Of a stretch of 64,000 nucleotides of DNA, positions 1 through 64,000 are shown piece after piece; the first letter of the stretch is position 1, and every line of letters starts with the position of its first letter. Source of the DNA: Streptomyces marianii. GTDB lineage: Bacteria; Actinomycetota; Actinomycetes; Streptomycetales; Streptomycetaceae. The stretch covers positions 3,828,001-3,892,000 of the forward strand of contig NZ_VAWE01000001.1 in assembly GCF_005795905.1 (NCBI RefSeq), read 5' to 3'. The translations under genes and the position numbers were made by a program. The notes beneath the pieces were generated by a model that made no database searches, had not been told where the DNA came from, and worked only from the letters and a program-made list of their open reading frames with translations.

Positions 1-459
1 CGGCAGCGTTCCGTACCGGTGAGGCTGCGCATCCCCGCCATCCGTGTGGATACCCCGGTGATGAACCTCGCCCTGGGCAAGAACGGCGTGCTGGAGGTGC
101 CGCCGGTGGACAAGGCGCAGATCGCGGGCTGGTACTCCAGAGGGCCGGCGCCGGGCGAGGTCGGCGCGGCCGTCGTGGCCGGGCATGTCGACACCCCCAC
201 CGGCCGTGCCGTCTTCTACCGGCTGGGTGCGCTCACCAAAGGCAGCGCCATCCAGGTCACCCGGCTCGACGGGCGCACGGCGCACTTCTCCGTGGACGCC
301 GTCGAGGTGTACTCGAAGCACTCCTTCCCCAGCAAGAAGGTGTACGCCAGCACCACCGTCCCCCAGTTGCGGGTGATCACGTGCGGCGGGGGCTACACCA
401 AGAAGACGGGCTACCTCGGCAATCTCGTCGTCTACGCGACGCTCAAGCGCATGAGCTAG
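1..459 (+). CDS. Class F sortase, 5' end outside window
   Basis: The reading frame is open from base 1, so the start lies upstream; the visible part is about 152 residues. It has the sortase beta-barrel pattern: RIPAIRVDTPV near the start, the catalytic His in VVAGHVDT, and the catalytic Cys in VITCGGGY, followed by a short tail containing TGYLGNLVVYA. The GHVDT and TCGG motifs are typical of class F (actinobacterial) sortases, which act outside the membrane as transpeptidases or housekeeping sortases. The missing N-terminus should carry the signal or membrane anchor. No LPXTG-type substrate gene is next to it in the window. The sortase family is sure; the exact substrate is unknown. Confidence 0.88.
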   Translation, partial: RQRSVPVRLRIPAIRVDTPVMNLALGKNGVLEVPPVDKAQIAGWYSRGPAPGEVGAAVVAGHVDTPTGRAVFYRLGALTKGSAIQVTRLDGRTAHFSVDAVEVYSKHSFPSKKVYASTTVPQLRVITCGGGYTKKTGYLGNLVVYATLKRMS

Positions 460-785
460 TGCCGCATCGGGCAACGTTCGCCCCGTCGCGGCGCCCGGCA
501 CGGCGACTCGAGGCGTTGCCGGATCAACCGAGTAGGCTCACCACGAGGTCGATCCGGCGCCTTGCGATCTTCCCCTCGGCCCGGAGGGCCCGGGGCAGAC
601 CCCACCCCCTCGACCGGAGGGCCCGGGGCAGACCCCGTGCACCGGACGCCGCGCCTTGACGGGCAAACCCTGCCTGACGCGGCACCAGCCTTCCGCCCCC
701 GGGAGCCCGGTGGCCGTGGCCGTGGCCGTGGCCGTGGCCGCATGATGGTGTCCTCACACCGCAAGGGCGCACCGGAGGGGCCGCC
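460..785. other. Intergenic stretch with short repeats, no gene
   Basis: No convincing coding frame is present. Two features are visible. A motif of about 22 bases (CGGAGGGCCCGGGGCAGACC) occurs twice between about 580 and 635. Five perfect tandem copies of GTGGCC lie at 710-739, shortly before the acetyltransferase ribosome binding site. The reason for the repeats is not evident. Confidence 0.6.
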
Positions 786-1355
786 GTGATCGTCGTACCG
801 ATGACAGCCGCGCATGCGGAGGAGGTCCTCGCCGTCTACCGGCTCGGCATCGACGAGGGCGACGCGACCTTCGAGACCCGCGCTCCGGCCTGGGCCGAGT
901 TCGACACGACCAGACTGACGGAGCATCGGTTCGTCGCCCTGCGGGACTCCGTACCGACGCCGGCCGCACCCCGGGCACGCCCGGCGGCCACGGGCGCCGC
1001 GGACACCAAGGGGGTCGCCGCCGACCGTGTCGGCCACGTGCTCGGCTGGGTCGCGGCGTCGGCCGTCTCCGACCGCTGCGCCTACGCGGGAGTCGTCGAG
1101 CACTCGGTGTACGTCCACCCCGCCGCCCGCGGCCGGGGGGTGGCCCGCGCCCTGCTGCAGCGGCTCGTCGCCTCGACCGAGGCGGCCGGCATCTGGACGA
1201 TCCAGTCCGGCGTCTTCCCCGAGAACGAGGCCAGCCTCGCCCTCCACCGGAGCGTGGGCTTCCGGGTCATCGGCACCCGCGAACGGATCGGCCGCCACCA
1301 CGGCGTGTGGCGGGACGTGGTCCTTCTGGAACGCCGCAGTCCCGTCATCCCCTGA
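786..1355 (+). CDS. GNAT family N-acetyltransferase (phosphinothricin acetyltransferase-like)
   Basis: A 189-residue protein with a GTG start preceded by a GGAGGGG ribosome binding site. The N-terminus (MTAAHAEEVLAVYRLGIDEGD followed by ATFET) matches the start of the Pat/Bar-type acetyltransferases. The acetyl-CoA-binding motif A is HPAARGRGVARALLQRL (around residues 116-132), followed by GVFPENEASLALHRSVGFRVIGTRERIG. An Ala/Pro-rich insertion of about 30 residues near residue 60 separates the two halves and is longer than usual. It probably transfers acetyl groups from acetyl-CoA to a small amine such as an antimetabolite amino acid; the substrate is an inference. Monocistronic. Confidence 0.85.
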   Translation: MIVVPMTAAHAEEVLAVYRLGIDEGDATFETRAPAWAEFDTTRLTEHRFVALRDSVPTPAAPRARPAATGAADTKGVAADRVGHVLGWVAASAVSDRCAYAGVVEHSVYVHPAARGRGVARALLQRLVASTEAAGIWTIQSGVFPENEASLALHRSVGFRVIGTRERIGRHHGVWRDVVLLERRSPVIP

Positions 1356-1531
1356 CCGGACGCGTCGCAGCAGGACGGGTGCGCGGGGCCTGCGGCGCAA
1401 CTCCTTCGGCCCACCGCCGGCGGCGGCCTCGCCCCGGTCGGGAGGGGTTGGTGGGTACATGTCGCGGAGGTTGTCCACAGGCTGGGGGCGGGGCGAACGG
1501 ATTGTGGGCGCGGCGGCGCAGAATGGTGGGC

Positions 1532-3397
1532 ATGACTGAGATCACCGAATCCACGGCGTCCGTCGCGCCCGCCGCCGTTCCCATGGCCCCCGCCGGGGAG
1601 CGCACGGCGGCGTCCGCGGGCGGGCCCGCGGACATGCCGGCCTGGGAGCAGCGATTCCGCGCGCCCCGGGTCTCGCTGCCCGACTGGGCGGAGGACGCCC
1701 CGGACCACGCCCTCTTCGTCTCGAACGCGACGGGGACGTACGAGCTGTACGCCTGGGACCGCGCCACCGGCGGACAGCGCCAGGCGACGCACCGGCCGAA
1801 CGGGACGACGGACGGGATACTCACCCCGGACGGCGCATGGATCTGGTGGTTCTCGGACACGGACGGCGATGAGTTCGGCGTCTGGATGCGGCAGCCCTTC
1901 GGCGGCGGGCCGGACGAACCCGCCGCGCCGGGCCTCGCACCCTCGTACAGCGCGGGCGTCGCCCTCGGCCGGGACGGCACGGCCGTGGTGGGCCGGTCCA
2001 CGGACGAGGACGGGACGACGATCCACGTCGTGCGGCCCGGCGGGGCACCGGTGGAGATCTACCGGCACCGGGAGTCGGCGGGCGTCGGCGATCTGTCGCA
2101 CGACGGGACGCTGCTCGCGCTGGAGCACACCGAGCACGGCGACGCGATGCACTCGGCGCTGCGGGTCGTCCGGCTGGACGGCACGACGGTGTGCGAGCTG
2201 GACGACACCGAGGGCGGCTCGGAGGAGCTGGGGCTGGAGGTGCTCGGTTTCGCCCCGGTCCAAGGGGACACCCGGCTGCTGGTCGGCCACCAGCGGCGGG
2301 GGCGCTGGGAACCCATGCTGTGGGACGTGGCGACGGGCGAGGAGACCGACCTCGCGATCGATCTGCCGGGCGATCTGAGCGCCGAGTGGTATCCGGACGG
2401 CTCCGCACTGCTCGTCGCTCACAGCTTCGAGGCGCGCAGCGATCTGTGGCGGTTCGACCCGGCCACGCGCGAGCTGACCCGGGTGGAGACCCCGGCGGGG
2501 ACGGTCTCGGGCGCGACGGCAAGGCCGGACGGGACGGTGGAGTACGTGTGGTCGTGCGCGGCACAGCCGCCGAAGGTCCGCTCCACGACGGGCCGGGAAG
2601 TACTGGATCCGCCGGGTATGAAGGCGCCGGGCTCGGTCGCTGTGGAGGACGTGTGGGTGGAGGGCCCCGGCGGCCGGGTCCACGCGCTGGTGCAGCGGCC
2701 CGAGGGCGAGGGGCCGTTCCCCACCGTCTTCGACATACACGGCGGCCCGACCTGGCACGACAGCGACGCCTTCGCGGCCGCCCCGGCGGCGTGGGTGGAC
2801 CACGGCTATGCGGTGATCCGGGTCAACTACCGGGGCTCGACCGGTTACGGGCGGGCGTGGACCGACGCCCTGAAGCACCGCGTCGGTCTGATCGAGCTGG
2901 AGGACATCGCGGCGGTCCGCGAATGGGCCGTGGCCTCCGGCGTGGCCGACCCGGCGAGGCTGGTGCTGTCGGGCGGCTCGTGGGGCGGCTACCTCACCCT
3001 GCTCGGACTCGGCACACAGCCCGGTTCCTGGGCCCTGGGCCTGGCTGCGGTGCCCGTCGCGGACTACGTCACGGCGTACCACGACGAGATGGAGGCCCTG
3101 AAGGCGATGGACCGCACACTGCTGGGCGGCACACCGGAGGAGGTCCCCGAGCGCTACGAGGCCTCGTCCCCGCTGACGTACGTGGACGCGGTCACGGCTC
3201 CGGTGTACATCTCGGCCGGGGTCAACGACCCGCGCTGCCCGATCCGCCAGGTGGAGAACTACGTGGACCGCCTCGCGGCTCGCGGCGCGGTCCACGAGGT
3301 GTACCGGTACGACGCGGGTCACGGCTCGCTGGTGGTGGAGGAGCGGATCAAGCAGGTCCGGCTGGAGTTGGCCTTCGCCGAGCGGCACCTGCGGTAG
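1532..3397 (+). CDS. S9 family peptidase (prolyl oligopeptidase / acylaminoacyl-peptidase type)
   Basis: About 621 residues. The N-terminal two thirds reads as a beta-propeller with repeated WD-like blades (LFVSNATGTYELYAWD, WIWWFSDTDGDEFGVW, LLVGHQRRGRWEPMLWD). The C-terminal alpha/beta hydrolase domain begins near VFDIHGGPTWHDSDAF. The nucleophile elbow is SGGSWGGY, the acid is in GVNDPRCP and the catalytic His is in YDAGHGS. It should cleave short peptides or acylated N-termini in the cytoplasm; no signal peptide is seen. ATG at 1532 is preferred; ATG at 1523 is an in-frame alternative. Confidence 0.9.
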   Translation: MTEITESTASVAPAAVPMAPAGERTAASAGGPADMPAWEQRFRAPRVSLPDWAEDAPDHALFVSNATGTYELYAWDRATGGQRQATHRPNGTTDGILTPDGAWIWWFSDTDGDEFGVWMRQPFGGGPDEPAAPGLAPSYSAGVALGRDGTAVVGRSTDEDGTTIHVVRPGGAPVEIYRHRESAGVGDLSHDGTLLALEHTEHGDAMHSALRVVRLDGTTVCELDDTEGGSEELGLEVLGFAPVQGDTRLLVGHQRRGRWEPMLWDVATGEETDLAIDLPGDLSAEWYPDGSALLVAHSFEARSDLWRFDPATRELTRVETPAGTVSGATARPDGTVEYVWSCAAQPPKVRSTTGREVLDPPGMKAPGSVAVEDVWVEGPGGRVHALVQRPEGEGPFPTVFDIHGGPTWHDSDAFAAAPAAWVDHGYAVIRVNYRGSTGYGRAWTDALKHRVGLIELEDIAAVREWAVASGVADPARLVLSGGSWGGYLTLLGLGTQPGSWALGLAAVPVADYVTAYHDEMEALKAMDRTLLGGTPEEVPERYEASSPLTYVDAVTAPVYISAGVNDPRCPIRQVENYVDRLAARGAVHEVYRYDAGHGSLVVEERIKQVRLELAFAERHLR

Positions 3398-3441
3398 CGG
3401 TGGCGCTTCACGGCCGCCACGGGTCCCTGCCGCCCACGGAT

Positions 3442-3473
3442 CCCGGAGGCTGCCCGTTCGGGCAGCCTCCGGG
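3442..3473 (+). terminator. Perfect 14-bp hairpin after the S9 peptidase gene
   Basis: CCCGGAGGCTGCCC and its exact reverse complement flank a GTTC tetraloop, 45 bases after the peptidase stop. There is no U-tract, as is common for actinobacterial terminators. Confidence 0.8.
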
Positions 3474-3542
3474 GGCGGCCGGGCACGGCGTCAAACGGGA
3501 CCCGGGAGAGGGGGAAAGCGGGGCGTTCCGTACCGTGGAGGC

Positions 3543-4292
3543 GTGTACCGGTTCCTGCTGACGCCCCGCTGGTGGGGGATCAATGTCTTCGTCGCGCTGG
3601 CGATCCCTTTCTGCATCTTCATGGGGACCTGGCAGCTCGGCCGGTTCGAGGACCGCGTCGACACCCACCGGGCCGCCGAGCAGGGCCCGGAGCCGGGCGA
3701 ACGGGCCCCGGCACCGCTCGCGGAGCTGCTGCCCGTGGACAAGAACACCTCTGGGCGGCTCGCCACGGCCGCCGGCCGGTACGGCGAGCAGTTCCTCGTG
3801 CCGGGCCGGGAACTGGACGGCCGGCGCGGCTCGTACGTCCTGACGCTGCTCCACACCGACGACGGCAGGGCGCTGCCGGTGGTGCGGGGCTGGCTGCCCA
3901 CCGGGGCGACGGCACCGCCCGCTCCCGCCGGTGAGGTGACGGTCACGGGAGCGTTGCAGGCCTCGGAGACGCAGGGCAGCGACGGGGTGCGCACTGCGGG
4001 CGGCCTGCCGAGCGGGCAGCTCGGCATGATCAGTGCCGCCTCGCTGGTGAACCTCGTCCCGGACGATGTGTACGACGCGTGGATCACGCTCACCACGGCG
4101 CCGAACGGGATGCGCCCGGTGCCCGCGGCCGCGCCGCAGGGCAGCGGGCTCGACCTCAAGGCGTTCCAGAACCTCGGCTACACGCTGGAGTGGTTCGCCT
4201 TCGCAGGCTTCGTGCTGTTCATGTGGTTCCGCTTCGTGCGCCGCGAGGCGGAGGCGGCCAAGGACCAGGCGCTCGGTCTCGACCCGGTGTGA
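3543..4292 (+). CDS. SURF1 family membrane protein
   Basis: A 249-residue protein with a GTG start directly after GGAG. It has the SURF1 layout: an N-terminal membrane helix (INVFVALAIPFCIFMGTWQLGRF), a large extracytoplasmic domain with VPGRELDGRRGSYVLTLL and VVRGWLPTG, and a C-terminal helix (LEWFAFAGFVLFMWFRFVRR). SURF1 proteins assist assembly of aa3-type cytochrome c oxidase, probably heme a insertion. Tandem orientation with the peptidase gene but separated from it by a terminator. Confidence 0.92.
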   Translation: MYRFLLTPRWWGINVFVALAIPFCIFMGTWQLGRFEDRVDTHRAAEQGPEPGERAPAPLAELLPVDKNTSGRLATAAGRYGEQFLVPGRELDGRRGSYVLTLLHTDDGRALPVVRGWLPTGATAPPAPAGEVTVTGALQASETQGSDGVRTAGGLPSGQLGMISAASLVNLVPDDVYDAWITLTTAPNGMRPVPAAAPQGSGLDLKAFQNLGYTLEWFAFAGFVLFMWFRFVRREAEAAKDQALGLDPV

Positions 4293-4363
4293 CGCGGCTT
4301 CACAGCACGGCGTGACCCGGCCTCCACGGGAGGAAGCGATGCGGTCCGGATGCGTCCCGGCCC

Positions 4364-4395
4364 ACCCGGCGGCACGGCCGGGTGAGCCGCCGGGT
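4364..4395. terminator. Hairpin between convergent genes
   Basis: ACCCGGCGGC and GCCGCCGGGT form a perfect 10-bp stem with a 12-base loop in the gap between the SURF1 gene (plus) and the membrane-protein gene ending at 4536 (minus). It could serve both strands. The rest of the 243-base gap shows no credible gene. Confidence 0.5.
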
Positions 4396-4535
4396 ACCAC
4401 CACGCCCCGCAAGGCGGAAGGCTCTCCCGCCCGGCACGCGCCGGTGCACCGTGCATCGCGCATGCCGGTGGCCGGTCAGCGCATCCACGCCGGTGGACCG
4501 TCACCGGCGCACGCCAGGTCTCGACCCGGGTGCGG

Positions 4536-5879
4536 TCAGGACGGGATGAGGACGCCGGTGCGGTGGATCGTGCCGGCGCACGCGTCGGAGATCGTGGCCT
4601 CCGCGTTCGGGCCGCCGGGCTCGGGGGTGTGGACCACCGAGATGCTGCCGTCCGCGACGGTCCCGTCGTCGAGCTGGGGCTCGGTGTTCGGAGCCGTGCC
4701 CGCGCCGTCGGTCGTGCCCGAAGTGCCGTCCGTGGGCGTGGGGTCGGGCGAGGCACCGGTCGTCGGACAGGTCTCCGAGGGGACGAAGGCGAACTTCACC
4801 TCGTACGACGCCTCGGGCTCGAGCACCACGGCGCTGACCTCCTGGGACGGGTCGGGCAGTCCGCTCGCCGCGTCCCCGGTGGTGTGCGTGACCACATTGA
4901 TCTTCGTGGCGTCCGCGGCGCCCGCCGTACGGAAGCCCACCGCGCCCGCGGCCCCGATCGAGCACTCGCTCGGGGAGACGTTGGAGATGCGGAACGTGCC
5001 GTACACCTTGCCGTCGGCCTCGGCGGCACCGGCCTGCGCCGCGCTCACACCGAGCTGACCGGCTTCACAGGCGGGCGTGGAGGCGACGGCGCTGTCGGTC
5101 GGGGTGGTCCCCGTGCCACCCGGGGTGCCCTCGGTCGCGGCCGCACCCGGGGTCGGCGACTGCTGGGGGGCGCTCGGCGCACCGGGGACGCTCGGCTGCC
5201 GCCCGGCGGGGTCGCCGTTCGCCGCCTGCCCGCCGTCGAGGCGGTCCTGCTCGCCGGTGCCGCCCTGGGCCTGCTCACCGTGCCCGGCGTTCACCGGGTG
5301 GTCGTCGAGACCGCCCGAGCTCGCCACGTGCACGAAGGCCGGGACGGCAGTGCCGAGCAGGATCACGGACGCCGCAAGGCCGACCAGGGCCTGGCGCTTG
5401 CGCGCGCGCCGCGCCGGCACGGCCCGGCGCAGATGCTCCAGGGCACCGTCGGTGGGTTCGAGGGCGCCGACGGTGTCGTGGAGGAGTCGGCGCAGGGCCG
5501 GTTCCTCCCGGTCCTCCGGGGCCTCGTGGCCGGTCCCGGCCGACGTCGGGCCGTCCTGGCCCGGTCCGCCCAGCAGGTCACGGAGCAGGCGGTCCCGGCC
5601 CGGCAGGTCGCCGGCGGGAGTGTCCGCGCCGGCGGGCCGGTCGCCCCGGGGTGTGTCACCCCCGAGCCCCTGCTCGCCCGTTCCGTTCCTCGGCCCGTCG
5701 TTCACAGTCTCTTTCCCAGTCCGGTCGTTCAACGGCCCGTCCGGCCCGTAAAGCTCAGTCGTGTGCTTCCCGGCCGGTGCTTCACCACCGGACGGGCCCT
5801 GCGTGGCACCCTTCCCCGGGAGGTCGTCCCGCGGGGCGCCCTCGCGGCCGTGCTCGTGCCCGCGTCCGTGCCTGGTCAT
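4536..5879 (-). CDS. Single-pass membrane protein coupled to a SigE-family sigma factor (possible anti-sigma factor)
   Basis: 447 residues. The ATG overlaps the sigma-factor stop as ATGA, so the two genes are translationally coupled. Order: a charged Gly-rich N-terminus (residues 1-100), a segment with EDREEPALRRLLHDTVGALEP, one membrane helix (LVGLAASVILLGTAVPAFV, about residue 165), a Pro/Thr/Gly-rich linker, and a C-terminal folded domain containing VYGTFRISNVSPSECSIG and EASYEVKFAFVPSETC. The HXXXCXXC anti-sigma zinc motif is not visible. Role as partner or regulator of the sigma factor is inferred from coupling alone. Two Cys in the outer domain could form disulfides. Confidence 0.75.
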   Translation of the reverse strand: MTRHGRGHEHGREGAPRDDLPGKGATQGPSGGEAPAGKHTTELYGPDGPLNDRTGKETVNDGPRNGTGEQGLGGDTPRGDRPAGADTPAGDLPGRDRLLRDLLGGPGQDGPTSAGTGHEAPEDREEPALRRLLHDTVGALEPTDGALEHLRRAVPARRARKRQALVGLAASVILLGTAVPAFVHVASSGGLDDHPVNAGHGEQAQGGTGEQDRLDGGQAANGDPAGRQPSVPGAPSAPQQSPTPGAAATEGTPGGTGTTPTDSAVASTPACEAGQLGVSAAQAGAAEADGKVYGTFRISNVSPSECSIGAAGAVGFRTAGAADATKINVVTHTTGDAASGLPDPSQEVSAVVLEPEASYEVKFAFVPSETCPTTGASPDPTPTDGTSGTTDGAGTAPNTEPQLDDGTVADGSISVVHTPEPGGPNAEATISDACAGTIHRTGVLIPS

Positions 5880-6634
5880 GCCGTGGCCTCCATGGCAACG
5901 CGCAAGGCCGCGATGCCTCGTGAGCCGTAGGCCTTCACCGAGCCCAACGATATGCCGAGCGTCTCGGCGACCTGGGCCTCCGTCATGTCGGCGAAGTAGC
6001 GCAGCACCAGCACCTCGCGCTGCCGCCGCTGAAGGCCCTTCATGGCCTTGATGAGCGCGTCCCGCTCCAGCTGGTCGTACGCGCCCTCCTCCGCGCTCGC
6101 CATGTCGGGCATCGGCTTGGAGAGCAGCTTCAGCCCGAGGATCCGCCGGCGCAGCGCGGACCGGGACAGATTGACGACCGTCTGCCGCAGATAGGCGAGG
6201 GTCTTCTCCGGGTCGCGGACGCGGCGGCGCGCCGAGTGGACGCGGATGAACGCCTCCTGGACGACGTCCTCGCAGGACGCGGTGTCGTCCAGCAGCAGGG
6301 CCGCGAGACCGAGCAGCGACCGGTAGTGGGCGCGGTAGGTCTCGGTGAGATGGTCGACCGTGGTGCCCGCGGCCACCGCCTCCTCGGCGCTGTCGCGCTG
6401 GGACGGTATGGGGGCAGAGTGTGCAGCCGGCATGGGAGCGATCACCGGCATCCCGCCGCCGGTGCCCCTGCCGGGGACCGGCGAAGGGCGGGGACCCCGG
6501 AGCGGGAGCACCGTGATGCCGCGTGCCGGAGCCCTGCCGGCGCCCCGGATCGGAGGCGGGCCCGGGGGCCGCGCCGGAGCGAACGCCCTGCCGCGGACCG
6601 GGGCCACCGCGGTGATGTCGAGTACTTCTGCCAC
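5876..6634 (-). CDS. SigE-family RNA polymerase sigma factor (ECF type)
   Basis: 252 residues from GTG 6634; shorter starts are possible because the first 75 residues are Pro/Arg-rich. Region 2 is TVDHLTETYRAHYRSLLGLAALLLDD with CEDVVQEAFIRVH; region 4 is GLQRRQREVLVLRYFADMTEAQVAETLGISLGSVKAYGSRGIAALR. Two-domain layout without regions 1 and 3, as in the extracytoplasmic-function group. It overlaps the downstream membrane-protein gene by 4 bases. Confidence 0.9.
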   Translation of the reverse strand: MAEVLDITAVAPVRGRAFAPARPPGPPPIRGAGRAPARGITVLPLRGPRPSPVPGRGTGGGMPVIAPMPAAHSAPIPSQRDSAEEAVAAGTTVDHLTETYRAHYRSLLGLAALLLDDTASCEDVVQEAFIRVHSARRRVRDPEKTLAYLRQTVVNLSRSALRRRILGLKLLSKPMPDMASAEEGAYDQLERDALIKAMKGLQRRQREVLVLRYFADMTEAQVAETLGISLGSVKAYGSRGIAALRVAMEATA

Positions 6635-6921
6635 GCCGGTTGGACTTGCCGACCCCCCTCAGGGTTGTACGCGCACACCACTGCTCGTGACGACGCACCG
6701 TATGCCCTCATGCGCTCCCGATCTTCCCCAATGCCCCATTTGTCATGGCTTATCGCGGCACCGCGAAGGGACGACCGCATAGACGCTCCCCGCACAGCAA
6801 CCGGTTGCACAGTGGCGCAAATGCATCGTCGGACATGCGATCTCCCCGGTTCAAGGGGCACGTCCCGGTTGTTTGATCACAGGGGGTTCACAGATCCTAC
6901 AAAGAGGCACCGACACTCTGC

Positions 6922-7971
6922 TCAGAATTCGCGGGCGATCGCCTCTGCCAGTTGAGCGGTGTTCAGGGCCGCGCCCTTGCGGAGGTTGTCCCCGCACACG
7001 AAGAGATCCAGGGCCCTCGGGTCGTCCATGGCCCGCCGGACGCGCCCGACCCAGGTCGGATCGGTGCCCACCACATCGGTGGGCGTGGGGAATTCACCGG
7101 CCTCGGGGTCGTCGAAGAGCACCACGCCCGGCGCCGTGGCGAGGATGTCGTGGGCTCGCTCGACGGAGACCTCGTGCTCGAAACGCGCGTGCACCGAGAC
7201 CGAGTGGACTGTGACGACCGGCACACGCACACAGGTCGCGGAGACCCTGAGTTCGGGCAGATCCAGGAGCTTGCGGGTCTCGGCCCGGATCGCGAGTTCC
7301 TCGGAGGACCAGCCGTCGCCCTCCAGCGCCCCGGACCAGGGGACCACGTTCAGCGCCGTGGGCGCGGGGAACGGGCCGAGTCCGTCGCCGACCGCCCGGC
7401 GCACATCGCCGGGACCGGTGCCCAGTTCGGTGTCCGCGACCAGCGCGAGCTGGGTGCGGAGCGCCTCGACGCCGCACTGTCCGGCACCGCTGACCGCCTG
7501 GAGGGCGGAGACCACGAGTTCGTCCACGCAGAACTCGGCGTGCAGCGCGCCCACGGTGACGATCATCGCCAGGGTGGTGCAGCCCGGACTCGCGACGATG
7601 CCGCGCGGCCGGAGCCGCACGGCATGCGGATTGATCTCGGGTACGACGAGAGGGACGTCGGGGTCCAGCCGGAACGCGGCCGAGTTGTCCACGACCACCG
7701 CCCCCTTGGCGACGGCGACCGGCGCCCACTGGGCGGCGACCGGGGCCGGCACCAGGAACAACGCCACGTCGACCCCCGTCAGCGCCGCCTCGGAAAGGGC
7801 GACGACCTCGGTCTCCTCGCCGCGGACGGCCAGCTTGCGGCCGGCCGAACGCGGTGAGGCGACCAGGCGTATCTCGCCCCAGACGTCCGCGCGCTGGGAC
7901 ACGATCTGGAGCATCACCGCGCCGACGGCTCCGGTCGCACCCACGACCGCCAGCGTCGGCTTGCGGTTCAT
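6922..7971 (-). CDS. asd: Aspartate-semialdehyde dehydrogenase
   Basis: 349 residues. It reduces aspartyl phosphate to aspartate semialdehyde with NADPH, the branch point to lysine/diaminopimelate, threonine and methionine. Visible: nucleotide-binding AVVGATGAVGAVML at the N-terminus, VVDNSAAFRLDPDVPLVVPEIN, catalytic Cys in SPGCTTLAM, and the active-site His in VTVHSVSVHARFE. The Cys motif differs from the common NPNCS form, suggesting the second Asd type found in actinomycetes. Directly downstream of aspartokinase in the same orientation with a 28-base gap, so probably one operon. Confidence 0.93.
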   Translation of the reverse strand: MNRKPTLAVVGATGAVGAVMLQIVSQRADVWGEIRLVASPRSAGRKLAVRGEETEVVALSEAALTGVDVALFLVPAPVAAQWAPVAVAKGAVVVDNSAAFRLDPDVPLVVPEINPHAVRLRPRGIVASPGCTTLAMIVTVGALHAEFCVDELVVSALQAVSGAGQCGVEALRTQLALVADTELGTGPGDVRRAVGDGLGPFPAPTALNVVPWSGALEGDGWSSEELAIRAETRKLLDLPELRVSATCVRVPVVTVHSVSVHARFEHEVSVERAHDILATAPGVVLFDDPEAGEFPTPTDVVGTDPTWVGRVRRAMDDPRALDLFVCGDNLRKGAALNTAQLAEAIAREF

Positions 7972-7999
7972 CGCGCGACCGCCGTCGCGCGCCGAGCTG

Positions 8000-9280
8000 T
8001 CACCGGCCGGTGCCTCCGTAGACGACGGCCTCGTCGGAGTCGCTGTCGAGACCGAAGGCGGTGTGGACGGCCCGGACGGCCTCCTTGACGTCGTCGGCGC
8101 GGGTCACGACCGAGATCCGGATCTCGGAGGTGGAGATCAGCTCGATGTTCACGCCGGCGTCGGACAGCGCCTCGAAGAAGGAGGCGGTGACACCCGGGTT
8201 GGTCTTCATGCCCGCGCCGACGAGCGAGATCTTGGCGATCTGGTCGTCGTAGCGCAGCGATTCGAAACCGATGGCGCTCTTGGTCTTCTCGAGCGCGTCG
8301 ATCGCCTTGCGGCCCTCGGTCTTCGGGAGGGTGAAGGAGATGTCGGTGAGGCCCGTGGACGCGGCGGAGACGTTCTGCACCACCATGTCGATGTTGATCT
8401 CGTTGTCCGCGATGGTGCGGAAGATCGCGGCGGCCTCGCCCGGCTTGTCAGGAACGCCGACGACGGTGATCTTCGCCTCGGAGGTGTCGTGGGCGACTCC
8501 GGAGATGATGGCCTGCTCCACCTTGCGGGCTCCTTGCTCGGCGTGCGGTTCGTTGCTGACCCAGGTGCCCCGCAGCCCCGAGAAGGACGAGCGGACGTGG
8601 ATCGGGATGTTGTAGCGGCGTGCGTACTCGACGCACCGGTGCAGGAGCACCTTGGAACCGGAGCTCGCGAGCTCCAGCATGTCCTCGAACGAGATCCAGT
8701 CGATCTTGCGGGCCTTCTTCACCACGCGCGGGTCGGCGGTGAAGACGCCGTCGACGTCGGTGTAGATCTCGCAGACCTCGGCGTCCAGCGCCGCGGCGAG
8801 CGCGACGGCGGTGGTGTCCGAGCCGCCGCGACCGAGGGTGGTGATGTCCTTCTTGTCCTGGGACACGCCCTGGAAGCCGGCGACGATCGCGATGTTGCCC
8901 TCGTCCAGCGCCGTCCGGATCCGGCCCGGCGTGACGTCGATGATGCGGGCTTTGTTGTGGACCGAGTCGGTGATCACGCCGGCCTGGCTGCCGGTGAACG
9001 ACTGGGCCTCGTGGCCCAGGTTTTTGATCGCCATCGCCAGCAGGGCCATGGAGATCCGCTCTCCGGCGGTCAGCAGCATGTCGAACTCACGGCCGGCAGG
9101 GATCGGGGATACCTGCTCGGCGAGATCGATCAACTCGTCCGTCGTGTCACCCATCGCCGAGACCACGACGACCACCTGGTGGCCGTTCCTCTTGGCATCG
9201 ACGATCCGCTTGGCGACCCGCTTGATGCCCTCGGCATCGGCAACGGAGGAGCCTCCGTACTTCTGCACGACAAGGCCCAC
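8000..9280 (-). CDS. lysC: Aspartokinase
   Basis: 426 residues, the usual length of actinobacterial aspartokinase. It phosphorylates aspartate as the first step of the aspartate-family pathway. Motifs: [11 protein letters not shown] at the N-terminus, [30 protein letters not shown], and [15 protein letters not shown]. Two C-terminal ACT domains (from about residue 265 and 345) bind the feedback inhibitors, with [24 protein letters not shown] as a clear ACT start. GTG start preceded by GAGGAG. Forms an operon with asd. Confidence 0.96.
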
Positions 9281-9653
9281 GTGCGCTCCTCGCTCGGTCT
9301 CTGGCCGCAGTCATCACTGCGGTCTGCGTCAGTTTAACGAGCAGCCCGGAATCGCCGCCGCCGTATCACATCGCGAGATGTCCCGCTCACGTCGTGATCA
9401 CCGGCAAGGCCGGGCTGCCCGAGGATGCATCTGCCCAAGGCCTCACGGGGTACGCGGTTCTGTGGGCGGCGTCACATGTTCGCGTGTGCTCCGGCGGTGC
9501 CTGCCGCGGGTCCGCGCAGGTGCCGGCCGGGGGTCGGCGCAGGCCTCGGGGAGGGAGGTAGGTGCCGACCGGCCCCCGGTGGCGACGGTGCACACCCCGT
9601 ACCGGCCGGCGGGTGCCCGCCCCCTCGCGAGGGGAGGCGGGGAAGGGGACGGA
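9281..9653. other. Intergenic region upstream of aspartokinase
   Basis: No gene seen in 373 bases. It must hold the aspartokinase promoter (minus strand) and the 3' end of the recR operon. GC-rich imperfect palindromic sequence around 9493-9525 may act as terminator for the minus-strand gene ending at 9654. Confidence 0.5.
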
Positions 9654-10322
9654 TCACTGCGCCGCGGGAGCCCTCCGCAACCCGAGCGGTCCCGCGATCT
9701 CCTCCGCCATCACGCGCCCCGCCTCCTCGGCGAGGTCGTCCTCGGCGAGGTCCTCGTCGGTGTCCAGCCCGTCCAGTTCCTGCAACGGCTGGTCGAGGCG
9801 CACATGGGAGACCAGTGACTGCAGCGCGCGCAGCGTCGCCGAGGCGGTCGGGCCCCAGTTGGAGAAGTAGGAGAACTGCCACCACCACAGCGCCTCGGTC
9901 GTGCGGCCCGCGCGGTAGTGGGCGAGGCCGTGGCGCAGGTCGGTGACGATGTCCGCGAGGTTGTCGGAGATCCGGAACGGCACCGGTGCCTTGCGGGGCT
10001 CGTAGGGGTCGAAGACCTCGGAGAAGACGTCGACCGGGTCGAGAAGCCGGGCGAACCGCTCGCGCAGGTCGTCCACGTCCACGTCCGGTCCGGTGTCCGT
10101 TTCGTAGCGCTCCTCGGGGACGATGTCCGCGTGGGCGCCCAGCCGGCCGCCCGCGAGCAGCAACTGGGAGACCTCCAGCAGCAGGAACGGCACGGCGCTG
10201 TCCGGCTCGTCACCCCGCGCCACCTCGGTGGTGGCCACGATGAAGCTCTCGATCGAGTCGGCGATCTGGACCGCGAAGTCGTCCGGGTCCTGCGTGACGG
10301 AGTGCAGCGTTGCGTCAGACAT
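9654..10322 (-). CDS. DUF5063 domain-containing protein
   Basis: 222 residues starting [19 protein letters not shown]. The ATG overlaps the recR stop by 8 bases, so it is translationally coupled to recR. Mostly helical acidic protein with the conserved [17 protein letters not shown] and [25 protein letters not shown] segments that mark the DUF5063 family. Function unknown; the conserved position after recR suggests a housekeeping role. Confidence 0.85.
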
Positions 10323-10914
10323 CGAGAAGTCGTCTCCCCTCGAAGGCACGCCCGAGCGTGACCTCGTCGGCGTATTCCAGATCGCCGCCAACGGGAAGCC
10401 CGCTGGCGAGACGCGTCACCTTCAGCCCCATGGGCTTGACCATGCGCGCCAGGTACGTGGCGGTCGCCTCGCCCTCGAGATTCGGGTCGGTCGCCAGGAT
10501 CAGCTCGGTGACCGTGCCGTCCGCGAGCCTCGCGAGAAGCTCGCGGATGCGCAGGTCGTCCGGGCCGACGCCTTCGATCGGGCTGATCGCGCCGCCCAGT
10601 ACGTGGTAGCGACCGCGGAACTCCCGGGTCCGCTCGATCGCGACGACGTCCTTGGGCTCCTCGACCACGCAGATGACCGCCGGTTCGCGGCGCGCGTCCC
10701 GACAGATGGTGCACTGCTCCTGCTGCGCGACGTTCCCGCACACCGCGCAGAAGCGGACCTTGTCCTTCACCTCGAGCAGCGCGTGCGCGAGGCGCCGGAC
10801 GTCGGCCGGCTCGGCCTGGAGGATGTGGAAGGCGATCCGCTGCGCGCTCTTGGGACCGACGCCGGGCAGCCTGCCCAGTTCGTCGATGAGGTCCTGAACC
10901 ACGCCTTCGTACAA
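10315..10914 (-). CDS. recR: Recombination protein RecR
   Basis: 199 residues, standard length. N-terminal helix-hairpin-helix ([21 protein letters not shown]), zinc finger [16 protein letters not shown], Toprim domain ([14 protein letters not shown] through [21 protein letters not shown]), and the C-terminal [23 protein letters not shown] motif. It acts with RecO/RecF in loading RecA at gaps. The start appears to be TTG at 10914, preceded by GAGAGAGG. Confidence 0.96.
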
Positions 10915-10997
10915 CGGAACGCCTCTCTCGGAATTGCTTCGGTGGTTACGGTAGTTGGTCTGGTCCGACCAGGGTCAAGACCGGCGCGGAAAGGGCG

Positions 10998-11339
10998 TCA
11001 GAAGGGGAGTCCGGGGATCCCGCCGCCGCCGAGCCCCTGGGCGAGCGGGCCCAGCTTCTGCTGCTGCAGCTGCTGTGCGTTCTCGTTCGCGGCCTGGACG
11101 GCGGCGACCACGAGATCGGCGAGGGTCTCGGTGTCGTCCGGGTCGACTGCCTTGGGGTCGATGACGAGGCCGCGCAGCTCGCCGGAGCCGGTGACGGTCG
11201 CCGTCACGAGACCGCCGCCCGCCTGGCCTTCGACCTCCATCACCGCCAGCTCCTCCTGCGCGCGGGCGAGGTCCTGCTGCATCTTCTGGGCCTGCTGAAG
11301 CAACTGCTGCATATTGGGCTGGCCACCACCGGGAATCAC
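10998..11339 (-). CDS. YbaB/EbfC family nucleoid-associated protein
   Basis: 113 residues from GTG 11339, chosen because AGGAG lies 8-9 bases upstream. The protein starts with [20 protein letters not shown], then a coiled-coil helix, the strand region [21 protein letters not shown], and a second helix rich in Gln. Homologues are dimeric DNA-binding proteins found beside recR. It sits 83 bases before recR in the same direction. A more distal ATG at 11354 is possible. Confidence 0.93.
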
Positions 11340-11700
11340 GGTCACTCCTGGCATTTCGACGTCGATTGTTCGGTAAACCGAGCCTACGTGGTCGGGGGAC
11401 GGCGCGCCCCGCCCACTGGGCACCAACTCTTTCGAGTGACTTCCGCGCGGGAAGGCGCATCCTTCCCCTACCGGATCAGGACGCTCGTGCGGGCGGAATT
11501 ACCGGCATTCCGCTCCCCCGGCCCACCGTTCGGCGGTAGGAAGAAGCCTGCACACCAGAACCCCACGTACACCGCACGTCACGCAGGGTTGGCAGGACTG
11601 CGCCGACGCCGCGTACCGACGTTGTCCGCAGTCGCCGCCGCAGTCACGCACAGCCGCAGTCACGCACCCGTAGTAACGCAGAGCGCAGAGGAGTGCCCCG
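11340..11700. other. Divergent promoter region between ybaB and the SLATT gene
   Basis: 361 bases with no coding frame I trust. CGCAGTCACGCAC-like repeats (two near 11640-11668, with a third degenerate copy) lie shortly before the SLATT gene start; they may be regulatory but I do not recognise them. Confidence 0.45.
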
Positions 11701-12483
11701 GTGAGTCAGCCGGAGATGCAGCCTGGGGGGTCGGCCCGGGAGGAGGACGGGGCCGGGGTCCCGGAGACCGGCGGCGCCCCGGACTCCGGAAGCATCCCGG
11801 GTCGCGACCGCGGCCGCGACCTGGCCGGCCGGCCGTTTCCGCTCGGCGACTGGGGCGAGCCGGCGGAACGCCTCGACGAGCTGTACCGCTGGGTGGAGGC
11901 CAACGCGCTGCGGACCGCGGACTGGTATCTGGCCGACCGGGTACGCAAACGCCGCGCGGCTCGTGCGCTGCGCGTCGGCACGGCTCTGGGGGTGATCGCG
12001 GGGGCGGCGCTGCCCCTGCTGGACCTGACGGGAGTGCTGGCCGACGCTGCGGGTTGGGGGTATCTGTCGTTGCTGCTGGGCGCCGCCTGTGTGGCCTGCG
12101 ACCGGTACTTCGGCCTGACCTCGGGCTGGACGAGGGACATGGCCGCGGCGCAGGCGGTGCACCGCAGACTCCAGGGCCTTCAGTTCGACTGGGCCTCCGA
12201 GAGCGTCCGCGAGGTGCTCGGCCCCACGGAGGGCACGGCGAGCGAGGCGGCGGAGCGCTGTCTCACCGTGCTGCGCCGCTTCTCGGAGGACCTGACGGAA
12301 CTGGTCCGCGCCGAGACGGCCGACTGGATGCTCGAATTCCGGGCCGGTCCGGCCCCGCTGCTGATGCAGTCGGCACCGGTGCCGTCGCGCCCCGACCACA
12401 GCCACCCGTCGGGCCGCTTCCCCCTGCCGCACCCGCCCACCCGGCCGAACATGCCGAGGCAGCGCCCGCCGGAGGCGCGCTAG
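11701..12483 (+). CDS. SLATT domain-containing membrane protein
   Basis: 260 residues, GTG start after GAGGAG. The central part has LYRWVEANALRTADWYLADRVRKRRAARALR followed by two closely spaced membrane helices (VGTALGVIAGAALPLLDLTG and GYLSLLLGAACVACDRYFG), then a cytoplasmic helical tail with VHRRLQGLQFDWAS. This matches the SLATT fold, two membrane helices with a cytosolic helical region. SLATT proteins have been proposed as pore-forming effectors in nucleotide-signalling systems, but no nucleotide cyclase is nearby. It is the last conserved chromosomal gene before the island. Confidence 0.78.
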   Translation: MSQPEMQPGGSAREEDGAGVPETGGAPDSGSIPGRDRGRDLAGRPFPLGDWGEPAERLDELYRWVEANALRTADWYLADRVRKRRAARALRVGTALGVIAGAALPLLDLTGVLADAAGWGYLSLLLGAACVACDRYFGLTSGWTRDMAAAQAVHRRLQGLQFDWASESVREVLGPTEGTASEAAERCLTVLRRFSEDLTELVRAETADWMLEFRAGPAPLLMQSAPVPSRPDHSHPSGRFPLPHPPTRPNMPRQRPPEAR

Positions 12484-12518
12484 CCAGTCCGGTTCCTGGG
12501 ACGGGCACAGGCGTACTG

Positions 12519-12950
12519 GCCTCCCCATCGAATGCCTCTACTCCCTCAAGGAGCACAAGCAACACCAGGACAAGGAGCGCGAGACCACAGAATCAACCTG
12601 GCAAGACGGCGGCCTCGTCTTCACCACCCCTACCGGCCGGCCTCTCGACCCGGCCAACCTCACCCGCCGCTTCCGCAGCTTCCTCAACCGGGCCGGCCTC
12701 CGCCGCATCCGCTTCCACGACCTCCGCCACTCGACCGCCACCCTGCTCCTGGAACAGGGCGTCGAACTCGTCGTGATCAAGGAACTCCTCGGCCACGCCC
12801 ACATCGGCGTCACCGCCGGCGTCTACGCCCACGCCCGACTCCGACTCCAACGCCAAGCCATCGGCACCCTCGGCAACGCCCTCGGCACAACCGACGACGA
12901 CCCCGACGATCCGCCCTCGACAGCAGTCGGGCGCTGGCGTTGCCGTCAAT
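12519..12950 (+). pseudogene. Integrase C-terminal remnant (module E5)
   Basis: Starts abruptly 36 bases after the SLATT stop at a point matching residue about 291 of the intact integrase at 30986. Readable in one frame through [66 protein letters not shown]. It retains HDLRH, GHAHIG and the Tyr, but lacks the DNA-binding half and the first catalytic Arg. The stop that ends the other copies is changed (CTGGCG instead of CTGACG). One half of the repeat GTTGCCGTCA follows at 12939-12948. Confidence 0.85.
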
Positions 12951-12984
12951 CCACGCCCTCCGCCAGCGCCCGACCGAGCGATCG

Positions 12985-13114
12985 TCACCCGCAACGCCCG
13001 GGCGAACTCCGCCGTCGTCCCGCCGCGCTCAAACCGCTCGGCCGCCTCCAGCCTCAACCGCTCACGCGCCGCCTGCTCCTGCGGCGTGTACCCACCCACC
13101 TGCGCATACCTCAT
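12985..13114 (-). pseudogene. IS630-type transposase N-terminal fragment
   Basis: Minus-strand reading from ATG 13114 gives MRYAQVGGYTPQEQAARERL followed by RLEAAERFERGGTTAEFARALRVT, the helix-turn-helix start typical of IS630-family transposases in Streptomyces. After about 43 residues the similarity stops at the edge of the integrase remnant. Fragment only. Confidence 0.55.
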
Positions 13115-13159
13115 CCCCACGGCATACCGCAGGGATCACGAACCGTCAGCAGTCATGAC

Positions 13160-14679
13160 GGGTCTTCGAATTTAGTGGGGGGTGCGGCGGTGACGGGCGC
13201 GCTCGCCGGTCACGCTGTGTGAGGTGGTTGGGGTGCGGGCGCCCTGGACGCAAGGAGCCCGCGGGCCTTCGTGATCATGGTTGTTGTCTAGGCAACCGAT
13301 CATGAAACCCCACGGGCTTGAACAGCGACGATACCGGCATCAACGAAGCGGCAACGCGACTTCTGGGGCTGGAGGGGGTGAGTGTGACGCAGGTCAAGGA
13401 CGACGGGGCGGGCGGTTCGACGGTGTACGTGGTCACGAGCGAGGACTCCGCCCGGGCCTGCCCCTCGTGCGGGGTCTTCGCCACCCGGCTGAAGGACTAC
13501 CGCACCACCCGGCCCCGGCACCTGCCCTGCGGTGGACGCCCTGTGAGTATCCGGTGGCGCAAGGCACGCTGGTACTGCGCCGAACCCGCGTGCGAGCGCG
13601 GCTCGTTCACCGAGGCGATCCACGCGGTGCCCGCCGGGATGCGCACCACCACCGCCCTGCGCCGGGCGGCGGGGGCCGCGGTCTGCGACGGATCCCGCAC
13701 CGTCGTGCAGGCCGGCCGCGACCTGTCCTTGAGCTGGCCCATCGTGCAGCGATGCTTTGAGGACTACGCCGCGACGGTCCTGCCCGAGACGCCGCCCGCG
13801 ACCGAGGCGGTCGGGATCGACGAGACCCGGCGGGGCAAGCCGGTCTGGGCCCAGAACCCGGCCACGCAGAAGTGGGAACTGGTCGCGGACGCCTGGCACA
13901 TCGGCTTCGTCGACGCGATCGGCGGGCAAGGACTGTTCGGGCAGGTCGAAGGCCGCAACGCCACCTCGGTCGCCGACTGGCTCAGCTCCCAGCCCGCATC
14001 CTGGCGGGCACAGGTGCGCTACGTCGCCATCGACCTGTGTTCCACCTTCCGCGCCGCCGTCCACCGTGCCCTGCCGCACGCGACCGTGGTCGTCGACTGC
14101 TTCCACATCGTGCAACTCGCCCAGCGCCACCTCGCCGACCTGCGCCGACGCCTCACCTGGCGGCAGCACGGCCGCCGGGCCCGCAAGGGCGACGGCATCT
14201 ACACCGTCCGCAAACTCCTGCGCCGCAACAAAGAAGACCTCACCGAAGACCAACGCCTCCTCCTGAAGACCGAGTTGGAGTACATGGGTACCTACGGCCG
14301 GCAGATCCACGCGGCCTGGCAGGCCAAGGAACTCCTGCGCGACCTCCTCGGCCTGGCCGTCAGCCGCACCCACCACGCCCCCGACCGCTCCGCGATCTCC
14401 GCCGCCCGCCACCGCTTCTTCACCCACGTCGCCGACCACGCCCACCTGCACGAACTCCTCACCCTCGCCGAGACCATCGAGCAGTGGTGGGACGGCATCG
14501 AGACCTACCTGACCACCGGCATCACCAACGCCGCCTCCGAAGGCAACAACCGCCTCATCAAGCTCGAAGCGCGTAACGCCTTCGGCTTCCGCAACCGCGC
14601 CAACCAGCGCCTACGCTCACGCTGTGCGACCACCCGCCGGAGCCGACGGCAGGCGCACCCCCACTAAATTCGAAGACCC
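13160..14679 (+). mobile_element. Complete ISL3-family insertion sequence with 8-bp target duplication
   Basis: 1520 bp. Perfect 22-bp terminal inverted repeats, beginning GGGTCTTCGAATTTAGTGGG at 13160 and ending with its complement at 14679. The direct repeat GTCATGAC flanks both sides (13152-13159 and 14680-14687); 8-bp duplications are usual for ISL3. Intact ends and transposase suggest a recent insertion. Confidence 0.95.
13318..14667 (+). CDS. ISL3 family transposase
   Basis: 449 residues. N-terminal zinc-binding region (CPSCGVF, then CAEPACERGSF), a helix-turn-helix (LSLSWPIVQRCFEDYA), and the DDE nuclease domain with AVGIDETRRGKP, VRYVAIDLCSTFRAAVHRALP, VVVDCFHIVQLA and the distal NAASEGNNRLIKLEARNAFGFRN motif. 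The TAA stop lies inside the right inverted repeat. The reading frame opens at TTG 13318; GTG 13381 is an alternative start. Confidence 0.92.
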   Translation: MNSDDTGINEAATRLLGLEGVSVTQVKDDGAGGSTVYVVTSEDSARACPSCGVFATRLKDYRTTRPRHLPCGGRPVSIRWRKARWYCAEPACERGSFTEAIHAVPAGMRTTTALRRAAGAAVCDGSRTVVQAGRDLSLSWPIVQRCFEDYAATVLPETPPATEAVGIDETRRGKPVWAQNPATQKWELVADAWHIGFVDAIGGQGLFGQVEGRNATSVADWLSSQPASWRAQVRYVAIDLCSTFRAAVHRALPHATVVVDCFHIVQLAQRHLADLRRRLTWRQHGRRARKGDGIYTVRKLLRRNKEDLTEDQRLLLKTELEYMGTYGRQIHAAWQAKELLRDLLGLAVSRTHHAPDRSAISAARHRFFTHVADHAHLHELLTLAETIEQWWDGIETYLTTGITNAASEGNNRLIKLEARNAFGFRNRANQRLRSRCATTRRSRRQAHPH

Positions 14680-14818
14680 GTCATGACAGCACTACGAGTT
14701 CAACCTGAGTAAAGGATCGAGGTCAAGCTCACCAATTCGCGACACACCCGCACGACAGGCATTCCGTATCGCTTTGACAGTCAGAATTGACCATATGGAG
14801 GAAGAAGCCGCCCCCCTG

Positions 14819-16363
14819 ATGACGAAACGCCAGAAGATGACTGTCGCGGCGACGGGACTCGGAATTTTCATGGTGTTCACGGACGTCAATATCGTCAATG
14901 TGGCGCTGCCCAGCATCCAGGAGGCGTTCACAACAGGCGAGGAGGGAATTCAGTGGGTTGTCGCTGGGTACAGCCTCGGCATGGTCGCCATGCTGATGAG
15001 CACCGCCTCGCTGGGTGACCGCTATGGCCGCCGGCGCGGATTTCTCGCCGGGGTTACGGTGTTCACCGTGTCCTCTGCACTCTGTGCACTGGCGACGAGC
15101 CTTACGGCACTCACCGCGTTGCGGGTCGTCCAGGGCGTGGGAGCAGCGTTCGTCACCTCCTTGTCGCTCGCCCTACTGAGCGCGGCGTTCCCTGATCCGA
15201 AGGAAAAGACGAAGGCGATCGCCGCATGGATGGCCGTGGGGATGGTCGGTGCATCCGCGGCTCCGACGCTGGGCGGTGTCCTGGTCCAGTTCTTCGACTG
15301 GGGGAGTGTGTTCGCCGTGAACGTTCCCGTGGGTGCGGCTGTCATCGTGCTCACGGTGATCTACGTCACGGAGTCGCGGGATCCACAGGCGCCCCGGCTG
15401 GACTGGTCCGGACAGGTCACTTTCATCCCGGCGGTCGCCTTGCTGGCACTCGCGATCATCCAAGCACCGCGGGCCGGGTGGACGTCTGCGGCGATCTGGG
15501 CAGCGTTGCTGGGCGCATCGGCGTGCATGGGGTTGTTCGTCCACTTCGAGCGCCGGACCGCGGTCCCGCTGATCGATCTCAGCCTGTTCGGCGACCCCGT
15601 GTACAGGTCGGCCTTGGTGGTCTACTTCCTCGTGATGTCCTGCTTCTTCGGGGTGCTGATCCTGACCACGCAGTACCTCCAGGATGTGCACGACTTCTCC
15701 CCACTGCTGGCAGGGATGTTGATCTTCCCCGTCCCGGTGGCCTTCGGGTCAGCCTCGCTGCTCGCGGGCGCGGCCGTGAACAAGTGGGGTCCCCGCCGGC
15801 CGACACTGGCCTGTCTGGGAGCCGTAATCGCGGGACTGCTGGTGACCGCCGCGGGCTTGGGGAGCATGCTGCCCGTGGTGGTGGCCGGTCTGGCACTCTT
15901 CGGCGCGGGATCTGGCGGTTGTGCCACACCACTGCTGGTCCTCGGCATGACGCATGTCCCCCAGCATCGTGCCGGCATGGCAGCGGGCCTCGTCAATCTA
16001 CAGCGGTCAATGGGGAGCATTTTCGGTGTTGCCTTCCTGGGGTCGATTCTCGCAGCCTGGCTGAGCCTGTCGCTCCCGGGCAGCCTCACGGCCTACGTGC
16101 CTGATCGCGCGGTACGCCAGGCGGTTGCGTCAGCGATCATTGACAGCGCGAACCCGCACGCCCATCCGGCCTTCATCGGGCCTGGCCGCCCGCTGAAGCA
16201 CCTCCTTCCCGGTCAGGCTCGTGCGATCGTCCGGGCTGCCGACGAGGACTTCATCGGCGGCATCCGGATTGCTCTGGGAACCGCCGTGGTGCTTCTGGCA
16301 GGAGCATTCGCCCTCAGTTGGAGGCGCTTCCCCACACAAGGCAGGGCTGATTCAGAGTCCTGA
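14819..16363 (+). CDS. MFS transporter, DHA2-type drug/proton antiporter family
   Basis: 514 residues from ATG 14819, preceded by GGAGGA; the frame also holds ATG 14795 and TTG 14774. The sequence is membrane helices throughout with the MFS loop signature LGDRYGRRRGFLAG after helix 2 and the long 14-helix layout of DHA2 exporters. Helix 1 contains FMVFTDVNIVNVALPSIQ, with the Asp conserved in this group. GC content is lower than in the flanking chromosome. Cargo of the island between two damaged insertion sequences; substrate unknown. Confidence 0.87.
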   Translation: MTKRQKMTVAATGLGIFMVFTDVNIVNVALPSIQEAFTTGEEGIQWVVAGYSLGMVAMLMSTASLGDRYGRRRGFLAGVTVFTVSSALCALATSLTALTALRVVQGVGAAFVTSLSLALLSAAFPDPKEKTKAIAAWMAVGMVGASAAPTLGGVLVQFFDWGSVFAVNVPVGAAVIVLTVIYVTESRDPQAPRLDWSGQVTFIPAVALLALAIIQAPRAGWTSAAIWAALLGASACMGLFVHFERRTAVPLIDLSLFGDPVYRSALVVYFLVMSCFFGVLILTTQYLQDVHDFSPLLAGMLIFPVPVAFGSASLLAGAAVNKWGPRRPTLACLGAVIAGLLVTAAGLGSMLPVVVAGLALFGAGSGGCATPLLVLGMTHVPQHRAGMAAGLVNLQRSMGSIFGVAFLGSILAAWLSLSLPGSLTAYVPDRAVRQAVASAIIDSANPHAHPAFIGPGRPLKHLLPGQARAIVRAADEDFIGGIRIALGTAVVLLAGAFALSWRRFPTQGRADSES

Positions 16364-16379
16364 TGATCATGTGTCGCTG

Positions 16380-16467
16380 CAGGTTAACCCGGATGGCTCG
16401 TCGTCCAACAGCAGCACGAGGGGCGTCGCTCGTCGAAGTCGACCCACCAGACTTCGCCGCGTTGCAT
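16380..16467 (-). pseudogene. MazF/PemK-type toxin N-terminal fragment, frameshifted
   Basis: From ATG 16467, preceded by GGAGG, the minus strand reads MQRGEVWWVDFDERRP, the conserved start of MazF/PemK endoribonuclease toxins. After the Pro the frame is lost; a single added base would give PVVLLLDDEPSG, so the gene died by a 1-base deletion and is truncated as well. Confidence 0.6.
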
Positions 16468-16557
16468 GTGTCCTCCTGGCACGAGACGGCGGGCGAACGC
16501 TGCGTGCCCCGAGCGGGGCACGGAAGGGATGCGGCCCCGTCTACACACGTCGTGACC

Positions 16558-17364
16558 GAGGGGGTGGTGAAGACGGGTGCGGATCCGGATCCGGCCGACG
16601 CTGTGGCTGCTGAGCCTGAGGCGGTGCCGGTGCCGGTGGAGCGGGGTGGGCCGGTGGAGTTCGAGCGGGTGGTGCCTGCAAGTGGGAATCTACAGGTCGC
16701 GGGCAAGCAGGTCTGGCTCGGTCCGGCCCGGTCGGGGCTGACGGTGACGTTCTGGGCCGACACGCGGGTGATCCACCTGCTGATCGCCGGGTCGAGGGTC
16801 AAGTCGGTGCGGTCACACCTGTCGGTTGCCGATCTGGCTCGGCTGGCGACCCGGGGAAGGCGTGCGGCGGGTCCGTCGCCGCTGCCGACGGGTGACGGTG
16901 CCGCGTTCGAGGTGGATCGGACGGTGAACAGCCACGAGCTGGTGGGCCTGGGAGGGCGGCAGGTGCTGGCGGCGGAGATCCTCGGTGGTCGCCGGGTGAA
17001 CGTCCGTATCGACGTGGCCACGTTGTCGTTCTTCGATCCGTCCTCGAGGGAGCTGCTGCGGGTGCGGCCCAACCCGCTCACCAGCGAAGAGGTGCAGCGG
17101 TTGAACGGTCTGCGGCCTGCGGGCCTGCCGCCTCGGCCCCGGGTGGAGCCGGTGCGGGTGCAGCGACGGGTCAGCGCGGTCGGCACGGTCATGGTCTGCC
17201 GGCAGAGGCTTTCCCTCGGCCTCCCGTACGCAGGCCGGAACATCACCGTGCACGCGGCGGAGTCGACTCTCACGGTCGAGCTGGACGGCCAGGTCCGGGT
17301 CATTCGACGCACCACCGACATCCCCGTCCGCCACGTGAAGGCGAACAAGGACTCTGTTGCTTAA
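16558..17364 (+). pseudogene. IS481-family transposase C-terminal fragment
   Basis: The frame contains GPVEFERVVPASGNLQVAGK, WLGPARSGLTVTFWADTRVI, AEILGGRRVNVRIDVATLSFFD, and PVRVQRRVSAVGTVMV, a repeated beta domain typical of the C-terminal third of long IS481 transposases in Streptomyces. The catalytic DDE core is absent, and the frame runs upstream into unrelated sequence overlapping the dead mazF. Confidence 0.7.
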
Positions 17365-17371
17365 TTCGGGT

Positions 17372-17938
17372 TCAGGCGGTGAGTTTGTAGGCGAGGCGCT
17401 CGAGGCGACTGGTGCGGACCCGGCGGAGGGGATGGTCGGTCCAGTGGGCGTCGAGCCGGATGATGTTGATCGCGGTGGCAGAGAAGGCGTGCTGGAGGCG
17501 GACTTTCTGCAGGCCGCGGTAGCGGGCCCGGCGCAGGCCGGTGATGTCCAGGGCCTGGTTGACGGTGCCCTCGATGCCCGCTATGAGCGCGTACTTGTCC
17601 TTCCAGGTCTTGGTCTTCTGCTCCGTGCGGGCTCGCGCGAGGGCCTCGTGGGCTTCCTTCGGGCGGAGGGTGAGCATGCGGGAGCCACGAACTGAGGTGG
17701 TGCAGCGTTTCTGCGAGGGGCATGCCCGGCAGTCCCACCGGTCGAACTCGACGACGATGGCGTCCAGTCCGTGCTGGGTGACGGGATGCCAGCCGATGCT
17801 GGTGGATCCTTCGGGGCAGCGGACGGTTCGGGTCGTCCAGTCGATGCGGAAGCTGCTCTTGTCGAAGCCTTCGGCGGCTCTGGCCTGCGGGGAGTGGTCG
17901 GCCATCAGCGGGGTGACCATGGTGATGCCGTCCTTCGT
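17372..17938 (-). pseudogene. IS1182-type transposase C-terminal fragment
   Basis: About 185 residues. Contains the Cys-rich motif CPEGSTSIGW...WDCRACPSQKRCTTS and EGTVNQALDITGLRRARYRGLQKVRLQHAFSA, typical of the C-terminal half of IS1182/IS5-like DDE transposases. It ends normally at 17372 but has no N-terminal half; homology stops where the integrase remnant begins at about 17945. Confidence 0.75.
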
Positions 17939-17944
17939 TGTCCC

Positions 17945-18728
17945 CTTCGACGGTGACGTACGTGCACTCGGTCCTCAAGTCCGCCCTCGAACACGCTGTC
18001 CGCGAAGACGAACTGCCCCGCAACATCGCCCGGAACGTCAAGGCCACCGCACCCCGGCCCAGGCGCTTCCGGCCCCTCACTGCGACAGAAGCCCGCCGGT
18101 TCCTCGACGTAGACCGCGGCGACCGGCTCCACGCCCTGCATGAACTCGCCCTCCGCACCGCTCCGCAAGGGCGAACTGCTCGGCTTCCACTGGGAAGACC
18201 TCGACCTCACCACCCGAACGGCCAGCATCCGCCGCTCGCTCCAGCGCACCCGCACCTGCGGCCTCACTCATCTGCCCACCAAGACCCGGGCCTCCGAGCG
18301 CCGTATCGCGCTCCCGACCGAATGCATCCGTTCCCTCAAGAGGCACCAGGAGCGCCAGGACAAGGAGCGAGAGACCAGCAGGGACGGACTGGAGCGACAG
18401 CGGGCTCGTATTCACCACGCCGACTGGCCGGCCTCTCGACCCTGCCAACCTCACCCGCCGCTTCCGCAGCTTCCTCATCCGGGCCGGCTTCCGCCGCATC
18501 CGCTTCCACGACCTCCGGCACTCGACCGCCACTCTGCTCCTGGAACAGGGAGTCGACCTCGTCGTGATCAAGGAACTCCTCGGCCACGCCCGCATCGGCG
18601 TCACCGCCGGCGCCTACGCCCACGTACGCCTCCGCCTCCAACGCCAGGCGATCGACACCCTGGGCGACGCACTCGGCCTTACCGACGACGACCTCCACGA
18701 CCCACCCGCCGCAGCCGTCGTCCGCTGA
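17945..18728 (+). pseudogene. Integrase remnant with two frameshifts (module E4)
   Basis: Homologous to the intact integrase from its residue about 171 to the end. Frame 1 gives TYVHSVLKSALEHAVREDELPRNIARNV; after about 18145 it continues in another frame ([20 protein letters not shown]), and after about 18400 in the third ([20 protein letters not shown] to the TGA at 18728). Its first base abuts the IS1182 fragment. A single GTTGCCGTCA lies at 18730-18739, and a hairpin follows. Confidence 0.88.
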
Positions 18729-18747
18729 CGTTGCCGTCAAACACCCC

Positions 18748-18783
18748 TGACGCCCCACCGGAAAGTAATCCGGCGGGGCGTCA
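18748..18783. terminator. Hairpin between E4 integrase remnant and immunity gene
   Basis: TGACGCCCCACCGG pairs with CCGGCGGGGCGTCA across an 8-base loop with one mismatch. Equivalent hairpins lie at the same place in modules E1, E2 and (degenerate) E3. Confidence 0.75.
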
Positions 18784-18846
18784 GACTTACTGATGAAATC
18801 CTAGGGCTGCCATCGAATTCTCTTCATTTCAACAGCCACAATCGGG

Positions 18847-19311
18847 TCACGATGGCGATTTGATTCGCTCGACCTCTCGACGGATCGGGCCAATCCGGGG
18901 AACTCGATCCCACCACCATTCCCCATTCGATCGCTCACCGCCATCGAGACGACGAACAGTTTCAGATTCATCAATTTCAGTGAACTGCATGAATCTGGAG
19001 TCGACATCATCGAGCGCCCGCCTGAATCCCCCAAGGAAATCCGAGTCGATGTTTTTCATGCCACGAGAGACGAAGCTCCTGAGCACGAGGGCGGCAATCA
19101 AGTCATAGACACCCCACACCGTCCTGTCCGAATCGGGTAGCCCAATCTCCGCCTCAATCCTGAGAACGTGATTGCGCCAGCTCTCCAGCAGCTCAACCAG
19201 CCCTAGGGCCCGCTCCGGGGCGACTGGAACTGAGACGCCCTCCAGTCGACGGATATCCATATCCGTCAGGAAGCATCCGAGCCATTCGCCTCGTTCGCTT
19301 GCATTCATCAT
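18847..19311 (-). CDS. Probable immunity protein of displaced toxin cassette E4
   Basis: 154 residues starting MMNASERGEWLGCFLTDMDI. It starts at the base after the stop of the toxin tip (TGA then ATGATG), the tight coupling expected of a toxin-immunity pair. Acidic, mainly helical, no signal or membrane segment; no family recognised. Base composition is clearly less GC-rich than the chromosome. The immunity role is inferred only from position. Confidence 0.65.
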   Translation of the reverse strand: MMNASERGEWLGCFLTDMDIRRLEGVSVPVAPERALGLVELLESWRNHVLRIEAEIGLPDSDRTVWGVYDLIAALVLRSFVSRGMKNIDSDFLGGFRRALDDVDSRFMQFTEIDESETVRRLDGGERSNGEWWWDRVPRIGPIRREVERIKSPS

Positions 19312-19647
19312 TCACCTGCCAGGGTAATACGACGTGAACTTCCACGGCATATCCCAGTTGATAATTACGCGGACGCCATTGTGGTCAAACCTTGACGATT
19401 TCTGCCCGTCCAATTGGCGCGGGCCGGCCTGCCGAAGTGTCGTCTCAATTTCGGCAGCGGACGGACGCCCCATCGCCGGGTTCCCGTCACCCGTATGTCC
19501 GTTCACGAACTCAACCATCTCGTCGAGACTGTAGTCACTCCCATGGAAGTCCTCGCCACCGAGACGGTCTCCATTCCTGCCGCCGGTTGGAACTCCACAA
19601 TTTGGACCGGAATTGTGCACCAGGACCGGAGTCTGGCCCGCCAGCAC
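19312..19647 (-). CDS. Orphan polymorphic-toxin tip with Hint tail (cassette E4)
   Basis: 111 residues if read from the GTG at 19647, which is a Val codon inside the Hint tail: LAGQTPVLVHNSGPNC, then the tip. The tip has SAAEIETTLRQAGPRQLDGQ and ends VRVIINWDMPWKFTSYYPGR, a strand-rich end resembling small RNase-like (BECR/RelE-fold) toxins; that resemblance is tentative. An in-frame TAG directly precedes the CAC-ACG-TAC-TAT codons of the tail, so it cannot be expressed as part of an RHS fusion here. Normal tips lie behind an RHS body; this one has none. Confidence 0.75.
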   Translation of the reverse strand: MLAGQTPVLVHNSGPNCGVPTGGRNGDRLGGEDFHGSDYSLDEMVEFVNGHTGDGNPAMGRPSAAEIETTLRQAGPRQLDGQKSSRFDHNGVRVIINWDMPWKFTSYYPGR

Positions 19648-19657
19648 ATAGTACGTG
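19638..19657. repeat. Core attachment-like repeat, copy A
   Basis: CCGCCAGCACATAGTACGTG, identical in four places (19638, 25572, 27353, 33480). On the minus strand it encodes the Hint segment TYYVLAG. Here it marks the proposed E3/E4 junction. Downstream sequence resembles copies B and C, not the RHS gene. Confidence 0.85.
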
Positions 19658-19750
19658 TGCTACGCGGCACCGCTCTACCTGCTTCTTCGCAGGTCAGTGC
19701 GTGATTTGCGTTCCGCTGGTGTCCGTGGATGTGCGGGGAAATCCGTGGGT

Positions 19751-19772
19751 GTTGCCGTCGCTACTGCCGTCA
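19751..19772. repeat. Paired arm-type repeat, 94 bp from core copy A
   Basis: GTTGCCGTC followed by TACTGCCGTCA. The same pair occurs 94-95 bases from core copies B and C and after the integrase genes. A conserved TTCGC(A/T)GGTCAG block also lies between core and repeat in all three. Proposed integrase arm-binding sites. Confidence 0.75.
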
Positions 19773-19815
19773 GGAGTCGGGCGGCTGGCGCTGGTGCCAT
19801 TTCTCGCCTCGCCGG

Positions 19816-20532
19816 TCACCGCGGAGTTTGTCGGGCCACTGTGTACGCGGTGGGGCCGGTAAGCCCTGTCCCTGTGCCGTCGAGCATGTCCAGGACCTCG
19901 AAGCCGACGCCCTCCGCGTAGCGTTCAAGCTCCTGGGGGAACAGGACGCGCCTGCGGATCTCGTCTCGGGCCTCGTCGCCCGAGGGGAGCATCCAGTGCC
20001 GGTGCATGGTGTTGATCTGGGTCCGCAGGTCCCACGTGTGGCGGATGGTGACGGTCGCGGGTCCCGTCGGGGTGTCGACCGTGGCGGTGGTCGGCTCGGT
20101 CCGGGTGATCGGGGCGACGGGGGAACACAACACGAGCAGCGCTCCTGGCCGGGCGTGGGCGGCGAAGGTGGCGAAGACCTGGCTGATCGCCTCGTTGTCG
20201 TGCGCGTAGGCGAGGCTGTTGCCCATGCAGGTCACCACATCCATGCGGCTGCCGAGTCGTGCGGTGCGCATGTCGCCGGTGCGGATGTCCAGCCCGGGCC
20301 GGGCCTGGTGGGCGTAGTCGACCATGCCGGGCTGGACGTCCACGCCGATGCACTCGAAGCGCTTGGCCAGGATCTCCAGGTCGCGGCCGGTACCGCATCC
20401 GAAGTCGACCAGGGTCCGGGCGTCCGGCCGGTGCAGATCGATCAGGGTCTGGCACATTCCGGCGCTCGTGCTGTCGGACTGGACCACGTCGTAGAGTGCC
20501 GGATCGCGGTACAGGAGGTTGGTGGCTTCCAC
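19816..20532 (-). CDS. Class I SAM-dependent methyltransferase (RiPP-cluster enzyme)
   Basis: 238 residues from GTG 20532 (GGAAG upstream), 25 bases after the asparagine-synthase-like gene; an ATG at 20598 would overlap that gene. Motif I is LVDFGCGTGRDLEILA; then FECIGVDVQPGMVDYAHQ, DVVTCMGNSLAYA and PGALLVLCSPV follow the class I order. The C-terminal half has VTIRHTWDLRTQINTMHRHW. It probably methylates the peptide or a small substrate made with the neighbouring enzyme; the target is unknown. Confidence 0.82.
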   Translation of the reverse strand: MEATNLLYRDPALYDVVQSDSTSAGMCQTLIDLHRPDARTLVDFGCGTGRDLEILAKRFECIGVDVQPGMVDYAHQARPGLDIRTGDMRTARLGSRMDVVTCMGNSLAYAHDNEAISQVFATFAAHARPGALLVLCSPVAPITRTEPTTATVDTPTGPATVTIRHTWDLRTQINTMHRHWMLPSGDEARDEIRRRVLFPQELERYAEGVGFEVLDMLDGTGTGLTGPTAYTVARQTPR

Positions 20533-20557
20533 GTGCTCGGCTTCCGTGTCGGGCTGG

Positions 20558-22030
20558 TCACATGAGGCTTCGCAGTCCGACCTCCAGGGCGAGCACATCG
20601 CACAGCAGATCGGGGACGACCGGCGCGGAGTCGGCGTTCCTCCCCGCCTCGGCAAGAGCCTTGCCGTCAACGTAGCCAAGGTCCACCAGGATGGACTCCT
20701 TCAGCATGTCGTCCAAGACCGGCAAGCCGTAGGAACGTAAACCCTTTTCCAGGACAGCCAGGAAGTTCTCCGGTTCAGCCGGCGCGGCCACCCACTCGGG
20801 CAACCCGGCCCGCCGGATCCGCTCGCGGAACAACGCCTTGCCGCGCTTGTGCTCGTGCGGTAGCTGCTCCATGAACCGCACGGTCCGCGGGTGCGCGAGC
20901 GGGCTCACCGGCCAGATTCCGGCCCGGAGGAATCCGGGGTTGTGCATCCCGAACGCCATCAGGGTCGGTACGGGCAGCACCGGAATGGGGGCCAGGTGCT
21001 CGTTGACTTCGGCGAGCGCTCGGACTGCTTTGTCGCCGAGCCACGGCACGGGGTGCGGCGTCGGCAGTTCGGCCTGTGTCCTGGAGTGGTGGGCATTGAT
21101 CTCGTCCCCGCCGCTGCCCGTGAACATGACCTCGCACCGCCGGGCGGCTGCCTGCTCGCGCACGACATCGAACGCCTCCTGATAGAAGGCTCCCGCCGGA
21201 TCGTGCGGCTTGCACAGATCGCGCACGCCTCCGGCACAGAAGGGTGGGTGCTGCATAGCGGGGGTGGCCGTGTCCCGGAAGCCGCAGTGCTCCACAAGAG
21301 CCCGACGCCGCTCGTGCTGCTGCCTGCCGGTGCTCCCTCCCACCAGCAGGCCGAAGCTGTACACCTCGGGGAAGCTGGATGCTTTCACGGCCAGGACGAC
21401 GTTCCCGGAGTCCGCGCCGCCGGACAGCTCAACACCCACACGCCCGGTTGCCGTCGGCGCCTGGCGGATCACGTCGGTCAGCAACTCGTCCAGAGCCATG
21501 AGTGGATCAACGCCGGGCCGCAGCGTACGCGGCTCAAGTACGTGTTCGGTGGGGTCGGGGTAGTGGATGCTGAGTCCCGAACGGGTGAACGTGGCCGCAG
21601 CCCGTTCAGTGAGGCGGTAGACACCTTCGAAGAGCGTCTCGGACGTGTAGCGGTGCTGCCTCGTCAGCGTGCGGGCGACGACACGCGGCACCAGGCGGTC
21701 TGCCCGCAGATGCGGTCGCAGCAGTGTCAGGTCCCACGAGGCGTACAGTTCGCCCGCCTTCTTTGTCAGATAGAGGGGGGCTGTGCCGAAGACGCCCACC
21801 GCCAGGCGGGCTTGTCCGGGCTCCATGGTGAGTTCGACGAAGTCGGCGTCGCCCCGCTTGCACTCCTTCACGCGGATCCGTACGCGCGGTGCCTGGTCGT
21901 CGTTGACCTCCATGACCAACGTGGACACGTTCGCGGGTTCGATCCAGCTCTGCCCGTTGATCCTACGGCCGCCTTCTGATAGCCACTTGGGCTCCTGGAG
22001 ATCGTCCAGGCGCAGACGCATCGACAGCAT
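20558..22030 (-). CDS. Asparagine synthase-like amide-forming enzyme (possible RiPP maturase)
   Basis: 490 residues from ATG 22030, preceded by AAGGGA. The ATP-pyrophosphatase loop SGGADSGNVVLAVKA lies near residue 205, with FTGSGGDEINAHH about 100 residues later, as in asparagine synthetase B domains. The N-terminal 190 residues resemble the glutaminase-like domain in fold pattern but there is no N-terminal catalytic Cys, so it would not use glutamine. Lasso cyclases have the same traits, but no lasso B peptidase or RRE protein is present. Likely role: adenylating a carboxylate to form an amide or macrolactam in the 39-residue peptide encoded just upstream. Confidence 0.8.
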   Translation of the reverse strand: MLSMRLRLDDLQEPKWLSEGGRRINGQSWIEPANVSTLVMEVNDDQAPRVRIRVKECKRGDADFVELTMEPGQARLAVGVFGTAPLYLTKKAGELYASWDLTLLRPHLRADRLVPRVVARTLTRQHRYTSETLFEGVYRLTERAAATFTRSGLSIHYPDPTEHVLEPRTLRPGVDPLMALDELLTDVIRQAPTATGRVGVELSGGADSGNVVLAVKASSFPEVYSFGLLVGGSTGRQQHERRRALVEHCGFRDTATPAMQHPPFCAGGVRDLCKPHDPAGAFYQEAFDVVREQAAARRCEVMFTGSGGDEINAHHSRTQAELPTPHPVPWLGDKAVRALAEVNEHLAPIPVLPVPTLMAFGMHNPGFLRAGIWPVSPLAHPRTVRFMEQLPHEHKRGKALFRERIRRAGLPEWVAAPAEPENFLAVLEKGLRSYGLPVLDDMLKESILVDLGYVDGKALAEAGRNADSAPVVPDLLCDVLALEVGLRSLM

Positions 22031-22053
22031 GTCGTCCCTTTCCGATGTCGTGC

Positions 22054-22087
22054 GGCGGGGCGGGGCCGCGTATGGCCCCGCCCCGCC
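22054..22087 (-). terminator. Perfect 14-bp hairpin between precursor and enzyme genes
   Basis: GGCGGGGCGGGGCC and its exact complement around a 6-base loop, 16 bases after the precursor stop and 24 bases before the enzyme start. Such partial terminators keep peptide mRNA abundant over enzyme mRNA in RiPP operons; that role is inferred. Confidence 0.75.
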
Positions 22088-22103
22088 TGGCGTCAGCCCT
22101 GGA

Positions 22104-22223
22104 TCACTTGCTGCAGTGGTCGCCGTTGTTGTCGCCGCCGCCCGGCATCTTGTCGAGCAGCGCGGCCTCGATGGCCGGGACGCCGGTGATCAGGTCTCCG
22201 GTGAACAACTCGTCCACGTTCAT
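22104..22223 (-). CDS. Putative RiPP precursor peptide, 39 residues
   Basis: Reads MNVDELFTGDLITGVPAIEA, continuing ALLDKMPGGGDNNGDHCSK. It has a strong GGGAGA ribosome binding site 5 bases before the ATG. The layout is leader-like: an acidic/hydrophobic helix-forming part (ELFTGDLITGVPAIEAALLDK), then a Gly-rich break and a short polar core (GGGDNNGDHCSK) with one Cys, one His and three Asp/Asn. It directly precedes the asparagine-synthase-like gene. No known RiPP class is recognised. Confidence 0.65.
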   Translation of the reverse strand: MNVDELFTGDLITGVPAIEAALLDKMPGGGDNNGDHCSK

Positions 22224-22250
22224 CGTGTTCTCCCTTACGGTTTTCAGTGG

Positions 22251-22274
22251 ACTCCGCAGCTGGTGCTGCGGAGT
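22251..22274 (-). promoter_or_regulatory. Hairpin upstream of the precursor gene
   Basis: ACTCCGCAGC, TGGT loop, GCTGCGGAGT: a perfect 10-bp stem 27 bases upstream of the precursor ATG. Either the terminator of the preceding small genes or a leader structure of the precursor mRNA. Confidence 0.55.
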
Positions 22275-22393
22275 TGGACCCGTTCGGCTGCCGGACCCTT
22301 GCGAAGAAGGCCGCCGGACGGGGTGCCCACCGCTTCCGGCGGCAGGCCCTCCCTCGTCACAGGTGGGGAGCCTGGATGTGTGACGGGGAGGAG

Positions 22394-22507
22394 TCAGGTG
22401 GGTGTGGATGCGGCGGCCACGCCCAGGACGAAGCCGACCGATCCCGAGATGATGATGATCAGGAGCGGTCCGGCGTAACGGCCGACGACTGCGGCCAACC
22501 GATTCAC
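22394..22507 (-). CDS. Small single-helix membrane protein, 37 residues
   Basis: GTG at 22507 overlaps the previous gene's TGA (GTGA) and has GGAGAG upstream. NRLAAVVGRYAGPLLIIIIS followed by GSVGFVLGVAAAS is one membrane helix with a positive N-terminus. Function unknown; coupled to the gene before it. Confidence 0.5.
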   Translation of the reverse strand: MNRLAAVVGRYAGPLLIIIISGSVGFVLGVAAASTPT

Positions 22508-22731
22508 AGCCGCTCTCCACGGCTGCGCTCGTTGACCTCGCGTACTGCGGCGCTCAGCCTTGCAGCCCCGTCCTCCGACGGCGTTGAGCGGTGCTGCGGG
22601 CAGAGACACGGCGAGAACCGGTTCGAACCCGGCGGCAGGTCCGCGCCCTCGTAGGTGTCGATCCTCAACACCCCGTCCATGCCCCGCGCCTCGGTCATCC
22701 GGGCCAGACGGGCCCGTGCTTCGCTTCTCAT
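22504..22731 (-). CDS. Small hypothetical protein in RiPP-like cluster
   Basis: 75 residues beginning MRSEARARLARMTEARG, with VLRIDTYEGADLPPGS and a CLCPQHRS motif (two Cys and a His). The end overlaps the following 37-residue membrane gene. It reads divergently from the regulator at 22881. No family recognised; a start at the second Met is possible. Confidence 0.45.
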   Translation of the reverse strand: MRSEARARLARMTEARGMDGVLRIDTYEGADLPPGSNRFSPCLCPQHRSTPSEDGAARLSAAVREVNERSRGERL

Positions 22732-22880
22732 CCCTCAGCCCCTCAGACGACGGATACGGCGAGGTCTCGCCGTTCCCTGCTGTCTCTACGCAACCGCACG
22801 ACCACGCTCAGCGGTACCGTTGCCGCAGCGCCAGGACTTGAAAGCCTTGAAAGTTCGTGAAAGCACGGGGAGTTGAGGGC

Positions 22881-24221
22881 ATGGCCAAGCGTGAACCGAA
22901 CGCGGCGCTCGGGCGCATGCTCGCCGAAAGCCGTTGGACTCACCGCCAGTTCGCGCGGGCGGTGAACCGCATCGGCACCGAGACCGGAACTCCCCTGCGT
23001 TATGACGAGTCGGGGGTGAGCCACTGGCTCGGAGGCACCATCCCTCGCGGTGCGGTGCGTGCATGCATCCTCGAAGCCCTTTCCCGCCGCCTCGGCCGCC
23101 CCGTCACCCATGCCGAGGCCGGGCTGCCCGTTCCACGCGATCGCTCCTCCGCAACTGCGGATACCGTGGAAGGAGTGATCGACCTGGGGAGGCTGGATAT
23201 GGACCCGTCCCGCCGCAGTGTCCTGGGGGCCGGCCTGTTCTCCGTGGCCGTCACCATTCCCGGCTGGCCTGATGTGGTCGGGTGTGCCGATGCCGTCCAG
23301 TCCGGCCGCACGACTCGCATCGGCATGAACGAAGTGGACATGGTCATCGCCATGACCGAGCGGGTGTCGGACCTGGACGACGAGTTCGGCGGCCGTCACG
23401 CCCGCCCCATGGCGGCCTCCTTCATGGTCAACACCGTGGCCTCCTACCTGCGCGCCGACGCGTCCGAGGACGTACGCAAGGCGATGCTGTCCGCCGCCTC
23501 GGACCTGCTCTACCTGACGGGCTACATGGCCGTGGACGAAGGGCTGCACGGTCTCGCGCAGCGCTACTACGTCAAGGCTCTGGAGCTGGCGGGCGCTGCC
23601 GAGGACCACCTGACGTACTGCACCACCCTGCGGGGCATGAGCGTCCAGGCAGTCGACCTCGGCCACGGGGCGAAGGCCATGGAACTGGCCGACGCCGCTG
23701 CCGCCGCCTCCCCGAAAGCCGGCCCTCGGATGCTGGCCTTCCTCGTCGGCCAGCAGGCGCATGCCGCCGCGCAGACCGGCGACCGTGCGGGCGCGCTTCG
23801 CTACATCCGCGAAGCCGAGGCGGCCATGGACCGTGCCGAGTCACGCGGCAAGGCGTTCGGCTCGTACGACCCCTCTTCGCTCAACTACCACGTCAGCCAG
23901 GTGCGTTACGAACTCGGTGACAAGGCCGGAGCCGTCGAAGCCATGCAGCAGGCGGACCGGCTCCGCCCCAGCACGTACCAGCGCACACGCGTACACCGCC
24001 GCGGCCTGCTGGCCGAACGGCAACTGGAACTCGGCCACCTGGAAGCGGCGTGTGCCACCTGGCACCAGGCCCTCGACGACTATCCCAAGGTGCAGTCCGG
24101 CCGCGCCGACGACCGCGTGAAGGCGATGCTCGGTCTCTTGCGCCCTCATCTGAAGAACGCGGCAGCCAGCGGCCTGTACGACCGGGCACGGACGCTCGCG
24201 TCACCGCCGCTGGTCACCTGA
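22881..24221 (+). CDS. XRE-type regulator with TPR-like C-terminal domain
   Basis: 446 residues. ATG 22881 chosen for its GGGGAG and GAGGG upstream. N-terminal helix-turn-helix (LGRMLAESRWTHRQFARAVN ... ESGVSHWLGG), then a segment with RRSVLGAGLFSVAVTIPGWP resembling the Tat-like stretch common in these regulators, then helical repeats (LAQRYYVKALELAGAAEDHL, YIREAEAAMDRAES, LEAACATWHQALDDYPKV). This type often sits beside Streptomyces peptide and secondary-metabolite clusters, sensing a small ligand. Divergent from the RiPP-like genes, which it probably controls. Confidence 0.8.
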   Translation: MAKREPNAALGRMLAESRWTHRQFARAVNRIGTETGTPLRYDESGVSHWLGGTIPRGAVRACILEALSRRLGRPVTHAEAGLPVPRDRSSATADTVEGVIDLGRLDMDPSRRSVLGAGLFSVAVTIPGWPDVVGCADAVQSGRTTRIGMNEVDMVIAMTERVSDLDDEFGGRHARPMAASFMVNTVASYLRADASEDVRKAMLSAASDLLYLTGYMAVDEGLHGLAQRYYVKALELAGAAEDHLTYCTTLRGMSVQAVDLGHGAKAMELADAAAAASPKAGPRMLAFLVGQQAHAAAQTGDRAGALRYIREAEAAMDRAESRGKAFGSYDPSSLNYHVSQVRYELGDKAGAVEAMQQADRLRPSTYQRTRVHRRGLLAERQLELGHLEAACATWHQALDDYPKVQSGRADDRVKAMLGLLRPHLKNAAASGLYDRARTLASPPLVT

Positions 24222-24282
24222 CCCCCGTCGCACCTTCAAGCTCAGCCGCAGAGAGTCAGCCACGACGGCGGGCGCATTGAGG

Positions 24283-24497
24283 GGCTCCTGGAACAGGGCG
24301 TCGAACTCGTCGTGATCAAGGAACTCCTCGGCCACGCCCACATCGGCGTCACCGCCACCGTATACGCGCACGTACGCCTCCGCCTCCAGCGAGACGCCAT
24401 CGACACCCTCGGCACCGCACTCCACGGCCCGGCGATCACCGAGGCCGTCGGTGTTGACAGTGAAGAACCACCATCCCGTGCCCCCGCGTCCGCTGAC
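24283..24497 (+). pseudogene. Integrase C-terminal remnant (module E3)
   Basis: Only the last quarter remains: [40 protein letters not shown], then LGTALHGPAITEAVG. Matches the intact integrase from residue about 366. The normal stop (CGC TGA) is out of frame owing to a small indel. It follows the regulator gene by about 60 bases. Confidence 0.85.
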
Positions 24498-24520
24498 GTT
24501 GCCGTCAACTACTGCCGCCA
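24498..24520. repeat. Paired arm-type repeat after E3 integrase remnant
   Basis: GTTGCCGTCA, A, CTACTGCCGCCA: one base differs from the copies in E1 and E2. A degenerate hairpin (GAAGCCCCGCC ... GACGAGGCTTC) follows at about 24530-24563. Confidence 0.7.
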
Positions 24521-24637
24521 CCCATCGCAGAAGCCCCGCCCGGACACACCTGACGAGGCTTCAGATTTGTGCAAGCGTACTGCTGTACGGGGCTCAGCAC
24601 CTGGGCCGGATCGACTCCGGCGGGCCGCTCCGTGACG

Positions 24638-25270
24638 TTACGGCCGCCTACCGCTCTGAGGTCCATAGTTGGCGGTCAGAGCTGCGGCGTACACGTCCGG
24701 AACAGACCGCCCGCCGAAAGCCATCGGAAGATACGACTCCAACGCGCCTGACACGTCCAGGAAGGGTCCAAACTGAGCGCACCATTCACTGCGCGCGGCC
24801 GCGTCGGGAAACCCCTGGAACACCGCCACCTCGGGGTCCCTTTCACTCCAGCACCCCCACTTTGCGGATGCTCCGGTCAGCGCGACGACATTCGCCGAGA
24901 TCGAGATCGACCCCAGGGCGTCGCCGTCCGGCTCGAAGCCGATCGCAGCCCAGTAGTCGTCCTCACTGGCCTCGACGGACAGGGACACCGCCGGGTATCC
25001 CAGCCCCTCGGGGACATAGAATTCGTCACAGTCCGGCTCGAGAACTAGCAGATCGATATGGTCGTCTCCGTGCCAACGGGCCATCATGCAGAGCGCTGGC
25101 CAGATTTCCGGAGCGAGAACCACATCGAACTCACAGAACAACGAGTCTCCCGCACTCTCCCTGAAAACCTGGTCAGGGAACCTGGCATCAAGATTGAAGG
25201 TCACCGCGCTACGGGAGCGGATGGCAAGATACTCGTCACGGTCCGACATGAGCGAACTCTCGCCTAGCAT
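24638..25270 (-). CDS. Probable immunity protein of displaced toxin cassette E3
   Basis: 210 residues from ATG 25270, which overlaps the toxin stop (TGATG); a second start at 25249 has AGGCGAGAG upstream. Acidic, soluble, with EFDVVLAPEIWPALCMMARWHGDD and DEFYVPEGLGYPAVSLSVEASED. No family recognised. The tight overlap with the toxin tip is the basis for the immunity call. Confidence 0.65.
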   Translation of the reverse strand: MLGESSLMSDRDEYLAIRSRSAVTFNLDARFPDQVFRESAGDSLFCEFDVVLAPEIWPALCMMARWHGDDHIDLLVLEPDCDEFYVPEGLGYPAVSLSVEASEDDYWAAIGFEPDGDALGSISISANVVALTGASAKWGCWSERDPEVAVFQGFPDAAARSEWCAQFGPFLDVSGALESYLPMAFGGRSVPDVYAAALTANYGPQSGRRP

Positions 25271-25581
25271 CAGTAGTCCCCCAGTCTGATCTTGATGTCG
25301 GCCTTCTTCGATCCCGGCCTGTAGTAGTCCGCTGTCCATCCTTCGACAGTCTTGGCCTTGCCTCGCAGGAAGTACCGTGCCCCATCCTTCTGATATTCAA
25401 TGTTCGGCCCCCTTTCGAGGCAGGTCCATCCGTTAGCCTCAAGGTTCTCTCCGAATTCCGTAGGACCGACATCCGTCCGCACATTCTTCATGCGGGCCTT
25501 GGATTCTGTGATGTCCTCGTATTTCGATGTGGTCCGGCAATTGCTGTTGTGAACCAGGACCGGAGCCTCACCCGCCAGCAC
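25270..25581 (-). CDS. Orphan polymorphic-toxin tip with Hint tail (cassette E3)
   Basis: 103 residues from the GTG in the Hint tail (LAGEAPVLVHNSNC). The tip has EFGENLEANGWTCLERG, then YQKDGARYFLRGKAKTVEGW and TADYYRPGSKKADIKIRLGDY, a compact basic domain of a kind that recurs at the end of actinobacterial RHS proteins. An in-frame TGA lies 10 codons before the GTG, so no fusion with an upstream body is possible here. Enzymatic activity is not assignable from sequence alone. Confidence 0.75.
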   Translation of the reverse strand: MLAGEAPVLVHNSNCRTTSKYEDITESKARMKNVRTDVGPTEFGENLEANGWTCLERGPNIEYQKDGARYFLRGKAKTVEGWTADYYRPGSKKADIKIRLGDY

Positions 25582-25591
25582 ATAGTACGTG
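25572..25591. repeat. Core attachment-like repeat, copy B
   Basis: Identical 20-bp core at the proposed E2/E3 junction; encodes TYYVLAG on the minus strand. Confidence 0.85.
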
Positions 25592-25684
25592 CGCTCGCCG
25601 GGCGGTCGTCACCTGCATTTTCGCTGGTCAGCGAATTCTTGCCGGTCCGTGGGTGTGCGTGGAAGTGCCGTGCTGTGCGCCCGT

Positions 25685-25706
25685 GTTGCCGTCGGCGTTG
25701 CCGTCA
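25685..25706. repeat. Paired arm-type repeat, 94 bp from core copy B
   Basis: GTTGCCGTC then GCGTTGCCGTCA. Same distance from the core as in copy A, which argues for a conserved functional spacing. Confidence 0.7.
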
Positions 25707-25787
25707 GACGGCTACGTGCGTGAGGGCGGTGGAGTGGGCTTTGGCCGGTGTCCTGCCCGGGTTGGGGTCGGGCATGGTCAGGGGCCG

Positions 25788-26450
25788 TAGGCTCGCCAGT
25801 TCCTCGACGCCGCCCGCACGGACGGGCTCCACGCGCTGTACGAACTCGCGCTGCGCACCGGACTCCGCAAGGGCGAACTCCTGGGCCTCCTCTGGGAAGA
25901 CCTCGACCTCACAACCGGAACGGCCAGCATCCGCCGCTCGCTCCAGCGCACCCGCACCGGCGGCCTCACGTATCTGCCCACCAAGACCCGGGCGTCTGAG
26001 CGCCGTATCGCGCTCCCGACCGAATGCCTCTACTCCCTCAAGGAGCACAAACAGCAGCAGGACAAGGAGCGCGGGACAGCAGGGTCAGCCTGGCAGGACA
26101 GCGGCCTCGTCTTCACCACCCCTACCGGCCGGCCTCTCGACCCGGCCAACCTCACCCGCCGCTTCCGCAGCTTCCTCGACCGGGCCGGACTCCGACGCAT
26201 CCGCTTCCACGACCTCCGGCACTCGACCGCCACCCTGCTCCTGGAACAGGGCGTCGACCTCGTCGTGATCAAGGAACTCCTCGGCCACGCCCACATCGGC
26301 GTCACCGCCACCGTCTACGCCCACGTAAGGCTCCGCCTCCAGCGAGACGCCATCGACACCCTCAGCACCGCGCTCGACAGCCCGGAGATCACCATGACGG
26401 CCAACGGCGACGGCGACGAACCGCCCCCTTGCGCCGCCCTCGTCCGCTGA
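25788..26450 (+). pseudogene. Integrase C-terminal half, frame intact (module E2)
   Basis: About 220 codons without a stop, matching the intact integrase from residue about 219 to the end: [79 protein letters not shown]. All catalytic residues (Arg, HxxR, His, Tyr) are retained, but the N-terminal DNA-binding and core-binding regions and start are missing. First in-frame start is GTG 26265. Confidence 0.88.
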
Positions 26451-26451
26451 C

Positions 26452-26474
26452 GTTGCCGTCAACTACTGCCGTCA
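26452..26474. repeat. Paired arm-type repeat after E2 integrase remnant
   Basis: GTTGCCGTCA-A-CTACTGCCGTCA, starting 2 bases after the integrase TGA; identical to the E1 copy at 32293. Confidence 0.8.
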
Positions 26475-26483
26475 CCCCACGCA

Positions 26484-26516
26484 GAAGCCCCGCCAGAAAC
26501 GATCTGGCGGGGCTTC
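26484..26516. terminator. Perfect 13-bp hairpin between integrase remnant and immunity gene
   Basis: GAAGCCCCGCCAG, 7-base loop, CTGGCGGGGCTTC. Convergent position between the plus-strand integrase and minus-strand immunity gene; bidirectional terminator likely. Confidence 0.85.
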
Positions 26517-26536
26517 ATATTTGCGCCTGTGTTCCC

Positions 26537-27025
26537 TCATAGGCCCCAGGTGGACTCACGGAACTGCCGCACCTCGGGCGCGCCCGTCACCCACTCGGAG
26601 ATGCGATTCCCGTCCTCGTCGATTTCACGGTGAGGCTCTACGTACCGCCACGGCTCTTGCGGGTCGAACGGTTCATCGAGCTCATCCAGGAAGATGAGCG
26701 AATTCTGGACGTGGATCACATCCCCGTCTCGATACATTGGCCAGCAGGAGATGAAATTACTGGCCGCCGGATCAGTGATCGAAGCAATGAGGCAAGAGGT
26801 CACCTTCTCGGAGCGTTCGATTTCCCTCAGCGCACTCTCCCAGCTTCGACAGTATTCATCCACTGACCAGAAGCTCAGGTCCATCAGGAATGTCTCCGTG
26901 AAGCTGCCGACCCAGATCCTGCCGACAGCCTCAGATGGTGACGGGGTCGCACCCTCCGAAACCGAATCATCGATCACCTCGATCGAGAATCCACTATTCC
27001 TTGAGGTAGTTGAGATCTGGGTCAT
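26537..27025 (-). CDS. CdiI-type immunity protein (cassette E2)
   Basis: 162 residues. It carries the pattern of the immunity protein of the Enterobacter cloacae CdiA system: LSFWSVDEYCRSWESALREI, then a segment with NFISCWPMYRDGDVIHVQN, LIFLDELDEPF, and DEDGNRISEWVTG. The start at 27025 lies within the toxin gene (32-base overlap); GTG 26977 is an alternative closer to the usual N-terminal length. Paired with a toxin of the matching family, which makes the assignment strong. It should bind and block the toxin in the cytoplasm. Confidence 0.82.
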   Translation of the reverse strand: MTQISTTSRNSGFSIEVIDDSVSEGATPSPSEAVGRIWVGSFTETFLMDLSFWSVDEYCRSWESALREIERSEKVTSCLIASITDPAASNFISCWPMYRDGDVIHVQNSLIFLDELDEPFDPQEPWRYVEPHREIDEDGNRISEWVTGAPEVRQFRESTWGL

Positions 27026-27362
27026 AGGTTCCGATCCGTTGCCCTCTGCGGTTGAACATCTTCCAGCCGTCCGTCACGTTATGGCCATCGACATCAGGCG
27101 TGATGTAGTTCTTCCCGTTGGAGAAGACGACCTGGCCATGGGAATTGAACGGCGCCTTCTGCGCGGGAATTCTTGTTCTGTACCCGAGTGCACCTGCCCT
27201 ATCGGCCACGGTCCCGGCATACAGCTCTCGATTCTGCCGACTGCGCTCAGCCACCGAGTCCGGGTGGTAGGGGTCGCCCTTGAGTGCAGGGGAAGAGGTA
27301 TATCCCTCCGGAAGGTCACAGTTGCTGTTGTGAACGAGTACCGGCGTGGCGCCCGCCAGCAC
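26994..27362 (-). CDS. Orphan toxin tip of Ntox21/CdiA-CT RNase type with Hint tail (cassette E2)
   Basis: 122 residues from the GTG in the Hint tail (LAGATPVLVHNSNC). The tip has RSRQNRELYAGTVADRAGAL, KAPFNSHGQVVFSNGKNYIT, PDVDGHNVTDGWKMFNRRG and RIGTYDPDLN. The GKNYITPDVDGHN...WKM pattern is that of the toxin family I know as Ntox21, which includes the 16S rRNA-cleaving CdiA-CT of Enterobacter cloacae. An in-frame TGA precedes the tail, so the tip is cut off from any RHS body. Probably silent here. Confidence 0.82.
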   Translation of the reverse strand: MLAGATPVLVHNSNCDLPEGYTSSPALKGDPYHPDSVAERSRQNRELYAGTVADRAGALGYRTRIPAQKAPFNSHGQVVFSNGKNYITPDVDGHNVTDGWKMFNRRGQRIGTYDPDLNYLKE

Positions 27363-27372
27363 ATAGTACGTG
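27353..27372. repeat. Core attachment-like repeat, copy C (proposed attL of E1)
   Basis: Same 20-bp core as at 33480. If E1 integrated by recombination at this sequence, this copy and the one in the RHS gene are its two ends. Confidence 0.85.
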
Positions 27373-27466
27373 TGGAAGCGGGGTCGCCGTCAGCTGCAAC
27401 TTCGCTGGTCAGGCTCCGGTTTGACAGCCGTTCCACGTCCGTGCGTGTGCACTGAAGTCCGCCGGT

Positions 27467-27488
27467 GTTGCCGTCACTACTGCCGTCA
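27467..27488. repeat. Paired arm-type repeat, 95 bp from core copy C
   Basis: GTTGCCGTCA, CTACTGCCGTCA. Proposed integrase arm sites on the attL side of E1. Confidence 0.75.
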
Positions 27489-27532
27489 GTGGTCTACACC
27501 GCCTGGGGAATTCCAGGAATTCCGAATGCGTG

Positions 27533-27769
27533 TCAAGCGGCTTTGTCGTGCGGGGTGAGGCTGATGGTCAGGTCGGCGCCGAGAGCCTGAGCCAGGCGGC
27601 GCAGGAGGGGAAGCGTTGGAACGGTCCCGCCGCCTTCGAAGCGGGAGATCTGCGGCTGTTTCATCCCGCACCGCTCGGCCAGCTCGGCTTGGGACAGCCC
27701 GAGCTCGATGCGCCGGTCGTGGACGAGTTGCCCGAGCTCACGGGCGAGCGCGGTAGGCGGGTCCTGCAT
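27533..27769 (-). CDS. XRE-family antitoxin-like DNA-binding protein
   Basis: 78 residues, ATG after GGAGGAACC. Helix-turn-helix IELGLSQAELAERCGMKQPQISRFEGGG with a short C-terminal extension (LGADLTISLTPHDKAA). Small HigA-like size. Fourteen bases behind the previous antitoxin-like gene, so the three genes 28502-27533 form one operon. Confidence 0.8.
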   Translation of the reverse strand: MQDPPTALARELGQLVHDRRIELGLSQAELAERCGMKQPQISRFEGGGTVPTLPLLRRLAQALGADLTISLTPHDKAA

Positions 27770-27783
27770 GGTTCCTCCCCGCC

Positions 27784-28122
27784 TCAGGCCGCTGGGGCGA
27801 CGATGGTGACGGTGGGCTCGTCTCCGCCAGCGAGGTGCACGTCCACCGTGAGGTCCAGCGCGCGGGCCAGGCGCATGATGACCGCGATGGGCGGCAGCTC
27901 GGTGGCCGTCTCGATGCCTTCGATGTCATCGACATCGACGTGCATGCGCTCGGCGAGGTCGGCCTCGCTCAGACCCAGCTGCTTACGCCGGTCGTAGACG
28001 GCCTTGCCCAACGTCATGGCGAGACCGGCCTCTTCGTAGACCCGGTCGTACTCGGGGTCAGCGTCCAGGTGCTCGCCCAGCAGCTGGCGGTGGCGACGGG
28101 TCCTCCATTCGCTGTGGTTCAT
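27784..28122 (-). CDS. XRE-family antitoxin of HigA type
   Basis: 112 residues. The ATG overlaps the toxin stop (ATGA) and has AAGGAGA upstream. Helix-turn-helix RRKQLGLSEADLAERMHVDV followed by DDIEGIETATELPPIAVIMRLARAL and a C-terminal strand (DLTVDVHLAGGDEPTVTIVAP). Toxin-first gene order is that of HigBA modules. Probably represses its own operon. Confidence 0.82.
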   Translation of the reverse strand: MNHSEWRTRRHRQLLGEHLDADPEYDRVYEEAGLAMTLGKAVYDRRKQLGLSEADLAERMHVDVDDIEGIETATELPPIAVIMRLARALDLTVDVHLAGGDEPTVTIVAPAA

Positions 28123-28502
28123 CGGCTCTCCTTGAGGTTGCGGCTGTAGAGGTCGTGCTCGGCGGCGGCTTCATGCTCTGCCTCGCACCATCGCTGTGCG
28201 GCGTGGGCGCGGTCCACTTCGGCCTGCTCACGCATCTTGGTCTTGCGGAACACGGTGAGCAGCACGACGCGTCGGCCGGGCGCCAGCCAGTAGGTGATCC
28301 GCTGATGAGCATCGCCGAGGCGGAAGCGCAGCTCGCGGAGCTTGCCGCCCAGGTGGCGGGAGTGCGGTTCGTCGAGCGTGGTGGGCTGCTCGGCGAGCAG
28401 GTCGGCGACGCGTTCGGCCTGCTTGTAGTGATGGGCGGGAATGCTCTCCAGCCACAGCCGTACCTCCGGCTCGATCTCGATCGAGTAGCGCCCGCCGTCC
28501 AT
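28119..28502 (-). CDS. RelE/HigB-like type II toxin
   Basis: 127 residues. EIEPEVRLWLESIPAHHYKQ, SRHLGGKLRELRFRLGDAHQRITYWLAPGRRVVLLTVFRKTKMR: the GKLRELR and RITYWLAPGRRVVLLTVFRK motifs are those of the HigB/Gp49-type RelE toxins, which cleave mRNA at the ribosome. The C-terminal 30 residues are helical. An upstream GTG (VPYIIGA) is an alternative start. Element-maintenance role likely. Confidence 0.82.
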   Translation of the reverse strand: MDGGRYSIEIEPEVRLWLESIPAHHYKQAERVADLLAEQPTTLDEPHSRHLGGKLRELRFRLGDAHQRITYWLAPGRRVVLLTVFRKTKMREQAEVDRAHAAQRWCEAEHEAAAEHDLYSRNLKESR

Positions 28503-29037
28503 AGCGCCGATGATATATGGCACGGAGTGCGAGAGCGCGACTTCGTAGCTCAGGTCATGTGCCGTTGCCGCGATCGCAGCCACTCCGGCGTCGCACGCCC
28601 CCATGGTCCCCCTCATCCTGATGCGGCGGCGGTGCCGCAAACCAGCGGCAACCGGCCGGGGCGGCGCAGGGCCGGCTCCTTCCGGCGGGATCGGGCCCGA
28701 GCGGGAGAGGCAGCGTGCGGCCGGGCTGGTGCGTCGCCCAGTCTGGCGGCGCGGGGACCGGGGCGGAGGGGTCGGTCTGCCACGGGCGGCCGGGAGCTCG
28801 CTCCCCGCCGGGGGCGACGCCGGCCGCCGCCCTCGGTGACCGGCGAGGGATGTTGAGGGTCGGCCCCCTGGTCGGCCCTTGCCTGCGATCCGGCCGTAGG
28901 ACGGTCGTAGGCGATAGCTTGCTGCGCGAGGAGCCCGGCTCGTTCGTCCCGGCGATCTGGCCGGTTGCCGCTCCCGCAGCCCGGCTGCCGCGTCGGCTCG
29001 GTGCGCGCCCAGTAGCACCTGATCGCGGGAGTCAACG
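28503..29037. other. Intergenic region upstream of repSA
   Basis: About 535 bases without a convincing gene. It separates the divergent toxin-antitoxin operon and the repSA operon, so it should hold both promoters. I could not identify a clear replication origin (iteron or nick-site hairpin) in it. Confidence 0.4.
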
Positions 29038-30801
29038 GTGGGGTTTGTCGGCGACGGCAGCCAGCCTTGGCAGGCGGGGGCCGCCTTGAACCTCGTAGAG
29101 CTCCCGTACCCCGCAATCGTTCCGACCGCCTCGCGCCCGTCGCAGGCGTTCACCACGCCGAGCGGCTCGGCGGACGTCACCGCCCCGGCGGCCGGGCGGT
29201 CGGCGCTGGAGCGCCGCGCGAGGCTGACCGGCAGGCTGGCGAAGCTCGCCGCCGCCGGACACCTCGCACCCCTCGCACAGCAGATCGGCACGCTCGGCGG
29301 CTGCGCGCATCCGATCCGCCTCACCGGACACCGCACCCGACTCGACAGCGCGACGGGCGAGATCCTCGACCACATCGATTCCGGGCAGCTCCCGGCGGGC
29401 GAGCTGCTGGTCCGCTGCGGCAACCGCCGCGCCACCCGCTGTCCGGCCTGCTCGACCGTCTACCGGTACGACACCTACCAGCTCATCGCCGCCGGACTGC
29501 GCGGGGGCAGGACGGTCCCGGCGAGCGTGGCCGCGCACCCGCGCGTGTTCGCCACCCTGACCGCGCCCGGCTTCGGGCCCGTCCACAACCAGCCCGACTC
29601 CGGCCGCTGCCACTGCGGCCACACCCACCCCGACGACAACCCGCTCCTCGGCACCCCGCTCGACCCAGAGCGCTACGACTACGCGGGCGCGGTCCTGTGG
29701 AACGCGCACGCCCCGGCCCTGTGGGCACGCTTCACCACCCACCTGCGACGCGAGATCGCCAAAGCCTCCGGGCTCACCCAGCGCAGCCTGCGCTACCACG
29801 CGACGCTGTCGTACGCCAAGGTCGCCGAGTACCAGAAACGCGGCCAAGTCCACTTCCACGCCGTCATCCGCCTCGACGGACCCACCGGCCCCACCAGCAC
29901 ACCACCCGCCTGGGCAACCACCGAGCTCCTCAACCAGGCCGTCCGTGCCGCCGCCGCGCGCACCCGCGTCCACCACGCAGGTAAGCCCCAGGACGAAGGC
30001 CGCAGTGGGTGGTTGGTGTTCCGGTTCGGGCGGCAGGTCGATGTCCGGGCGATCCACGGCACCGACTTCACCGGAGACGGCCCAGTCACAGAGCGGCACG
30101 TCGCCGCCTACATCGCCAAGTACGCCACCAAGGGCGCCGAGACCACCACCGGCACCCTCGACCGCCGCCTCCGCCTCCTCGCCGAACTCGTCACCCACGA
30201 CATCACCGACCACGCCCGCCGCATGATCCACACCGCCTGGCACCTCGCCACCAGGCCCCAGCACGCCCACCTCCGCCTGCGGCAATGGGCCCACATGCTC
30301 GGCTTCCGAGGCCACGTCTCCACCCGCACCCGCCACTACTCCACCGCCCTCGCCCACCTCCGAGCCGAACGCGCCGCCTGGCGAACGGGCCAGCCCGACG
30401 CCCAAACCCCCGCCCAGGCGTCGGCGTCGGCGGAGACGCAGGCCGGCCAGACAGGCGGCAGTCCAGTCAGCGACCGCGCCGGACACTCCACTGACCTGGC
30501 CGCCGGTCACCGACCCGGTCACGGTCATTCCACCGGTCACCGTCCCGGTCGCCGCGATATCGCCGCACGGCCCGACGGTTCGGACACCACGCTCGTCATC
30601 TCCCACTGGCAGTACGCCGGAACCGGCCTCCTGCCCGAACTCGAACACCTCGCCGACCTCCTGGCCGCGAAACGGCAGACCCGACCCGAGCAACCGACCC
30701 GAACCCGACGCTCGAAGCGCTCCGGCGACCGCGCCGGTCACCCGGTCGGTCACTCCACTGATCGGCTGACCAGTGCTGTCCGGGCGGGGGCCGTCGCGTG
30801 A
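29038..30801 (+). CDS. repSA: RepSA-type rolling-circle replication initiator
   Basis: 587 residues, GTG start with CGGGAG 6 bases upstream. Visible: CGNRRATRCPACSTVYRYDTYQLI (Cys-rich region), CHCGHTHPDD, the HUH metal motif in QVHFHAVIRLDG, and a Tyr-containing motif AAYIAKYATKGAE. This is the order found in the pSAM2 RepSA family, which nicks the element to start replication of the excised circle. The last 150 residues are low-complexity with GHSTD/GHRPG repeats. It overlaps xis by 4 bases (GTGA). Confidence 0.9.
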   Translation: MGFVGDGSQPWQAGAALNLVELPYPAIVPTASRPSQAFTTPSGSADVTAPAAGRSALERRARLTGRLAKLAAAGHLAPLAQQIGTLGGCAHPIRLTGHRTRLDSATGEILDHIDSGQLPAGELLVRCGNRRATRCPACSTVYRYDTYQLIAAGLRGGRTVPASVAAHPRVFATLTAPGFGPVHNQPDSGRCHCGHTHPDDNPLLGTPLDPERYDYAGAVLWNAHAPALWARFTTHLRREIAKASGLTQRSLRYHATLSYAKVAEYQKRGQVHFHAVIRLDGPTGPTSTPPAWATTELLNQAVRAAAARTRVHHAGKPQDEGRSGWLVFRFGRQVDVRAIHGTDFTGDGPVTERHVAAYIAKYATKGAETTTGTLDRRLRLLAELVTHDITDHARRMIHTAWHLATRPQHAHLRLRQWAHMLGFRGHVSTRTRHYSTALAHLRAERAAWRTGQPDAQTPAQASASAETQAGQTGGSPVSDRAGHSTDLAAGHRPGHGHSTGHRPGRRDIAARPDGSDTTLVISHWQYAGTGLLPELEHLADLLAAKRQTRPEQPTRTRRSKRSGDRAGHPVGHSTDRLTSAVRAGAVA

Positions 30802-30986
30802 CCGCCGGCACGGAACTCCTCACCGTCCCCCAGGTCATGGCTCGCCTCCAGCTCGGCTGCTCTGCCGTCTACGACCTCGTCCGCACCCGGCAGCTCGCCT
30901 CCATCACCCTCGGCCGCGCCCGCCGCATCCCCACACACGCGCTCACCGACTTCATCCGCACCCGCCTCGACCAGGAAGCCGCCTGA
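30798..30986 (+). CDS. xis: Excisionase (helix-turn-helix 17 type)
   Basis: 62 residues. ELLTVPQVMARLQLGCSAVYDLVRTRQLASITLGRARRIPTHALTDF is the MerR-like winged-helix fold of actinobacterial excisionases. Overlaps repSA upstream and int downstream (TGATG). It would bend attachment-site DNA to direct Int to excision. Confidence 0.9.
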   Translation: MTAGTELLTVPQVMARLQLGCSAVYDLVRTRQLASITLGRARRIPTHALTDFIRTRLDQEAA

Positions 30987-32260
30987 TGACCACGCCCCGA
31001 GACAGCAGCCCCTCCCGCCGCGTGCGCGCCAACGGCGATGGAACCGTCTACCAGCGCAAGGACGGCCGCTGGGAAGCCGCCGGATACGTCCTCGCCCCCG
31101 GCAACACCCGCAAGCGCATCCGCGTCTACGGCACCACCCGCAAAGACGCACTCGCCAAGCTCACCGAGAAGACCGCCTCCAGCAACCGCGGCCTCCCCGT
31201 CCTCTCCGCGCAGGGCAGCGTGGCCGCGTACCTGACGTACTGGCTGGAGAACGTCGCCCTCCACCACCTGCGCGAAACCACCCACACCCGCTACACCACC
31301 TGCGTCGACCGGTACCTCGTCCCCGGCCTGGGCAAGAAGAAGCTGGCCAAGCTCACCGCCAAGGACGTCCGCACCTGGCTCAACCAGCTCCGCACCATCT
31401 GCCAGTGCTGCACGCGCGGCATCGACGCCCGCCGGGACCAGCCCCGCTGCTGCGCCGCCGGCCAGTGCTGCCACAAGCCGCTCTCCCCGCTGACGCTCAC
31501 CTACATCCACTCGGTGCTCAAGTCCGCCCTGGAGCACGCCGTCCGTGAAGAAGAGATCCCGCGCAACGTCGCCCGCAACGTCCGCACCGGCACCCCACGA
31601 CCCCGCCGCTTCGAACCCCTCACCGCCGACGAAGCCCGCCACCTCCTCACCGCAGCGCGCGGACACAGGCTGCACGCGCTGTTCGAACTCGCCCTCCACA
31701 CCGGACTCCGCAAGGGCGAACTCCTCGGCCTGCGCTGGGAAGACCTCGACCTCGACGCCGGCACCGCCGCAATCCGCCGAACCTTGCAGCGCACCAGCGC
31801 AGGCGGGCTCACCACGCTGCCCACCAAGACCCGGGCCTCCGAGCGCCGCATCGCCCTCCCCACCCGCTGCGTCCAGTCACTGAAGCTCCACGACGAACAG
31901 CAGAAGACCGAGCGTGAGGCCGCGGGCACCGCGTGGCAGCACGACGGGTACGCGTTCACCACTGCGCAGGGCCGACCGATCGACCCGACCAACCTCACCC
32001 GCACCTTCACCACGCTCCTCCGCAAGGCCGGCCTCCGCCGCATACGCTTCCACGACCTCCGACACTCCACCGCCACCCTGCTCCTGGAACAGGGAGTCGA
32101 ACTCGTCGTGATCAAGGAACTCCTCGGCCACGCCCACATCGGCGTCGCCGCCACCGTCTACGCCCACATACGCCTCCGCCTCCAGCGCCAGGCCATAGAC
32201 ACCCTCGGCACCGCCCTTGACACCTGGCATCGACGAGTCGACCTGCGACAACGGCGATGA
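30986..32260 (+). CDS. int: Tyrosine integrase of element E1
   Basis: 424 residues. N-terminal arm-binding part (NGDGTVYQRKDGRWEAAGYV), core-binding SAM-like domain (YLTYWLENVALHHLRETTHT), then the catalytic domain with Arg242 (TGLRKGE), His356-Arg359 (HDLRH), His382 (GHAHIG) and Tyr392. A Cys-rich insertion at residues 139-162 (CQCC...RCC...QCCHK) is unusual and may bind zinc. It is the only intact member of this integrase family in the window; four truncated relatives lie at 12.5, 17.9, 24.3 and 25.8 kb. Confidence 0.94.
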   Translation: MTTPRDSSPSRRVRANGDGTVYQRKDGRWEAAGYVLAPGNTRKRIRVYGTTRKDALAKLTEKTASSNRGLPVLSAQGSVAAYLTYWLENVALHHLRETTHTRYTTCVDRYLVPGLGKKKLAKLTAKDVRTWLNQLRTICQCCTRGIDARRDQPRCCAAGQCCHKPLSPLTLTYIHSVLKSALEHAVREEEIPRNVARNVRTGTPRPRRFEPLTADEARHLLTAARGHRLHALFELALHTGLRKGELLGLRWEDLDLDAGTAAIRRTLQRTSAGGLTTLPTKTRASERRIALPTRCVQSLKLHDEQQKTEREAAGTAWQHDGYAFTTAQGRPIDPTNLTRTFTTLLRKAGLRRIRFHDLRHSTATLLLEQGVELVVIKELLGHAHIGVAATVYAHIRLRLQRQAIDTLGTALDTWHRRVDLRQRR

Positions 32261-32292
32261 CCCGCCGATGTGCGGAGCCACCGTCCGCTGAC

Positions 32293-32315
32293 GTTGCCGT
32301 CAACTACTGCCGTCA
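32293..32315. repeat. Paired arm-type repeat after the E1 integrase
   Basis: GTTGCCGTCA-A-CTACTGCCGTCA, 32 bases after the integrase stop. Identical to the E2 copy. Confidence 0.8.
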
Positions 32316-32325
32316 CCCCACTCAC

Positions 32326-32356
32326 AACCCCCGCCAAGACGCATCCGGCGGGGGTT
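32326..32356. terminator. Perfect 10-bp hairpin between int and immunity gene (E1)
   Basis: AACCCCCGCC, 11-base loop, GGCGGGGGTT. Same position as the hairpins of E2, E3 and E4. Confidence 0.8.
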
Positions 32357-32489
32357 CGAGTTTGCTAACGCCATTCACCACAAAGGCTTCGGCATGAGCA
32401 TCACTCACCCAGCAACCAATGTACCAGTGGCGCAACCTCAGATAGTTTCAGAATTGGCCAAATTCGACCTTTCCAGACAAAACCATGAA

Positions 32490-32936
32490 CTACGTCGCCC
32501 TGGATGAGAAGGTAACAATGGGACCATCTTCGGAACCGATAACCCGAACATCGAAACTCCGGTGAGGAAATTCGGCAGACAACGCAGCACTCCACGTTTT
32601 TGCAACACATGCGGCAAAGAATTCCTGCGCCCGCCAGTCCTCTTCAACATCATCCGAATCGACAATCTGCCAGACTCGCAACTGATTCAGCGTCGCCTCA
32701 ATTTTTCGGATGTTACCGGAGAGGCTCTCACGCCAGGATTTAAAATTCGACTCTTCGTAAGCACGATCCCACAGCACACATCCCTCCACTTCGACAAAAC
32801 GCGGCCAGAAGATCCGAGAGAATGCCACCATCACCCCTAGATCGCCATGACCTTTCACATAGTCTAGGTAATCAACTCCCCCTCCCCATTCCTCCACCCA
32901 GGACTTAATTCCGGGGTAATCCATCGGGTCATTCAA
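32490..32936 (-). CDS. Probable immunity protein for the current RHS toxin tip
   Basis: 148 residues, ATG with GAGGAG 9 bases upstream. MNDPMDYPGIKSWVEEWGGG, then VKGHGDLGVMVAFSRIFWPRF and VWQIVDSDDVEEDW. Soluble, acidic, AT-rich compared with the chromosome. It follows the RHS stop by 199 bases, the usual place for an immunity gene. No family recognised. Confidence 0.68.
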   Translation of the reverse strand: MNDPMDYPGIKSWVEEWGGGVDYLDYVKGHGDLGVMVAFSRIFWPRFVEVEGCVLWDRAYEESNFKSWRESLSGNIRKIEATLNQLRVWQIVDSDDVEEDWRAQEFFAACVAKTWSAALSAEFPHRSFDVRVIGSEDGPIVTFSSRAT

Positions 32937-33135
32937 GGTTAGCTCCTCGCGTCACTTGCATAGAGGGTCAGTCATTCGAACCACGCAGAGAGATGGTGGC
33001 AACCAACAGAGATCCAGAAATTCAGAGACCTCAGGCGCCCGCCATGTTACTGCGAGCGCCTGAGGTGGTGCACTTCTACCAGTATTCAATTATCTATGGT
33101 CGGCTTGTATTTCAGCCATCCATATCTGACTTGGC

Positions 33136-36100
33136 CTACCGGCAGCCGCATAGCTCTTCCTCGGGGCGTAGAGGCCGCGGCATCTTCTCCCAGTTGCGAA
33201 AAACCTGGCCCGTTTTTGGATTGACATGCTTTGCCATATCGAGAATATGCGGGGCCGGTATTCCGGCATGCGATGCCGAGTTAGGATCAAGGTCCGCGCG
33301 CTGAGAAATTATACCTTCCTCATCATAACGCGCATACGCAGTAACCGTCCCATCCTCTTTCTGACGGAAAAGCGTTTCCCCGGGGTTAGCAGTCTTGGGA
33401 AAGCGACCGCTGACCTGCCGCGCACCCGAGAGGCTCAATCCCCCTGTATTGCAGTTGTGAACGAGTACCGGAGTCTCGCCCGCCAGCACATAGTACGTGT
33501 GAACGTCCGCAACAGTGAGGTTGTACGTGTCCTGATAAGCACCGTAAGTGCGGGTCGCCGTTATGGAGACCGTGGCGCCGTCGTCGGTGCGCAGCGTCAT
33601 GCCCGGCTCGAGGTCCCCGGCGTCGAGCCAGGCCTGCTCCGATTCGGACCAGAAGGGGTGGTGGTCCGTCGTGGCGACGATCTCTGCGCCGTCTTCCGTG
33701 GAGACCGTCAGGTCCACGTAGGACTTGTCGTCCTCCGTCAGGATCGTGGCGGTGACCGTCTTGAGTGCCGTCTGCCCTGATACGGGGTCGGTGGCAACAA
33801 CCTTGTCGCCGACTTCCAGATCCTCGATGGGCTTGGTCTCGCCATCCTCCATCAGGACTTCGGTGCCCGCGACGAAGCTGTGCTTGCGAGCGCTGCAGGG
33901 AGGCGCGGACATGATCCAGTCAAGGAACTTGCCGCCCTTACGGCTGGCAGCAATGCCGTCCCCGAGCACGGGGACCAGGGCGACCAGGCTCCAGCCGGCC
34001 TCGCTCCAGTTGCCCTCCGTGGCATAGAGGACGGCGTTGCCGACGTCAGCGGCGGCTCCGAGCCCGGGAGTGAAGCCGGCCGCGTCGAGGGCGCGATGGG
34101 CCTCGGCCCTGTTCCAGTCCCTCTCCTGCTTCGGAACCCACTGGCAGCCGACGCCGTCCTTTCGGCTGGCGCACTTCATCTGCTCCTGCTGGATCCTGAC
34201 GTGTCTCTCGTTGACGCCGCCGCCGTACCTGGTCTTGACCGTGACCGTGGTGCGCCTGTTGTTGCCCGTCGAGATCTGCGTCTTCGTGGAGTTGTAGATC
34301 CATGTGCCGTTGGGGCCCATGGTCATGTAGTCCCTGGTGTAGCCGCCCTTTCCATCGCTGCAGCCGCGCTCACAGTCAGTGATCGGACGCAATCCCGTTG
34401 GGTCGGAGTACGACACCGGGCTGCCGTTGGCGTACGTGTATCCGTTCATCTGCATCGGGTCGGTCATGTCGATGAGCGGGTCGGCGCTGATGAAGCGGCC
34501 GGTGGTGGAGTCGTACTCGCGGGCGCCGATGTGGGTCAGGCCCGTGGCGGGGTCGTCGATGCCGACTCCCAGGTAGGTGCGGCGGTCGGGCCAGTCGGCG
34601 GGCTCGGTGCCGCGGGGGTTGCCGTACGGGTCGTACTTGCGGCGCAGGATTCCCTGGCCGGCTGTCTGGTCGACGGAGTTCGTGGCCGTGTTGTGGTGGT
34701 CGGCGAGCAGGACGGTCAGCTTGTGGCCCGTGGTCTTGCCGCCCGTGCTGCGGACCGTGGTCGGGGCGCCCGGGTGGCTGTAGTAGCGGCGGGCGTCCAT
34801 GGCCTGGCCGGAGGCGTTGACGGTGATCTCGGCTTCGCCGAGGTAGAGGGTGCGGGTGGTGCCGTCGTCCTCGATCAGGCGGTTGCCCGAGGCGTCGTAC
34901 AGGTAGGTGACGTTGGGTGTGCCGTTGTCGTCCGTGTCGACCGACGTGAGCTTGTTGCGGCGGTCCCACGTCAGGGCCTGGGTGTCGCCGCCGATCACCC
35001 GCTGGGTGGTGTTGCCGAAGCTGTCGTAGGCGTAGGTCTGCTGCGAGTTCACCGTCGAGCCGGGCTCGCGCACGGTCGACTCGACCTTGGTGAGGGTGTG
35101 GGGCTGGACCGTGGGTGCGGGCTGGGAGCCGCCGATGGTGGTGCCGTGGGTGTAGGTGTGGATGTCGTCCAGGTCCGGGTCGGCGAGGTCGTGGACGGTC
35201 ATCCGCGTGCGGTTGCCGATCGCGTCGAACGCGTACGACTGCCAGTAGCCGCCGCCGTCGATGCCCGGGGACACCTCGGCGCGGTCGGGGCCCGAGCCCT
35301 GGGCGCCCGACGCGGTCGGGCAGCCCGTGGTGCCCGTCCAGGCGTGGACCAGGCGGCCCATCGGATCGTAGGCGAAGCACTGGCGGTCCACGCGTGACGA
35401 CGACTGGGTGTCGGTGATCGAGGTGATGTTGCCGACGGTGTCGTAGCCGTACGTCAGTGCCGAGATCCGGGACGGGTTGAGCGTCTCGCGGTCCGTGACC
35501 GACTGGTGGATGCGGCCGGTGTTGGCGTTGTAGATGTTGGTCGTCCACACACGCCGCGGCGCCTCCCCGGAGACCGTGCGCAGCACCTCTCCGTAGGGGC
35601 TGTAGCGGGTGTCGGCCGTGTACCAGGCGAGTCCCGACGTGGTGACCGGTGCACCCTCGCCGTCGTAGCGGGTGATCACCTTCTCCGCCGCCAGACCACC
35701 GGGCGTCGCCGGGAGCTGGACCGACTGGAGCCTGCCCGTCTCGGTGTAGGAGTGGGTGTAGGCGTAGGTGCCCGCCAGGCCCGTCGTCACCGACGTCGAC
35801 GGGATCGTGGTCTTCGAGCCCGTCGGCCGGTACTCGCTGTCGTAACCGGTCACCTCGCTCGTGAACGCGGCACCGTTGTGATAGCGGGTGGAGGCGACCG
35901 GGTGGCCCTTGGCTCCCGGCAGCGAGTCGAACGTCCACTTGGCCACGAGGGACCCGGTCGGTGAATCGTCGCGGAGCTCGGTCTGCCGGCCGAGGACGTC
36001 GTAGAGCGTGTGCTGCTCGCGGCCCTGGCCGTCCTTCGACCAGACCCGCTGGTCGAGGGCGTTGTAGCCGAACGTCGCCGATCCCATGTCCGGGTCCGTC

Positions 36101-39100
36101 GACGCCGTCAGCCGGCCGCGCGCGTCGTAGGTGTACGTCCAGTCGTTGCCCTCGGCGTCCGTGACCTGGGCGAGCTTGCCGCGCGGGTCGTACACGTACG
36201 AGGTGTCGGTCTCGGTCGTGAGGTCGGTCGCGGTGAAGTGCTGGATCAGGGAGGTCCGGCCCAGCGCGTCCGTCCAGGTCTTCGCCGCGCGGCTGCCTGA
36301 CAGCGGCGTCGTGCCGTCGGCCGACATGCCCGTGCGGGTCAGCGTCCAGTCACCGGAGTACTGGACCGTGGCCGAGTGCTGCGGCACGTCCTCGTGGAGC
36401 GTCGTCGTGCGGATCGCCCGGCCGAGGCCGTCGTACGCCGTCTCCGTGGAGTTCGGCACCTCGAACACGGTTTCCGGGAAGAAGAGCAGCGCCTCCGGCT
36501 CGCCCTCCGCGAGGTAGCCGTTGTTGGTCTGGCGGACCGTGCCGCCCGCGTTGTACAGGGTGTCGGTGACGATCCGGCCGCCGCCGAGCGCCTCCGCCTG
36601 GGTCTGGCGCGGCCGCAGCAGACCGTCGTAGATCGCGACCGTGTCCTCGTAGGTGCCGTTGTCGCGCAGGGTGCGGGTGGTGACGGTCGGCGGCTTGTTG
36701 TCCGCGATCTGGTACGTGAAGAGTGCCGACGCGCTGTCCGTGCCCTGGGTGCGCGACGGGGACCAGACACCGGTGACTCGACCGAGGTTGTCGTAACTGC
36801 TGCTGGTCTTGCGGCCGTTGGGGTCGGTGACGGACAGCACGGTGCCGCGGGCGGGGTCCGAGTCCGAAGTGGAGGTGTGTCCCAACGCGTTGGTCGCCGT
36901 GACCTCGAAGGCCGGCCCGGTGACGGGGCTGTAGGCGGTGGTGGTGGAGTTGCCCGCGGCATCGGTGACCTTGGTGACGCGGCCCAGCGCGTCGTACGTC
37001 GTCCGCTGGGAGGTGACCCAGCCGGTTCCGGCGGCGTCGACCGTGTCGGCCTGGAACGGCAGGCCCTTGACCGGGTTGGTGCCGAAGGCACCCAGCGCGT
37101 CGTACGAGGTGCGGACGTCGGAGACGACCTGGTCGCCGGTCGCGGAAGCGGCCGCGGCGCAGTCGCCCACTGTCGTGCGGGACCGCTCGGGCAGACCGAT
37201 CAGGTGCTTGCCGATGTTGTGGACGTACGAGGTCGTCGCGCATGTCCGGTCGCCCGTGGTCCAGCCGCCCGAGCCGTCGGGGGTGAGGCTGCGGGTGTAC
37301 GTGGTGACCGGGAGGTCGTGGGTGGACTCGTACGTCGTCGTCGCCCGTACCGTCCGGGTGGCACCACCGCTGACCGTCTGGATCGAGTCCGTCCGGGTCG
37401 TGCCCGTGCGGTACGCCTCCAGCGCGGGCAGGCCCTCCCGTGCCCGGGAGGCGGTCTTCCTGCTGTACGGCCAGGTCAGTTCGCGCGCGACGACGCTGCC
37501 GCCAGCCTTGGTGTAGGTGATGGTCTCCGCGACCCGGCCCTGGTGGGCCGGCAGATCCTCGCCCAGGGTCTCGGTGCCCGTGGAGTCCTTCACGGTGACC
37601 GCGGTGCGGCCGGCGTCGCCGGACATGCCGCGGAAGTAGCGGGTACGGGTCTGGGACTGCTCGGTCGCGTCGGACTGGCCCGCGTTGGCGGTGACGCCCT
37701 TTTTCACGACCACGCCGGCGTAGCCGCGCCACTGGTCGTACGTGCGCAGCTCCGACTTGGTGAACTCGTCGGTGCCCTTGGCCCAGGCGGCGCCGCCCTC
37801 GTAGGTGTAGTCGGTGACCACGTCGGGCTGCCGCGCGACCCGGTCCTTCTCGGTGACGCTGTCGACGACGTACTTGTTGAACCACTCCAGCGGCGGTGTC
37901 TCCAGGTCCGGGTCGGGCGACCAGTGGACCGGGAAGCAACGGGAGGTATTGGCGGAGGGTGCGGGGTGGGTCGTGCCGACGGGGCACGGGTCGGAGTAGT
38001 CGACGTGTATCTCGGCACCCGTCTCCGTGCGGATGGTCTCCACCCGCAGTCGGTCGAAGTCCGGGGTCTGGTCGGTGGTTCCCTTCGCGACACGGTTGGG
38101 CATGTCGACGACGTTCGCCAGGAACGAGACCGGCGGGAGCGAGCTGCTCAGCTGATTGCCGTCCTCGTCCCGGGCGGTGCCGTAGCCGGTGCGGGTGATC
38201 GACTCCAGCCAGAGCGGCGGATGGGTGTCGGTGCGCTGCTTGGGGAACGACTGGTGCAGGTTCCAGCGGTCGACCAGGGACATCGACGTCGTGCCGGGAG
38301 TGCGCTGGCCGTAGGTGGTCACCGCCGTCAGCCGCATCCGGCTCCAGAAGGTGGGGGCGGAGACGTAGCAGTTGGCGGCGCCGGCCTTGCAGTGCAGCGT
38401 GGAGGGGGTGTCCCACCACGGCTGCTTGTCCTCGTAGTTCTTGGACTCGAACTCGGTGTCCGAGCAGTCCGTGGCGCCTTCCCTGGTGCAGCGCTCGTCG
38501 GCGGTGAAGACGACCTTGCCGGCGGGGGTGCCGGTCAGGTTGTCGGAGCGCAGTCCGTAGAGGATCTGGGTCGGATGGCCGCCGCGGACGTAGGGGACCG
38601 CCTGCTTGAACTTCTCGTTCTTGGCGTAGCGGTTGGTCTCCTGCTTCCAGTCGACGACCATGGCGTTGCCGTGGACGTCCTCGACGTAGTCGAGGTTCCA
38701 GCGCCAGGCCTGGGTGCAGGAGGAGTCGGCGTACGCGGTGGCGTGGCACGGTTCGCCGTCGTGGTTGCCGAAGACCGGCACGGTGAAGGCGGAGTTGGTG
38801 GCCGTGGCCCGCCCCGGCAGGGCGTTGCGGCCGAACCAGTAGCGGGTGCCGTCGCGGGTCGTGACGACCCAGTACTCACCGTCGTACTCGCCGGTCTGGG
38901 ACGCCTTCGCGCTGCCGTCCTTGGCCTTGTACTCGACCCTGGCGCCGTCGTCGTTGGCGGCGACCCATGCACCGCTGGCATCGTCGTGGACCAGCTCGGT
39001 CGACGAGCCGCCCAGCGACATCACGAGGTTCTCGCTCGCCCAGCACAGGTCGGACTTCTTCTTGTCGGCGGTGTTGTCGTTGTTCGGGCTGTTCTTCCGG

Positions 39101-39108
39101 TCTTCCGG
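33136..39108 (-). pseudogene. RHS polymorphic toxin, C-terminal 85% with Hint domain and toxin tip
   Basis: About 1990 codons, beginning at DRKNSPNNDNTADKKKSDLC where the insertion cuts it. RHS/YD repeats (many YDxxGR units) run to the core marker TGLTHIGAREYDSTTGRFIS; then DPTGLRPITDC, a linker, and a Hint domain (FVAGTEVLMEDGETKPIEDL to TTDHHPFW and HTYYVLAGETPVLVHNC). The last about 100 residues are the tip: RQKEDGTVTAYARYDEEGI, HAGIPAPHILDMAKHVNPKTG, resembling polymorphic toxin type 24. Hint should self-cleave to free the tip. Expression requires the N-terminal part now at 44697-45824; no start is evident at the cut. Confidence 0.88.
33480..33499. repeat. Core repeat inside the RHS Hint coding region (proposed attR of E1)
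   Basis: The same 20-bp core as copies A-C. On its high-coordinate side the sequence is RHS/Hint coding DNA with no arm repeat; on its low-coordinate side the Hint end and toxin tip follow in frame. Confidence 0.85.
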
Positions 39109-39264
39109 GCTTCTCTGCACTTCACTCTCATGGGTGAAGGCGGGTATGTGGCTCGTCAAAGGGCCTCCGAGATGGATGGGATGGGTCAGGGGTGGTGGCG
39201 GCGCCGGCGGCCGCCGGGCAGATCCCCCGGCGTCGGTAAGATCAGCGCTCTCATGGGGGGTGCG

Positions 39265-40083
39265 ATGCGAACATCGGGGCTGGGCGGCAAGGGGCAGAAG
39301 TACGCGCTGGCCTCGGATGAGGTCGACAGCGATTTCTGGGGTTTCGCTCACGAGGCCGAGGGGCTGTTCACGCCCCTGCCGGATGAGGAAAAAGCGCGCC
39401 GAGTGCACCTCGCGGGTTGCCTCCCGCAGGGTGGCCTACTGAGGTGCGTTGACCACGTCGGCAGTCGTCGTGCCGTGGCGGGAAACGCCTGGGTCGAGCT
39501 CCTCGACGGCGACGGTGCCACCATGGGGTCCTACTTCGTCAACGACGTCACCGTCATCGACGTCAAGCCCTCCGCCAGCGGTGTCGGCCTCGTCGACCTC
39601 ACGGTGACGCTTTGGTGTGAGAACGCCCTGCCCGGAGCGGAACGACTGTGGGAGCTGGTCCGCACCGGGCACCTGAACCACACCGGAATGTGGCACGAAC
39701 TCGCACCCGAGGACCGACACGCGTGGCTGTCGGTGGCCCTGTGGTCCCGGGAGTACCAATGCCAGGGGAAGCCCGATGCGCCTGCGGGCCAGGTGTTCAC
39801 CTTGGACGGCCGACACATCGTTGGCAGGGACACCTTCTACTGCGCGATCGGTGAGGCCATCAACGGACCCGGTGGATACTTCGGCTGGAACCTGGACGCT
39901 CTGGACGACTGTCTGAGAGGCGGCTGGGGCGCGACCTCTCCGTTCACCTTGCACTGGGAGTTCTCGGCCGAGGCTCGGACGCGGTTGGCAGAGCGCGTGC
40001 CCGCCGGTGATCGCGAGCTTGCGCTGTTCGACCTCCTCCTGGAGATCTTCGAGGAACGGGGCGTGCGCGTGATCCTTCGATGA
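39265..40083 (+). CDS. Barstar-family protein (RNase inhibitor-like)
   Basis: 272 residues from ATG 39265 (GGGGGG upstream; ATG 39253 alternative). The N-terminal 170 residues are unrecognised (WGFAHEAEGLFTPLPDEE, ELVRTGHLNHTGMWHELAPE). The C-terminal 90 residues match barstar: FTLDGRHIVGRDTFYCAIGEAINGPGGYFGWNLDALDDCLRGG and FDLLLEIFEERGVRVIL. Barstar proteins bind RNases; here it may be an immunity gene carried by the insertion. No barnase-type gene is adjacent. Confidence 0.78.
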   Translation: MRTSGLGGKGQKYALASDEVDSDFWGFAHEAEGLFTPLPDEEKARRVHLAGCLPQGGLLRCVDHVGSRRAVAGNAWVELLDGDGATMGSYFVNDVTVIDVKPSASGVGLVDLTVTLWCENALPGAERLWELVRTGHLNHTGMWHELAPEDRHAWLSVALWSREYQCQGKPDAPAGQVFTLDGRHIVGRDTFYCAIGEAINGPGGYFGWNLDALDDCLRGGWGATSPFTLHWEFSAEARTRLAERVPAGDRELALFDLLLEIFEERGVRVILR

Positions 40084-40217
40084 CGTCTGGCCGCTTCCAG
40101 GCATCGGTCTGGGGAAGGCTGAGCGTTCTCACCGAAGATTGGTGACTGTGAGGGTTTCGCGCCGACGAGTGAGTACCGAATTTCTCCTCATGTACCCGAT
40201 CCGCGACCATAGAGGAC

Positions 40218-40916
40218 ATGGAACACTTTGCGCCGGTGAGCGTCCTTGCCCTTCGTCACGTCCTTCCGCATCCGCAGGCGCTGAAGAAGGGGGCGGGTAT
40301 ACGTCCGTTGATCGATGGCCGTGATGTGTTGCAGGAGATCCACCCGGACGGCGATTCGAGCTGCTACCAGGAGACGTGGTTCGGTTCGCCCGAGACATGG
40401 CCTCTGTGGGCCGGCGACGAGCCTCGCCGTGTCGAACTTTCGAACAACGACTGCGACACCGGTTGCTGCGGAGGAGTGTTCGTCACCATCCAACGCTTCG
40501 GCGATCTCGTCGAGTGGACGAACTGGGAGAACACCAACGACAACCGCGTCCCCGTCCCGCCTGAGATCCACTTCGACGCCACGCAGTACGACGCCGAACT
40601 GGCCCGGGCCGTGGCGGACCACAGATGGGAGGAGCCCGTCGACACCGCAGCACGCCTGCTGGCCCACCGGATCGCCGCCTCCGACTGGTTCGAGCGGTGG
40701 AACTGCCAGCCGTTCTCGCACGGCATCCGTGTTAGTGACCGCGGAGAGTCTCCTGAAGTGATCATGCCCTTCGTGACCGATGGTTTTGGTCCGGGCAAGG
40801 GGCTCCGCTGGTACGCAATGCCGGTGTCCATGCAGGAGCCCGTCGGAGACCAGGTGCGGCGCTTCGTTGAACGGATCACGGCCACCGACCCCCGCGAGAG
40901 CGCAAAAGGCCCATGA
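40218..40916 (+). CDS. Hypothetical protein in the recombinase insertion
   Basis: 232 residues, ATG 40218. Features: ETWFGSPETWPLWAGDEPRR, the Cys-rich NNDCDTGCCGGVFVTIQR, VEWTNWENTNDN and WNCQPFSHGIRVSD. It looks like a soluble single domain. Cargo of the insertion; function not recognised, though such proteins often sit with toxin-immunity islands in Streptomyces. Confidence 0.7.
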   Translation: MEHFAPVSVLALRHVLPHPQALKKGAGIRPLIDGRDVLQEIHPDGDSSCYQETWFGSPETWPLWAGDEPRRVELSNNDCDTGCCGGVFVTIQRFGDLVEWTNWENTNDNRVPVPPEIHFDATQYDAELARAVADHRWEEPVDTAARLLAHRIAASDWFERWNCQPFSHGIRVSDRGESPEVIMPFVTDGFGPGKGLRWYAMPVSMQEPVGDQVRRFVERITATDPRESAKGP

Positions 40917-41011
40917 GAGGGTAGGAATCTGCCCGCCGATGGAGGGCGCTAGGTCACAGTCACTCAGACTTCGATCAGAACGCTCAACCTTCACTGCGAG
41001 CGAAACGAAGG

Positions 41012-43468
41012 TCATTCGGCCTCCTTCGGACGGCGCCGTGTGGGGATGCCGAGGTGGACAGATGGTCGCTGGGCTCGGCGTCGGGTCTCGTCGCGCTTGG
41101 CGCGGAGGAAGGTGAGTGTGAGGTCGATGCCTTCGATCTCGCCGATCCAACCCTCGGCTTCTGCTTGTGCCCGGCGGTGCAGCAGGTCGGCTTCCAGCTC
41201 GGTGAGCCGGGCGAGCATCTTGGGGTTGACGTGGAGCATCGGGCAGCGGATGCACGCGTGCTCGTGCTGGCAGGGGGTGCCGTAGGGGCGTCCGCATGAG
41301 CCGAGCTCGACCTTGCGGCGGTCGAAGTGCTCCTGGAACTCGGTCCACTCCTGCTCGGTGGCGTCCCGGTACTCCTCCGAAGGCCGGACCTGACGCCTCT
41401 GATGGAGGTGGGCCTGGTAGTGGCGGATCACGTCCTCGTCGAAGACGGCTACGTAGCCGCGGGTGGTCTGGATGCTGAGGTGGCCCAGCAAGGCGGCGCC
41501 GATGTGGATGGGCAGGCCGCTGTTGACGAGCTCGGTGGCGAAGATCCTGCGGAAGTCGTGCGGGGTGAACTTCAGCCCGCGGAACCCGGGGTGCGTCTCG
41601 GCCAGGTCCTCACAGCGTCGGCTGATCATCTTCTGGATGGTGCCGGGGTTGAAGATCTTCGAGCCGATCGCTCCGTTCTGGCGTTGGAAGAGGAAGGGCA
41701 TCGGCGCACTCCAGAGCTTGTCGTGCGGGTCGTAGCGACTGACCAGGGGAATTGGCCTTCCCCGCCGGCCGTGGCGCCGGATGATCGAGGCGATGACGTG
41801 GAACAACTCGGCCGACATCGGGATGACGCGCTCGCGGTCGGTCTTGGACGGTGCGATGACCAGCAGGGCGATGACCTCGCCATTCGCGCGCTGATACTGG
41901 CGGATGCTGAGGTGGGTGAGTTCGCACATCTCCTCGATGCGGACGCCGGAGTGCCGCAGGGTCTCCACCGCTGACCAGTCCCAGAAGGCGGCCTCCTCGT
42001 CTGCCTCGATGTTCACCAGTTCGCCGGTGTCAAGGTTCAGCACGCGGGTGGGAACGGCGTCGCCGTGCCGCAGCAGCTTCTGGTCCGATTCGCTGATCAC
42101 TCGGCGATATGCCGTGCCGGCGTGGGTGAACTCCTCGCCGTCGGCAGCGTGGTCGGCGTGTTCGAGCAGGAGCCGGGCTTGGTCGTAGCGGGATTCGACG
42201 TGCTCGACCAGGACGGGCAGGAGCGGCTGGCGTTGCCGAGTGCGGTCCGCGGAGCGTTCGGTCCCCTTCCGCCGGCGGACTCCCAGGCCATGGAATTCAC
42301 CGGGCGGGACGGGACACGGTGCCACCCAGGCCCCCCAGCGTTCGGGTTCGTCAGCAGCCCAGGTGTGCAGGTCGTAGTAGAAACTGCGGACCGAGATGAC
42401 GATGTCGTCCTGGCCCATCCGGTGGGTGCCGTCGTCCTTGAGCCGGATCGTCTCGCGCCAGCGTGTGTAGAGGTCCGGGGCGATCCGCAGGCCCTGCTGG
42501 CCAGGGTTGAGCTGTTCGATCCTCACCCAGAAGTGCTTGACCAGCAGGATCGCGAGCTGCTTCAGGCTGGAGTAGTCGAGATCAGCTCGCCGCCGACCGA
42601 AGTAGTCGATCAGCAGACCACGGACGGCCTGATCGCGGACCCCGTACTGGTCGACGAGCTCCTCGATGGTCCGCTGGCCGCGCATCATCGCCGCCCGCAT
42701 GGTCGTCGGCGTGGAGGGCGGGAACCGGCCCATGGCGATCAGCGCCGTCCACATTCCGTGCCCGAACAGGCGGTTGGAGGCAGGCTGACCGGGCTGAAGT
42801 CGGCAGCGGGCCAGCCGGTTGTCGTGCGCGTACTGGAGGATCGACGCCGGCGTGACGTCGGCCAGCGCGACGCCCTGATAGGTCAGGAGGGTGCACATGT
42901 CGAGCACTGCCTCCCGCTGGTGCTTGAGCCGTAGCTCCTGTGCGGCGATGTGCTCCTCGAAGGTGACCAGCAGCGGGTCGTTCTGCGCGGAGACGAACAG
43001 AGGCGTGAAATTGTTCAGCTGGTTCTGGCGGAAGGCGAGCATCGTGGGCTGGACGACGCGGAGACAGAACAGCGTGCGGACCCCAGGGGTGATCGCGAGC
43101 CCGGTCGTCCTGCGGGCACCGAGACTGTTCGCCTTGATCAGTCCCTTGCCCAGAGGGCTGGCATCCCACCGCTCCTGCCAGGTCTGGCCCGGGTGGGTGG
43201 ACAGGTACTGAAGGATCCCGCGTGTGGCCTGGGCGCGCTGGTGGCGCGTGACGGTGGAAGCGTCCTCCCAGACGTCGAAGGCCAGCTTGGAGATGTGGTT
43301 GATCGAGACACTGGACAACTCTCCGTGCGGTCGCGGCGGGGGATCCGAGATCGCAGGCTGCGGTTTCATCGGGCCGCCCACGAACCGGCTGGGAAAGGTG
43401 AGACCCTCCACGATGGGCCCGTGCCGGCGGCTGACACCGGTGGTCGGGCTGGCCTGTGCCCTAGGCAC
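41012..43468 (-). CDS. Large tyrosine recombinase (TnpB-like)
   Basis: 818 residues from GTG 43468, overlapping the upstream gene's stop by 8 bases; ATG 43369 (MKPQPAISDP) is an alternative. The long N-terminal half is unrecognised. The catalytic part has Arg in RHSGVRIEEMCELTHLSI, HDFRRIFATEL, GHLSIQTTRGYVAVF with His and Tyr. A C-terminal Cys/His cluster (GSCGRPYGTPCQHEHACIRC) is like the one in TnpB of Tn554-type elements. It acts with the smaller recombinase in DNA exchange. Confidence 0.85.
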   Translation of the reverse strand: MPRAQASPTTGVSRRHGPIVEGLTFPSRFVGGPMKPQPAISDPPPRPHGELSSVSINHISKLAFDVWEDASTVTRHQRAQATRGILQYLSTHPGQTWQERWDASPLGKGLIKANSLGARRTTGLAITPGVRTLFCLRVVQPTMLAFRQNQLNNFTPLFVSAQNDPLLVTFEEHIAAQELRLKHQREAVLDMCTLLTYQGVALADVTPASILQYAHDNRLARCRLQPGQPASNRLFGHGMWTALIAMGRFPPSTPTTMRAAMMRGQRTIEELVDQYGVRDQAVRGLLIDYFGRRRADLDYSSLKQLAILLVKHFWVRIEQLNPGQQGLRIAPDLYTRWRETIRLKDDGTHRMGQDDIVISVRSFYYDLHTWAADEPERWGAWVAPCPVPPGEFHGLGVRRRKGTERSADRTRQRQPLLPVLVEHVESRYDQARLLLEHADHAADGEEFTHAGTAYRRVISESDQKLLRHGDAVPTRVLNLDTGELVNIEADEEAAFWDWSAVETLRHSGVRIEEMCELTHLSIRQYQRANGEVIALLVIAPSKTDRERVIPMSAELFHVIASIIRRHGRRGRPIPLVSRYDPHDKLWSAPMPFLFQRQNGAIGSKIFNPGTIQKMISRRCEDLAETHPGFRGLKFTPHDFRRIFATELVNSGLPIHIGAALLGHLSIQTTRGYVAVFDEDVIRHYQAHLHQRRQVRPSEEYRDATEQEWTEFQEHFDRRKVELGSCGRPYGTPCQHEHACIRCPMLHVNPKMLARLTELEADLLHRRAQAEAEGWIGEIEGIDLTLTFLRAKRDETRRRAQRPSVHLGIPTRRRPKEAE

Positions 43469-44657
43469 CGAACACCGCCTTGATGTCGTCCGCGGAGTAC
43501 CCGGTGGGGTAGCTCGTCGCGGGCCGGGGCGTGCTGTAGTGCTCGGCGAGCTTGTCGAACATCTCCTCCACCCGGGCGGTCAGGTAGCGGCTGGTGGTCT
43601 GGATGTTGGCGTGCCGCATGATCGCCTGGACCTCGACCGGCGTGAGCTTCCCGCCGTTCGCCATCCGGGACGCCGCCGTGTGACGGAGGTCGTGCAGGGT
43701 CCAGTTCGTGCCCAGCAGCTCGTTCGCCCGCTGCATGATCCGGCGCATCGCCCAGTAGGACAGGGGCCGATCGCTCCCGCTCCGGGTCCGCCAGACTGGC
43801 TCGTCCCGTGACGGCGTTCCCACTTCGTCGAGGTAGCGGGCCAGCCGGACGAACGCCTGCGGCGAGGCCGGCACTGCTTCCCGCTCCCGGGTTCCCTTGG
43901 AGATCACGTAGATCCGCTGGCCGGCCCAGTCGATGTCGTTCACCCCGACTCCGAGCAGCTCGACCGCGCGGGCGCCGCTGGAGACGTAGAACTCCAGCAG
44001 GGCGCGGTCGCGCTCGCATCCCATGCGATCGAACAGCTCATCCCAGAGCAGGTCAGGAATCGAGCGGGGCGGACGGTCGGAGACCTTCTGCCGAAGCCGA
44101 GCCCGACCCACGACCGCCCTCGGCTCCAACGGGCTGCGGTGCGCGAGGGCCCGCCGGCGCTGCGGCGACACGGGTACAGGGTTGACCACCGGCCCGTTGC
44201 CCTTATGGGCGTGGTACCCGTAGAAGCCGCTGATCACCGACAACGCGTGGTTGATCGTCCTGGGCGCATAGCCGGCACGGAGGGTCGGCTTGCCGGTCCT
44301 CAGGTTCACCGATCCCGGCGCGTCTCCACCCGCCCGCGTCCGCTGCCGCTGCGGATTTGAGGCCGTGCGTAGCCACCCTGCCAGCACCGCGACCTCAGCC
44401 TCAGTCGCCCTCTCCCACGCCACCCCCAGCAGCCACAGCAGTCGAAACCACCGCAGCAGGCCGTACCCGTAGCTGCGTACTGTCAGCGGACTGCAGTCGT
44501 TCAGCGCCAGGTCCCGCAGGTAGGGGGTAGCCGCCTCGATCTCGTCGTCGTACGCGTTCACGACGACGTACGGAGGATGGACGCCCCGAGCGGGGACAAC
44601 GGCCCCAACCCGGGGCAGCTCGGCCCGACCCTCGATCAGTTCATGTCGCAGTTCCAA
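43461..44657 (-). CDS. Tyrosine recombinase (TnpA-like)
   Basis: 398 residues from TTG 44657, chosen because AGGAGG lies 6 bases upstream; GTG 44681 is the more distal option. Core-binding domain LTVRSYGYGLLRWFRLLWLL and SVISGFYGYHAHKGNGPVVN; catalytic residues in SSGARAVELLGVGVNDIDW, LHDLRHTAASRMANGG and MRHANIQTTSRYL. Overlaps the larger recombinase gene by 8 bases, so the pair is co-translated. Confidence 0.87.
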   Translation of the reverse strand: MELRHELIEGRAELPRVGAVVPARGVHPPYVVVNAYDDEIEAATPYLRDLALNDCSPLTVRSYGYGLLRWFRLLWLLGVAWERATEAEVAVLAGWLRTASNPQRQRTRAGGDAPGSVNLRTGKPTLRAGYAPRTINHALSVISGFYGYHAHKGNGPVVNPVPVSPQRRRALAHRSPLEPRAVVGRARLRQKVSDRPPRSIPDLLWDELFDRMGCERDRALLEFYVSSGARAVELLGVGVNDIDWAGQRIYVISKGTREREAVPASPQAFVRLARYLDEVGTPSRDEPVWRTRSGSDRPLSYWAMRRIMQRANELLGTNWTLHDLRHTAASRMANGGKLTPVEVQAIMRHANIQTTSRYLTARVEEMFDKLAEHYSTPRPATSYPTGYSADDIKAVFGA

Positions 44658-44696
44658 AGGGTTCCTCCTCGTCGATCGCACTGACCATCACGTCGA

Positions 44697-45824
44697 TCAA
44701 CGAGGGGAGTTGGTGCAGATAACTGTGCAGGACCGATAGCGGCGCTCGACGAAACCGGGGTGGTAGTCCCAGCCGTCACCGATCCAGGAGGCCTGACCGT
44801 TGGCGACCGAGGTGCGGCCGTCGACCGACTGCGAGGAGTACGTGAACGCGACCTTGGGCGCGGGGCCGGCCGGCGGCGACGGGACGGTGAGCGGGTACGT
44901 CCAGGAGAACCCGCCGCCGCTGCCGCCCGCGGTCCAGGTGCCGGTCGCGGACAGCGGGGTCGCCTTGTACGTGCCGCCCGCGCCCGAGGCGGAGTCGGTG
45001 GCCGCGAGGACGACGGGGCCGCCGCCGGCCTGGGGGGACAGGCCCTGTGCCTGGCTCGCGGCGGGATCGACGGTGGCGCGGACGGTCTCGGCGGAGGGGT
45101 CGTTCTCGCTCGGGACGACGACCGCGGTGGTGCACTCCTCCAACTCGGGTGTGGTGAGGAAGCACTCGGGGAGCTGGGTGAGCCGGAGGCGGGAGGACCA
45201 CTCGGTGCCGTACAGGTCCTCGAAGGTGCCGTAGTCCAGCTCGATGTCGACGGGCGTGGAGCCGGTACCGGGGGGCGTGACGGTGATGATCGCGCCGTCG
45301 ACGTCGGCCGCTTCCGTGGTGGTGCGGGGTTCGACCTCGACGTCCCAGGTGCCGCTGGGGGCGGGCGGGTCGGGCTCGGTCTCGGTCGGGGACGCCTGGC
45401 CGATGCGGACGGGCAGCGTGCCGGCCTGGACGAGCTCTCCGCCCGCGTCGTCGAGGGGAACGGCGGCGTTTCCGCCGGCCGGGGGCGCGACATCGGTCGG
45501 GTTGTACTCGGCCGGGGGCTCGACGGGGTCGCCGGACCAGGCCGCGTTCTCGTCGATCCTCACCGCGTCCGGGTCCGCGGGGGCGTCCTGCTGGAGTGCG
45601 ACCAGGTTGGGGCCGTTGCGGGGGTCACCGGGCGGGATGGCCCAGGCCTGGGCCGGCAGCAGCGTCGCGACGAGCACGGCCGAGAGGACGATTCCGGTGC
45701 CGCGGGGGGCGGAGGTGCGGCGGCGGTGTGCCGAGCGCCTTCGATTGAGGGGCGAGACACGCGTACGAGGCAGGCTCCCTCGTCCGGGCAGGCGAAGCGT
45801 ACGTCCCGAATCGGACGAGGACAT
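44697..45824 (-). pseudogene. RHS polymorphic toxin, N-terminal part with signal peptide
   Basis: 375 codons. ATG 45824 (GGGGGG upstream). Signal peptide: Arg-rich N-region then GIVLSAVLVATLLPAQAWAI. Then an acidic Pro/Asp-rich mature start, a beta-rich domain (VDIELDYGTFEDLYGTEW, SWTYPLTVPSPPAGPAPKVA), and SQSVDGRTSVANGQASWIGD followed by WDYHPGFVERRYRSC, which marks the SpvB-like entry of secreted RHS proteins. The last 8 residues (VICTNSPR) are read from the insertion. Secreted by Sec; together with 33136-39108 it would give a protein of about 2360 residues. Confidence 0.85.
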
Positions 45825-46326
45825 GGAACCCCCCACTTCCACTGCGCGCCGGAACGGACAGCACGGGCACAGGGAATCGACAAATAGCCCGGCGATTGTG
45901 CAGGTGGACCGCACACAAAATCCACAACAGCAGGTCGCCTGTGACGTCAATCACGATCACGAAAGGACGGATTGTCGACTGAAGGGAATTGACGGCGCAT
46001 CAACCATCGAATCAGCGGGATCCGACAGCAGGACGTCATTCGAGATATGCCGGCGAAAGCATTCCAAAGATCACCCGAGGGTCGTGAACAATATCCCGGG
46101 ATGCCCTCTTTTCAAGGCTGCCGGATCGGGCGGGACAGCTGCTCACCGGCGCACCTCTCACCGAGTGGACGCATTCGGCGGGCCTGCGGTTCCGCTGGCC
46201 CGGGCACCGGCCGGGCGGTGACGAAAACGTGAGGATGAGTCATGCTCTGCTGCGCACGCATCTGCACAGAGCAGGAGTTCCGAGGGCAGCTCAGCCATCC
46301 AGGCGCCCGCGGGGGGAAAGGAAACG
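45825..46326. promoter_or_regulatory. Divergent promoter region between RHS and surface-protein genes
   Basis: 502 bases, visibly less GC-rich than the flanks, no gene I trust. It should hold both start regions. No specific operator recognised. Confidence 0.5.
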
Positions 46327-48366
46327 ATGGACGCCTCGAAGAACGTGGAGAGTACGGAGAATTCTCCACCACAGGAGGAAGCGCGGACCGAGGAAAAACG
46401 CACGGAGCCCGCGCCTGGCGATGACACGAATTCCATCGAACCACCCCTTGGCCGCGCCGAATTGAAGCAGCGTCGCAAGCGGCGCGGATTCGCCGTACTG
46501 GCCGCCGTGCTCGCCGCCGCCATCGCCCTCCCCGTGGGTGTGCACCTCACCGGCGAACGCGGGCAGCAGCCCTCGCCGCGCGCCGGGCGTGACGCCGCCC
46601 GTCAGCACCCGGTCGAAGCCGCCGAGGCGGCCCGGGAGGCGCGGCGCACCGGCAAGGACGTCGAGGTCACCGCCCGGCACACCCCGGACTCCACCACCTG
46701 GGCCCGGCCCGACGGGCTGCTCAGGACCCGAACGTACAGCGACACGATCCGGGCCAGGGTCGGCGGCGAGTGGAAGCCGGTCGACACGACCCTGCACCGC
46801 GTGGACGGTGGCTACGCGCCCCGGACCGTCAACGATCCGCTGCTGTTCAGCGCGGGCAGCGCGGACGGCCCCAAGGGCGGCGCAGGAGAAGAGGACGACG
46901 GCGGGCGGGCCTCCCGCTCGACCGTGCGGACGTCTCTGGCCGGGGTGGGAGCGGTCGGAACCGCGCCCTCGGACGGCACCTGGACCGACCTGGTCCGCAT
47001 GAGCACCGGCGGCCACGACCTCGTCGTGCGCTGGCCCGGTCCGCTGCCCGAGCCCCTGGTGAACGGGTCCCGTGCGCTGTACCGGAACGTGCGCCCCGGC
47101 ATCGACCTGCTGCTCACGGCGCGGGACGGCGGCTACTCGCACGTCCTCGTCGTCCACACCCGTCAGGCCGCGCAGGACCCGCTGCTGGACCGGCTCGACT
47201 ACCGGCTCTCCTCCCCCAGCCTGAGCTTCACGCTCGACGACGCCACGGACGTCGTCAGTGCCCGTGACAGCGCGGGCGAGGAGATCGCGTCCTCCCCGAC
47301 CCCGTACGTGTGGGACTCCGCCGGGGCCGTCAGGGCCACCATCGGCGAGCCCGTACCGGCGCCCGATCCGGCCGTGCGCTCCACGGCACTCGCCCTGCCG
47401 GGTCTCGCCGGGCCGCAGCCCGGGAGCCACGACGGTGTCCTCGACGCGAGCCTCGGCGACGGCGGCGTGCTCGGCCTCGACGTGGACGAGAAGCTGCTCA
47501 CCGATCCGGAGACGGTCTACCCGGTGTTCATCGACCCCTCCTTCAAGGGGCGGAAGAAGAACTGGACGCTGCTGTACGCGAAGTACCCCAGCTCCAGCTT
47601 CTACAACGGGCAGAACTTCAACGACGGCACCAACGACGCGCGCGTCGGCTACGAGTCGACCACGGGCGGGCTCTCCCGCTCCGTCTTCACCTTCGAGTAC
47701 GGCTCGACCCTGCACGGGACGAAGGTCCAGTCGGCGACCTTCCGCGCGCTGCAGACGTACTCCTGGGGCTGCTCGTCCCGTCAGTACAACCTCTATCTCA
47801 CCGGTGCGATCTCCAGCTCCAGCACCTGGAACAAGCAACCGAGCTGGACGCGCGTGCTGTCGAGCCAGACCAACGGGCACGGCTACAAGTCGGGCTCCTG
47901 CCCGGACAAGTGGGTCGCCATGGACATCAAGTCCGCAGCCCAGGAGGCGTCCGACAAGAAGTGGACGGCGCTCACCCTGGGGCTGCGTGCCGCGAACGAG
48001 AACGACACCAACGCCTGGAAGAAGTTCCAGGCCAACGGGGAGAGTTCCCCGTACGTCGAGGTCGTCTACAACCGGGCCCCGAACGAGCCGACGGGTTCGC
48101 TCATGAAGACCTCCCCGGGCGGCACGTGTGACACCGCCTCGCCCTACCTGTCGATCGGGAAGCAGGACATCACGTTCAGCTCCTCGGCCTCCGACGCCGA
48201 CGGAAACCTCAAGTACCTGCACCTGAAGGTCTGGCGCACGGGATACCCGAGCAGCCCGCTGCACGACGCGGACCATGCCACGAACAGCACCGGCGCCATG
48301 ACGCCGTACACCATCCCGTGGTCCAGTTTCACGCACGGCGCGACGTACACGTGGTCGGTGTACTAG
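46327..48366 (+). CDS. DNRLRE-domain secreted protein, ends at premature TAG
   Basis: 679 residues, ATG after GGAAAGGAA. N-terminal anchor or signal (RGFAVLAAVLAAAIALPVGVHL), then domains with RTRTYSDTIRARVGGEWKPVD, WTDLVRMSTGGHDLVVRWPG and VYPVFIDPSF, then the DNRLRE part (DARVGYESTTGGLSRSVFTF, AMDIKSAAQEA). The frame ends TYTWSVY-TAG, but the same frame continues open for 432 codons. Its gene is regularly paired with RHS genes in Streptomyces; probably part of the cell-surface presentation system. As it stands, truncated. Confidence 0.8.
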   Translation: MDASKNVESTENSPPQEEARTEEKRTEPAPGDDTNSIEPPLGRAELKQRRKRRGFAVLAAVLAAAIALPVGVHLTGERGQQPSPRAGRDAARQHPVEAAEAAREARRTGKDVEVTARHTPDSTTWARPDGLLRTRTYSDTIRARVGGEWKPVDTTLHRVDGGYAPRTVNDPLLFSAGSADGPKGGAGEEDDGGRASRSTVRTSLAGVGAVGTAPSDGTWTDLVRMSTGGHDLVVRWPGPLPEPLVNGSRALYRNVRPGIDLLLTARDGGYSHVLVVHTRQAAQDPLLDRLDYRLSSPSLSFTLDDATDVVSARDSAGEEIASSPTPYVWDSAGAVRATIGEPVPAPDPAVRSTALALPGLAGPQPGSHDGVLDASLGDGGVLGLDVDEKLLTDPETVYPVFIDPSFKGRKKNWTLLYAKYPSSSFYNGQNFNDGTNDARVGYESTTGGLSRSVFTFEYGSTLHGTKVQSATFRALQTYSWGCSSRQYNLYLTGAISSSSTWNKQPSWTRVLSSQTNGHGYKSGSCPDKWVAMDIKSAAQEASDKKWTALTLGLRAANENDTNAWKKFQANGESSPYVEVVYNRAPNEPTGSLMKTSPGGTCDTASPYLSIGKQDITFSSSASDADGNLKYLHLKVWRTGYPSSPLHDADHATNSTGAMTPYTIPWSSFTHGATYTWSVY

Positions 48367-49665
48367 AAGGACGCCGAGGGGGCCACCTCCGCATGGGGGC
48401 CTCCGTACACGACCGCGCTCTGCCAGTTCACCGTCGACCACTCGGCACCGAACAGCCCGGGCGTCTCGTCCGCGGCCTTCCCACCCCCCGGCGACGACGG
48501 CAGCACCTGGAGCACGGCCGCCTTCGGCACGGCGGGGCAGTTCGTCTTCACGCCCAACGGGCCGGCGACCAGCGTGAAGGAGTACCAGTACAGCTTCAAC
48601 ACGGCCTTCGACAAGAAGGCTCTGCCCGACGCGGCCAACGGCGGCCAGGCGGTCGTCACGCTCCAGCCGCCGCACGCCGGCCCCAGCGTGCTCTACGTAC
48701 GCAGCGCCGACAGCGTCGGTAACATCTCCGGGGTCACGAAGTACCTGTTCAACGTGCGGCCGAGCCCTCAACTGGACGCCGCCGGGGACGTCACCGGCGA
48801 CCAGGTGCCGGACGTCTACACCATCGACCCGTCGGGCAATCTCCTCCTGTACGCCAAGACCCAGGGCACCGACCGCCTCCACTTCTCCATGGCGGCCGCG
48901 TACTCGGCGGCCGGGGATTCCGCCGCACTGCTCGACGACGGGTACTGGACGGATGCACTGATCACGCACAACGGGGACTGGCTGCCCGGCGACGGCGTCC
49001 AGGATCTCGTCGCCCGGATGCCGGACGGGAAGCTCTACGTCTACCCCGGTGACGGATACGGCGGCTTCGACGTCGGGCAACGCCGGGAGATGCTGCTGCC
49101 GGGCGGCGCCCCGGCCCCCGGGACGCTCACCCAGATCCTGTCCGTCGGTGACGCCACCGGCGACGGACGCCCCGACCTGCTCGCCACGGCCGGCAGCGGC
49201 CTGTGGGCCTTCACCGGGTACACGGGGTCGAGTTTCAGCGCCGTCACCCAGCTCAGCGGGGACGACTGGTCGCAGCGGGATCTCGTGCAGGTCGACGACG
49301 TGAGGGGAGGCTCCGGGCTGGATCTCGTCTACCGGACCGACAGCACCGGCAGGATCTACCTCCGGCAGGGCAAGCTCGCCGGCGCCGGTACCGATCTGTC
49401 CTCGTTCGCCGTGCAGACGGCCGCCGAGGGCGGGGTCGACTTCCTCTACGGCAGCGCGGGATGGCACTCGGACGACGTGCCGTTCGTCCTGGGCACACCC
49501 GATGTGACCGGCGACGGAGTACCCGACGTCTGGGCCGTACGGTCGGACGGCAACGCCTCGGTGTATCTCGGGAGCGGCACCGTCCGGCTCAGTTCCACCG
49601 CGATGTTCAACGTCATCAACACCAGTGTCGGGACCAGCTGGAACGGTCACACCGCCATCGGCTGA
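48367..49665 (+). pseudogene. C-terminal FG-GAP/VCBS part of the same surface protein, beyond an in-frame TAG
   Basis: 432 codons in the same frame as 46327-48366 without any further stop: KDAEGATSAWGPPYTTALCQFTVDH, a fibronectin-like piece, then calcium-binding FG-GAP repeats (AAGDVTGDQVPDVYTIDPSG, SVGDATGDGRPDLLATA, TPDVTGDGVPDVWAVRSDG). One base change would restore a 1112-residue protein. Translation could in principle restart at GTG 48574. Confidence 0.8.
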
Positions 49666-49680
49666 CCCGCCGTACGCGAA

Positions 49681-49715
49681 GAGGGCGGCCCGCACACGGT
49701 GCGCGGGCCGCCCTC
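49681..49715. terminator. Perfect 13-bp hairpin after the surface-protein gene
   Basis: GAGGGCGGCCCGC, 9-base loop, GCGGGCCGCCCTC, 16 bases after the stop. Can serve both strands. Confidence 0.85.
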
Positions 49716-49750
49716 ACGTGCGCGGGGGCGCCGTCGCAACGCGGGCCGCG

Positions 49751-49822
49751 GTCACGGTCGCGGTCGCGGTCGCGGTCGCGGTCGCGGTCGCGGTCGCGGT
49801 CACAGTCGCGGTCACGGTCGCC
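49751..49822. repeat. Hexanucleotide tandem repeat (GTCGCG), 12 units
   Basis: Twelve GTCRCN hexamers in a row (eight GTCGCG; the others GTCACG, GTCACA, GTCGCC), just beyond the 3' end of the minus-strand gene stopping at 49838. Confidence 0.9.
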
Positions 49823-49837
49823 GGAGCGGACGCGCGG

Positions 49838-50506
49838 TCAGCTGAAGATGATCATCGAGCCCTGTCCCAGGCTCCGGGTCGCCGCCGCGTGCAGCCCCAG
49901 CCAGACATGGCGTTCACGGGCGAACGGGCTGTCGTCGTAGGGGATGGGACCCGCCGGCTCCTCCAGGGAGGTGGGGCGGGTGGGCGGGGCCGGGGCGGAC
50001 GGGGGGTTGGCGGGGTCGATGCCGATGGACGAGGCCACGTACTCGAGTTCGCGCAGCAGGCCCTGGGAGGAGCCCAGCGGGCCGCCGCCGGCGAGGAGTT
50101 CCTCGTTGGACAGGGGCTCGGGGAAGTCGACGGGAACGTAGGCGCCGGCGTGGTCGTAGTGCCACACCAGATGGGACTGCTGGGCCGTGGACTCGAACAT
50201 CTCCAGCAACTGCTCGTAGTCGCCGCCCAGTTCGTCGACGGGCGTCACCGCCAGCCCGCAGAGCTGGAGGAGGTACGCCCGGCGCAGGAAGTGCAGGGCG
50301 TCGTAGTCGAAGCCGGCGACCGGGGCGACGTCGCCCGAGAGGCCCGGCATGTAGGCGAAGACGGGAACGTTGGGCAGACCGGCCTCGGTGAGGGCCTTGT
50401 CGTACGAGGCGATCTCCTCGGCGAAGGGGTTGTCGGGGCTGTGGCACAGCACATCGACGAGGGGGACCAGCCAGAGGTCACAGGCCAAGACGGGCTCGCT
50501 CTCCAT
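49838..50506 (-). CDS. Conserved hypothetical protein
   Basis: 222 residues, MESEPVLACDLWLVPLVDVL. Acidic and soluble, with ADEI-type helices, AFYMPG-like FAYMPGLSGDVAPVAGFDYD and LVWHYDHAGAYVPVDFPEPL. A Pro-rich segment near residue 165 precedes a short C-terminal part. No family recognised; codon use is typical of the chromosome. First chromosomal gene after the island. Confidence 0.72.
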   Translation of the reverse strand: MESEPVLACDLWLVPLVDVLCHSPDNPFAEEIASYDKALTEAGLPNVPVFAYMPGLSGDVAPVAGFDYDALHFLRRAYLLQLCGLAVTPVDELGGDYEQLLEMFESTAQQSHLVWHYDHAGAYVPVDFPEPLSNEELLAGGGPLGSSQGLLRELEYVASSIGIDPANPPSAPAPPTRPTSLEEPAGPIPYDDSPFARERHVWLGLHAAATRSLGQGSMIIFS

Positions 50507-50875
50507 CGGAGTCGTAGCAGGTTGTGCGATGGTCGGGACAGCGTAGTGCTACTAGCACATCGCGCACAGTCAGCCGTCGCCGGACGGCCCGGCCCGGGTG
50601 GCGGCACCGGTCCGGGGGTCTGCAGGTCACATACCCATCCTCGGCCGGTCCGCGCGGTCCCGGGGCCCGCGAGTTCCCGCCGGTGCTCGGCCCCCGGACG
50701 GCGGGTGCTCCGAGGGCGGGTCCTCCGAGGGCGCCGCTGCCGCCGCCGGGAGTACCCCGCCGGTGCCGCTTCCGGCCGCTCGGAGCCCTCCACCCGCGCC
50801 CGTACCGCCGGTCCGGGTCGCCTGTGCGTTCCGCCGTCCTCACCGGGGCCGCGATCCCCGCCGGTTCCGCCGTTC
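50507..50875. other. Intergenic region with palindrome
   Basis: 369 bases, no gene seen. GTGCTACTAGCAC at 50546-50558 is a perfect palindrome around a central C, 40 bases upstream of the 49838-50506 gene start, and could be an operator for it. Remaining sequence is simple GC-rich. Confidence 0.45.
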
Positions 50876-51556
50876 TCACTCCGCACGCCGCTCCAGACGC
50901 TCCGCCCAGCGCAGGGCGAGGTCGTCGTCCACCGCGACCAGTGCCCGGGCGCCCGTGGCGTCGCCGCCGGTGATCGCGTCGACGAGCTGCTCGTGGCCGC
51001 TCCACAGCCAGTCCCCGAACTCGGGATCGGCCCGGAGCCGGGGCACGGCGAAGACCCAGGACTGCACGCGGAGCCGGTCGAGGAAGTCGGCGATGTAGCG
51101 GTTGGTGACGAGGGCGCCCAGCTCACGCCAGAACCGCAGGTCGTAGCCGATGAGGACGGTCAGGTCCCCGCAGCGGGCGGCCCGTGCCGCCTCCTCCGCC
51201 CGGCGGCGGACGGAGACCTGGGCCGCGCCCGTCGCCTGCCGGGCACCGGGGGCGCCGCCCTCGCGGAAGATGCCGTCCATGATGAGCGAGCGGGCCTCGA
51301 TCATGCCGCGGAAGTCCTCGACGGAGAAGCGGTGCACCTGGAAGCCGCGGTGCTGGTTGGAGTCGAGCAGGCCCTGTCCCGCGAGGTCGACGAGGGCCTC
51401 GCGAACGGGCGTGGCGGAGACGCCGTACTGCTCGGCGATCTGCTTGACCGTGAACTCCTGTCCGGGAAGCAGCCGTCCGGCCAGCACTTCGTCCCGCAAC
51501 GCGCCGGCGATCTGCTGCCGCAGGGTGTTGCGGGTGACAGCTCCGCTCGCGGGCAT
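50876..51556 (-). CDS. GntR-family regulator (FadR/FCD type)
   Basis: 226 residues. Winged helix: NTLRQQIAGALRDEVLAGRLLPGQEF, IAEQYGVSATPVREALVDLAGQGLL. C-terminal FCD ligand domain with DFRGMIEARSLIMDGI, DLRFWRELGALVTNRYIADFL and HEQLVDAITGGDATGARALV. The metal-binding His set is only partly visible. It lies in the same direction as the aminotransferase gene upstream and probably controls amino-acid or amine use by that enzyme. Confidence 0.9.
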   Translation of the reverse strand: MPASGAVTRNTLRQQIAGALRDEVLAGRLLPGQEFTVKQIAEQYGVSATPVREALVDLAGQGLLDSNQHRGFQVHRFSVEDFRGMIEARSLIMDGIFREGGAPGARQATGAAQVSVRRRAEEAARAARCGDLTVLIGYDLRFWRELGALVTNRYIADFLDRLRVQSWVFAVPRLRADPEFGDWLWSGHEQLVDAITGGDATGARALVAVDDDLALRWAERLERRAE

Positions 51557-52006
51557 GATGTCGGTCCCCTCCGTCCGGTTGCGGACACCCTAAGCCCCGC
51601 GACGGCCCAGCTCCGGCCCGCCCCGCATCGTCCCGGGGCCCGCCCCGGCCCGCCCCACATCGTCCCGGGGCCCGTCCCGGACGCACCGCGTCATCCCGGG
51701 GCCCAGCTCCGGCCCGCCCCACATCGTCCCGGGCCCCGCTCCGGCCCGCCCCACGTCGTCCCGAGCCCCGCACGAGCCCGGCAGCTCGGGCGCGGCCCCG
51801 AGTCCTGGGCCCGTCCACCCCGGACGGGCCGCCCGGTGCCCGCCGCCCCGGCCCCGGCCCCGGCCCCGGAGGAAGGTAGGAGGAAGGTAAGGGCACCCCG
51901 ACCCCGGTCCCGGCGCGGGCAGAAGGGCCGAGACCCGCGGTCCCGGCCCGTGACGGGGCGCACGGGCCCCGGCTGCGTCGGACGGCGTGTTCCGTCGGCC
52001 GCCGCG
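51557..52006. repeat. Intergenic imperfect tandem repeats
   Basis: From about 51610 to 51780 a unit of about 35-45 bases is repeated four to five times (CGGCCCGCCCCACATCGTCC with following GGGGCCCG). No gene. GC-rich filler to 52006. Confidence 0.65.
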
Positions 52007-53368
52007 TCAGACGGTGTGTTCGTCGGCGACGGTGAGGGCGGCGTCGAGGGCGGCGAGGCCCTCCTTGGCCTCGGCCTCGGTGATGTTGCAGGCGGGGACG
52101 GCGTGGGTGCGGTTCATGTTGATGAAGGGCCACAGGCCGTTCTTCTTGCAGGCGGCGCCGAAGGCGGCCATCGGGGCGGCCGCTGCGCCGGTCGCGTTGT
52201 AGGGCACCAGCGGTTCCCGGGTGTCCCGGTTGCGCACCAGGTCCAGGGCCCAGAACGCGCCGAGGCCGCGCACCTCGCCGACGGAGGGATGGCGTTCGGC
52301 GAGTTCGCGCAGGCCGGGGCCGAGGACGTGCTCGCCGATGCGGGCGGCGTGCTCGACGACCTGCTCGTCCTCCATCACCCGGATCGTGGCGACGGCGGCG
52401 GCGCAGGCGAGCGGGTGGCCGGAGTAGGTGAGGCCGCCGGGGTAGGGGCGCTTGTCGAAGGTCGCCGCGATCTCGGCGGAGATGGCGACGCCGCCGAGCG
52501 GCACATAGCCGGAGTTCACGCCCTTGGCGAAGGTCATCAGGTCGGGCACGACGTCGTAGTGCTGGGCGGCGAACCAGGCGCCGGTGCGTCCGAAGCCCGC
52601 CATGACCTCGTCGAGGACGAACACGATGCCGTACCGGTCGCAGATCTCGCGGACGCCCGCGAGGTAGCCGGGCGGCGGGGTCATGATGCCCGCGGTACCG
52701 GGGATCGTCTCCAGCACGATCGCCGCGACGGTCTGCGGGCCCTCGAAGGCGATCGTGTCCTCCAGGTGCTGCAGCGCCCGCGCGCACTCCTCCGCCTCGG
52801 TGGTGGCGTAGAAGGGCGACCGGTACAGGAACGGCGCCCAGAAGTGGACGACACCGGCGGAGGCGGTGTCGGAGGCCCAGCGGCGCGGGTCCCCGGTGAG
52901 GTTGATCGCGGTGGAGGTGGCGCCGTGGTAGGAGCGGTACGCGGCGAGGACCTTCGCCCGGCCGGTGTGCAGCCGGGCCATGCGCACCGCGTTCTCGACC
53001 GCCTCGGCGCCACCGCTGGTGAAGAAGATCTTGTCCAGGTCGCCCGGGGTGCGCTCGGCTATCAGGCGGGCGGCTTCGGACCGGACGTCGACGGCGAACG
53101 CCGGGGCGAAGGTGGCCAGCCGGCCGGCCTGTTCCTGGATCGCCTCGACGACCCTCGGGTGCTGGTAGCCGATGTTGGTGTAGACGAGGCCGCTGGTGAA
53201 GTCGAGGTAGCGGTTGCCGTCGTAGTCCCAGAAGTACGAACCCTCCGCGCCGGCCACGGCGAGCGGGTCGATCAGGCCCTGGGCGGACCACGAATGGAAG
53301 ACGTGGGCACGGTCGGCAGCCTTCACGGCCGCGCCGGCCTGCGGGTCGGGTTCGACATGAGGGGTCAT
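52007..53368 (-). CDS. Class III PLP-dependent aminotransferase
   Basis: 453 residues. AGAEGSYFWDYDGNRYLDFTS near the start, FFTSGGAEAVENAVRMAR (phosphate-binding), YRSYHGATSTAINLTG, LDEVMAGFGRTGAWFA (PLP ring Asp), and the Schiff-base Lys in TFAKGVNSGYVPLGG. Length and motifs fit omega-amino-acid:pyruvate or putrescine/diamine-type transaminases. Substrate not assignable. Co-oriented with the GntR gene. Confidence 0.92.
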   Translation of the reverse strand: MTPHVEPDPQAGAAVKAADRAHVFHSWSAQGLIDPLAVAGAEGSYFWDYDGNRYLDFTSGLVYTNIGYQHPRVVEAIQEQAGRLATFAPAFAVDVRSEAARLIAERTPGDLDKIFFTSGGAEAVENAVRMARLHTGRAKVLAAYRSYHGATSTAINLTGDPRRWASDTASAGVVHFWAPFLYRSPFYATTEAEECARALQHLEDTIAFEGPQTVAAIVLETIPGTAGIMTPPPGYLAGVREICDRYGIVFVLDEVMAGFGRTGAWFAAQHYDVVPDLMTFAKGVNSGYVPLGGVAISAEIAATFDKRPYPGGLTYSGHPLACAAAVATIRVMEDEQVVEHAARIGEHVLGPGLRELAERHPSVGEVRGLGAFWALDLVRNRDTREPLVPYNATGAAAAPMAAFGAACKKNGLWPFINMNRTHAVPACNITEAEAKEGLAALDAALTVADEHTV

Positions 53369-53475
53369 ACAGCCAGGTTAGGGAGGGGCGGCTCGGAGCC
53401 GACATGGCCACCTTGTATGGCCTCGGCCACTTTCATGGGCAAGGTGTCGCGGCATGGGAACACGACCCGGGTATT

Positions 53476-53511
53476 TGACAGCACGCTGTCGTTATGACAG
53501 TCTACTGTCAT
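53476..53511. promoter_or_regulatory. Double palindrome upstream of the DJ-1/MarR operon
   Basis: TGACAG-CACG-CTGTCG and ATGACAG-TCTA-CTGTCAT, two inverted repeats 18 bases apart centre to centre, 38-70 bases upstream of the operon start. The spacing and symmetry suit a dimeric MarR repressor. A TTGACA box (53475-53480) lies inside. Confidence 0.7.
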
Positions 53512-53548
53512 CGGGGAGAACTTCTATCGCAGGGCCAGGGAGGCCGGC

Positions 53549-54199
53549 ATGACCGCCGACACGTCATCCGCCAGCAGCACCACCGCCGTCGCCGATACCG
53601 CGCCGGCCGGGCGGGCGGTCCACGTCGCCGTCTACGACACGTTCGCCGACTGGGAGACGGGGCACGCGACCGCCTGGCTCGCCCGCACCGGCCACACCGT
53701 GCGCACCGTCGGCCCCGACACGGACAGGCCGGTCACCACGATCGGCGGTCTGCGCATCCAGCCCGACCTGGGCCTCGACACCCTGCGGCCCGAGGACAGC
53801 GAGCTGCTCATCCTCACCGGGGCCGACCTGTGGGACACGGACGACGAGCTGGCGCCGTTCGCCCGCAAGGCGCGGGAGTTCCTGGACGCGGGGGTGCCCG
53901 TCGCCGCGATCTGCGGGGCCACGGCCGGGCTGGCCCGCGAGGGACTGCTGGACGACCGGAAGCACACCAGCGCCGTCCCGTTCTACCTGGCCGCCACGGG
54001 CTACGAGGGCGGCGAGTACTACGTCGACTCCGACGCCGTGACCGACGGCGACCTGATCACCGCCGGCCCGACCGAACCGGTGGCATTCGCCCGTGAAGTG
54101 CTCGGCAGGCTCGGGGCGTTCGAGGACGGCAAGCTCGACGCCTGGTACCGGCTGTTCCACGACTCCGACCCGGAGGCGTTCGAGGAGCTCAACGCATGA
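53549..54199 (+). CDS. DJ-1/PfpI-family protein (type 1 glutamine amidotransferase-like)
   Basis: 216 residues, ATG after AGGGAGG. VHVAVYDTFADWETGHATAW, LILTGADLWDTDDELAPFA, and the nucleophile elbow VAAICGATAGLA with Cys; these define the DJ-1/PfpI fold. Substrate unknown, often glyoxalase or stress chaperone activity in relatives. First gene of an operon with the MarR regulator (4-base ATGA overlap). Confidence 0.88.
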   Translation: MTADTSSASSTTAVADTAPAGRAVHVAVYDTFADWETGHATAWLARTGHTVRTVGPDTDRPVTTIGGLRIQPDLGLDTLRPEDSELLILTGADLWDTDDELAPFARKAREFLDAGVPVAAICGATAGLAREGLLDDRKHTSAVPFYLAATGYEGGEYYVDSDAVTDGDLITAGPTEPVAFAREVLGRLGAFEDGKLDAWYRLFHDSDPEAFEELNA

Positions 54200-54903
54200 C
54201 GGGCGGCAGACGCGACGGTGCGGGCCGCGGCCCGCACCGCGCACCGGCCCGGACGGACCACGAGCGGATCCGGGCGCCTCGGGGCCCCGGCGCCGCCCCG
54301 GCACCCGGGCCGGCACAGGGACCGGGCGGCAGCCCGGACCATGGCCCGCGCAACGGGCCGGACCACGAAACGGCCGTCGCACCCGCCCGGGAGCCGGCTG
54401 CGAAGCGGTCGGCCCGGGAGAGGCAGGAGATGCTCAGCACCGCCGCCATCAGCGTCTTCCGGCTCAACGGACAGTTCCTGGGCGTCGCGGAGGAGTTGGC
54501 CCGCCCGGCCGGGCTGACCTCCGCCTGGTGGCAGGTCCTCGGTGCCGTGCTGCCCGAGCCGCTTTCGGTCGCCGGTATCGCCCGCGCCATGGGCATCACC
54601 CGGCAGAGCGTGCAGCGGATCGCGGACCTGCTCGTCGGCAAGGGCCTCGCCGAGTACGTGCCGAACCCGGCGCACCGCCGCGCCAAGCTGCTCCGGCCCA
54701 CCGACGAGGGCAGGGCCGCGATCGACAGGATCAACCCGGGGCACGCCGAGTTCGCCGGGCGTCTCGCGGACCGGCTCGGCGACGAGCAGTTCACGGAGGC
54801 GGTACGGGTGCTGGAGCGGCTCTCCGCCGCGATGGAGGCGCTGGCATCCGACGGGCGGCAGGAGACCGCGGACGGGGACGGGCCCGCGGGGGCGAGCCGC
54901 TGA
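54196..54903 (+). CDS. MarR-family transcriptional regulator
   Basis: 235 residues. The first 75 residues are Ala/Pro/Arg-rich and disordered; the winged helix follows: VFRLNGQFLGVAEELARPAG, LTSAWWQVLGAVLPEPLSVAGIARAMGITRQSVQRIADLLVGKGLAEYVPNPAHRRAKLLRPTDEG. It probably binds the palindromes at 53476-53511 and represses its own operon until a ligand or oxidant is present. Confidence 0.88.
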   Translation: MTGGRRDGAGRGPHRAPARTDHERIRAPRGPGAAPAPGPAQGPGGSPDHGPRNGPDHETAVAPAREPAAKRSARERQEMLSTAAISVFRLNGQFLGVAEELARPAGLTSAWWQVLGAVLPEPLSVAGIARAMGITRQSVQRIADLLVGKGLAEYVPNPAHRRAKLLRPTDEGRAAIDRINPGHAEFAGRLADRLGDEQFTEAVRVLERLSAAMEALASDGRQETADGDGPAGASR

Positions 54904-55098
54904 CGCGCCCTCCACGCCCCGGCGGGCGGCGGCCCAAGCCCCCGGCGGCTCCCTCCTGGTGTGGACGGGGTCGCAACAGGCCGGAACGCGGGTGCGATCC
55001 AGCCTGATCCCGGCGGGAACGCGGTTGCCTGTGGGCGCCGGCTCGGGGCGCACTATTCTCGTGCGATCGGGCACGCGCACAGATCCGTACGCGCGCAC

Positions 55099-55124
55099 AC
55101 GTACACGCACACGTGCGTGTACGT
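55099..55124. promoter_or_regulatory. Perfect 12-bp inverted repeat upstream of the kinase gene
   Basis: ACGTACACGCAC, AC spacer, GTGCGTGTACGT, 42 bases before the kinase start. Could be an operator or leader hairpin; flanking sequence is also rich in ACGT/CACG steps. Confidence 0.6.
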
Positions 55125-55165
55125 CCACGTATGTCGCACGTATGTCGGGGGAGGGGCGCTCGGCC

Positions 55166-57109
55166 ATGGAGCAGCTGGCATCCGGAGATCCGCGCCGCAT
55201 CGGAGCGTACCGACTACTGGCCCGCCTGGGCGCCGGCGGCATGGGACAGGTCTATCTGGCCCGCTCCGACCGGGGCCGTACGGTCGCCGTCAAACTGGTA
55301 CGGCGGGAGCTCGCCGAGCAGGAGGAGTTCCGCAGCCGGTTCCGGCAGGAGGTCGCGGCCGCCCGCCGGGTCGGCGGAGCCTGGACGGCTCCGGTGCTGG
55401 ACGCGGACACCGAGGCCGAGGTGCCGTGGGTGGCGACGGGCTATGTCGCCGGGCCGTCCCTCCACTCGGTGGTCTCCGGTGGACGGAGCGGCCCGGCCCA
55501 CGGGCCGCTGCCCGAGCACTCCGTACGCACCCTCGCCGCCGGACTGGCCCGTGCGCTGACGGACATCCACAGCGCGGGCATCGTGCACCGCGACCTGAAG
55601 CCGTCCAATGTCCTGATCACCATCGACGGGCCCCGGGTCATCGACTTCGGCATCGCCCGCGCCCTGGAGACCGTCGCCGACGGCGGACTGACCCGCACCG
55701 GGGCGCTGGTCGGCTCGCCCGGGTTCATGGCCCCTGAACAGGTCCGGGGCGACCGGATCACCCCGGCCTGCGACGTGTTCTGCCTCGGCTCGGTCCTGGC
55801 GTACGCGGCGGGCGGGCGGCTGCCGTTCGGCTCCGCGGACAGCGGCGTCCACGCGCAGATGTTCCGCATCGCCGAGGAGGAGCCGGATCTGTCCGGGGTC
55901 CCGGAGTCGCTGCGGGAGCTGATACGGGACTGCCTGCGCAAGGAGCCCGGAGCCCGGCCCACGCTGGAGCGGATCCGGGAGCGGGCGGGGGGCGTGTCGG
56001 AGGACTCCAGCGTGCCGTGGCTCCCGGGCGCCCTCATCGCCCAACTCGGCAGCCACGCGGTGAAACTGCTGGAGGTCGAGCACCCGGAGAGCTTCACGGA
56101 CGCCACGGGGGCAGGCCCTGCGGCAGGGGCGCCGGCGCCCGGATTCGGTCAGCGCTCCCCGGACGCCGTGCAAGGCCCGCCGGCGCCGGGTCATGCAGCG
56201 CACGATGCCGCGGCACAGGGCTCCCCGGCGCAGTTCCCCGTCGACGGCGCGCGGGCCGCCGCGGGCGGCAATCCACCGCCCGGTGACCTGCCCTCCGCGC
56301 CGGGACACCCGGGCGGCGCCCAGGGCGCGGCGGGTGTGCCGGGTGTGCACGCCCTTCCCACGATGGCCGGCCCTCCGACTCCTCCCCCGGGCCCGGCGCC
56401 CACCCCCACACCGTCCCCGCCTCCCGGATGGGCGGCGCACCATCCGGCGCCCGCCCCGCACACCCCGCACACCCCGCACTCCGCAGCCCCTCCGTACGGC
56501 ACCCATCCGCAGTACGGCCCGCCGTCCGTGCCCGGGGCGCAGCGCAGTGACAGACGGGGCACGGTGGCTCTCGTCGCCGTGGCGGTGGTGGTCGCGGTGG
56601 CGGCCGGCAGCTCGGTCTACGCGCTCATGAACGGCGAGCACACGCGTTCCCCCGCCGCACCGGGCCCGTCGACGTCAGCGCCCCGCTCGCCCGGCGCCTC
56701 CGGGGGACAGGACGGGCCGACCGCCGACGACACGCCCGCGACGACGGAGCCCTCCTCCACCGCACGCGCCGGGATCGTGCCGGAGGAGTACAGGGGCACC
56801 TGGCAGGCAGAGTTCACCACCGCGGACGGCAACACCAACACGCGGATCATGACCATCACCAGCGGCTCCGCCGGCGACACCGTCATGACGCTGAGCGGGC
56901 GGGGAGCCAACTACGACTGCCGCTGGTCCGCCACCCTGCGCGCCTCCGGCCCGCCCCTCGAACTCGGCCCGACGCAGGTCACCTTCGGCGACCGCCGGAG
57001 CTGCTCGCCGGGCCAGTGGAGCCGTCTCGACATGCCCGACGACCGGACGATCGTGCGCGAGCTGGTCGGCTCGGGGGGAGAGCCGCTGACGTACACGAAG
57101 GTGGGCTGA
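55166..57109 (+). CDS. Transmembrane Ser/Thr protein kinase (PknB type)
   Basis: 647 residues from ATG 55166, chosen for GGGGGAGGGG upstream. Kinase domain to about residue 270: LLARLGAGGMGQVYLARSD (Gly loop), VAVKLV (Lys), HRDLKPSNVLI, DFGIARA, GSPGFMAPEQ. Then a Pro/Ala-rich juxtamembrane part of about 180 residues, a membrane helix (VALVAVAVVVAVAAGSSVYAL) and an extracellular domain with IVPEEYRGTWQAEFTTADGN. No PASTA repeats. Signals to cytoplasmic targets on an external cue. Confidence 0.93.
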   Translation: MEQLASGDPRRIGAYRLLARLGAGGMGQVYLARSDRGRTVAVKLVRRELAEQEEFRSRFRQEVAAARRVGGAWTAPVLDADTEAEVPWVATGYVAGPSLHSVVSGGRSGPAHGPLPEHSVRTLAAGLARALTDIHSAGIVHRDLKPSNVLITIDGPRVIDFGIARALETVADGGLTRTGALVGSPGFMAPEQVRGDRITPACDVFCLGSVLAYAAGGRLPFGSADSGVHAQMFRIAEEEPDLSGVPESLRELIRDCLRKEPGARPTLERIRERAGGVSEDSSVPWLPGALIAQLGSHAVKLLEVEHPESFTDATGAGPAAGAPAPGFGQRSPDAVQGPPAPGHAAHDAAAQGSPAQFPVDGARAAAGGNPPPGDLPSAPGHPGGAQGAAGVPGVHALPTMAGPPTPPPGPAPTPTPSPPPGWAAHHPAPAPHTPHTPHSAAPPYGTHPQYGPPSVPGAQRSDRRGTVALVAVAVVVAVAAGSSVYALMNGEHTRSPAAPGPSTSAPRSPGASGGQDGPTADDTPATTEPSSTARAGIVPEEYRGTWQAEFTTADGNTNTRIMTITSGSAGDTVMTLSGRGANYDCRWSATLRASGPPLELGPTQVTFGDRRSCSPGQWSRLDMPDDRTIVRELVGSGGEPLTYTKVG

Positions 57110-57126
57110 GCCCGAGGTGGGCCGGG

Positions 57127-57256
57127 CCGGCCGACACGGGCGGAGCACGGCTGACCGGGACGGGCGGGTGCTGCCGACAGGGGCGGAGCACGGCTGAGCA
57201 GACCTGGACGTACCGGAGGGGCCGGGTACGGCCGACACAAGCGGGGCACGGCTGAA
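57127..57256. repeat. Three imperfect tandem repeats between convergent genes
   Basis: GCCGACACGGGCGGAGCACG with following GCTGA occurs three times at about 50-60-base spacing, with small changes, between the kinase stop and the CapA stop. Confidence 0.65.
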
Positions 57257-57288
57257 GCACACCGGGACGGGCCGGGGGTGGGTCGGGC

Positions 57289-58416
57289 TCAGCGGCGGTT
57301 CCAGCGGAGGGCGAGCGTCCCGTCCCCGCCGAGCTCGGGCTCCACCTGGGTGCCGAACGCGCGCCCGGCCCTGCTCAGCACCTCGCACAGCCAGCCGGAG
57401 TCCGACGGCGACGCATGGTGGAGGGTCATCCGCCGCGCCTGCATGGGCACGATCCGCAGGGCCGCCAGCTCGCCGGTCGCCGCGTCCAGCGTGGGGAAGT
57501 AGAGCAGTCGCAGGTCGTCGCGGTAACGCTCGTAGCCCGTGATGCCCTCGTAGTCGTCGATGAGGTCGCCGCAGCCGTACAGGATGAGCTTTCCGCGGTG
57601 CACCTGGAGCGGCCGGGGATGGTGGGAGGAGTGCCCGTGGACGAGGTCCACGCCGCCCTCGACGAGCCGGTGGGCGAAACCGCTCTGGCTCTGCGACACC
57701 CCGTACCCCCAGTTCGAGCCCCAGTGGATCGACACGACTGCGAGGTCGCCGGGCTCGCGCACCTCGCGCAGCCGCCGGACGAGCACGTCGGCGCTGCGGA
57801 CCGACAGGTCGGGGACGTAGTCGACGCCCGGCCTTTCCTCGGCCGCCGCCCAGCGCGAGGGGACCCCGGCCGACGCCATCCCGCACGACAGGACCAGCAC
57901 CCGGCCCCCGCTCCTGGTGGGAACCGCGACCGGCCGCTGTGCCTCGGCCCGGTCCCGTCCGGCCCCGGCCGGCCCGAGACCGGCGCGGCCGAGCACGTCC
58001 ACGGTCTCCTCCAGGCCGCGCAGTCCGAAGTCCAGCACGTGGTTGTTGGCGAGCGCGCACACGTCGGGCCGCGCGGCCGCCAGGAACGGCAGGTTGTCCG
58101 GGTGCATCCGGTACGTCACCGCCTTGCCCGAGGCGAAGTCGTCGCTGGTCGTGACGCTGCTCTCCAGGTCGATCACACGGACGTCCGGGTCGAACCGGTC
58201 CAGCACGCCGAGCGCCGCACCCCAGGGCCAGGTGTAGTCGACGGGGCGCGGGATCGCCCCGTTCACCGCCTCCGCGAGCGCCACGTAGTCCCGGGCGTCC
58301 CGGATGTAGCTCTCCCGCAGCGCGGGATCACCGGGGTGCGGAAGGATCTGGTCGACACCCCGGCCCGGCATGACGTCGCCGCAGACGAACAGCGTCACGA
58401 GATCCCGGCCGTTCAT
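57289..58416 (-). CDS. CapA family protein (metallophosphoesterase-like)
   Basis: 375 residues. VTLFVCGDVMPGRGVDQILP, VRVIDLESSVTTSDDFASGK, ANNHVLDFGLRGLEETVDVL, VVSIHWGSNWGYGVS, and DLVHGHSSHHPRPLQVHRGK give the metal-ligand order (Asp, Glu, Asn-His, His, His-x-His) of CapA/PgsA proteins. Relatives are linked to polyglutamate synthesis or capsule, but no signal peptide is seen and no cluster is near. Confidence 0.88.
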   Translation of the reverse strand: MNGRDLVTLFVCGDVMPGRGVDQILPHPGDPALRESYIRDARDYVALAEAVNGAIPRPVDYTWPWGAALGVLDRFDPDVRVIDLESSVTTSDDFASGKAVTYRMHPDNLPFLAAARPDVCALANNHVLDFGLRGLEETVDVLGRAGLGPAGAGRDRAEAQRPVAVPTRSGGRVLVLSCGMASAGVPSRWAAAEERPGVDYVPDLSVRSADVLVRRLREVREPGDLAVVSIHWGSNWGYGVSQSQSGFAHRLVEGGVDLVHGHSSHHPRPLQVHRGKLILYGCGDLIDDYEGITGYERYRDDLRLLYFPTLDAATGELAALRIVPMQARRMTLHHASPSDSGWLCEVLSRAGRAFGTQVEPELGGDGTLALRWNRR

Positions 58417-58616
58417 GCGGCAATCTTCCCACGCATGACCGTTTTGTACGGGTGTACGGACACTCGGGCACGGGGCGCTCAGGGTGCACGGGGCGCACGG
58501 GAAGGGCCGCCGGCGCCAGTCCCGTCACACTCCGCAGCCGGGACGGCCCGCCGGTCCGAGCGCCGGAGAGCCCCACGGCGCTCCCCGGCCACCAGGCCGA
58601 CGCCGCGGAGACGCTG

Positions 58617-59024
58617 TCAGCCCAGCAGCTCGCAGGCCGCCGTGCACAGCAGCAGCGGGTGCACGAAGCGGTCGTTCGCGACGGGCGGGACACGCCAGGC
58701 CAGAGGCCAGGTCGGCCCGTCGAGCGCCGGGACGGGTACGTAACCGACGCCTCCGGCACCCGAGTTGTAACGGGTCACCCCGCGCGGCCACGAGCGGTGG
58801 GCCGTACTGGCCGCCGGGAGCAGGAAGTAGACGCCGCGGCAGCCGTTCGCCTCGGTGACGATGGGACCGGGGTCGCCGCCCGTCATACGGTCCAGCAGAT
58901 CGGCCAGCCGGCGTCCGTCGTCGCCGTCGACGCGTACGGCGTCGAAATGCACGCCCGCCTTGCGGAGCCGGAATCCGGAGACCGGGATCCAGTCCACGTC
59001 CACTCGTCGATTATCCGTATTCAC
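58617..59024 (-). CDS. Conserved hypothetical protein next to XRE/DUF397
   Basis: 135 residues from GTG 59024. DWIPVSGFRLRKAGVHFDAV, ADLLDRMTGGDPGPIVTEAN, YFLLPAASTAHRSWPRGVTR and DGPTWPLAWRVPPVANDRFV. Similar to a Streptomyces family that sits divergent to XRE-DUF397 pairs and resembles the N-terminal part of primase/polymerase-like proteins. Function unknown. Confidence 0.7.
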   Translation of the reverse strand: MNTDNRRVDVDWIPVSGFRLRKAGVHFDAVRVDGDDGRRLADLLDRMTGGDPGPIVTEANGCRGVYFLLPAASTAHRSWPRGVTRYNSGAGGVGYVPVPALDGPTWPLAWRVPPVANDRFVHPLLLCTAACELLG

Positions 59025-59167
59025 GGCGACAGTGTGATGCCGCCCGGATAGCGTTCTCCATAGCCTTGCGAGGCAGGTCGGACACTCTTTGACCTGCGCG
59101 AACCTGCCTTGATCAAGGTCGAATTCGGCGGGGACGGATGGAGACCGGTTGAGTCCGGTTGAGTCGA

Positions 59168-60016
59168 ATGGTGATCGCAATGGCGCGAGCGGAGAACAAA
59201 CAACTGGCGGGTCCTACGGCACGGCTCGTGGCGGACGTCGCCCGCAAGTTGCGCGTACGGAAAGGCTGGACGCAGGAGCAGCTCGGGAAGGAGATCGGCT
59301 TCACGGGTTCGGCGGTGAGCGCGATGGAGACGGGCGCACAGCCGGCGAGCGACGCGATGCTGGTGCAGCTGGAGCGGGTGCTCGGCGACGGGATGGACAT
59401 CTTCGAGCAGGCGAGGACGTACGTACGGCTGGAGAAGTACCCGGCGCAGTTCAAGGACTACGCGCTGCTGGAGCAGAAGGCGGTCGGGCTCCATCTGTAC
59501 GCGACGCTCGTGGTCCACGGACTGTTCCAGACGGAGGAGTACGCGCGGGCGCTGATCGGCGGCGGGTATCCGCCGCTGCCGGAGCAGCGGGTGGAGGAAC
59601 TGGTCGACGCGCGGTTGGCGCGGCGGGCACTCTTCGAGCGGGAGCCGGTGGCGCTGATCGAGGTGGTGCTGGAGGAATCGGTGTTACGGCGGACGATCGG
59701 CACCCATGAGGTCATGCGTGGCCAGATGCGGCACCTTGCGCAGTGCGCGCGGCGGCGTAACGTGACGTTGCAGGTGCTGCCGTTGGAGGCGGGGATGGGT
59801 GGGGAGTACGCCGGCGATCGCGGCGCGATGGAGCTGGTGGAGACGCCGGAGCACGACCACCTGGTCTTCCTGGAGATCCAGGGTGAGAGCCTGCTGATCA
59901 AGGAGCCCGCAAAGGTGAGTACGTTGACTCAGCGGTATGCGAAGATCCGGGCACAGGCCCTGGGCCCTCGTGAATCGCTTGGCCTCATCGAGCAGTTGGC
60001 AGGAGAGCAGAGATGA
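59168..60016 (+). CDS. Helix-turn-helix protein with DUF5753 domain
   Basis: 282 residues from ATG 59168 (59180 also possible). XRE helix-turn-helix LRVRKGWTQEQLGKEIGFTGSAVSAMETGAQP, then the DUF5753 ligand-like domain with LYATLVVHGLFQTEEYARAL, VLEESVLRRTIGTHEVMRGQ and LQVLPLEAGMGGEYAGDRG. These regulators form numerous pairs with DUF397 proteins in streptomycetes (bldB/whiJ type). Overlaps the DUF397 gene by 4 bases. Confidence 0.92.
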   Translation: MVIAMARAENKQLAGPTARLVADVARKLRVRKGWTQEQLGKEIGFTGSAVSAMETGAQPASDAMLVQLERVLGDGMDIFEQARTYVRLEKYPAQFKDYALLEQKAVGLHLYATLVVHGLFQTEEYARALIGGGYPPLPEQRVEELVDARLARRALFEREPVALIEVVLEESVLRRTIGTHEVMRGQMRHLAQCARRRNVTLQVLPLEAGMGGEYAGDRGAMELVETPEHDHLVFLEIQGESLLIKEPAKVSTLTQRYAKIRAQALGPRESLGLIEQLAGEQR

Positions 60017-60255
60017 GCAGCACCCTGCGCTGGTTCAAGTCCAGCTACAGCGACAGCGGCGGCGGCAGCTGCGTCGAAGTGGCCTTCGACTGGCGCAAGT
60101 CGTCCTACAGCAGCGACTGCACCGGCGCCTGCGTCGAGGTCGCCGCCTGCCCCCACGCCGTCCACGTCCGCGACTCCAAGGACCCCGAGGGCCCGGTCTT
60201 CACCGTGGCCCCCGGGGCCTGGGCGGCGTTCGTCGGCCACGCCGCCGGGGCGTAG
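60013..60255 (+). CDS. DUF397 protein with duplicated motif
   Basis: 80 residues. ATGA overlap with the regulator. The DUF397 signature appears twice: RWFKSSYSDSGGGSCVEVAF and DWRKSSYSSDCTGACVEVAA; ends VHVRDSKDPEGPVFTVAPGAW. The first copy lacks the rest of the domain, so it is a partial internal duplication. Probable partner of the XRE protein. Confidence 0.9.
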   Translation: MSSTLRWFKSSYSDSGGGSCVEVAFDWRKSSYSSDCTGACVEVAACPHAVHVRDSKDPEGPVFTVAPGAWAAFVGHAAGA

Positions 60256-60275
60256 CCGACAGGCCCGGGAGCCGG

Positions 60276-62054
60276 TCAGTCCTGGGCCGGCATCACCCGG
60301 GTCACCTTGCCCTTCAGATCGGCCTCCAGATAGCCGGCGACATGGTCGTCCACGCGATAGACGGCCAGCCCCAGCGGGGTGCCGAAGGTGTCGTCTGGAG
60401 GGCGGACCAGGACGTAACGCATGGTCGGCTGCTTCACGTTGAGGTCCTTCTCCGCCCGCTTCAGCAGGGCGGGGAGGACGTCCCAGTCGAAGTCGTCCAG
60501 GCTGAACGGGCGGTCGCCGCCGATCAGGGAGCCGCTGATGATGCCCTTCTGCACGCCCTGTCCCGGGCGGTAGGTGTAGCTGTCGTACTTGGTGTCGCTG
60601 CCCTTGAGCATGATCTCCGCTGACACGTAGTCCGGGTAGACGCTGAAGTCGCCCGCGCGGTCCGTCCCGGTCGCGGCCTTGATCTCCTTCACCGCCGTCC
60701 GGATGCCGTCCGGGGTCAGCAGATCGGTCTTCGCGTCGACCTGGGACGCCGACGCCGACGCCGAAGGGGCCGCCTCGGGCGGAGCGGGCGTGGCGCCCTT
60801 CGTCGCGGTCGAGGCGGGGCCGGGTGAACTCGCCGCCGTCTCGCCGCCCTTGCCGCCACCGTCCGGCAGCAGGGTCCACACCAGGACGCCTGCCAGTACG
60901 GTCGCGACGGCGGACGCGGCGATCGCGACCCGGCCCTTCGCACGGCCGCCCGGACCCGGCGGCGTCTGCCGTGTGGGGCCCGCCGGGTAGGGGGTCGGCG
61001 GGCCGACCGGACCCGGCACGGCGTCGTGCGGAGCCGACGGCCCGAAGCCCATCGGCGGCCCGAAGCCCATCGGCGGTCCGAACCCGCCCGGAGCTGCGGT
61101 CGGTGCGGCCGTCTGCCCCGGCGGAGCTGACAGCCGGTACGACGTGGTGCCGCCCGCCCCGCCAGGAGCAGTCGGAACACTCGGCGGACTCGGCGCGCCG
61201 GGAGCCGGGTTCCGGCCCTCGGCCGCTTCCGCGAGCATCCGGTCGGCGGTCTCCGCGTCCGCCCGGCCGGCCGGGTCCTTGACGAGCACGGCGCTCAGGA
61301 AACCGGTCAGCGATCCGGCCTGGACGGGCGGCGGAAGCTCCTCGCTGAGGAGGGCCGCCAGCGTCGCGAGGGTGCTGCCCCTGCGCAGCGGGTGACGCCC
61401 CTCGACGGCGACGTACAGCATCATCGCCAGCGACCACAGATCGGAGCCAGGGCCGCCCTCGCCACCGGAGATGCGCTCGGGCGCCATGTAGTCGGGCGTG
61501 CCGATGACGGACCCGGTCGCGGTCAGCGCCGTGGACTCCCTGATGGCCGCGATACCGAAGTCGGTGAGGACGGGACGGCCGTCGGGGCGCATCAGGACGT
61601 TGGCGGGCTTCACGTCCCGGTGCTGGATGCCGACGTCGTGCGCGGCGCGCAGCGCTGCCAGCACCTCGCGGCCGAGACGGGCGGCCTCGGCGGGCGCCAG
61701 CGGCCCCTTCTCCAGCCGGTCATGAAGTGATCCGCCGGTCACCAGCTCCATGACGAGCCACGGGTAGGTGTGCTCCCCGCCGTCCACCACGTGGTGGATG
61801 GTCACCACATTGGGATGGTCGACGCGGGCGAGCGCCCGTGCCTCGCGCAGTACCCGGGCCCGGAGCATCGCCGCGCCCTGCGGGTCGTACTCGGCGAGAC
61901 CCGGATCGGGCGGCCGTACCTCCTTGAGCGCCACGGCCCGGTCCAGGACCAGATCGCGCGCCCGCCACACCATGCCCATACCGCCGCCGCCGAGCCGCGC
62001 CTCCAGCTCGAAGCGCCCGTCTATGACCCGTCTGCCGGATTCCCCGTCGCTCAT
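60276..62054 (-). CDS. Transmembrane Ser/Thr protein kinase
   Basis: 592 residues from ATG 62054. Kinase domain to about 280: LEARLGGGGMGMVWRARDLV, VALKEV, HRDVKPANVLM, DFGIAAI, GTPDYMAPERISGG. A Pro/Gly-rich part with GFGPPMGF repeats follows, then a membrane helix (VAIAASAVATVLAGVLVWTLL) and a C-terminal outside domain of about 150 residues (TPDGIRTAVKEIKAATGTDR, GDRPFSLDDFDWDVLPALLK). No PASTA domains. Confidence 0.93.
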   Translation of the reverse strand: MSDGESGRRVIDGRFELEARLGGGGMGMVWRARDLVLDRAVALKEVRPPDPGLAEYDPQGAAMLRARVLREARALARVDHPNVVTIHHVVDGGEHTYPWLVMELVTGGSLHDRLEKGPLAPAEAARLGREVLAALRAAHDVGIQHRDVKPANVLMRPDGRPVLTDFGIAAIRESTALTATGSVIGTPDYMAPERISGGEGGPGSDLWSLAMMLYVAVEGRHPLRRGSTLATLAALLSEELPPPVQAGSLTGFLSAVLVKDPAGRADAETADRMLAEAAEGRNPAPGAPSPPSVPTAPGGAGGTTSYRLSAPPGQTAAPTAAPGGFGPPMGFGPPMGFGPSAPHDAVPGPVGPPTPYPAGPTRQTPPGPGGRAKGRVAIAASAVATVLAGVLVWTLLPDGGGKGGETAASSPGPASTATKGATPAPPEAAPSASASASQVDAKTDLLTPDGIRTAVKEIKAATGTDRAGDFSVYPDYVSAEIMLKGSDTKYDSYTYRPGQGVQKGIISGSLIGGDRPFSLDDFDWDVLPALLKRAEKDLNVKQPTMRYVLVRPPDDTFGTPLGLAVYRVDDHVAGYLEADLKGKVTRVMPAQD

Positions 62055-62244
62055 GGCCGGGAGCCTACGAGATGCGGGCGACACGGCCCCGCGCAGGTGG
62101 CTCCGACGCCTCCGGCCCGGAGCGTCCTACGCCGCCGTCGCGCGCGGATCCCACCCAGGAGCTCGCCGAAGGCGCCACCCCGCGGGCCAGGTACGACGGA
62201 GCGGGCGGCGCGGGCCGCCCGCTCCCGCCGATCCGCCGAACGCG

Positions 62245-63129
62245 TCAGCAGTACAGGTTGCCGCCCGTCGGCACGCCCAGGATCCGGGTGAAGCGCTGGT
62301 AGTTGTTCACACGGCTCTGGACCTGCGCCGGGTTCTTGCCGTCGCACTCCAGGGAGCCGTTGATCGAGCGGATCGAGTGGCCGAACCCGGCCTGGTTGAC
62401 CATGGCGTTGTGGCCGGTCATCGTGCCGGGCCCGCTCTGGGTGTTCCAGTACCAGAGGCCGGTCTTCCAGGCGACGGCGGACTCCCGCTCGACGCGCCAG
62501 GGGTTGCCCAGCAGGTCGATGCCGAGGGCGTCACCGGCGGCCTTGTAGTTGAAGTTCCAGCTGAGCTGGATCGGGCCGCGGCCGTAGTACGCGGCCTGGC
62601 CCGCCGGGCAGCCGTAGGGCTGGCTGCGGTCGCAGTAGTGCGGGTAGTTGGCGGTGTTCTGCTCCACGATGTGGACCAGGCCGCCCGTCTCATGCGCCAC
62701 GTTGGCGAGGAAGGCGGCGGCCTCCTGCTTCCGCACCGTGTCGCTGCCGGTCTTGGCGAAGGCCGGGTACGCGCTCATGGCAGTGGTCAGCCCGCTGTAC
62801 GTGTAGAAGGAATTCCGGTTCGGGAACATCTGGTTGAACTGCGCCTCGCTGACGACGAAGCCCGAGGGATCCGGGTTCGGGTTGCCGCCACCGCCGCCGC
62901 AGGCGCCCTGGTCGGCCCAGACCTCGGCGGAGCCGGGGGCCTCGTTCTGGGTCCACCACTTGGCCTGCCAGTTGCGGCCGTTGTGGGAAGCGGTCATTCC
63001 GCCGGTGTAGACGGACGAGGAGTTCCAAGCCGCGGCGCACGCGGCCGCGGACGCGGTCGAGGGGACGAGGACCGTGAGTCCGAGCACCGCCACGAAGGCG
63101 GCGAGCAGGGTGGTGATCCGACGCGACAA
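62245..63129 (-). CDS. Secreted family 19 chitinase with chitin-binding domain
   Basis: 294 residues. Signal peptide (RRITTLLAAFVAVLGLTVLV, cut after ASA). CBM5/12: WNSSSVYTGGMTASHNGRNW followed by QAKWWTQNEAPGS. Gly/Asn/Pro linker, then the GH19 catalytic domain with FVVSEAQFNQMFPNRNSFYT, FLANVAHETGGL (catalytic Glu), AYYGRGPIQLSWNFNYKAAG and NGSLECDGKNP. Hydrolyses chitin outside the cell. Boxes typical of chitinase promoters lie upstream. Confidence 0.95.
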   Translation of the reverse strand: MSRRITTLLAAFVAVLGLTVLVPSTASAAACAAAWNSSSVYTGGMTASHNGRNWQAKWWTQNEAPGSAEVWADQGACGGGGGNPNPDPSGFVVSEAQFNQMFPNRNSFYTYSGLTTAMSAYPAFAKTGSDTVRKQEAAAFLANVAHETGGLVHIVEQNTANYPHYCDRSQPYGCPAGQAAYYGRGPIQLSWNFNYKAAGDALGIDLLGNPWRVERESAVAWKTGLWYWNTQSGPGTMTGHNAMVNQAGFGHSIRSINGSLECDGKNPAQVQSRVNNYQRFTRILGVPTGGNLYC

Positions 63130-63251
63130 CGTTATCGTCCTTTCCCTGTGGGTGCTGTGGGTGCTGTGGGGGATGCGGGGTGTGGGGAGGAACGCGGGAC
63201 GGGATTCCCAAGTCGTGTCGCCCTATGGCGTGTTGAGCACTGAACAGGCAA

Positions 63252-63279
63252 TGGTCTGAACCTGTCAAGGTCTAGACCA
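63252..63279 (-). promoter_or_regulatory. Chitinase-type direct/inverted boxes (dre-like)
   Basis: TGGTCTGAACCT (63252-63263) and AGGTCTAGACCA (63268-63279), 123 bases upstream of the chitinase start. They resemble the 12-bp boxes of Streptomyces chitinase promoters and the DasR-responsive element. The second overlaps a minus-strand TTGACA, which could be the -35. Confidence 0.7.
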
Positions 63280-63656
63280 AGACTGAACCCCGAATGGCCT
63301 GAACCCCGCTGCCCCGCTGCCGCGGCGGGCACCGGAGGCCTGTCGAAACAGGTTCGGCGTCGAGGCGCCGGTCCGTGCGCCGCCGCCCCGTCTCGCACGG
63401 GCACGGTTCCGCAGAACGGGGGCCCCGCGCGGTGCGCGGGGGCCTTCCGGTCGTGTGTCATCGCCCGCCGGGGCGGGTCGGCCGGCCGGTCGAGGCCCGG
63501 AAACCCCGGGCCGCGCAGCGCCGTCCTGTGCCAGACTCGGGCGCATGAGCCGACGACATTGACGCACGGCAGCAGGTCCTGGAACGGGCAGTCGCGGACC
63601 GCCGCGGCGGGTGAGCACCCGGCGTCCCCGTCCGTTCCGCAGAAGGACCACCACCC
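63280..63656. other. Intergenic region before the MFS gene
   Basis: About 375 bases. No gene seen; GC-rich with scattered short repeats. The MFS promoter should lie near its 3' end. Confidence 0.4.
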
Positions 63657-64000
63657 ATGCCTGTCATTTCGTCCTGCCCGCCCCCGCTCCGGCCCGGTGT
63701 GCGCCGGCTCGAGCGAACGCTCTACCTCTACGCGGGACTCGAGGACTTCGTCCTGCTCTACCCCGTCTACGCACTGCTCTTCGCCGGGCACGGCCTGGAC
63801 ACCGCCCGGATCTCGTCCCTGTTCGCCCTCTGGTCCCTGACCGGACTGCTGGTCGAGGTCCCGTCGGGTGTCTGGGCCGACGCCGTGTCCCGCAGGCTGA
63901 TGACCGTCACCGGGCCGCTGCTCACGGCTGCCGGGTTCGCCCTGTGGGTCCTGTTCCCCTCGTACGGCGCGTACGCCGCCGGGTTCGTGCTGTGGGGTGC
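63657..64000 (+). CDS. MFS transporter, 3' end outside window
   Basis: ATG 63657, AAGGA upstream; 114 residues visible. TLYLYAGLEDFVLLYPVYALLF, then SLFALWSLTGLLVEVPSGVWAD with the MFS loop (WADAVSRRLMTVTGPLL) and a third helix. Truncated by the window end; substrate unknown. Confidence 0.82.
   Translation, partial: MPVISSCPPPLRPGVRRLERTLYLYAGLEDFVLLYPVYALLFAGHGLDTARISSLFALWSLTGLLVEVPSGVWADAVSRRLMTVTGPLLTAAGFALWVLFPSYGAYAAGFVLWG

What the first reader, a model, noticed from the sequence alone, without database searches (positions are those of the whole stretch)
27353..33499. Integrative element that appears to insert in frame into the RHS Hint sequence and replace the toxin tip
Seen: E1 carries repSA-xis-int with 4-base/1-base overlaps, then an immunity gene and a toxin tip whose coding sequence continues in frame into the RHS Hint domain. 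An identical 20-bp core (CCGCCAGCACATAGTACGTG) sits at both ends, one inside the RHS gene, the other heading a displaced tip. Inference: Int recombines at this core, so entry of the element puts its own tip behind the RHS body and pushes the resident tip and immunity gene downstream. Excision would restore the previous tip. Tip displacement in RHS and CDI loci is known; a dedicated integrase targeting the Hint motif to do it is, as far as I know, not described.
Basis: partly seen in the sequence, partly recalled or inferred. Interest (0 to 1): 0.95.

Follow-up and report, generated by a model that had tools for sequence, protein, structure and literature searches.

The report
Integrase elements that swap toxin tips
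In Streptomyces, a family of mobile-element DNA sits at one short fixed site inside genes for large predicted toxins, each element carrying its own predicted toxin tip and antidote gene, so that every insertion likely gives the host protein a new warhead and pushes the old one aside.

Summary
E1 (27352-33499) is a RepSA-Xis-tyrosine-integrase element with an exact 21-bp core at both ends: one in the Hint domain of an RHS gene, one heading a displaced tip. The locus is deeper than reported: four core-tip modules and five integrase copies, all but E1's broken. Exact cores occur in 129 of 392 Streptomyces genomes. Of 58 close Int loci, 3 are cut by contig ends; 53 of the other 55 have the core 0.8-3.1 kb beyond int, while nine of nine sister integrases sit beside tRNA genes. 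In 40 Int-anchored Hint genes the second core Tyr is always the rare TAT. Tips shared by unrelated RHS bodies, and bodies with unrelated tips, switch at the core; E1's own tip lies behind a 36%-identical RHS in a S. chartreusis plasmid, switching at core base 1/2. Recombination, excision and toxin swapping remain inferred; nothing was assayed. No transfer gene was found in E1, and this strain's RHS gene is interrupted upstream. Ten literature searches listed no paper on such an integrase; two Rhs/T6SS papers state that none was known.

The parts
33136..39408 (-). RHS gene, 3' part: RHS repeats, PT-HINT domain, tip 1. The N-terminal part of the gene lies beyond a 5.6-kb insertion (about 39111-44726)
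33479..33499 (-). core 1 (attL): 21-bp core inside the Hint domain, codes for TYYVLAG
33136..33489 (-). tip 1 carried by E1 (Ntox24, PF15529)
32490..32936 (-). candidate immunity gene 1 (position only; no Pfam or NCBIfam match)
32294..32315 (+). arm repeat at the int 3' end (TTGCCGTCAACTACTGCCGTCA)
30986..32260 (+). E1 tyrosine integrase (PF00589, SAM-like N domain)
30798..30986 (+). E1 Xis-like helix-turn-helix protein
29038..30801 (+). E1 RepSA replication initiator (PF20199 E 4.7e-140; below the NCBIfam RepSA equivalog cut-off)
27784..28502 (-). E1 cargo: HTH antitoxin-like gene and Gp49-like (PF05973) gene, type II TA-like by resemblance; start of the second gene uncertain
27467..27489 (+). 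arm repeat about 116 bp from the displaced core (attR side)
27352..27372 (-). core 2 (attR of E1), heads the displaced tip 2
26994..27362 (-). displaced tip 2 (Ntox21, PF15526), open frame in register with the core
26537..27025 (-). immunity gene 2 (CdiI_N, PF18228, E 1.2e-49)
25791..26452 (+). E2 integrase remnant (76% identical, one stop inside)
25571..25591 (-). core 3, heads displaced tip 3
25270..25581 (-). displaced tip 3 (no Pfam match)
24638..25339 (-). candidate immunity gene 3 (position only)
24284..24485 (+). E3 integrase 3' remnant
19637..19657 (-). core 4, heads displaced tip 4
19312..19647 (-). displaced tip 4 (no Pfam match)
18847..19311 (-). candidate immunity gene 4 (position only)
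17936..18730 (+). E4 integrase remnant in several frames
12503..12946 (+). fifth integrase 3' remnant; the chromosomal flank shared with relative G230 ends here

Best explanation
E1 is an element with pSAM2-type genes (RepSA, Xis, tyrosine integrase) lying at a 21-bp core inside the Hint domain of an RHS toxin gene, and its integrase likely put it there by recombining that core with the element's own copy, so that the element's predicted toxin tip and immunity gene took the place of the resident pair. Shown: the anatomy, its recurrence across Streptomyces, the DNA-level conservation of the core, the arm repeats, and exchange of tips between genomes at the core. Inferred: (1) the circular element carries arm repeat - 116 bp - core - tip - immunity gene - second arm repeat - int; (2) Int crosses over within ACGTACTATGT of the core; (3) the RHS frame is kept because core and frame register agree between tips; (4) the old tip and immunity gene end up downstream behind a new core, and repeated entry builds a stack whose older integrases decay; (5) Xis-assisted excision would bring the earlier tip back. 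The lineage likely arose from tRNA-targeting elements, which restore the 3' end of a tRNA; here the restored 3' end would be a whole new toxin domain with its antidote.
For: Exact core in 129 of 392 Streptomyces genomes; reversed-pattern control 0 in each row. In 15 of 16 paired-core loci an Int homologue lies between cores. Of 58 Int loci (62-91% identity), 3 are cut by contig ends; 53 of the remaining 55 have a core (at most five changes) beyond the int 3' end, median 1.1 kb; the first core lies in a full Hint in 40 and behind an arm repeat (stacked) in 12 of 53; all 30 second cores carry an arm repeat 100-120 bp before them; no core on the opposite strand. Nine of nine sister integrases (48-52%) sit beside tRNA-Arg or tRNA-Thr, seven with the same arm repeat; in a tree 42 of 42 Hint-type Ints form one clade (support 0.70), joined to 9 of 9 tRNA sisters at 1.0. 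Codon constraint. Among 36 pairs of sites in RHS-like frames that share a tip but not the body, upstream identity equals that of random pairs (0.42, 0.48, 0.69 against 0.38, 0.47, 0.67); 8 pairs share the RHS body (85-100% over about 1.2 kb) and not the tip. Differences at core bases 13, 16, 19 largely vanish in shared-tip pairs, those at base 1 do not. Relative G230: same RHS body, 96.8% over 5663 bp ending 31 bp past the core, other tip and element. E1's own tip behind an unrelated RHS in a S. chartreusis plasmid, switch at core base 1/2. Fuller relatives carry FtsK-type transfer genes.
Against: No excised circle, junction read or recombination assay is available. No FtsK/TraB homologue was found in the window, so E1's own transfer is open. 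The int-side arm mostly lies about 0.7-1.3 kb from the core with tip and immunity gene between, unlike the compact sites of the tRNA-type sisters. Two of 55 assessable Int loci have no core (L097, beside an IS30-like transposase frame; L063, Int cut at residue 396). One pair of cores has no Int between (L040, two full Hint genes), and the displaced cores of L052 show no arm repeat. The arm repeat at int is missing in 9 of 58 loci, 3 of them contig-cut. Support for the Hint-Int clade is only 0.70. Core bases 13, 16, 19 still differ in 3-8% of shared-tip pairs. Of 123 cores in named genomes, 31 lie in a Hint without sign of an element. Many sites were fetched because they hold the exact core, so and parts carry that bias; the codon test used loci found by Int. 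The RHS gene of this strain is interrupted upstream, so tip 1 may not be delivered here.
Confidence: 0.92

Rival explanations
1. Ordinary homologous recombination (classical Rhs C-terminal displacement) swaps the tips between conserved Hint sequences, and the integrase elements are passengers that happen to live nearby.
For: C-terminal displacement with orphan tips is described in Gram-negative bacteria (PMC2935791, passages; PMC5361080, passages). The Hint C-terminus is conserved in protein.
Against: In the 36 shared-tip pairs with both sites in an RHS-like frame the DNA just upstream of the core is no more alike than in random pairs; in the S. chartreusis case identity goes from 40% over 60 bp to 116 identical bases in a row at core base 2. 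Codons are fixed against background only in the core. Int sits at a regular place beside core and arms.
Confidence: 0.04
2. The integrase does insert at the core, but the Hint is only a widespread docking site: the tip and antidote are there to keep the host gene intact or to make loss of the element costly (addiction), and a change of weapon is a by-product.
For: tRNA-type sisters lie at the 3' end of their target gene; that such elements carry the target's 3' end is general knowledge. E1 also carries a TA-like pair. Immunity carried on the element would make excision risky among siblings that keep it (inference).
Against: The tips are highly diverse: 186 nucleotide clusters among 245 sites and 16 Pfam families among 46 tips, which a mere repair patch or one addiction pair would not need.
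Confidence: 0.3
3. The core is conserved for a reason at the level of protein or mRNA (Hint self-cleavage, translation) and merely marks where similar genes resemble each other.
For: The core lies in the C-terminal part of the Hint, and TYYVLAG is conserved in protein.
Against: The same 21 bases also head displaced tips outside a recognised Hint, behind an arm repeat (23 of 32 such cores, against 0 of 91 inside a Hint). A rare codon (TAT, 6%) is fixed in 40 of 40.
Confidence: 0.02

Closest known systems
Actinomycete integrative and conjugative elements (AICEs), pSAM2 type
   Same: RepSA, HTH Xis and tyrosine Int in overlapping order; annotated relatives add FtsK-type translocase, DUF2637 and GntR or winged-helix regulator genes; tandem accretion and decay at one site are described for AICEs (PMC9513070, passages).
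   Different: Described AICE sites are mostly tRNA 3' ends, with some protein genes such as rlmN (PMC3218068, passages; PMC9513070, passages). Here the site is a toxin gene, and tip plus immunity gene lie between core and int-side arm repeat. No transfer gene was found in E1.
Rhs C-terminal displacement (Jackson et al. 2009)
   Same: A full RHS gene followed by orphan tips; a circular tip-bearing intermediate was proposed (PMC2935791, passages).
   Different: [quoted passage not shown] Here tips come with an integrase and a short core.
V. cholerae T6SS effector-immunity arrays
   Same: Successive addition leaves older immunity genes downstream (PMC5361080, passages).
   Different: [quoted passage not shown]
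Rhs-associated integrases of bee gut Snodgrassella and Gilliamella
   Same: An integrase-like gene near Rhs genes, suggested to help capture of Rhs sequences (PMC5727410, passages).
   Different: The passages seen show no core or junction and leave the role open. Relatedness to the present Int was not tested.
Prophages with polymorphic toxin-immunity cassettes next to att sites (Mycobacterium abscessus)
   Same: Toxin-immunity genes lie close to attL or attR (PMC8092301, passages).
   Different: There the toxin gene with its own N-terminal WXG-100 domain is on the phage; the passages describe no replacement of the tip of a host toxin gene.
Phage 21 / e14 integration in icd (recalled, no call)
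   Same: The element carries an alternative 3' end of its target gene and keeps the frame.
   Different: The replaced end keeps the same function; here it is an unrelated toxin domain with its antidote.

Membership tests
AICE (pSAM2 type) | RepSA-type replication initiator | tested here: met
   PF20199 E 4.7e-140; NCBIfam RepSA 508.7 bits, below its equivalog cut-off of 700
AICE (pSAM2 type) | Tyrosine integrase with excisionase-like HTH protein | tested here: met
AICE (pSAM2 type) | FtsK/SpoIIIE-type transfer protein between the att sites | tested here: not met
   No hit in the window with one relative's FtsK-type protein; so E1 is AICE-derived, not a complete AICE. Relatives: 16 of 58 Int loci have a hit
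AICE (pSAM2 type) | Direct-repeat att sites at both ends | tested here: met
AICE (pSAM2 type) | Integration at a tRNA 3' end (usual, not obligatory) | tested here: not met
   Only tRNA found in the window at 54295-54390; the site is in the Hint
AICE (pSAM2 type) | Excision and conjugative transfer | not testable with these tools
   needs an assay
Rhs C-terminal displacement locus | Full RHS gene plus downstream orphan tips with immunity genes | tested here: met
   (one of four immunity genes recognised by Pfam); the RHS 5' part is separated by an insertion
Rhs C-terminal displacement locus | Exchange by homologous recombination through conserved sequence | tested here: not met
   upstream identity of 36 shared-tip pairs equals random pairs; one-base switch
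Integron | One fixed integrase beside the array; cassettes without an integrase of their own | tested here: not met
   each of the four modules has its own int or int remnant
Shufflon / invertible tips | Inverted recombination sites | tested here: not met
   0 cores on the opposite strand in 58 Int loci

The most novel reading that the evidence does not exclude
A dedicated class of conjugative elements in actinobacteria uses a toxin gene as its chromosomal dock and a toxin-immunity pair as part of its attachment site, so that horizontal transfer, integration and re-arming of a secreted weapon are one reaction; these elements are the mobile reservoir of Rhs tips that was postulated in 2009 without a known integrase.
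Probability: 0.85. Interest if true: 0.95.

Novelty: new variant of a known kind. Interest (0 to 1): 0.93.

Why it matters
How polymorphic toxins exchange their C-terminal tips has been put down to homologous or illegitimate recombination; a site-specific enzyme was considered, and none was known (PMC2935791, PMC5361080, passages). Here is a candidate enzyme, its site at near base resolution, and a large natural record in public genomes, so the question becomes directly testable. It would show weapon and immunity moving between strains together and landing in frame behind RHS bodies that keep the core, explain stacks of orphan tips as a fossil record of insertions, and suggest a site for exchanging C-terminal domains. 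It also suggests how an integrase can move from a tRNA to a protein gene by carrying the gene's 3' end with it.

Tried and rejected
Homologous recombination, docking-only and protein-level conservation were weighed as rivals (see there). Integron and shufflon readings were rejected (an int or int remnant in each module; no opposite-strand cores). Phage records gave one Int match at E 1e-40 or better, 31% identical, so a phage origin was not pursued. Plasmid records gave 14 with a match at E 1e-60; 12 of them at 70% identity or more, all on records over 150 kb, so these look like integrated copies rather than free circles. Tandem elements in L051 were compared as a stand-in for the circular junction: 97.9% alike over 2252 bp and 89% over 463 bp but not over the tip, so they are not one duplicated element. 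The GntR query held a stop and is not used. No fold prediction, protein database search or viral contig scan was run.

The Int pieces of L065 and L066 are identical; both are among the three contig-cut loci.

Lead not followed: whether sites of the form ACGTACTATGTACTCGC mark a second specificity.
Full report
What is there. The window lies in a 9.0-Mb genome (G000) that I take for a Streptomyces: named genomes with the same site are mostly Streptomyces. On the minus strand an RHS gene runs through RHS repeats and a pretoxin Hint domain into an Ntox24 tip. At 33480 it codes for TYYVLAG in the Hint; at the other three it heads an open tip frame in the same register, each followed by a small gene in the place of an immunity gene. 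For module 2 the pair is recognisable: Ntox21 and CdiI_N, E 1.2e-49. Between cores 1 and 2 lie RepSA, an HTH Xis and a tyrosine integrase, overlapping by 4 and 1 bases, plus a TA-like pair. Integrase remnants belong to modules 2, 3 and 4, and a fifth lies at 12503-12946. So E1 is the newest layer of a stack.

Attachment site anatomy. A paired repeat, TGACGGCA-spacer-GACGGCAAC in RHS orientation, stands about 116 bp before each of the window's three displaced cores and again at the 3' end of E1's int; it is absent before core 1. The same holds, at 116-118 bp, in 14 of the 16 paired-core loci described next; L040 and L052 have no such repeat. I read these repeats as arm-type sites of Int (inference).

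Survey by core. Exact cores occur in 129 of 392 Streptomyces genomes; the reversed pattern gives 0 in each row. From the printed part of that list I fetched the 16 places, own genome apart, with two or more cores on one strand within about 15 kb: 15 have an Int homologue between cores, and in 15 the first core lies in a long Hint match. L040 is two genes with full Hints and no Int between; L043 begins in the middle of a stack.

Survey by Int. Int was searched in 246 Streptomyces genomes: 49 have a match at E 1e-120 or better, 68 matches in all: E1's own, 58 of 62-91% identity, and 9 of 48-52%. The 58 loci, counted: three are cut by contig ends; 53 of the other 55 have a core with at most five changes beyond the int 3' end, 789-3127 bp away, median 1104; 40 of the 53 lie in a full Hint and 12 behind an arm repeat, as in a stack; L078 shows neither within the limits set, and L110 shows both. 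Thirty loci show a second core, all 30 with an arm repeat 100-120 bp before it. No core lies on the other strand. The arm repeat at int is found in 49 of 58. The two loci without a core are L097, beside an IS30-like transposase frame (name recalled), and L063, whose Int ends at residue 396. The nine sister integrases each sit 113-477 bp from a tRNA gene, eight tRNA-Arg and one tRNA-Thr, and seven show the same arm repeat between tRNA and int. In a tree of 56 Ints the 42 usable Hint-type ones form one clade (0.70), the nine tRNA-type ones another (0.998), and the two join at 1.0; five more distant Ints of the own genome also lie beside tRNAs.

DNA-level constraint. In 40 Int-anchored Hint genes most conserved codons outside the core follow the usage of the same RHS genes; four columns before the core exceed it by more than 0.3, none of them fixed. 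In the core Thr is ACG in 39 of 39 (background 0.23), Tyr TAC in 40 of 40 (0.94), Tyr TAT in 40 of 40 (0.06), Val GTG in 32 of 40 (0.20), Ala GCG in 29 of 40 (0.27) (39 genes). A search for any coding of TYYVLAG in 101 genomes, linked to Int or not, printed 150 matches: by my hand count 136 begin ACGTACTA, 123 use TAT for the second Tyr, and 73 are the exact core. So the constraint is weaker, though clear, in the unselected set.

Exchange at the core. All fetched loci gave 304 core sites, 245 unique. In 91 pairs the tip side is alike (at least 75% over at least 250 bp) and no upstream match was recorded; the shared stretch begins within 14 nt of the core in 89. Upstream sequence was searched only between sites in RHS-like open frames, which covers 36 of the 91 pairs; the others include a displaced or unclassified site. 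For the 36, identity in three steps upstream (0.42, 0.48, 0.69) equals that of 2508 random pairs (0.38, 0.47, 0.67), and downstream it is far above them; for the 38 pairs of one RHS-framed and one displaced site it is 0.35, 0.32, 0.30 against 0.32, 0.30, 0.26. A further 18 pairs share tip and upstream, as related loci would. Eight pairs show the reverse: RHS body 85-100% alike over about 1.2 kb up to the core and no similarity of tips; these are all the pairs at that level, three of them from one trio, and one pair lies within a single genome. Of 186 tip clusters 17 hold both a front-line and a displaced member. In sites found by Int or by the RHS locus, differences at core bases 13, 16 and 19 drop from 0.26, 0.24, 0.40 in random pairs to 0.05, 0.03, 0.08 in shared-tip pairs, while base 1 stays at 0.11-0.12, which puts the crossover within bases 2-12, ACGTACTATGT, a block that is nearly but not wholly invariant (bases 2 and 10 vary in a few sites). 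Some sites were fetched because they hold the exact core, so site counts are not prevalence estimates.

Two cases touch this window. Relative G230 has the same locus (flanks 94-97% identical): the RHS body agrees at 96.8% over 5663 bp and the agreement ends 31 bp past the core, near the end of the PVLVHN-coding stretch that tips share; beyond lies another tip and another broken integrase, 4.2 kb in place of 20.9 kb. And E1's own tip, candidate immunity gene and int 3' end (1407 bp, 94.8%) lie in a Streptomyces chartreusis plasmid behind an RHS that is 36% identical over the 500 residues before the core; identity goes from 40% (60 bp before the core) to 116 identical bases in a row from core base 2.

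Cargo and transfer. Of 46 tips (42 of the Int-anchored set and the window's four), Pfam matches 16 families at E 0.001, none in more than two members, so at most 21 tips are recognised. A relative's FtsK-type protein is found in 16 of 58 Int loci and not in this window. Annotated plasmid records show fuller elements: GntR or winged-helix regulator, FtsK, DUF2637, replication initiator, HTH, integrase, small gene, HINT or nuclease-fold polymorphic toxin gene (not every gene is listed in each). The 28 elements with both cores span 2.4-12.4 kb. Of 123 core instances there, 91 lie in a recognised Hint, none with an arm repeat before it; of the other 32, 23 have one. Of the 91, 31 have an Int homologue within 3.5 kb downstream, 14 only an arm repeat, 15 are cut short and 31 show neither.

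Mechanism. The simplest account is that Int recombines the element's core with the core in the Hint. The frame is kept because tips start in the same register. The resident tip moves downstream behind a new core and the element's arm repeat. Further entries repeat this; older integrases decay and fix the stack. Excision would return the next tip. Recombination, excision, delivery and immunity are inferred.

Limits in this strain. Compared with G230, where one frame of 2403 aa runs through the core, the window's RHS gene is split by about 5.6 kb (39111-44726) with tyrosine-recombinase genes. So whether tip 1 is delivered here is doubtful. E1 shows no transfer gene.

Known and new. AICEs, Rhs tip displacement, and toxin-immunity genes beside prophage att sites are known. 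Ten full-text searches listed no paper whose title or abstract start describes an integrase that targets the Hint or swaps Rhs tips; several lists were capped, I read passages of eight papers only, and most subscription papers are not held. Jackson et al. [quoted passage not shown] Kirchberger et al. 2017 state that no evidence for an integrase exists; Steele et al. 2017 noted Rhs-associated integrases and left their role open. I file it as a new variant of a known kind: an AICE-derived family with a new target and a new consequence.

Noticed in passing
window 39111-44726: A 5.6-kb stretch absent from relative G230 splits the RHS gene; it holds large tyrosine-recombinase-like genes (43461-44681 by sequence; 41012-43468, PF00589 E 2.8e-18), reminiscent of Tn554-type transposition genes (recalled).
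   Followed up: partly
window 19816-22520: Module E3 carries a methyltransferase, an asparagine-synthase-like protein (PF00733) and a small possible precursor gene, resembling part of a lasso-peptide-type cluster (recalled).
   Followed up: no
window 13160-14680: A transposase-like gene (13318-14667) with inverted ends of the type GGGTCTTCGAATTTAGTGGGGG lies between the fifth integrase remnant and E4.
   Followed up: no
G000:C1:1809914, 2763676, 7436477, 7442233: Four more core sites in the own genome with 0-2 changes and no Int hit nearby; three lie in Hint-coding frames, the one at 7442233 does not. The three could be further landing sites.
   Followed up: partly
L075 and L088 (genome G080): Two RHS loci of one genome are identical over 1200 bp up to the core and carry unrelated tips; this genome has six close Int matches.
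   Followed up: partly
40 Int-anchored Hint genes, codon after the core in PVLVHN: Val in VLVHN is coded by the rare GTT in 29 of 40 (background 0.05), so some DNA constraint or shared descent reaches past the 21-bp core on the tip side.
   Followed up: no
window 27362, 25581, 19647: The core itself contains a GTG from which each displaced tip could start; whether displaced tips are expressed is open.
   Followed up: no
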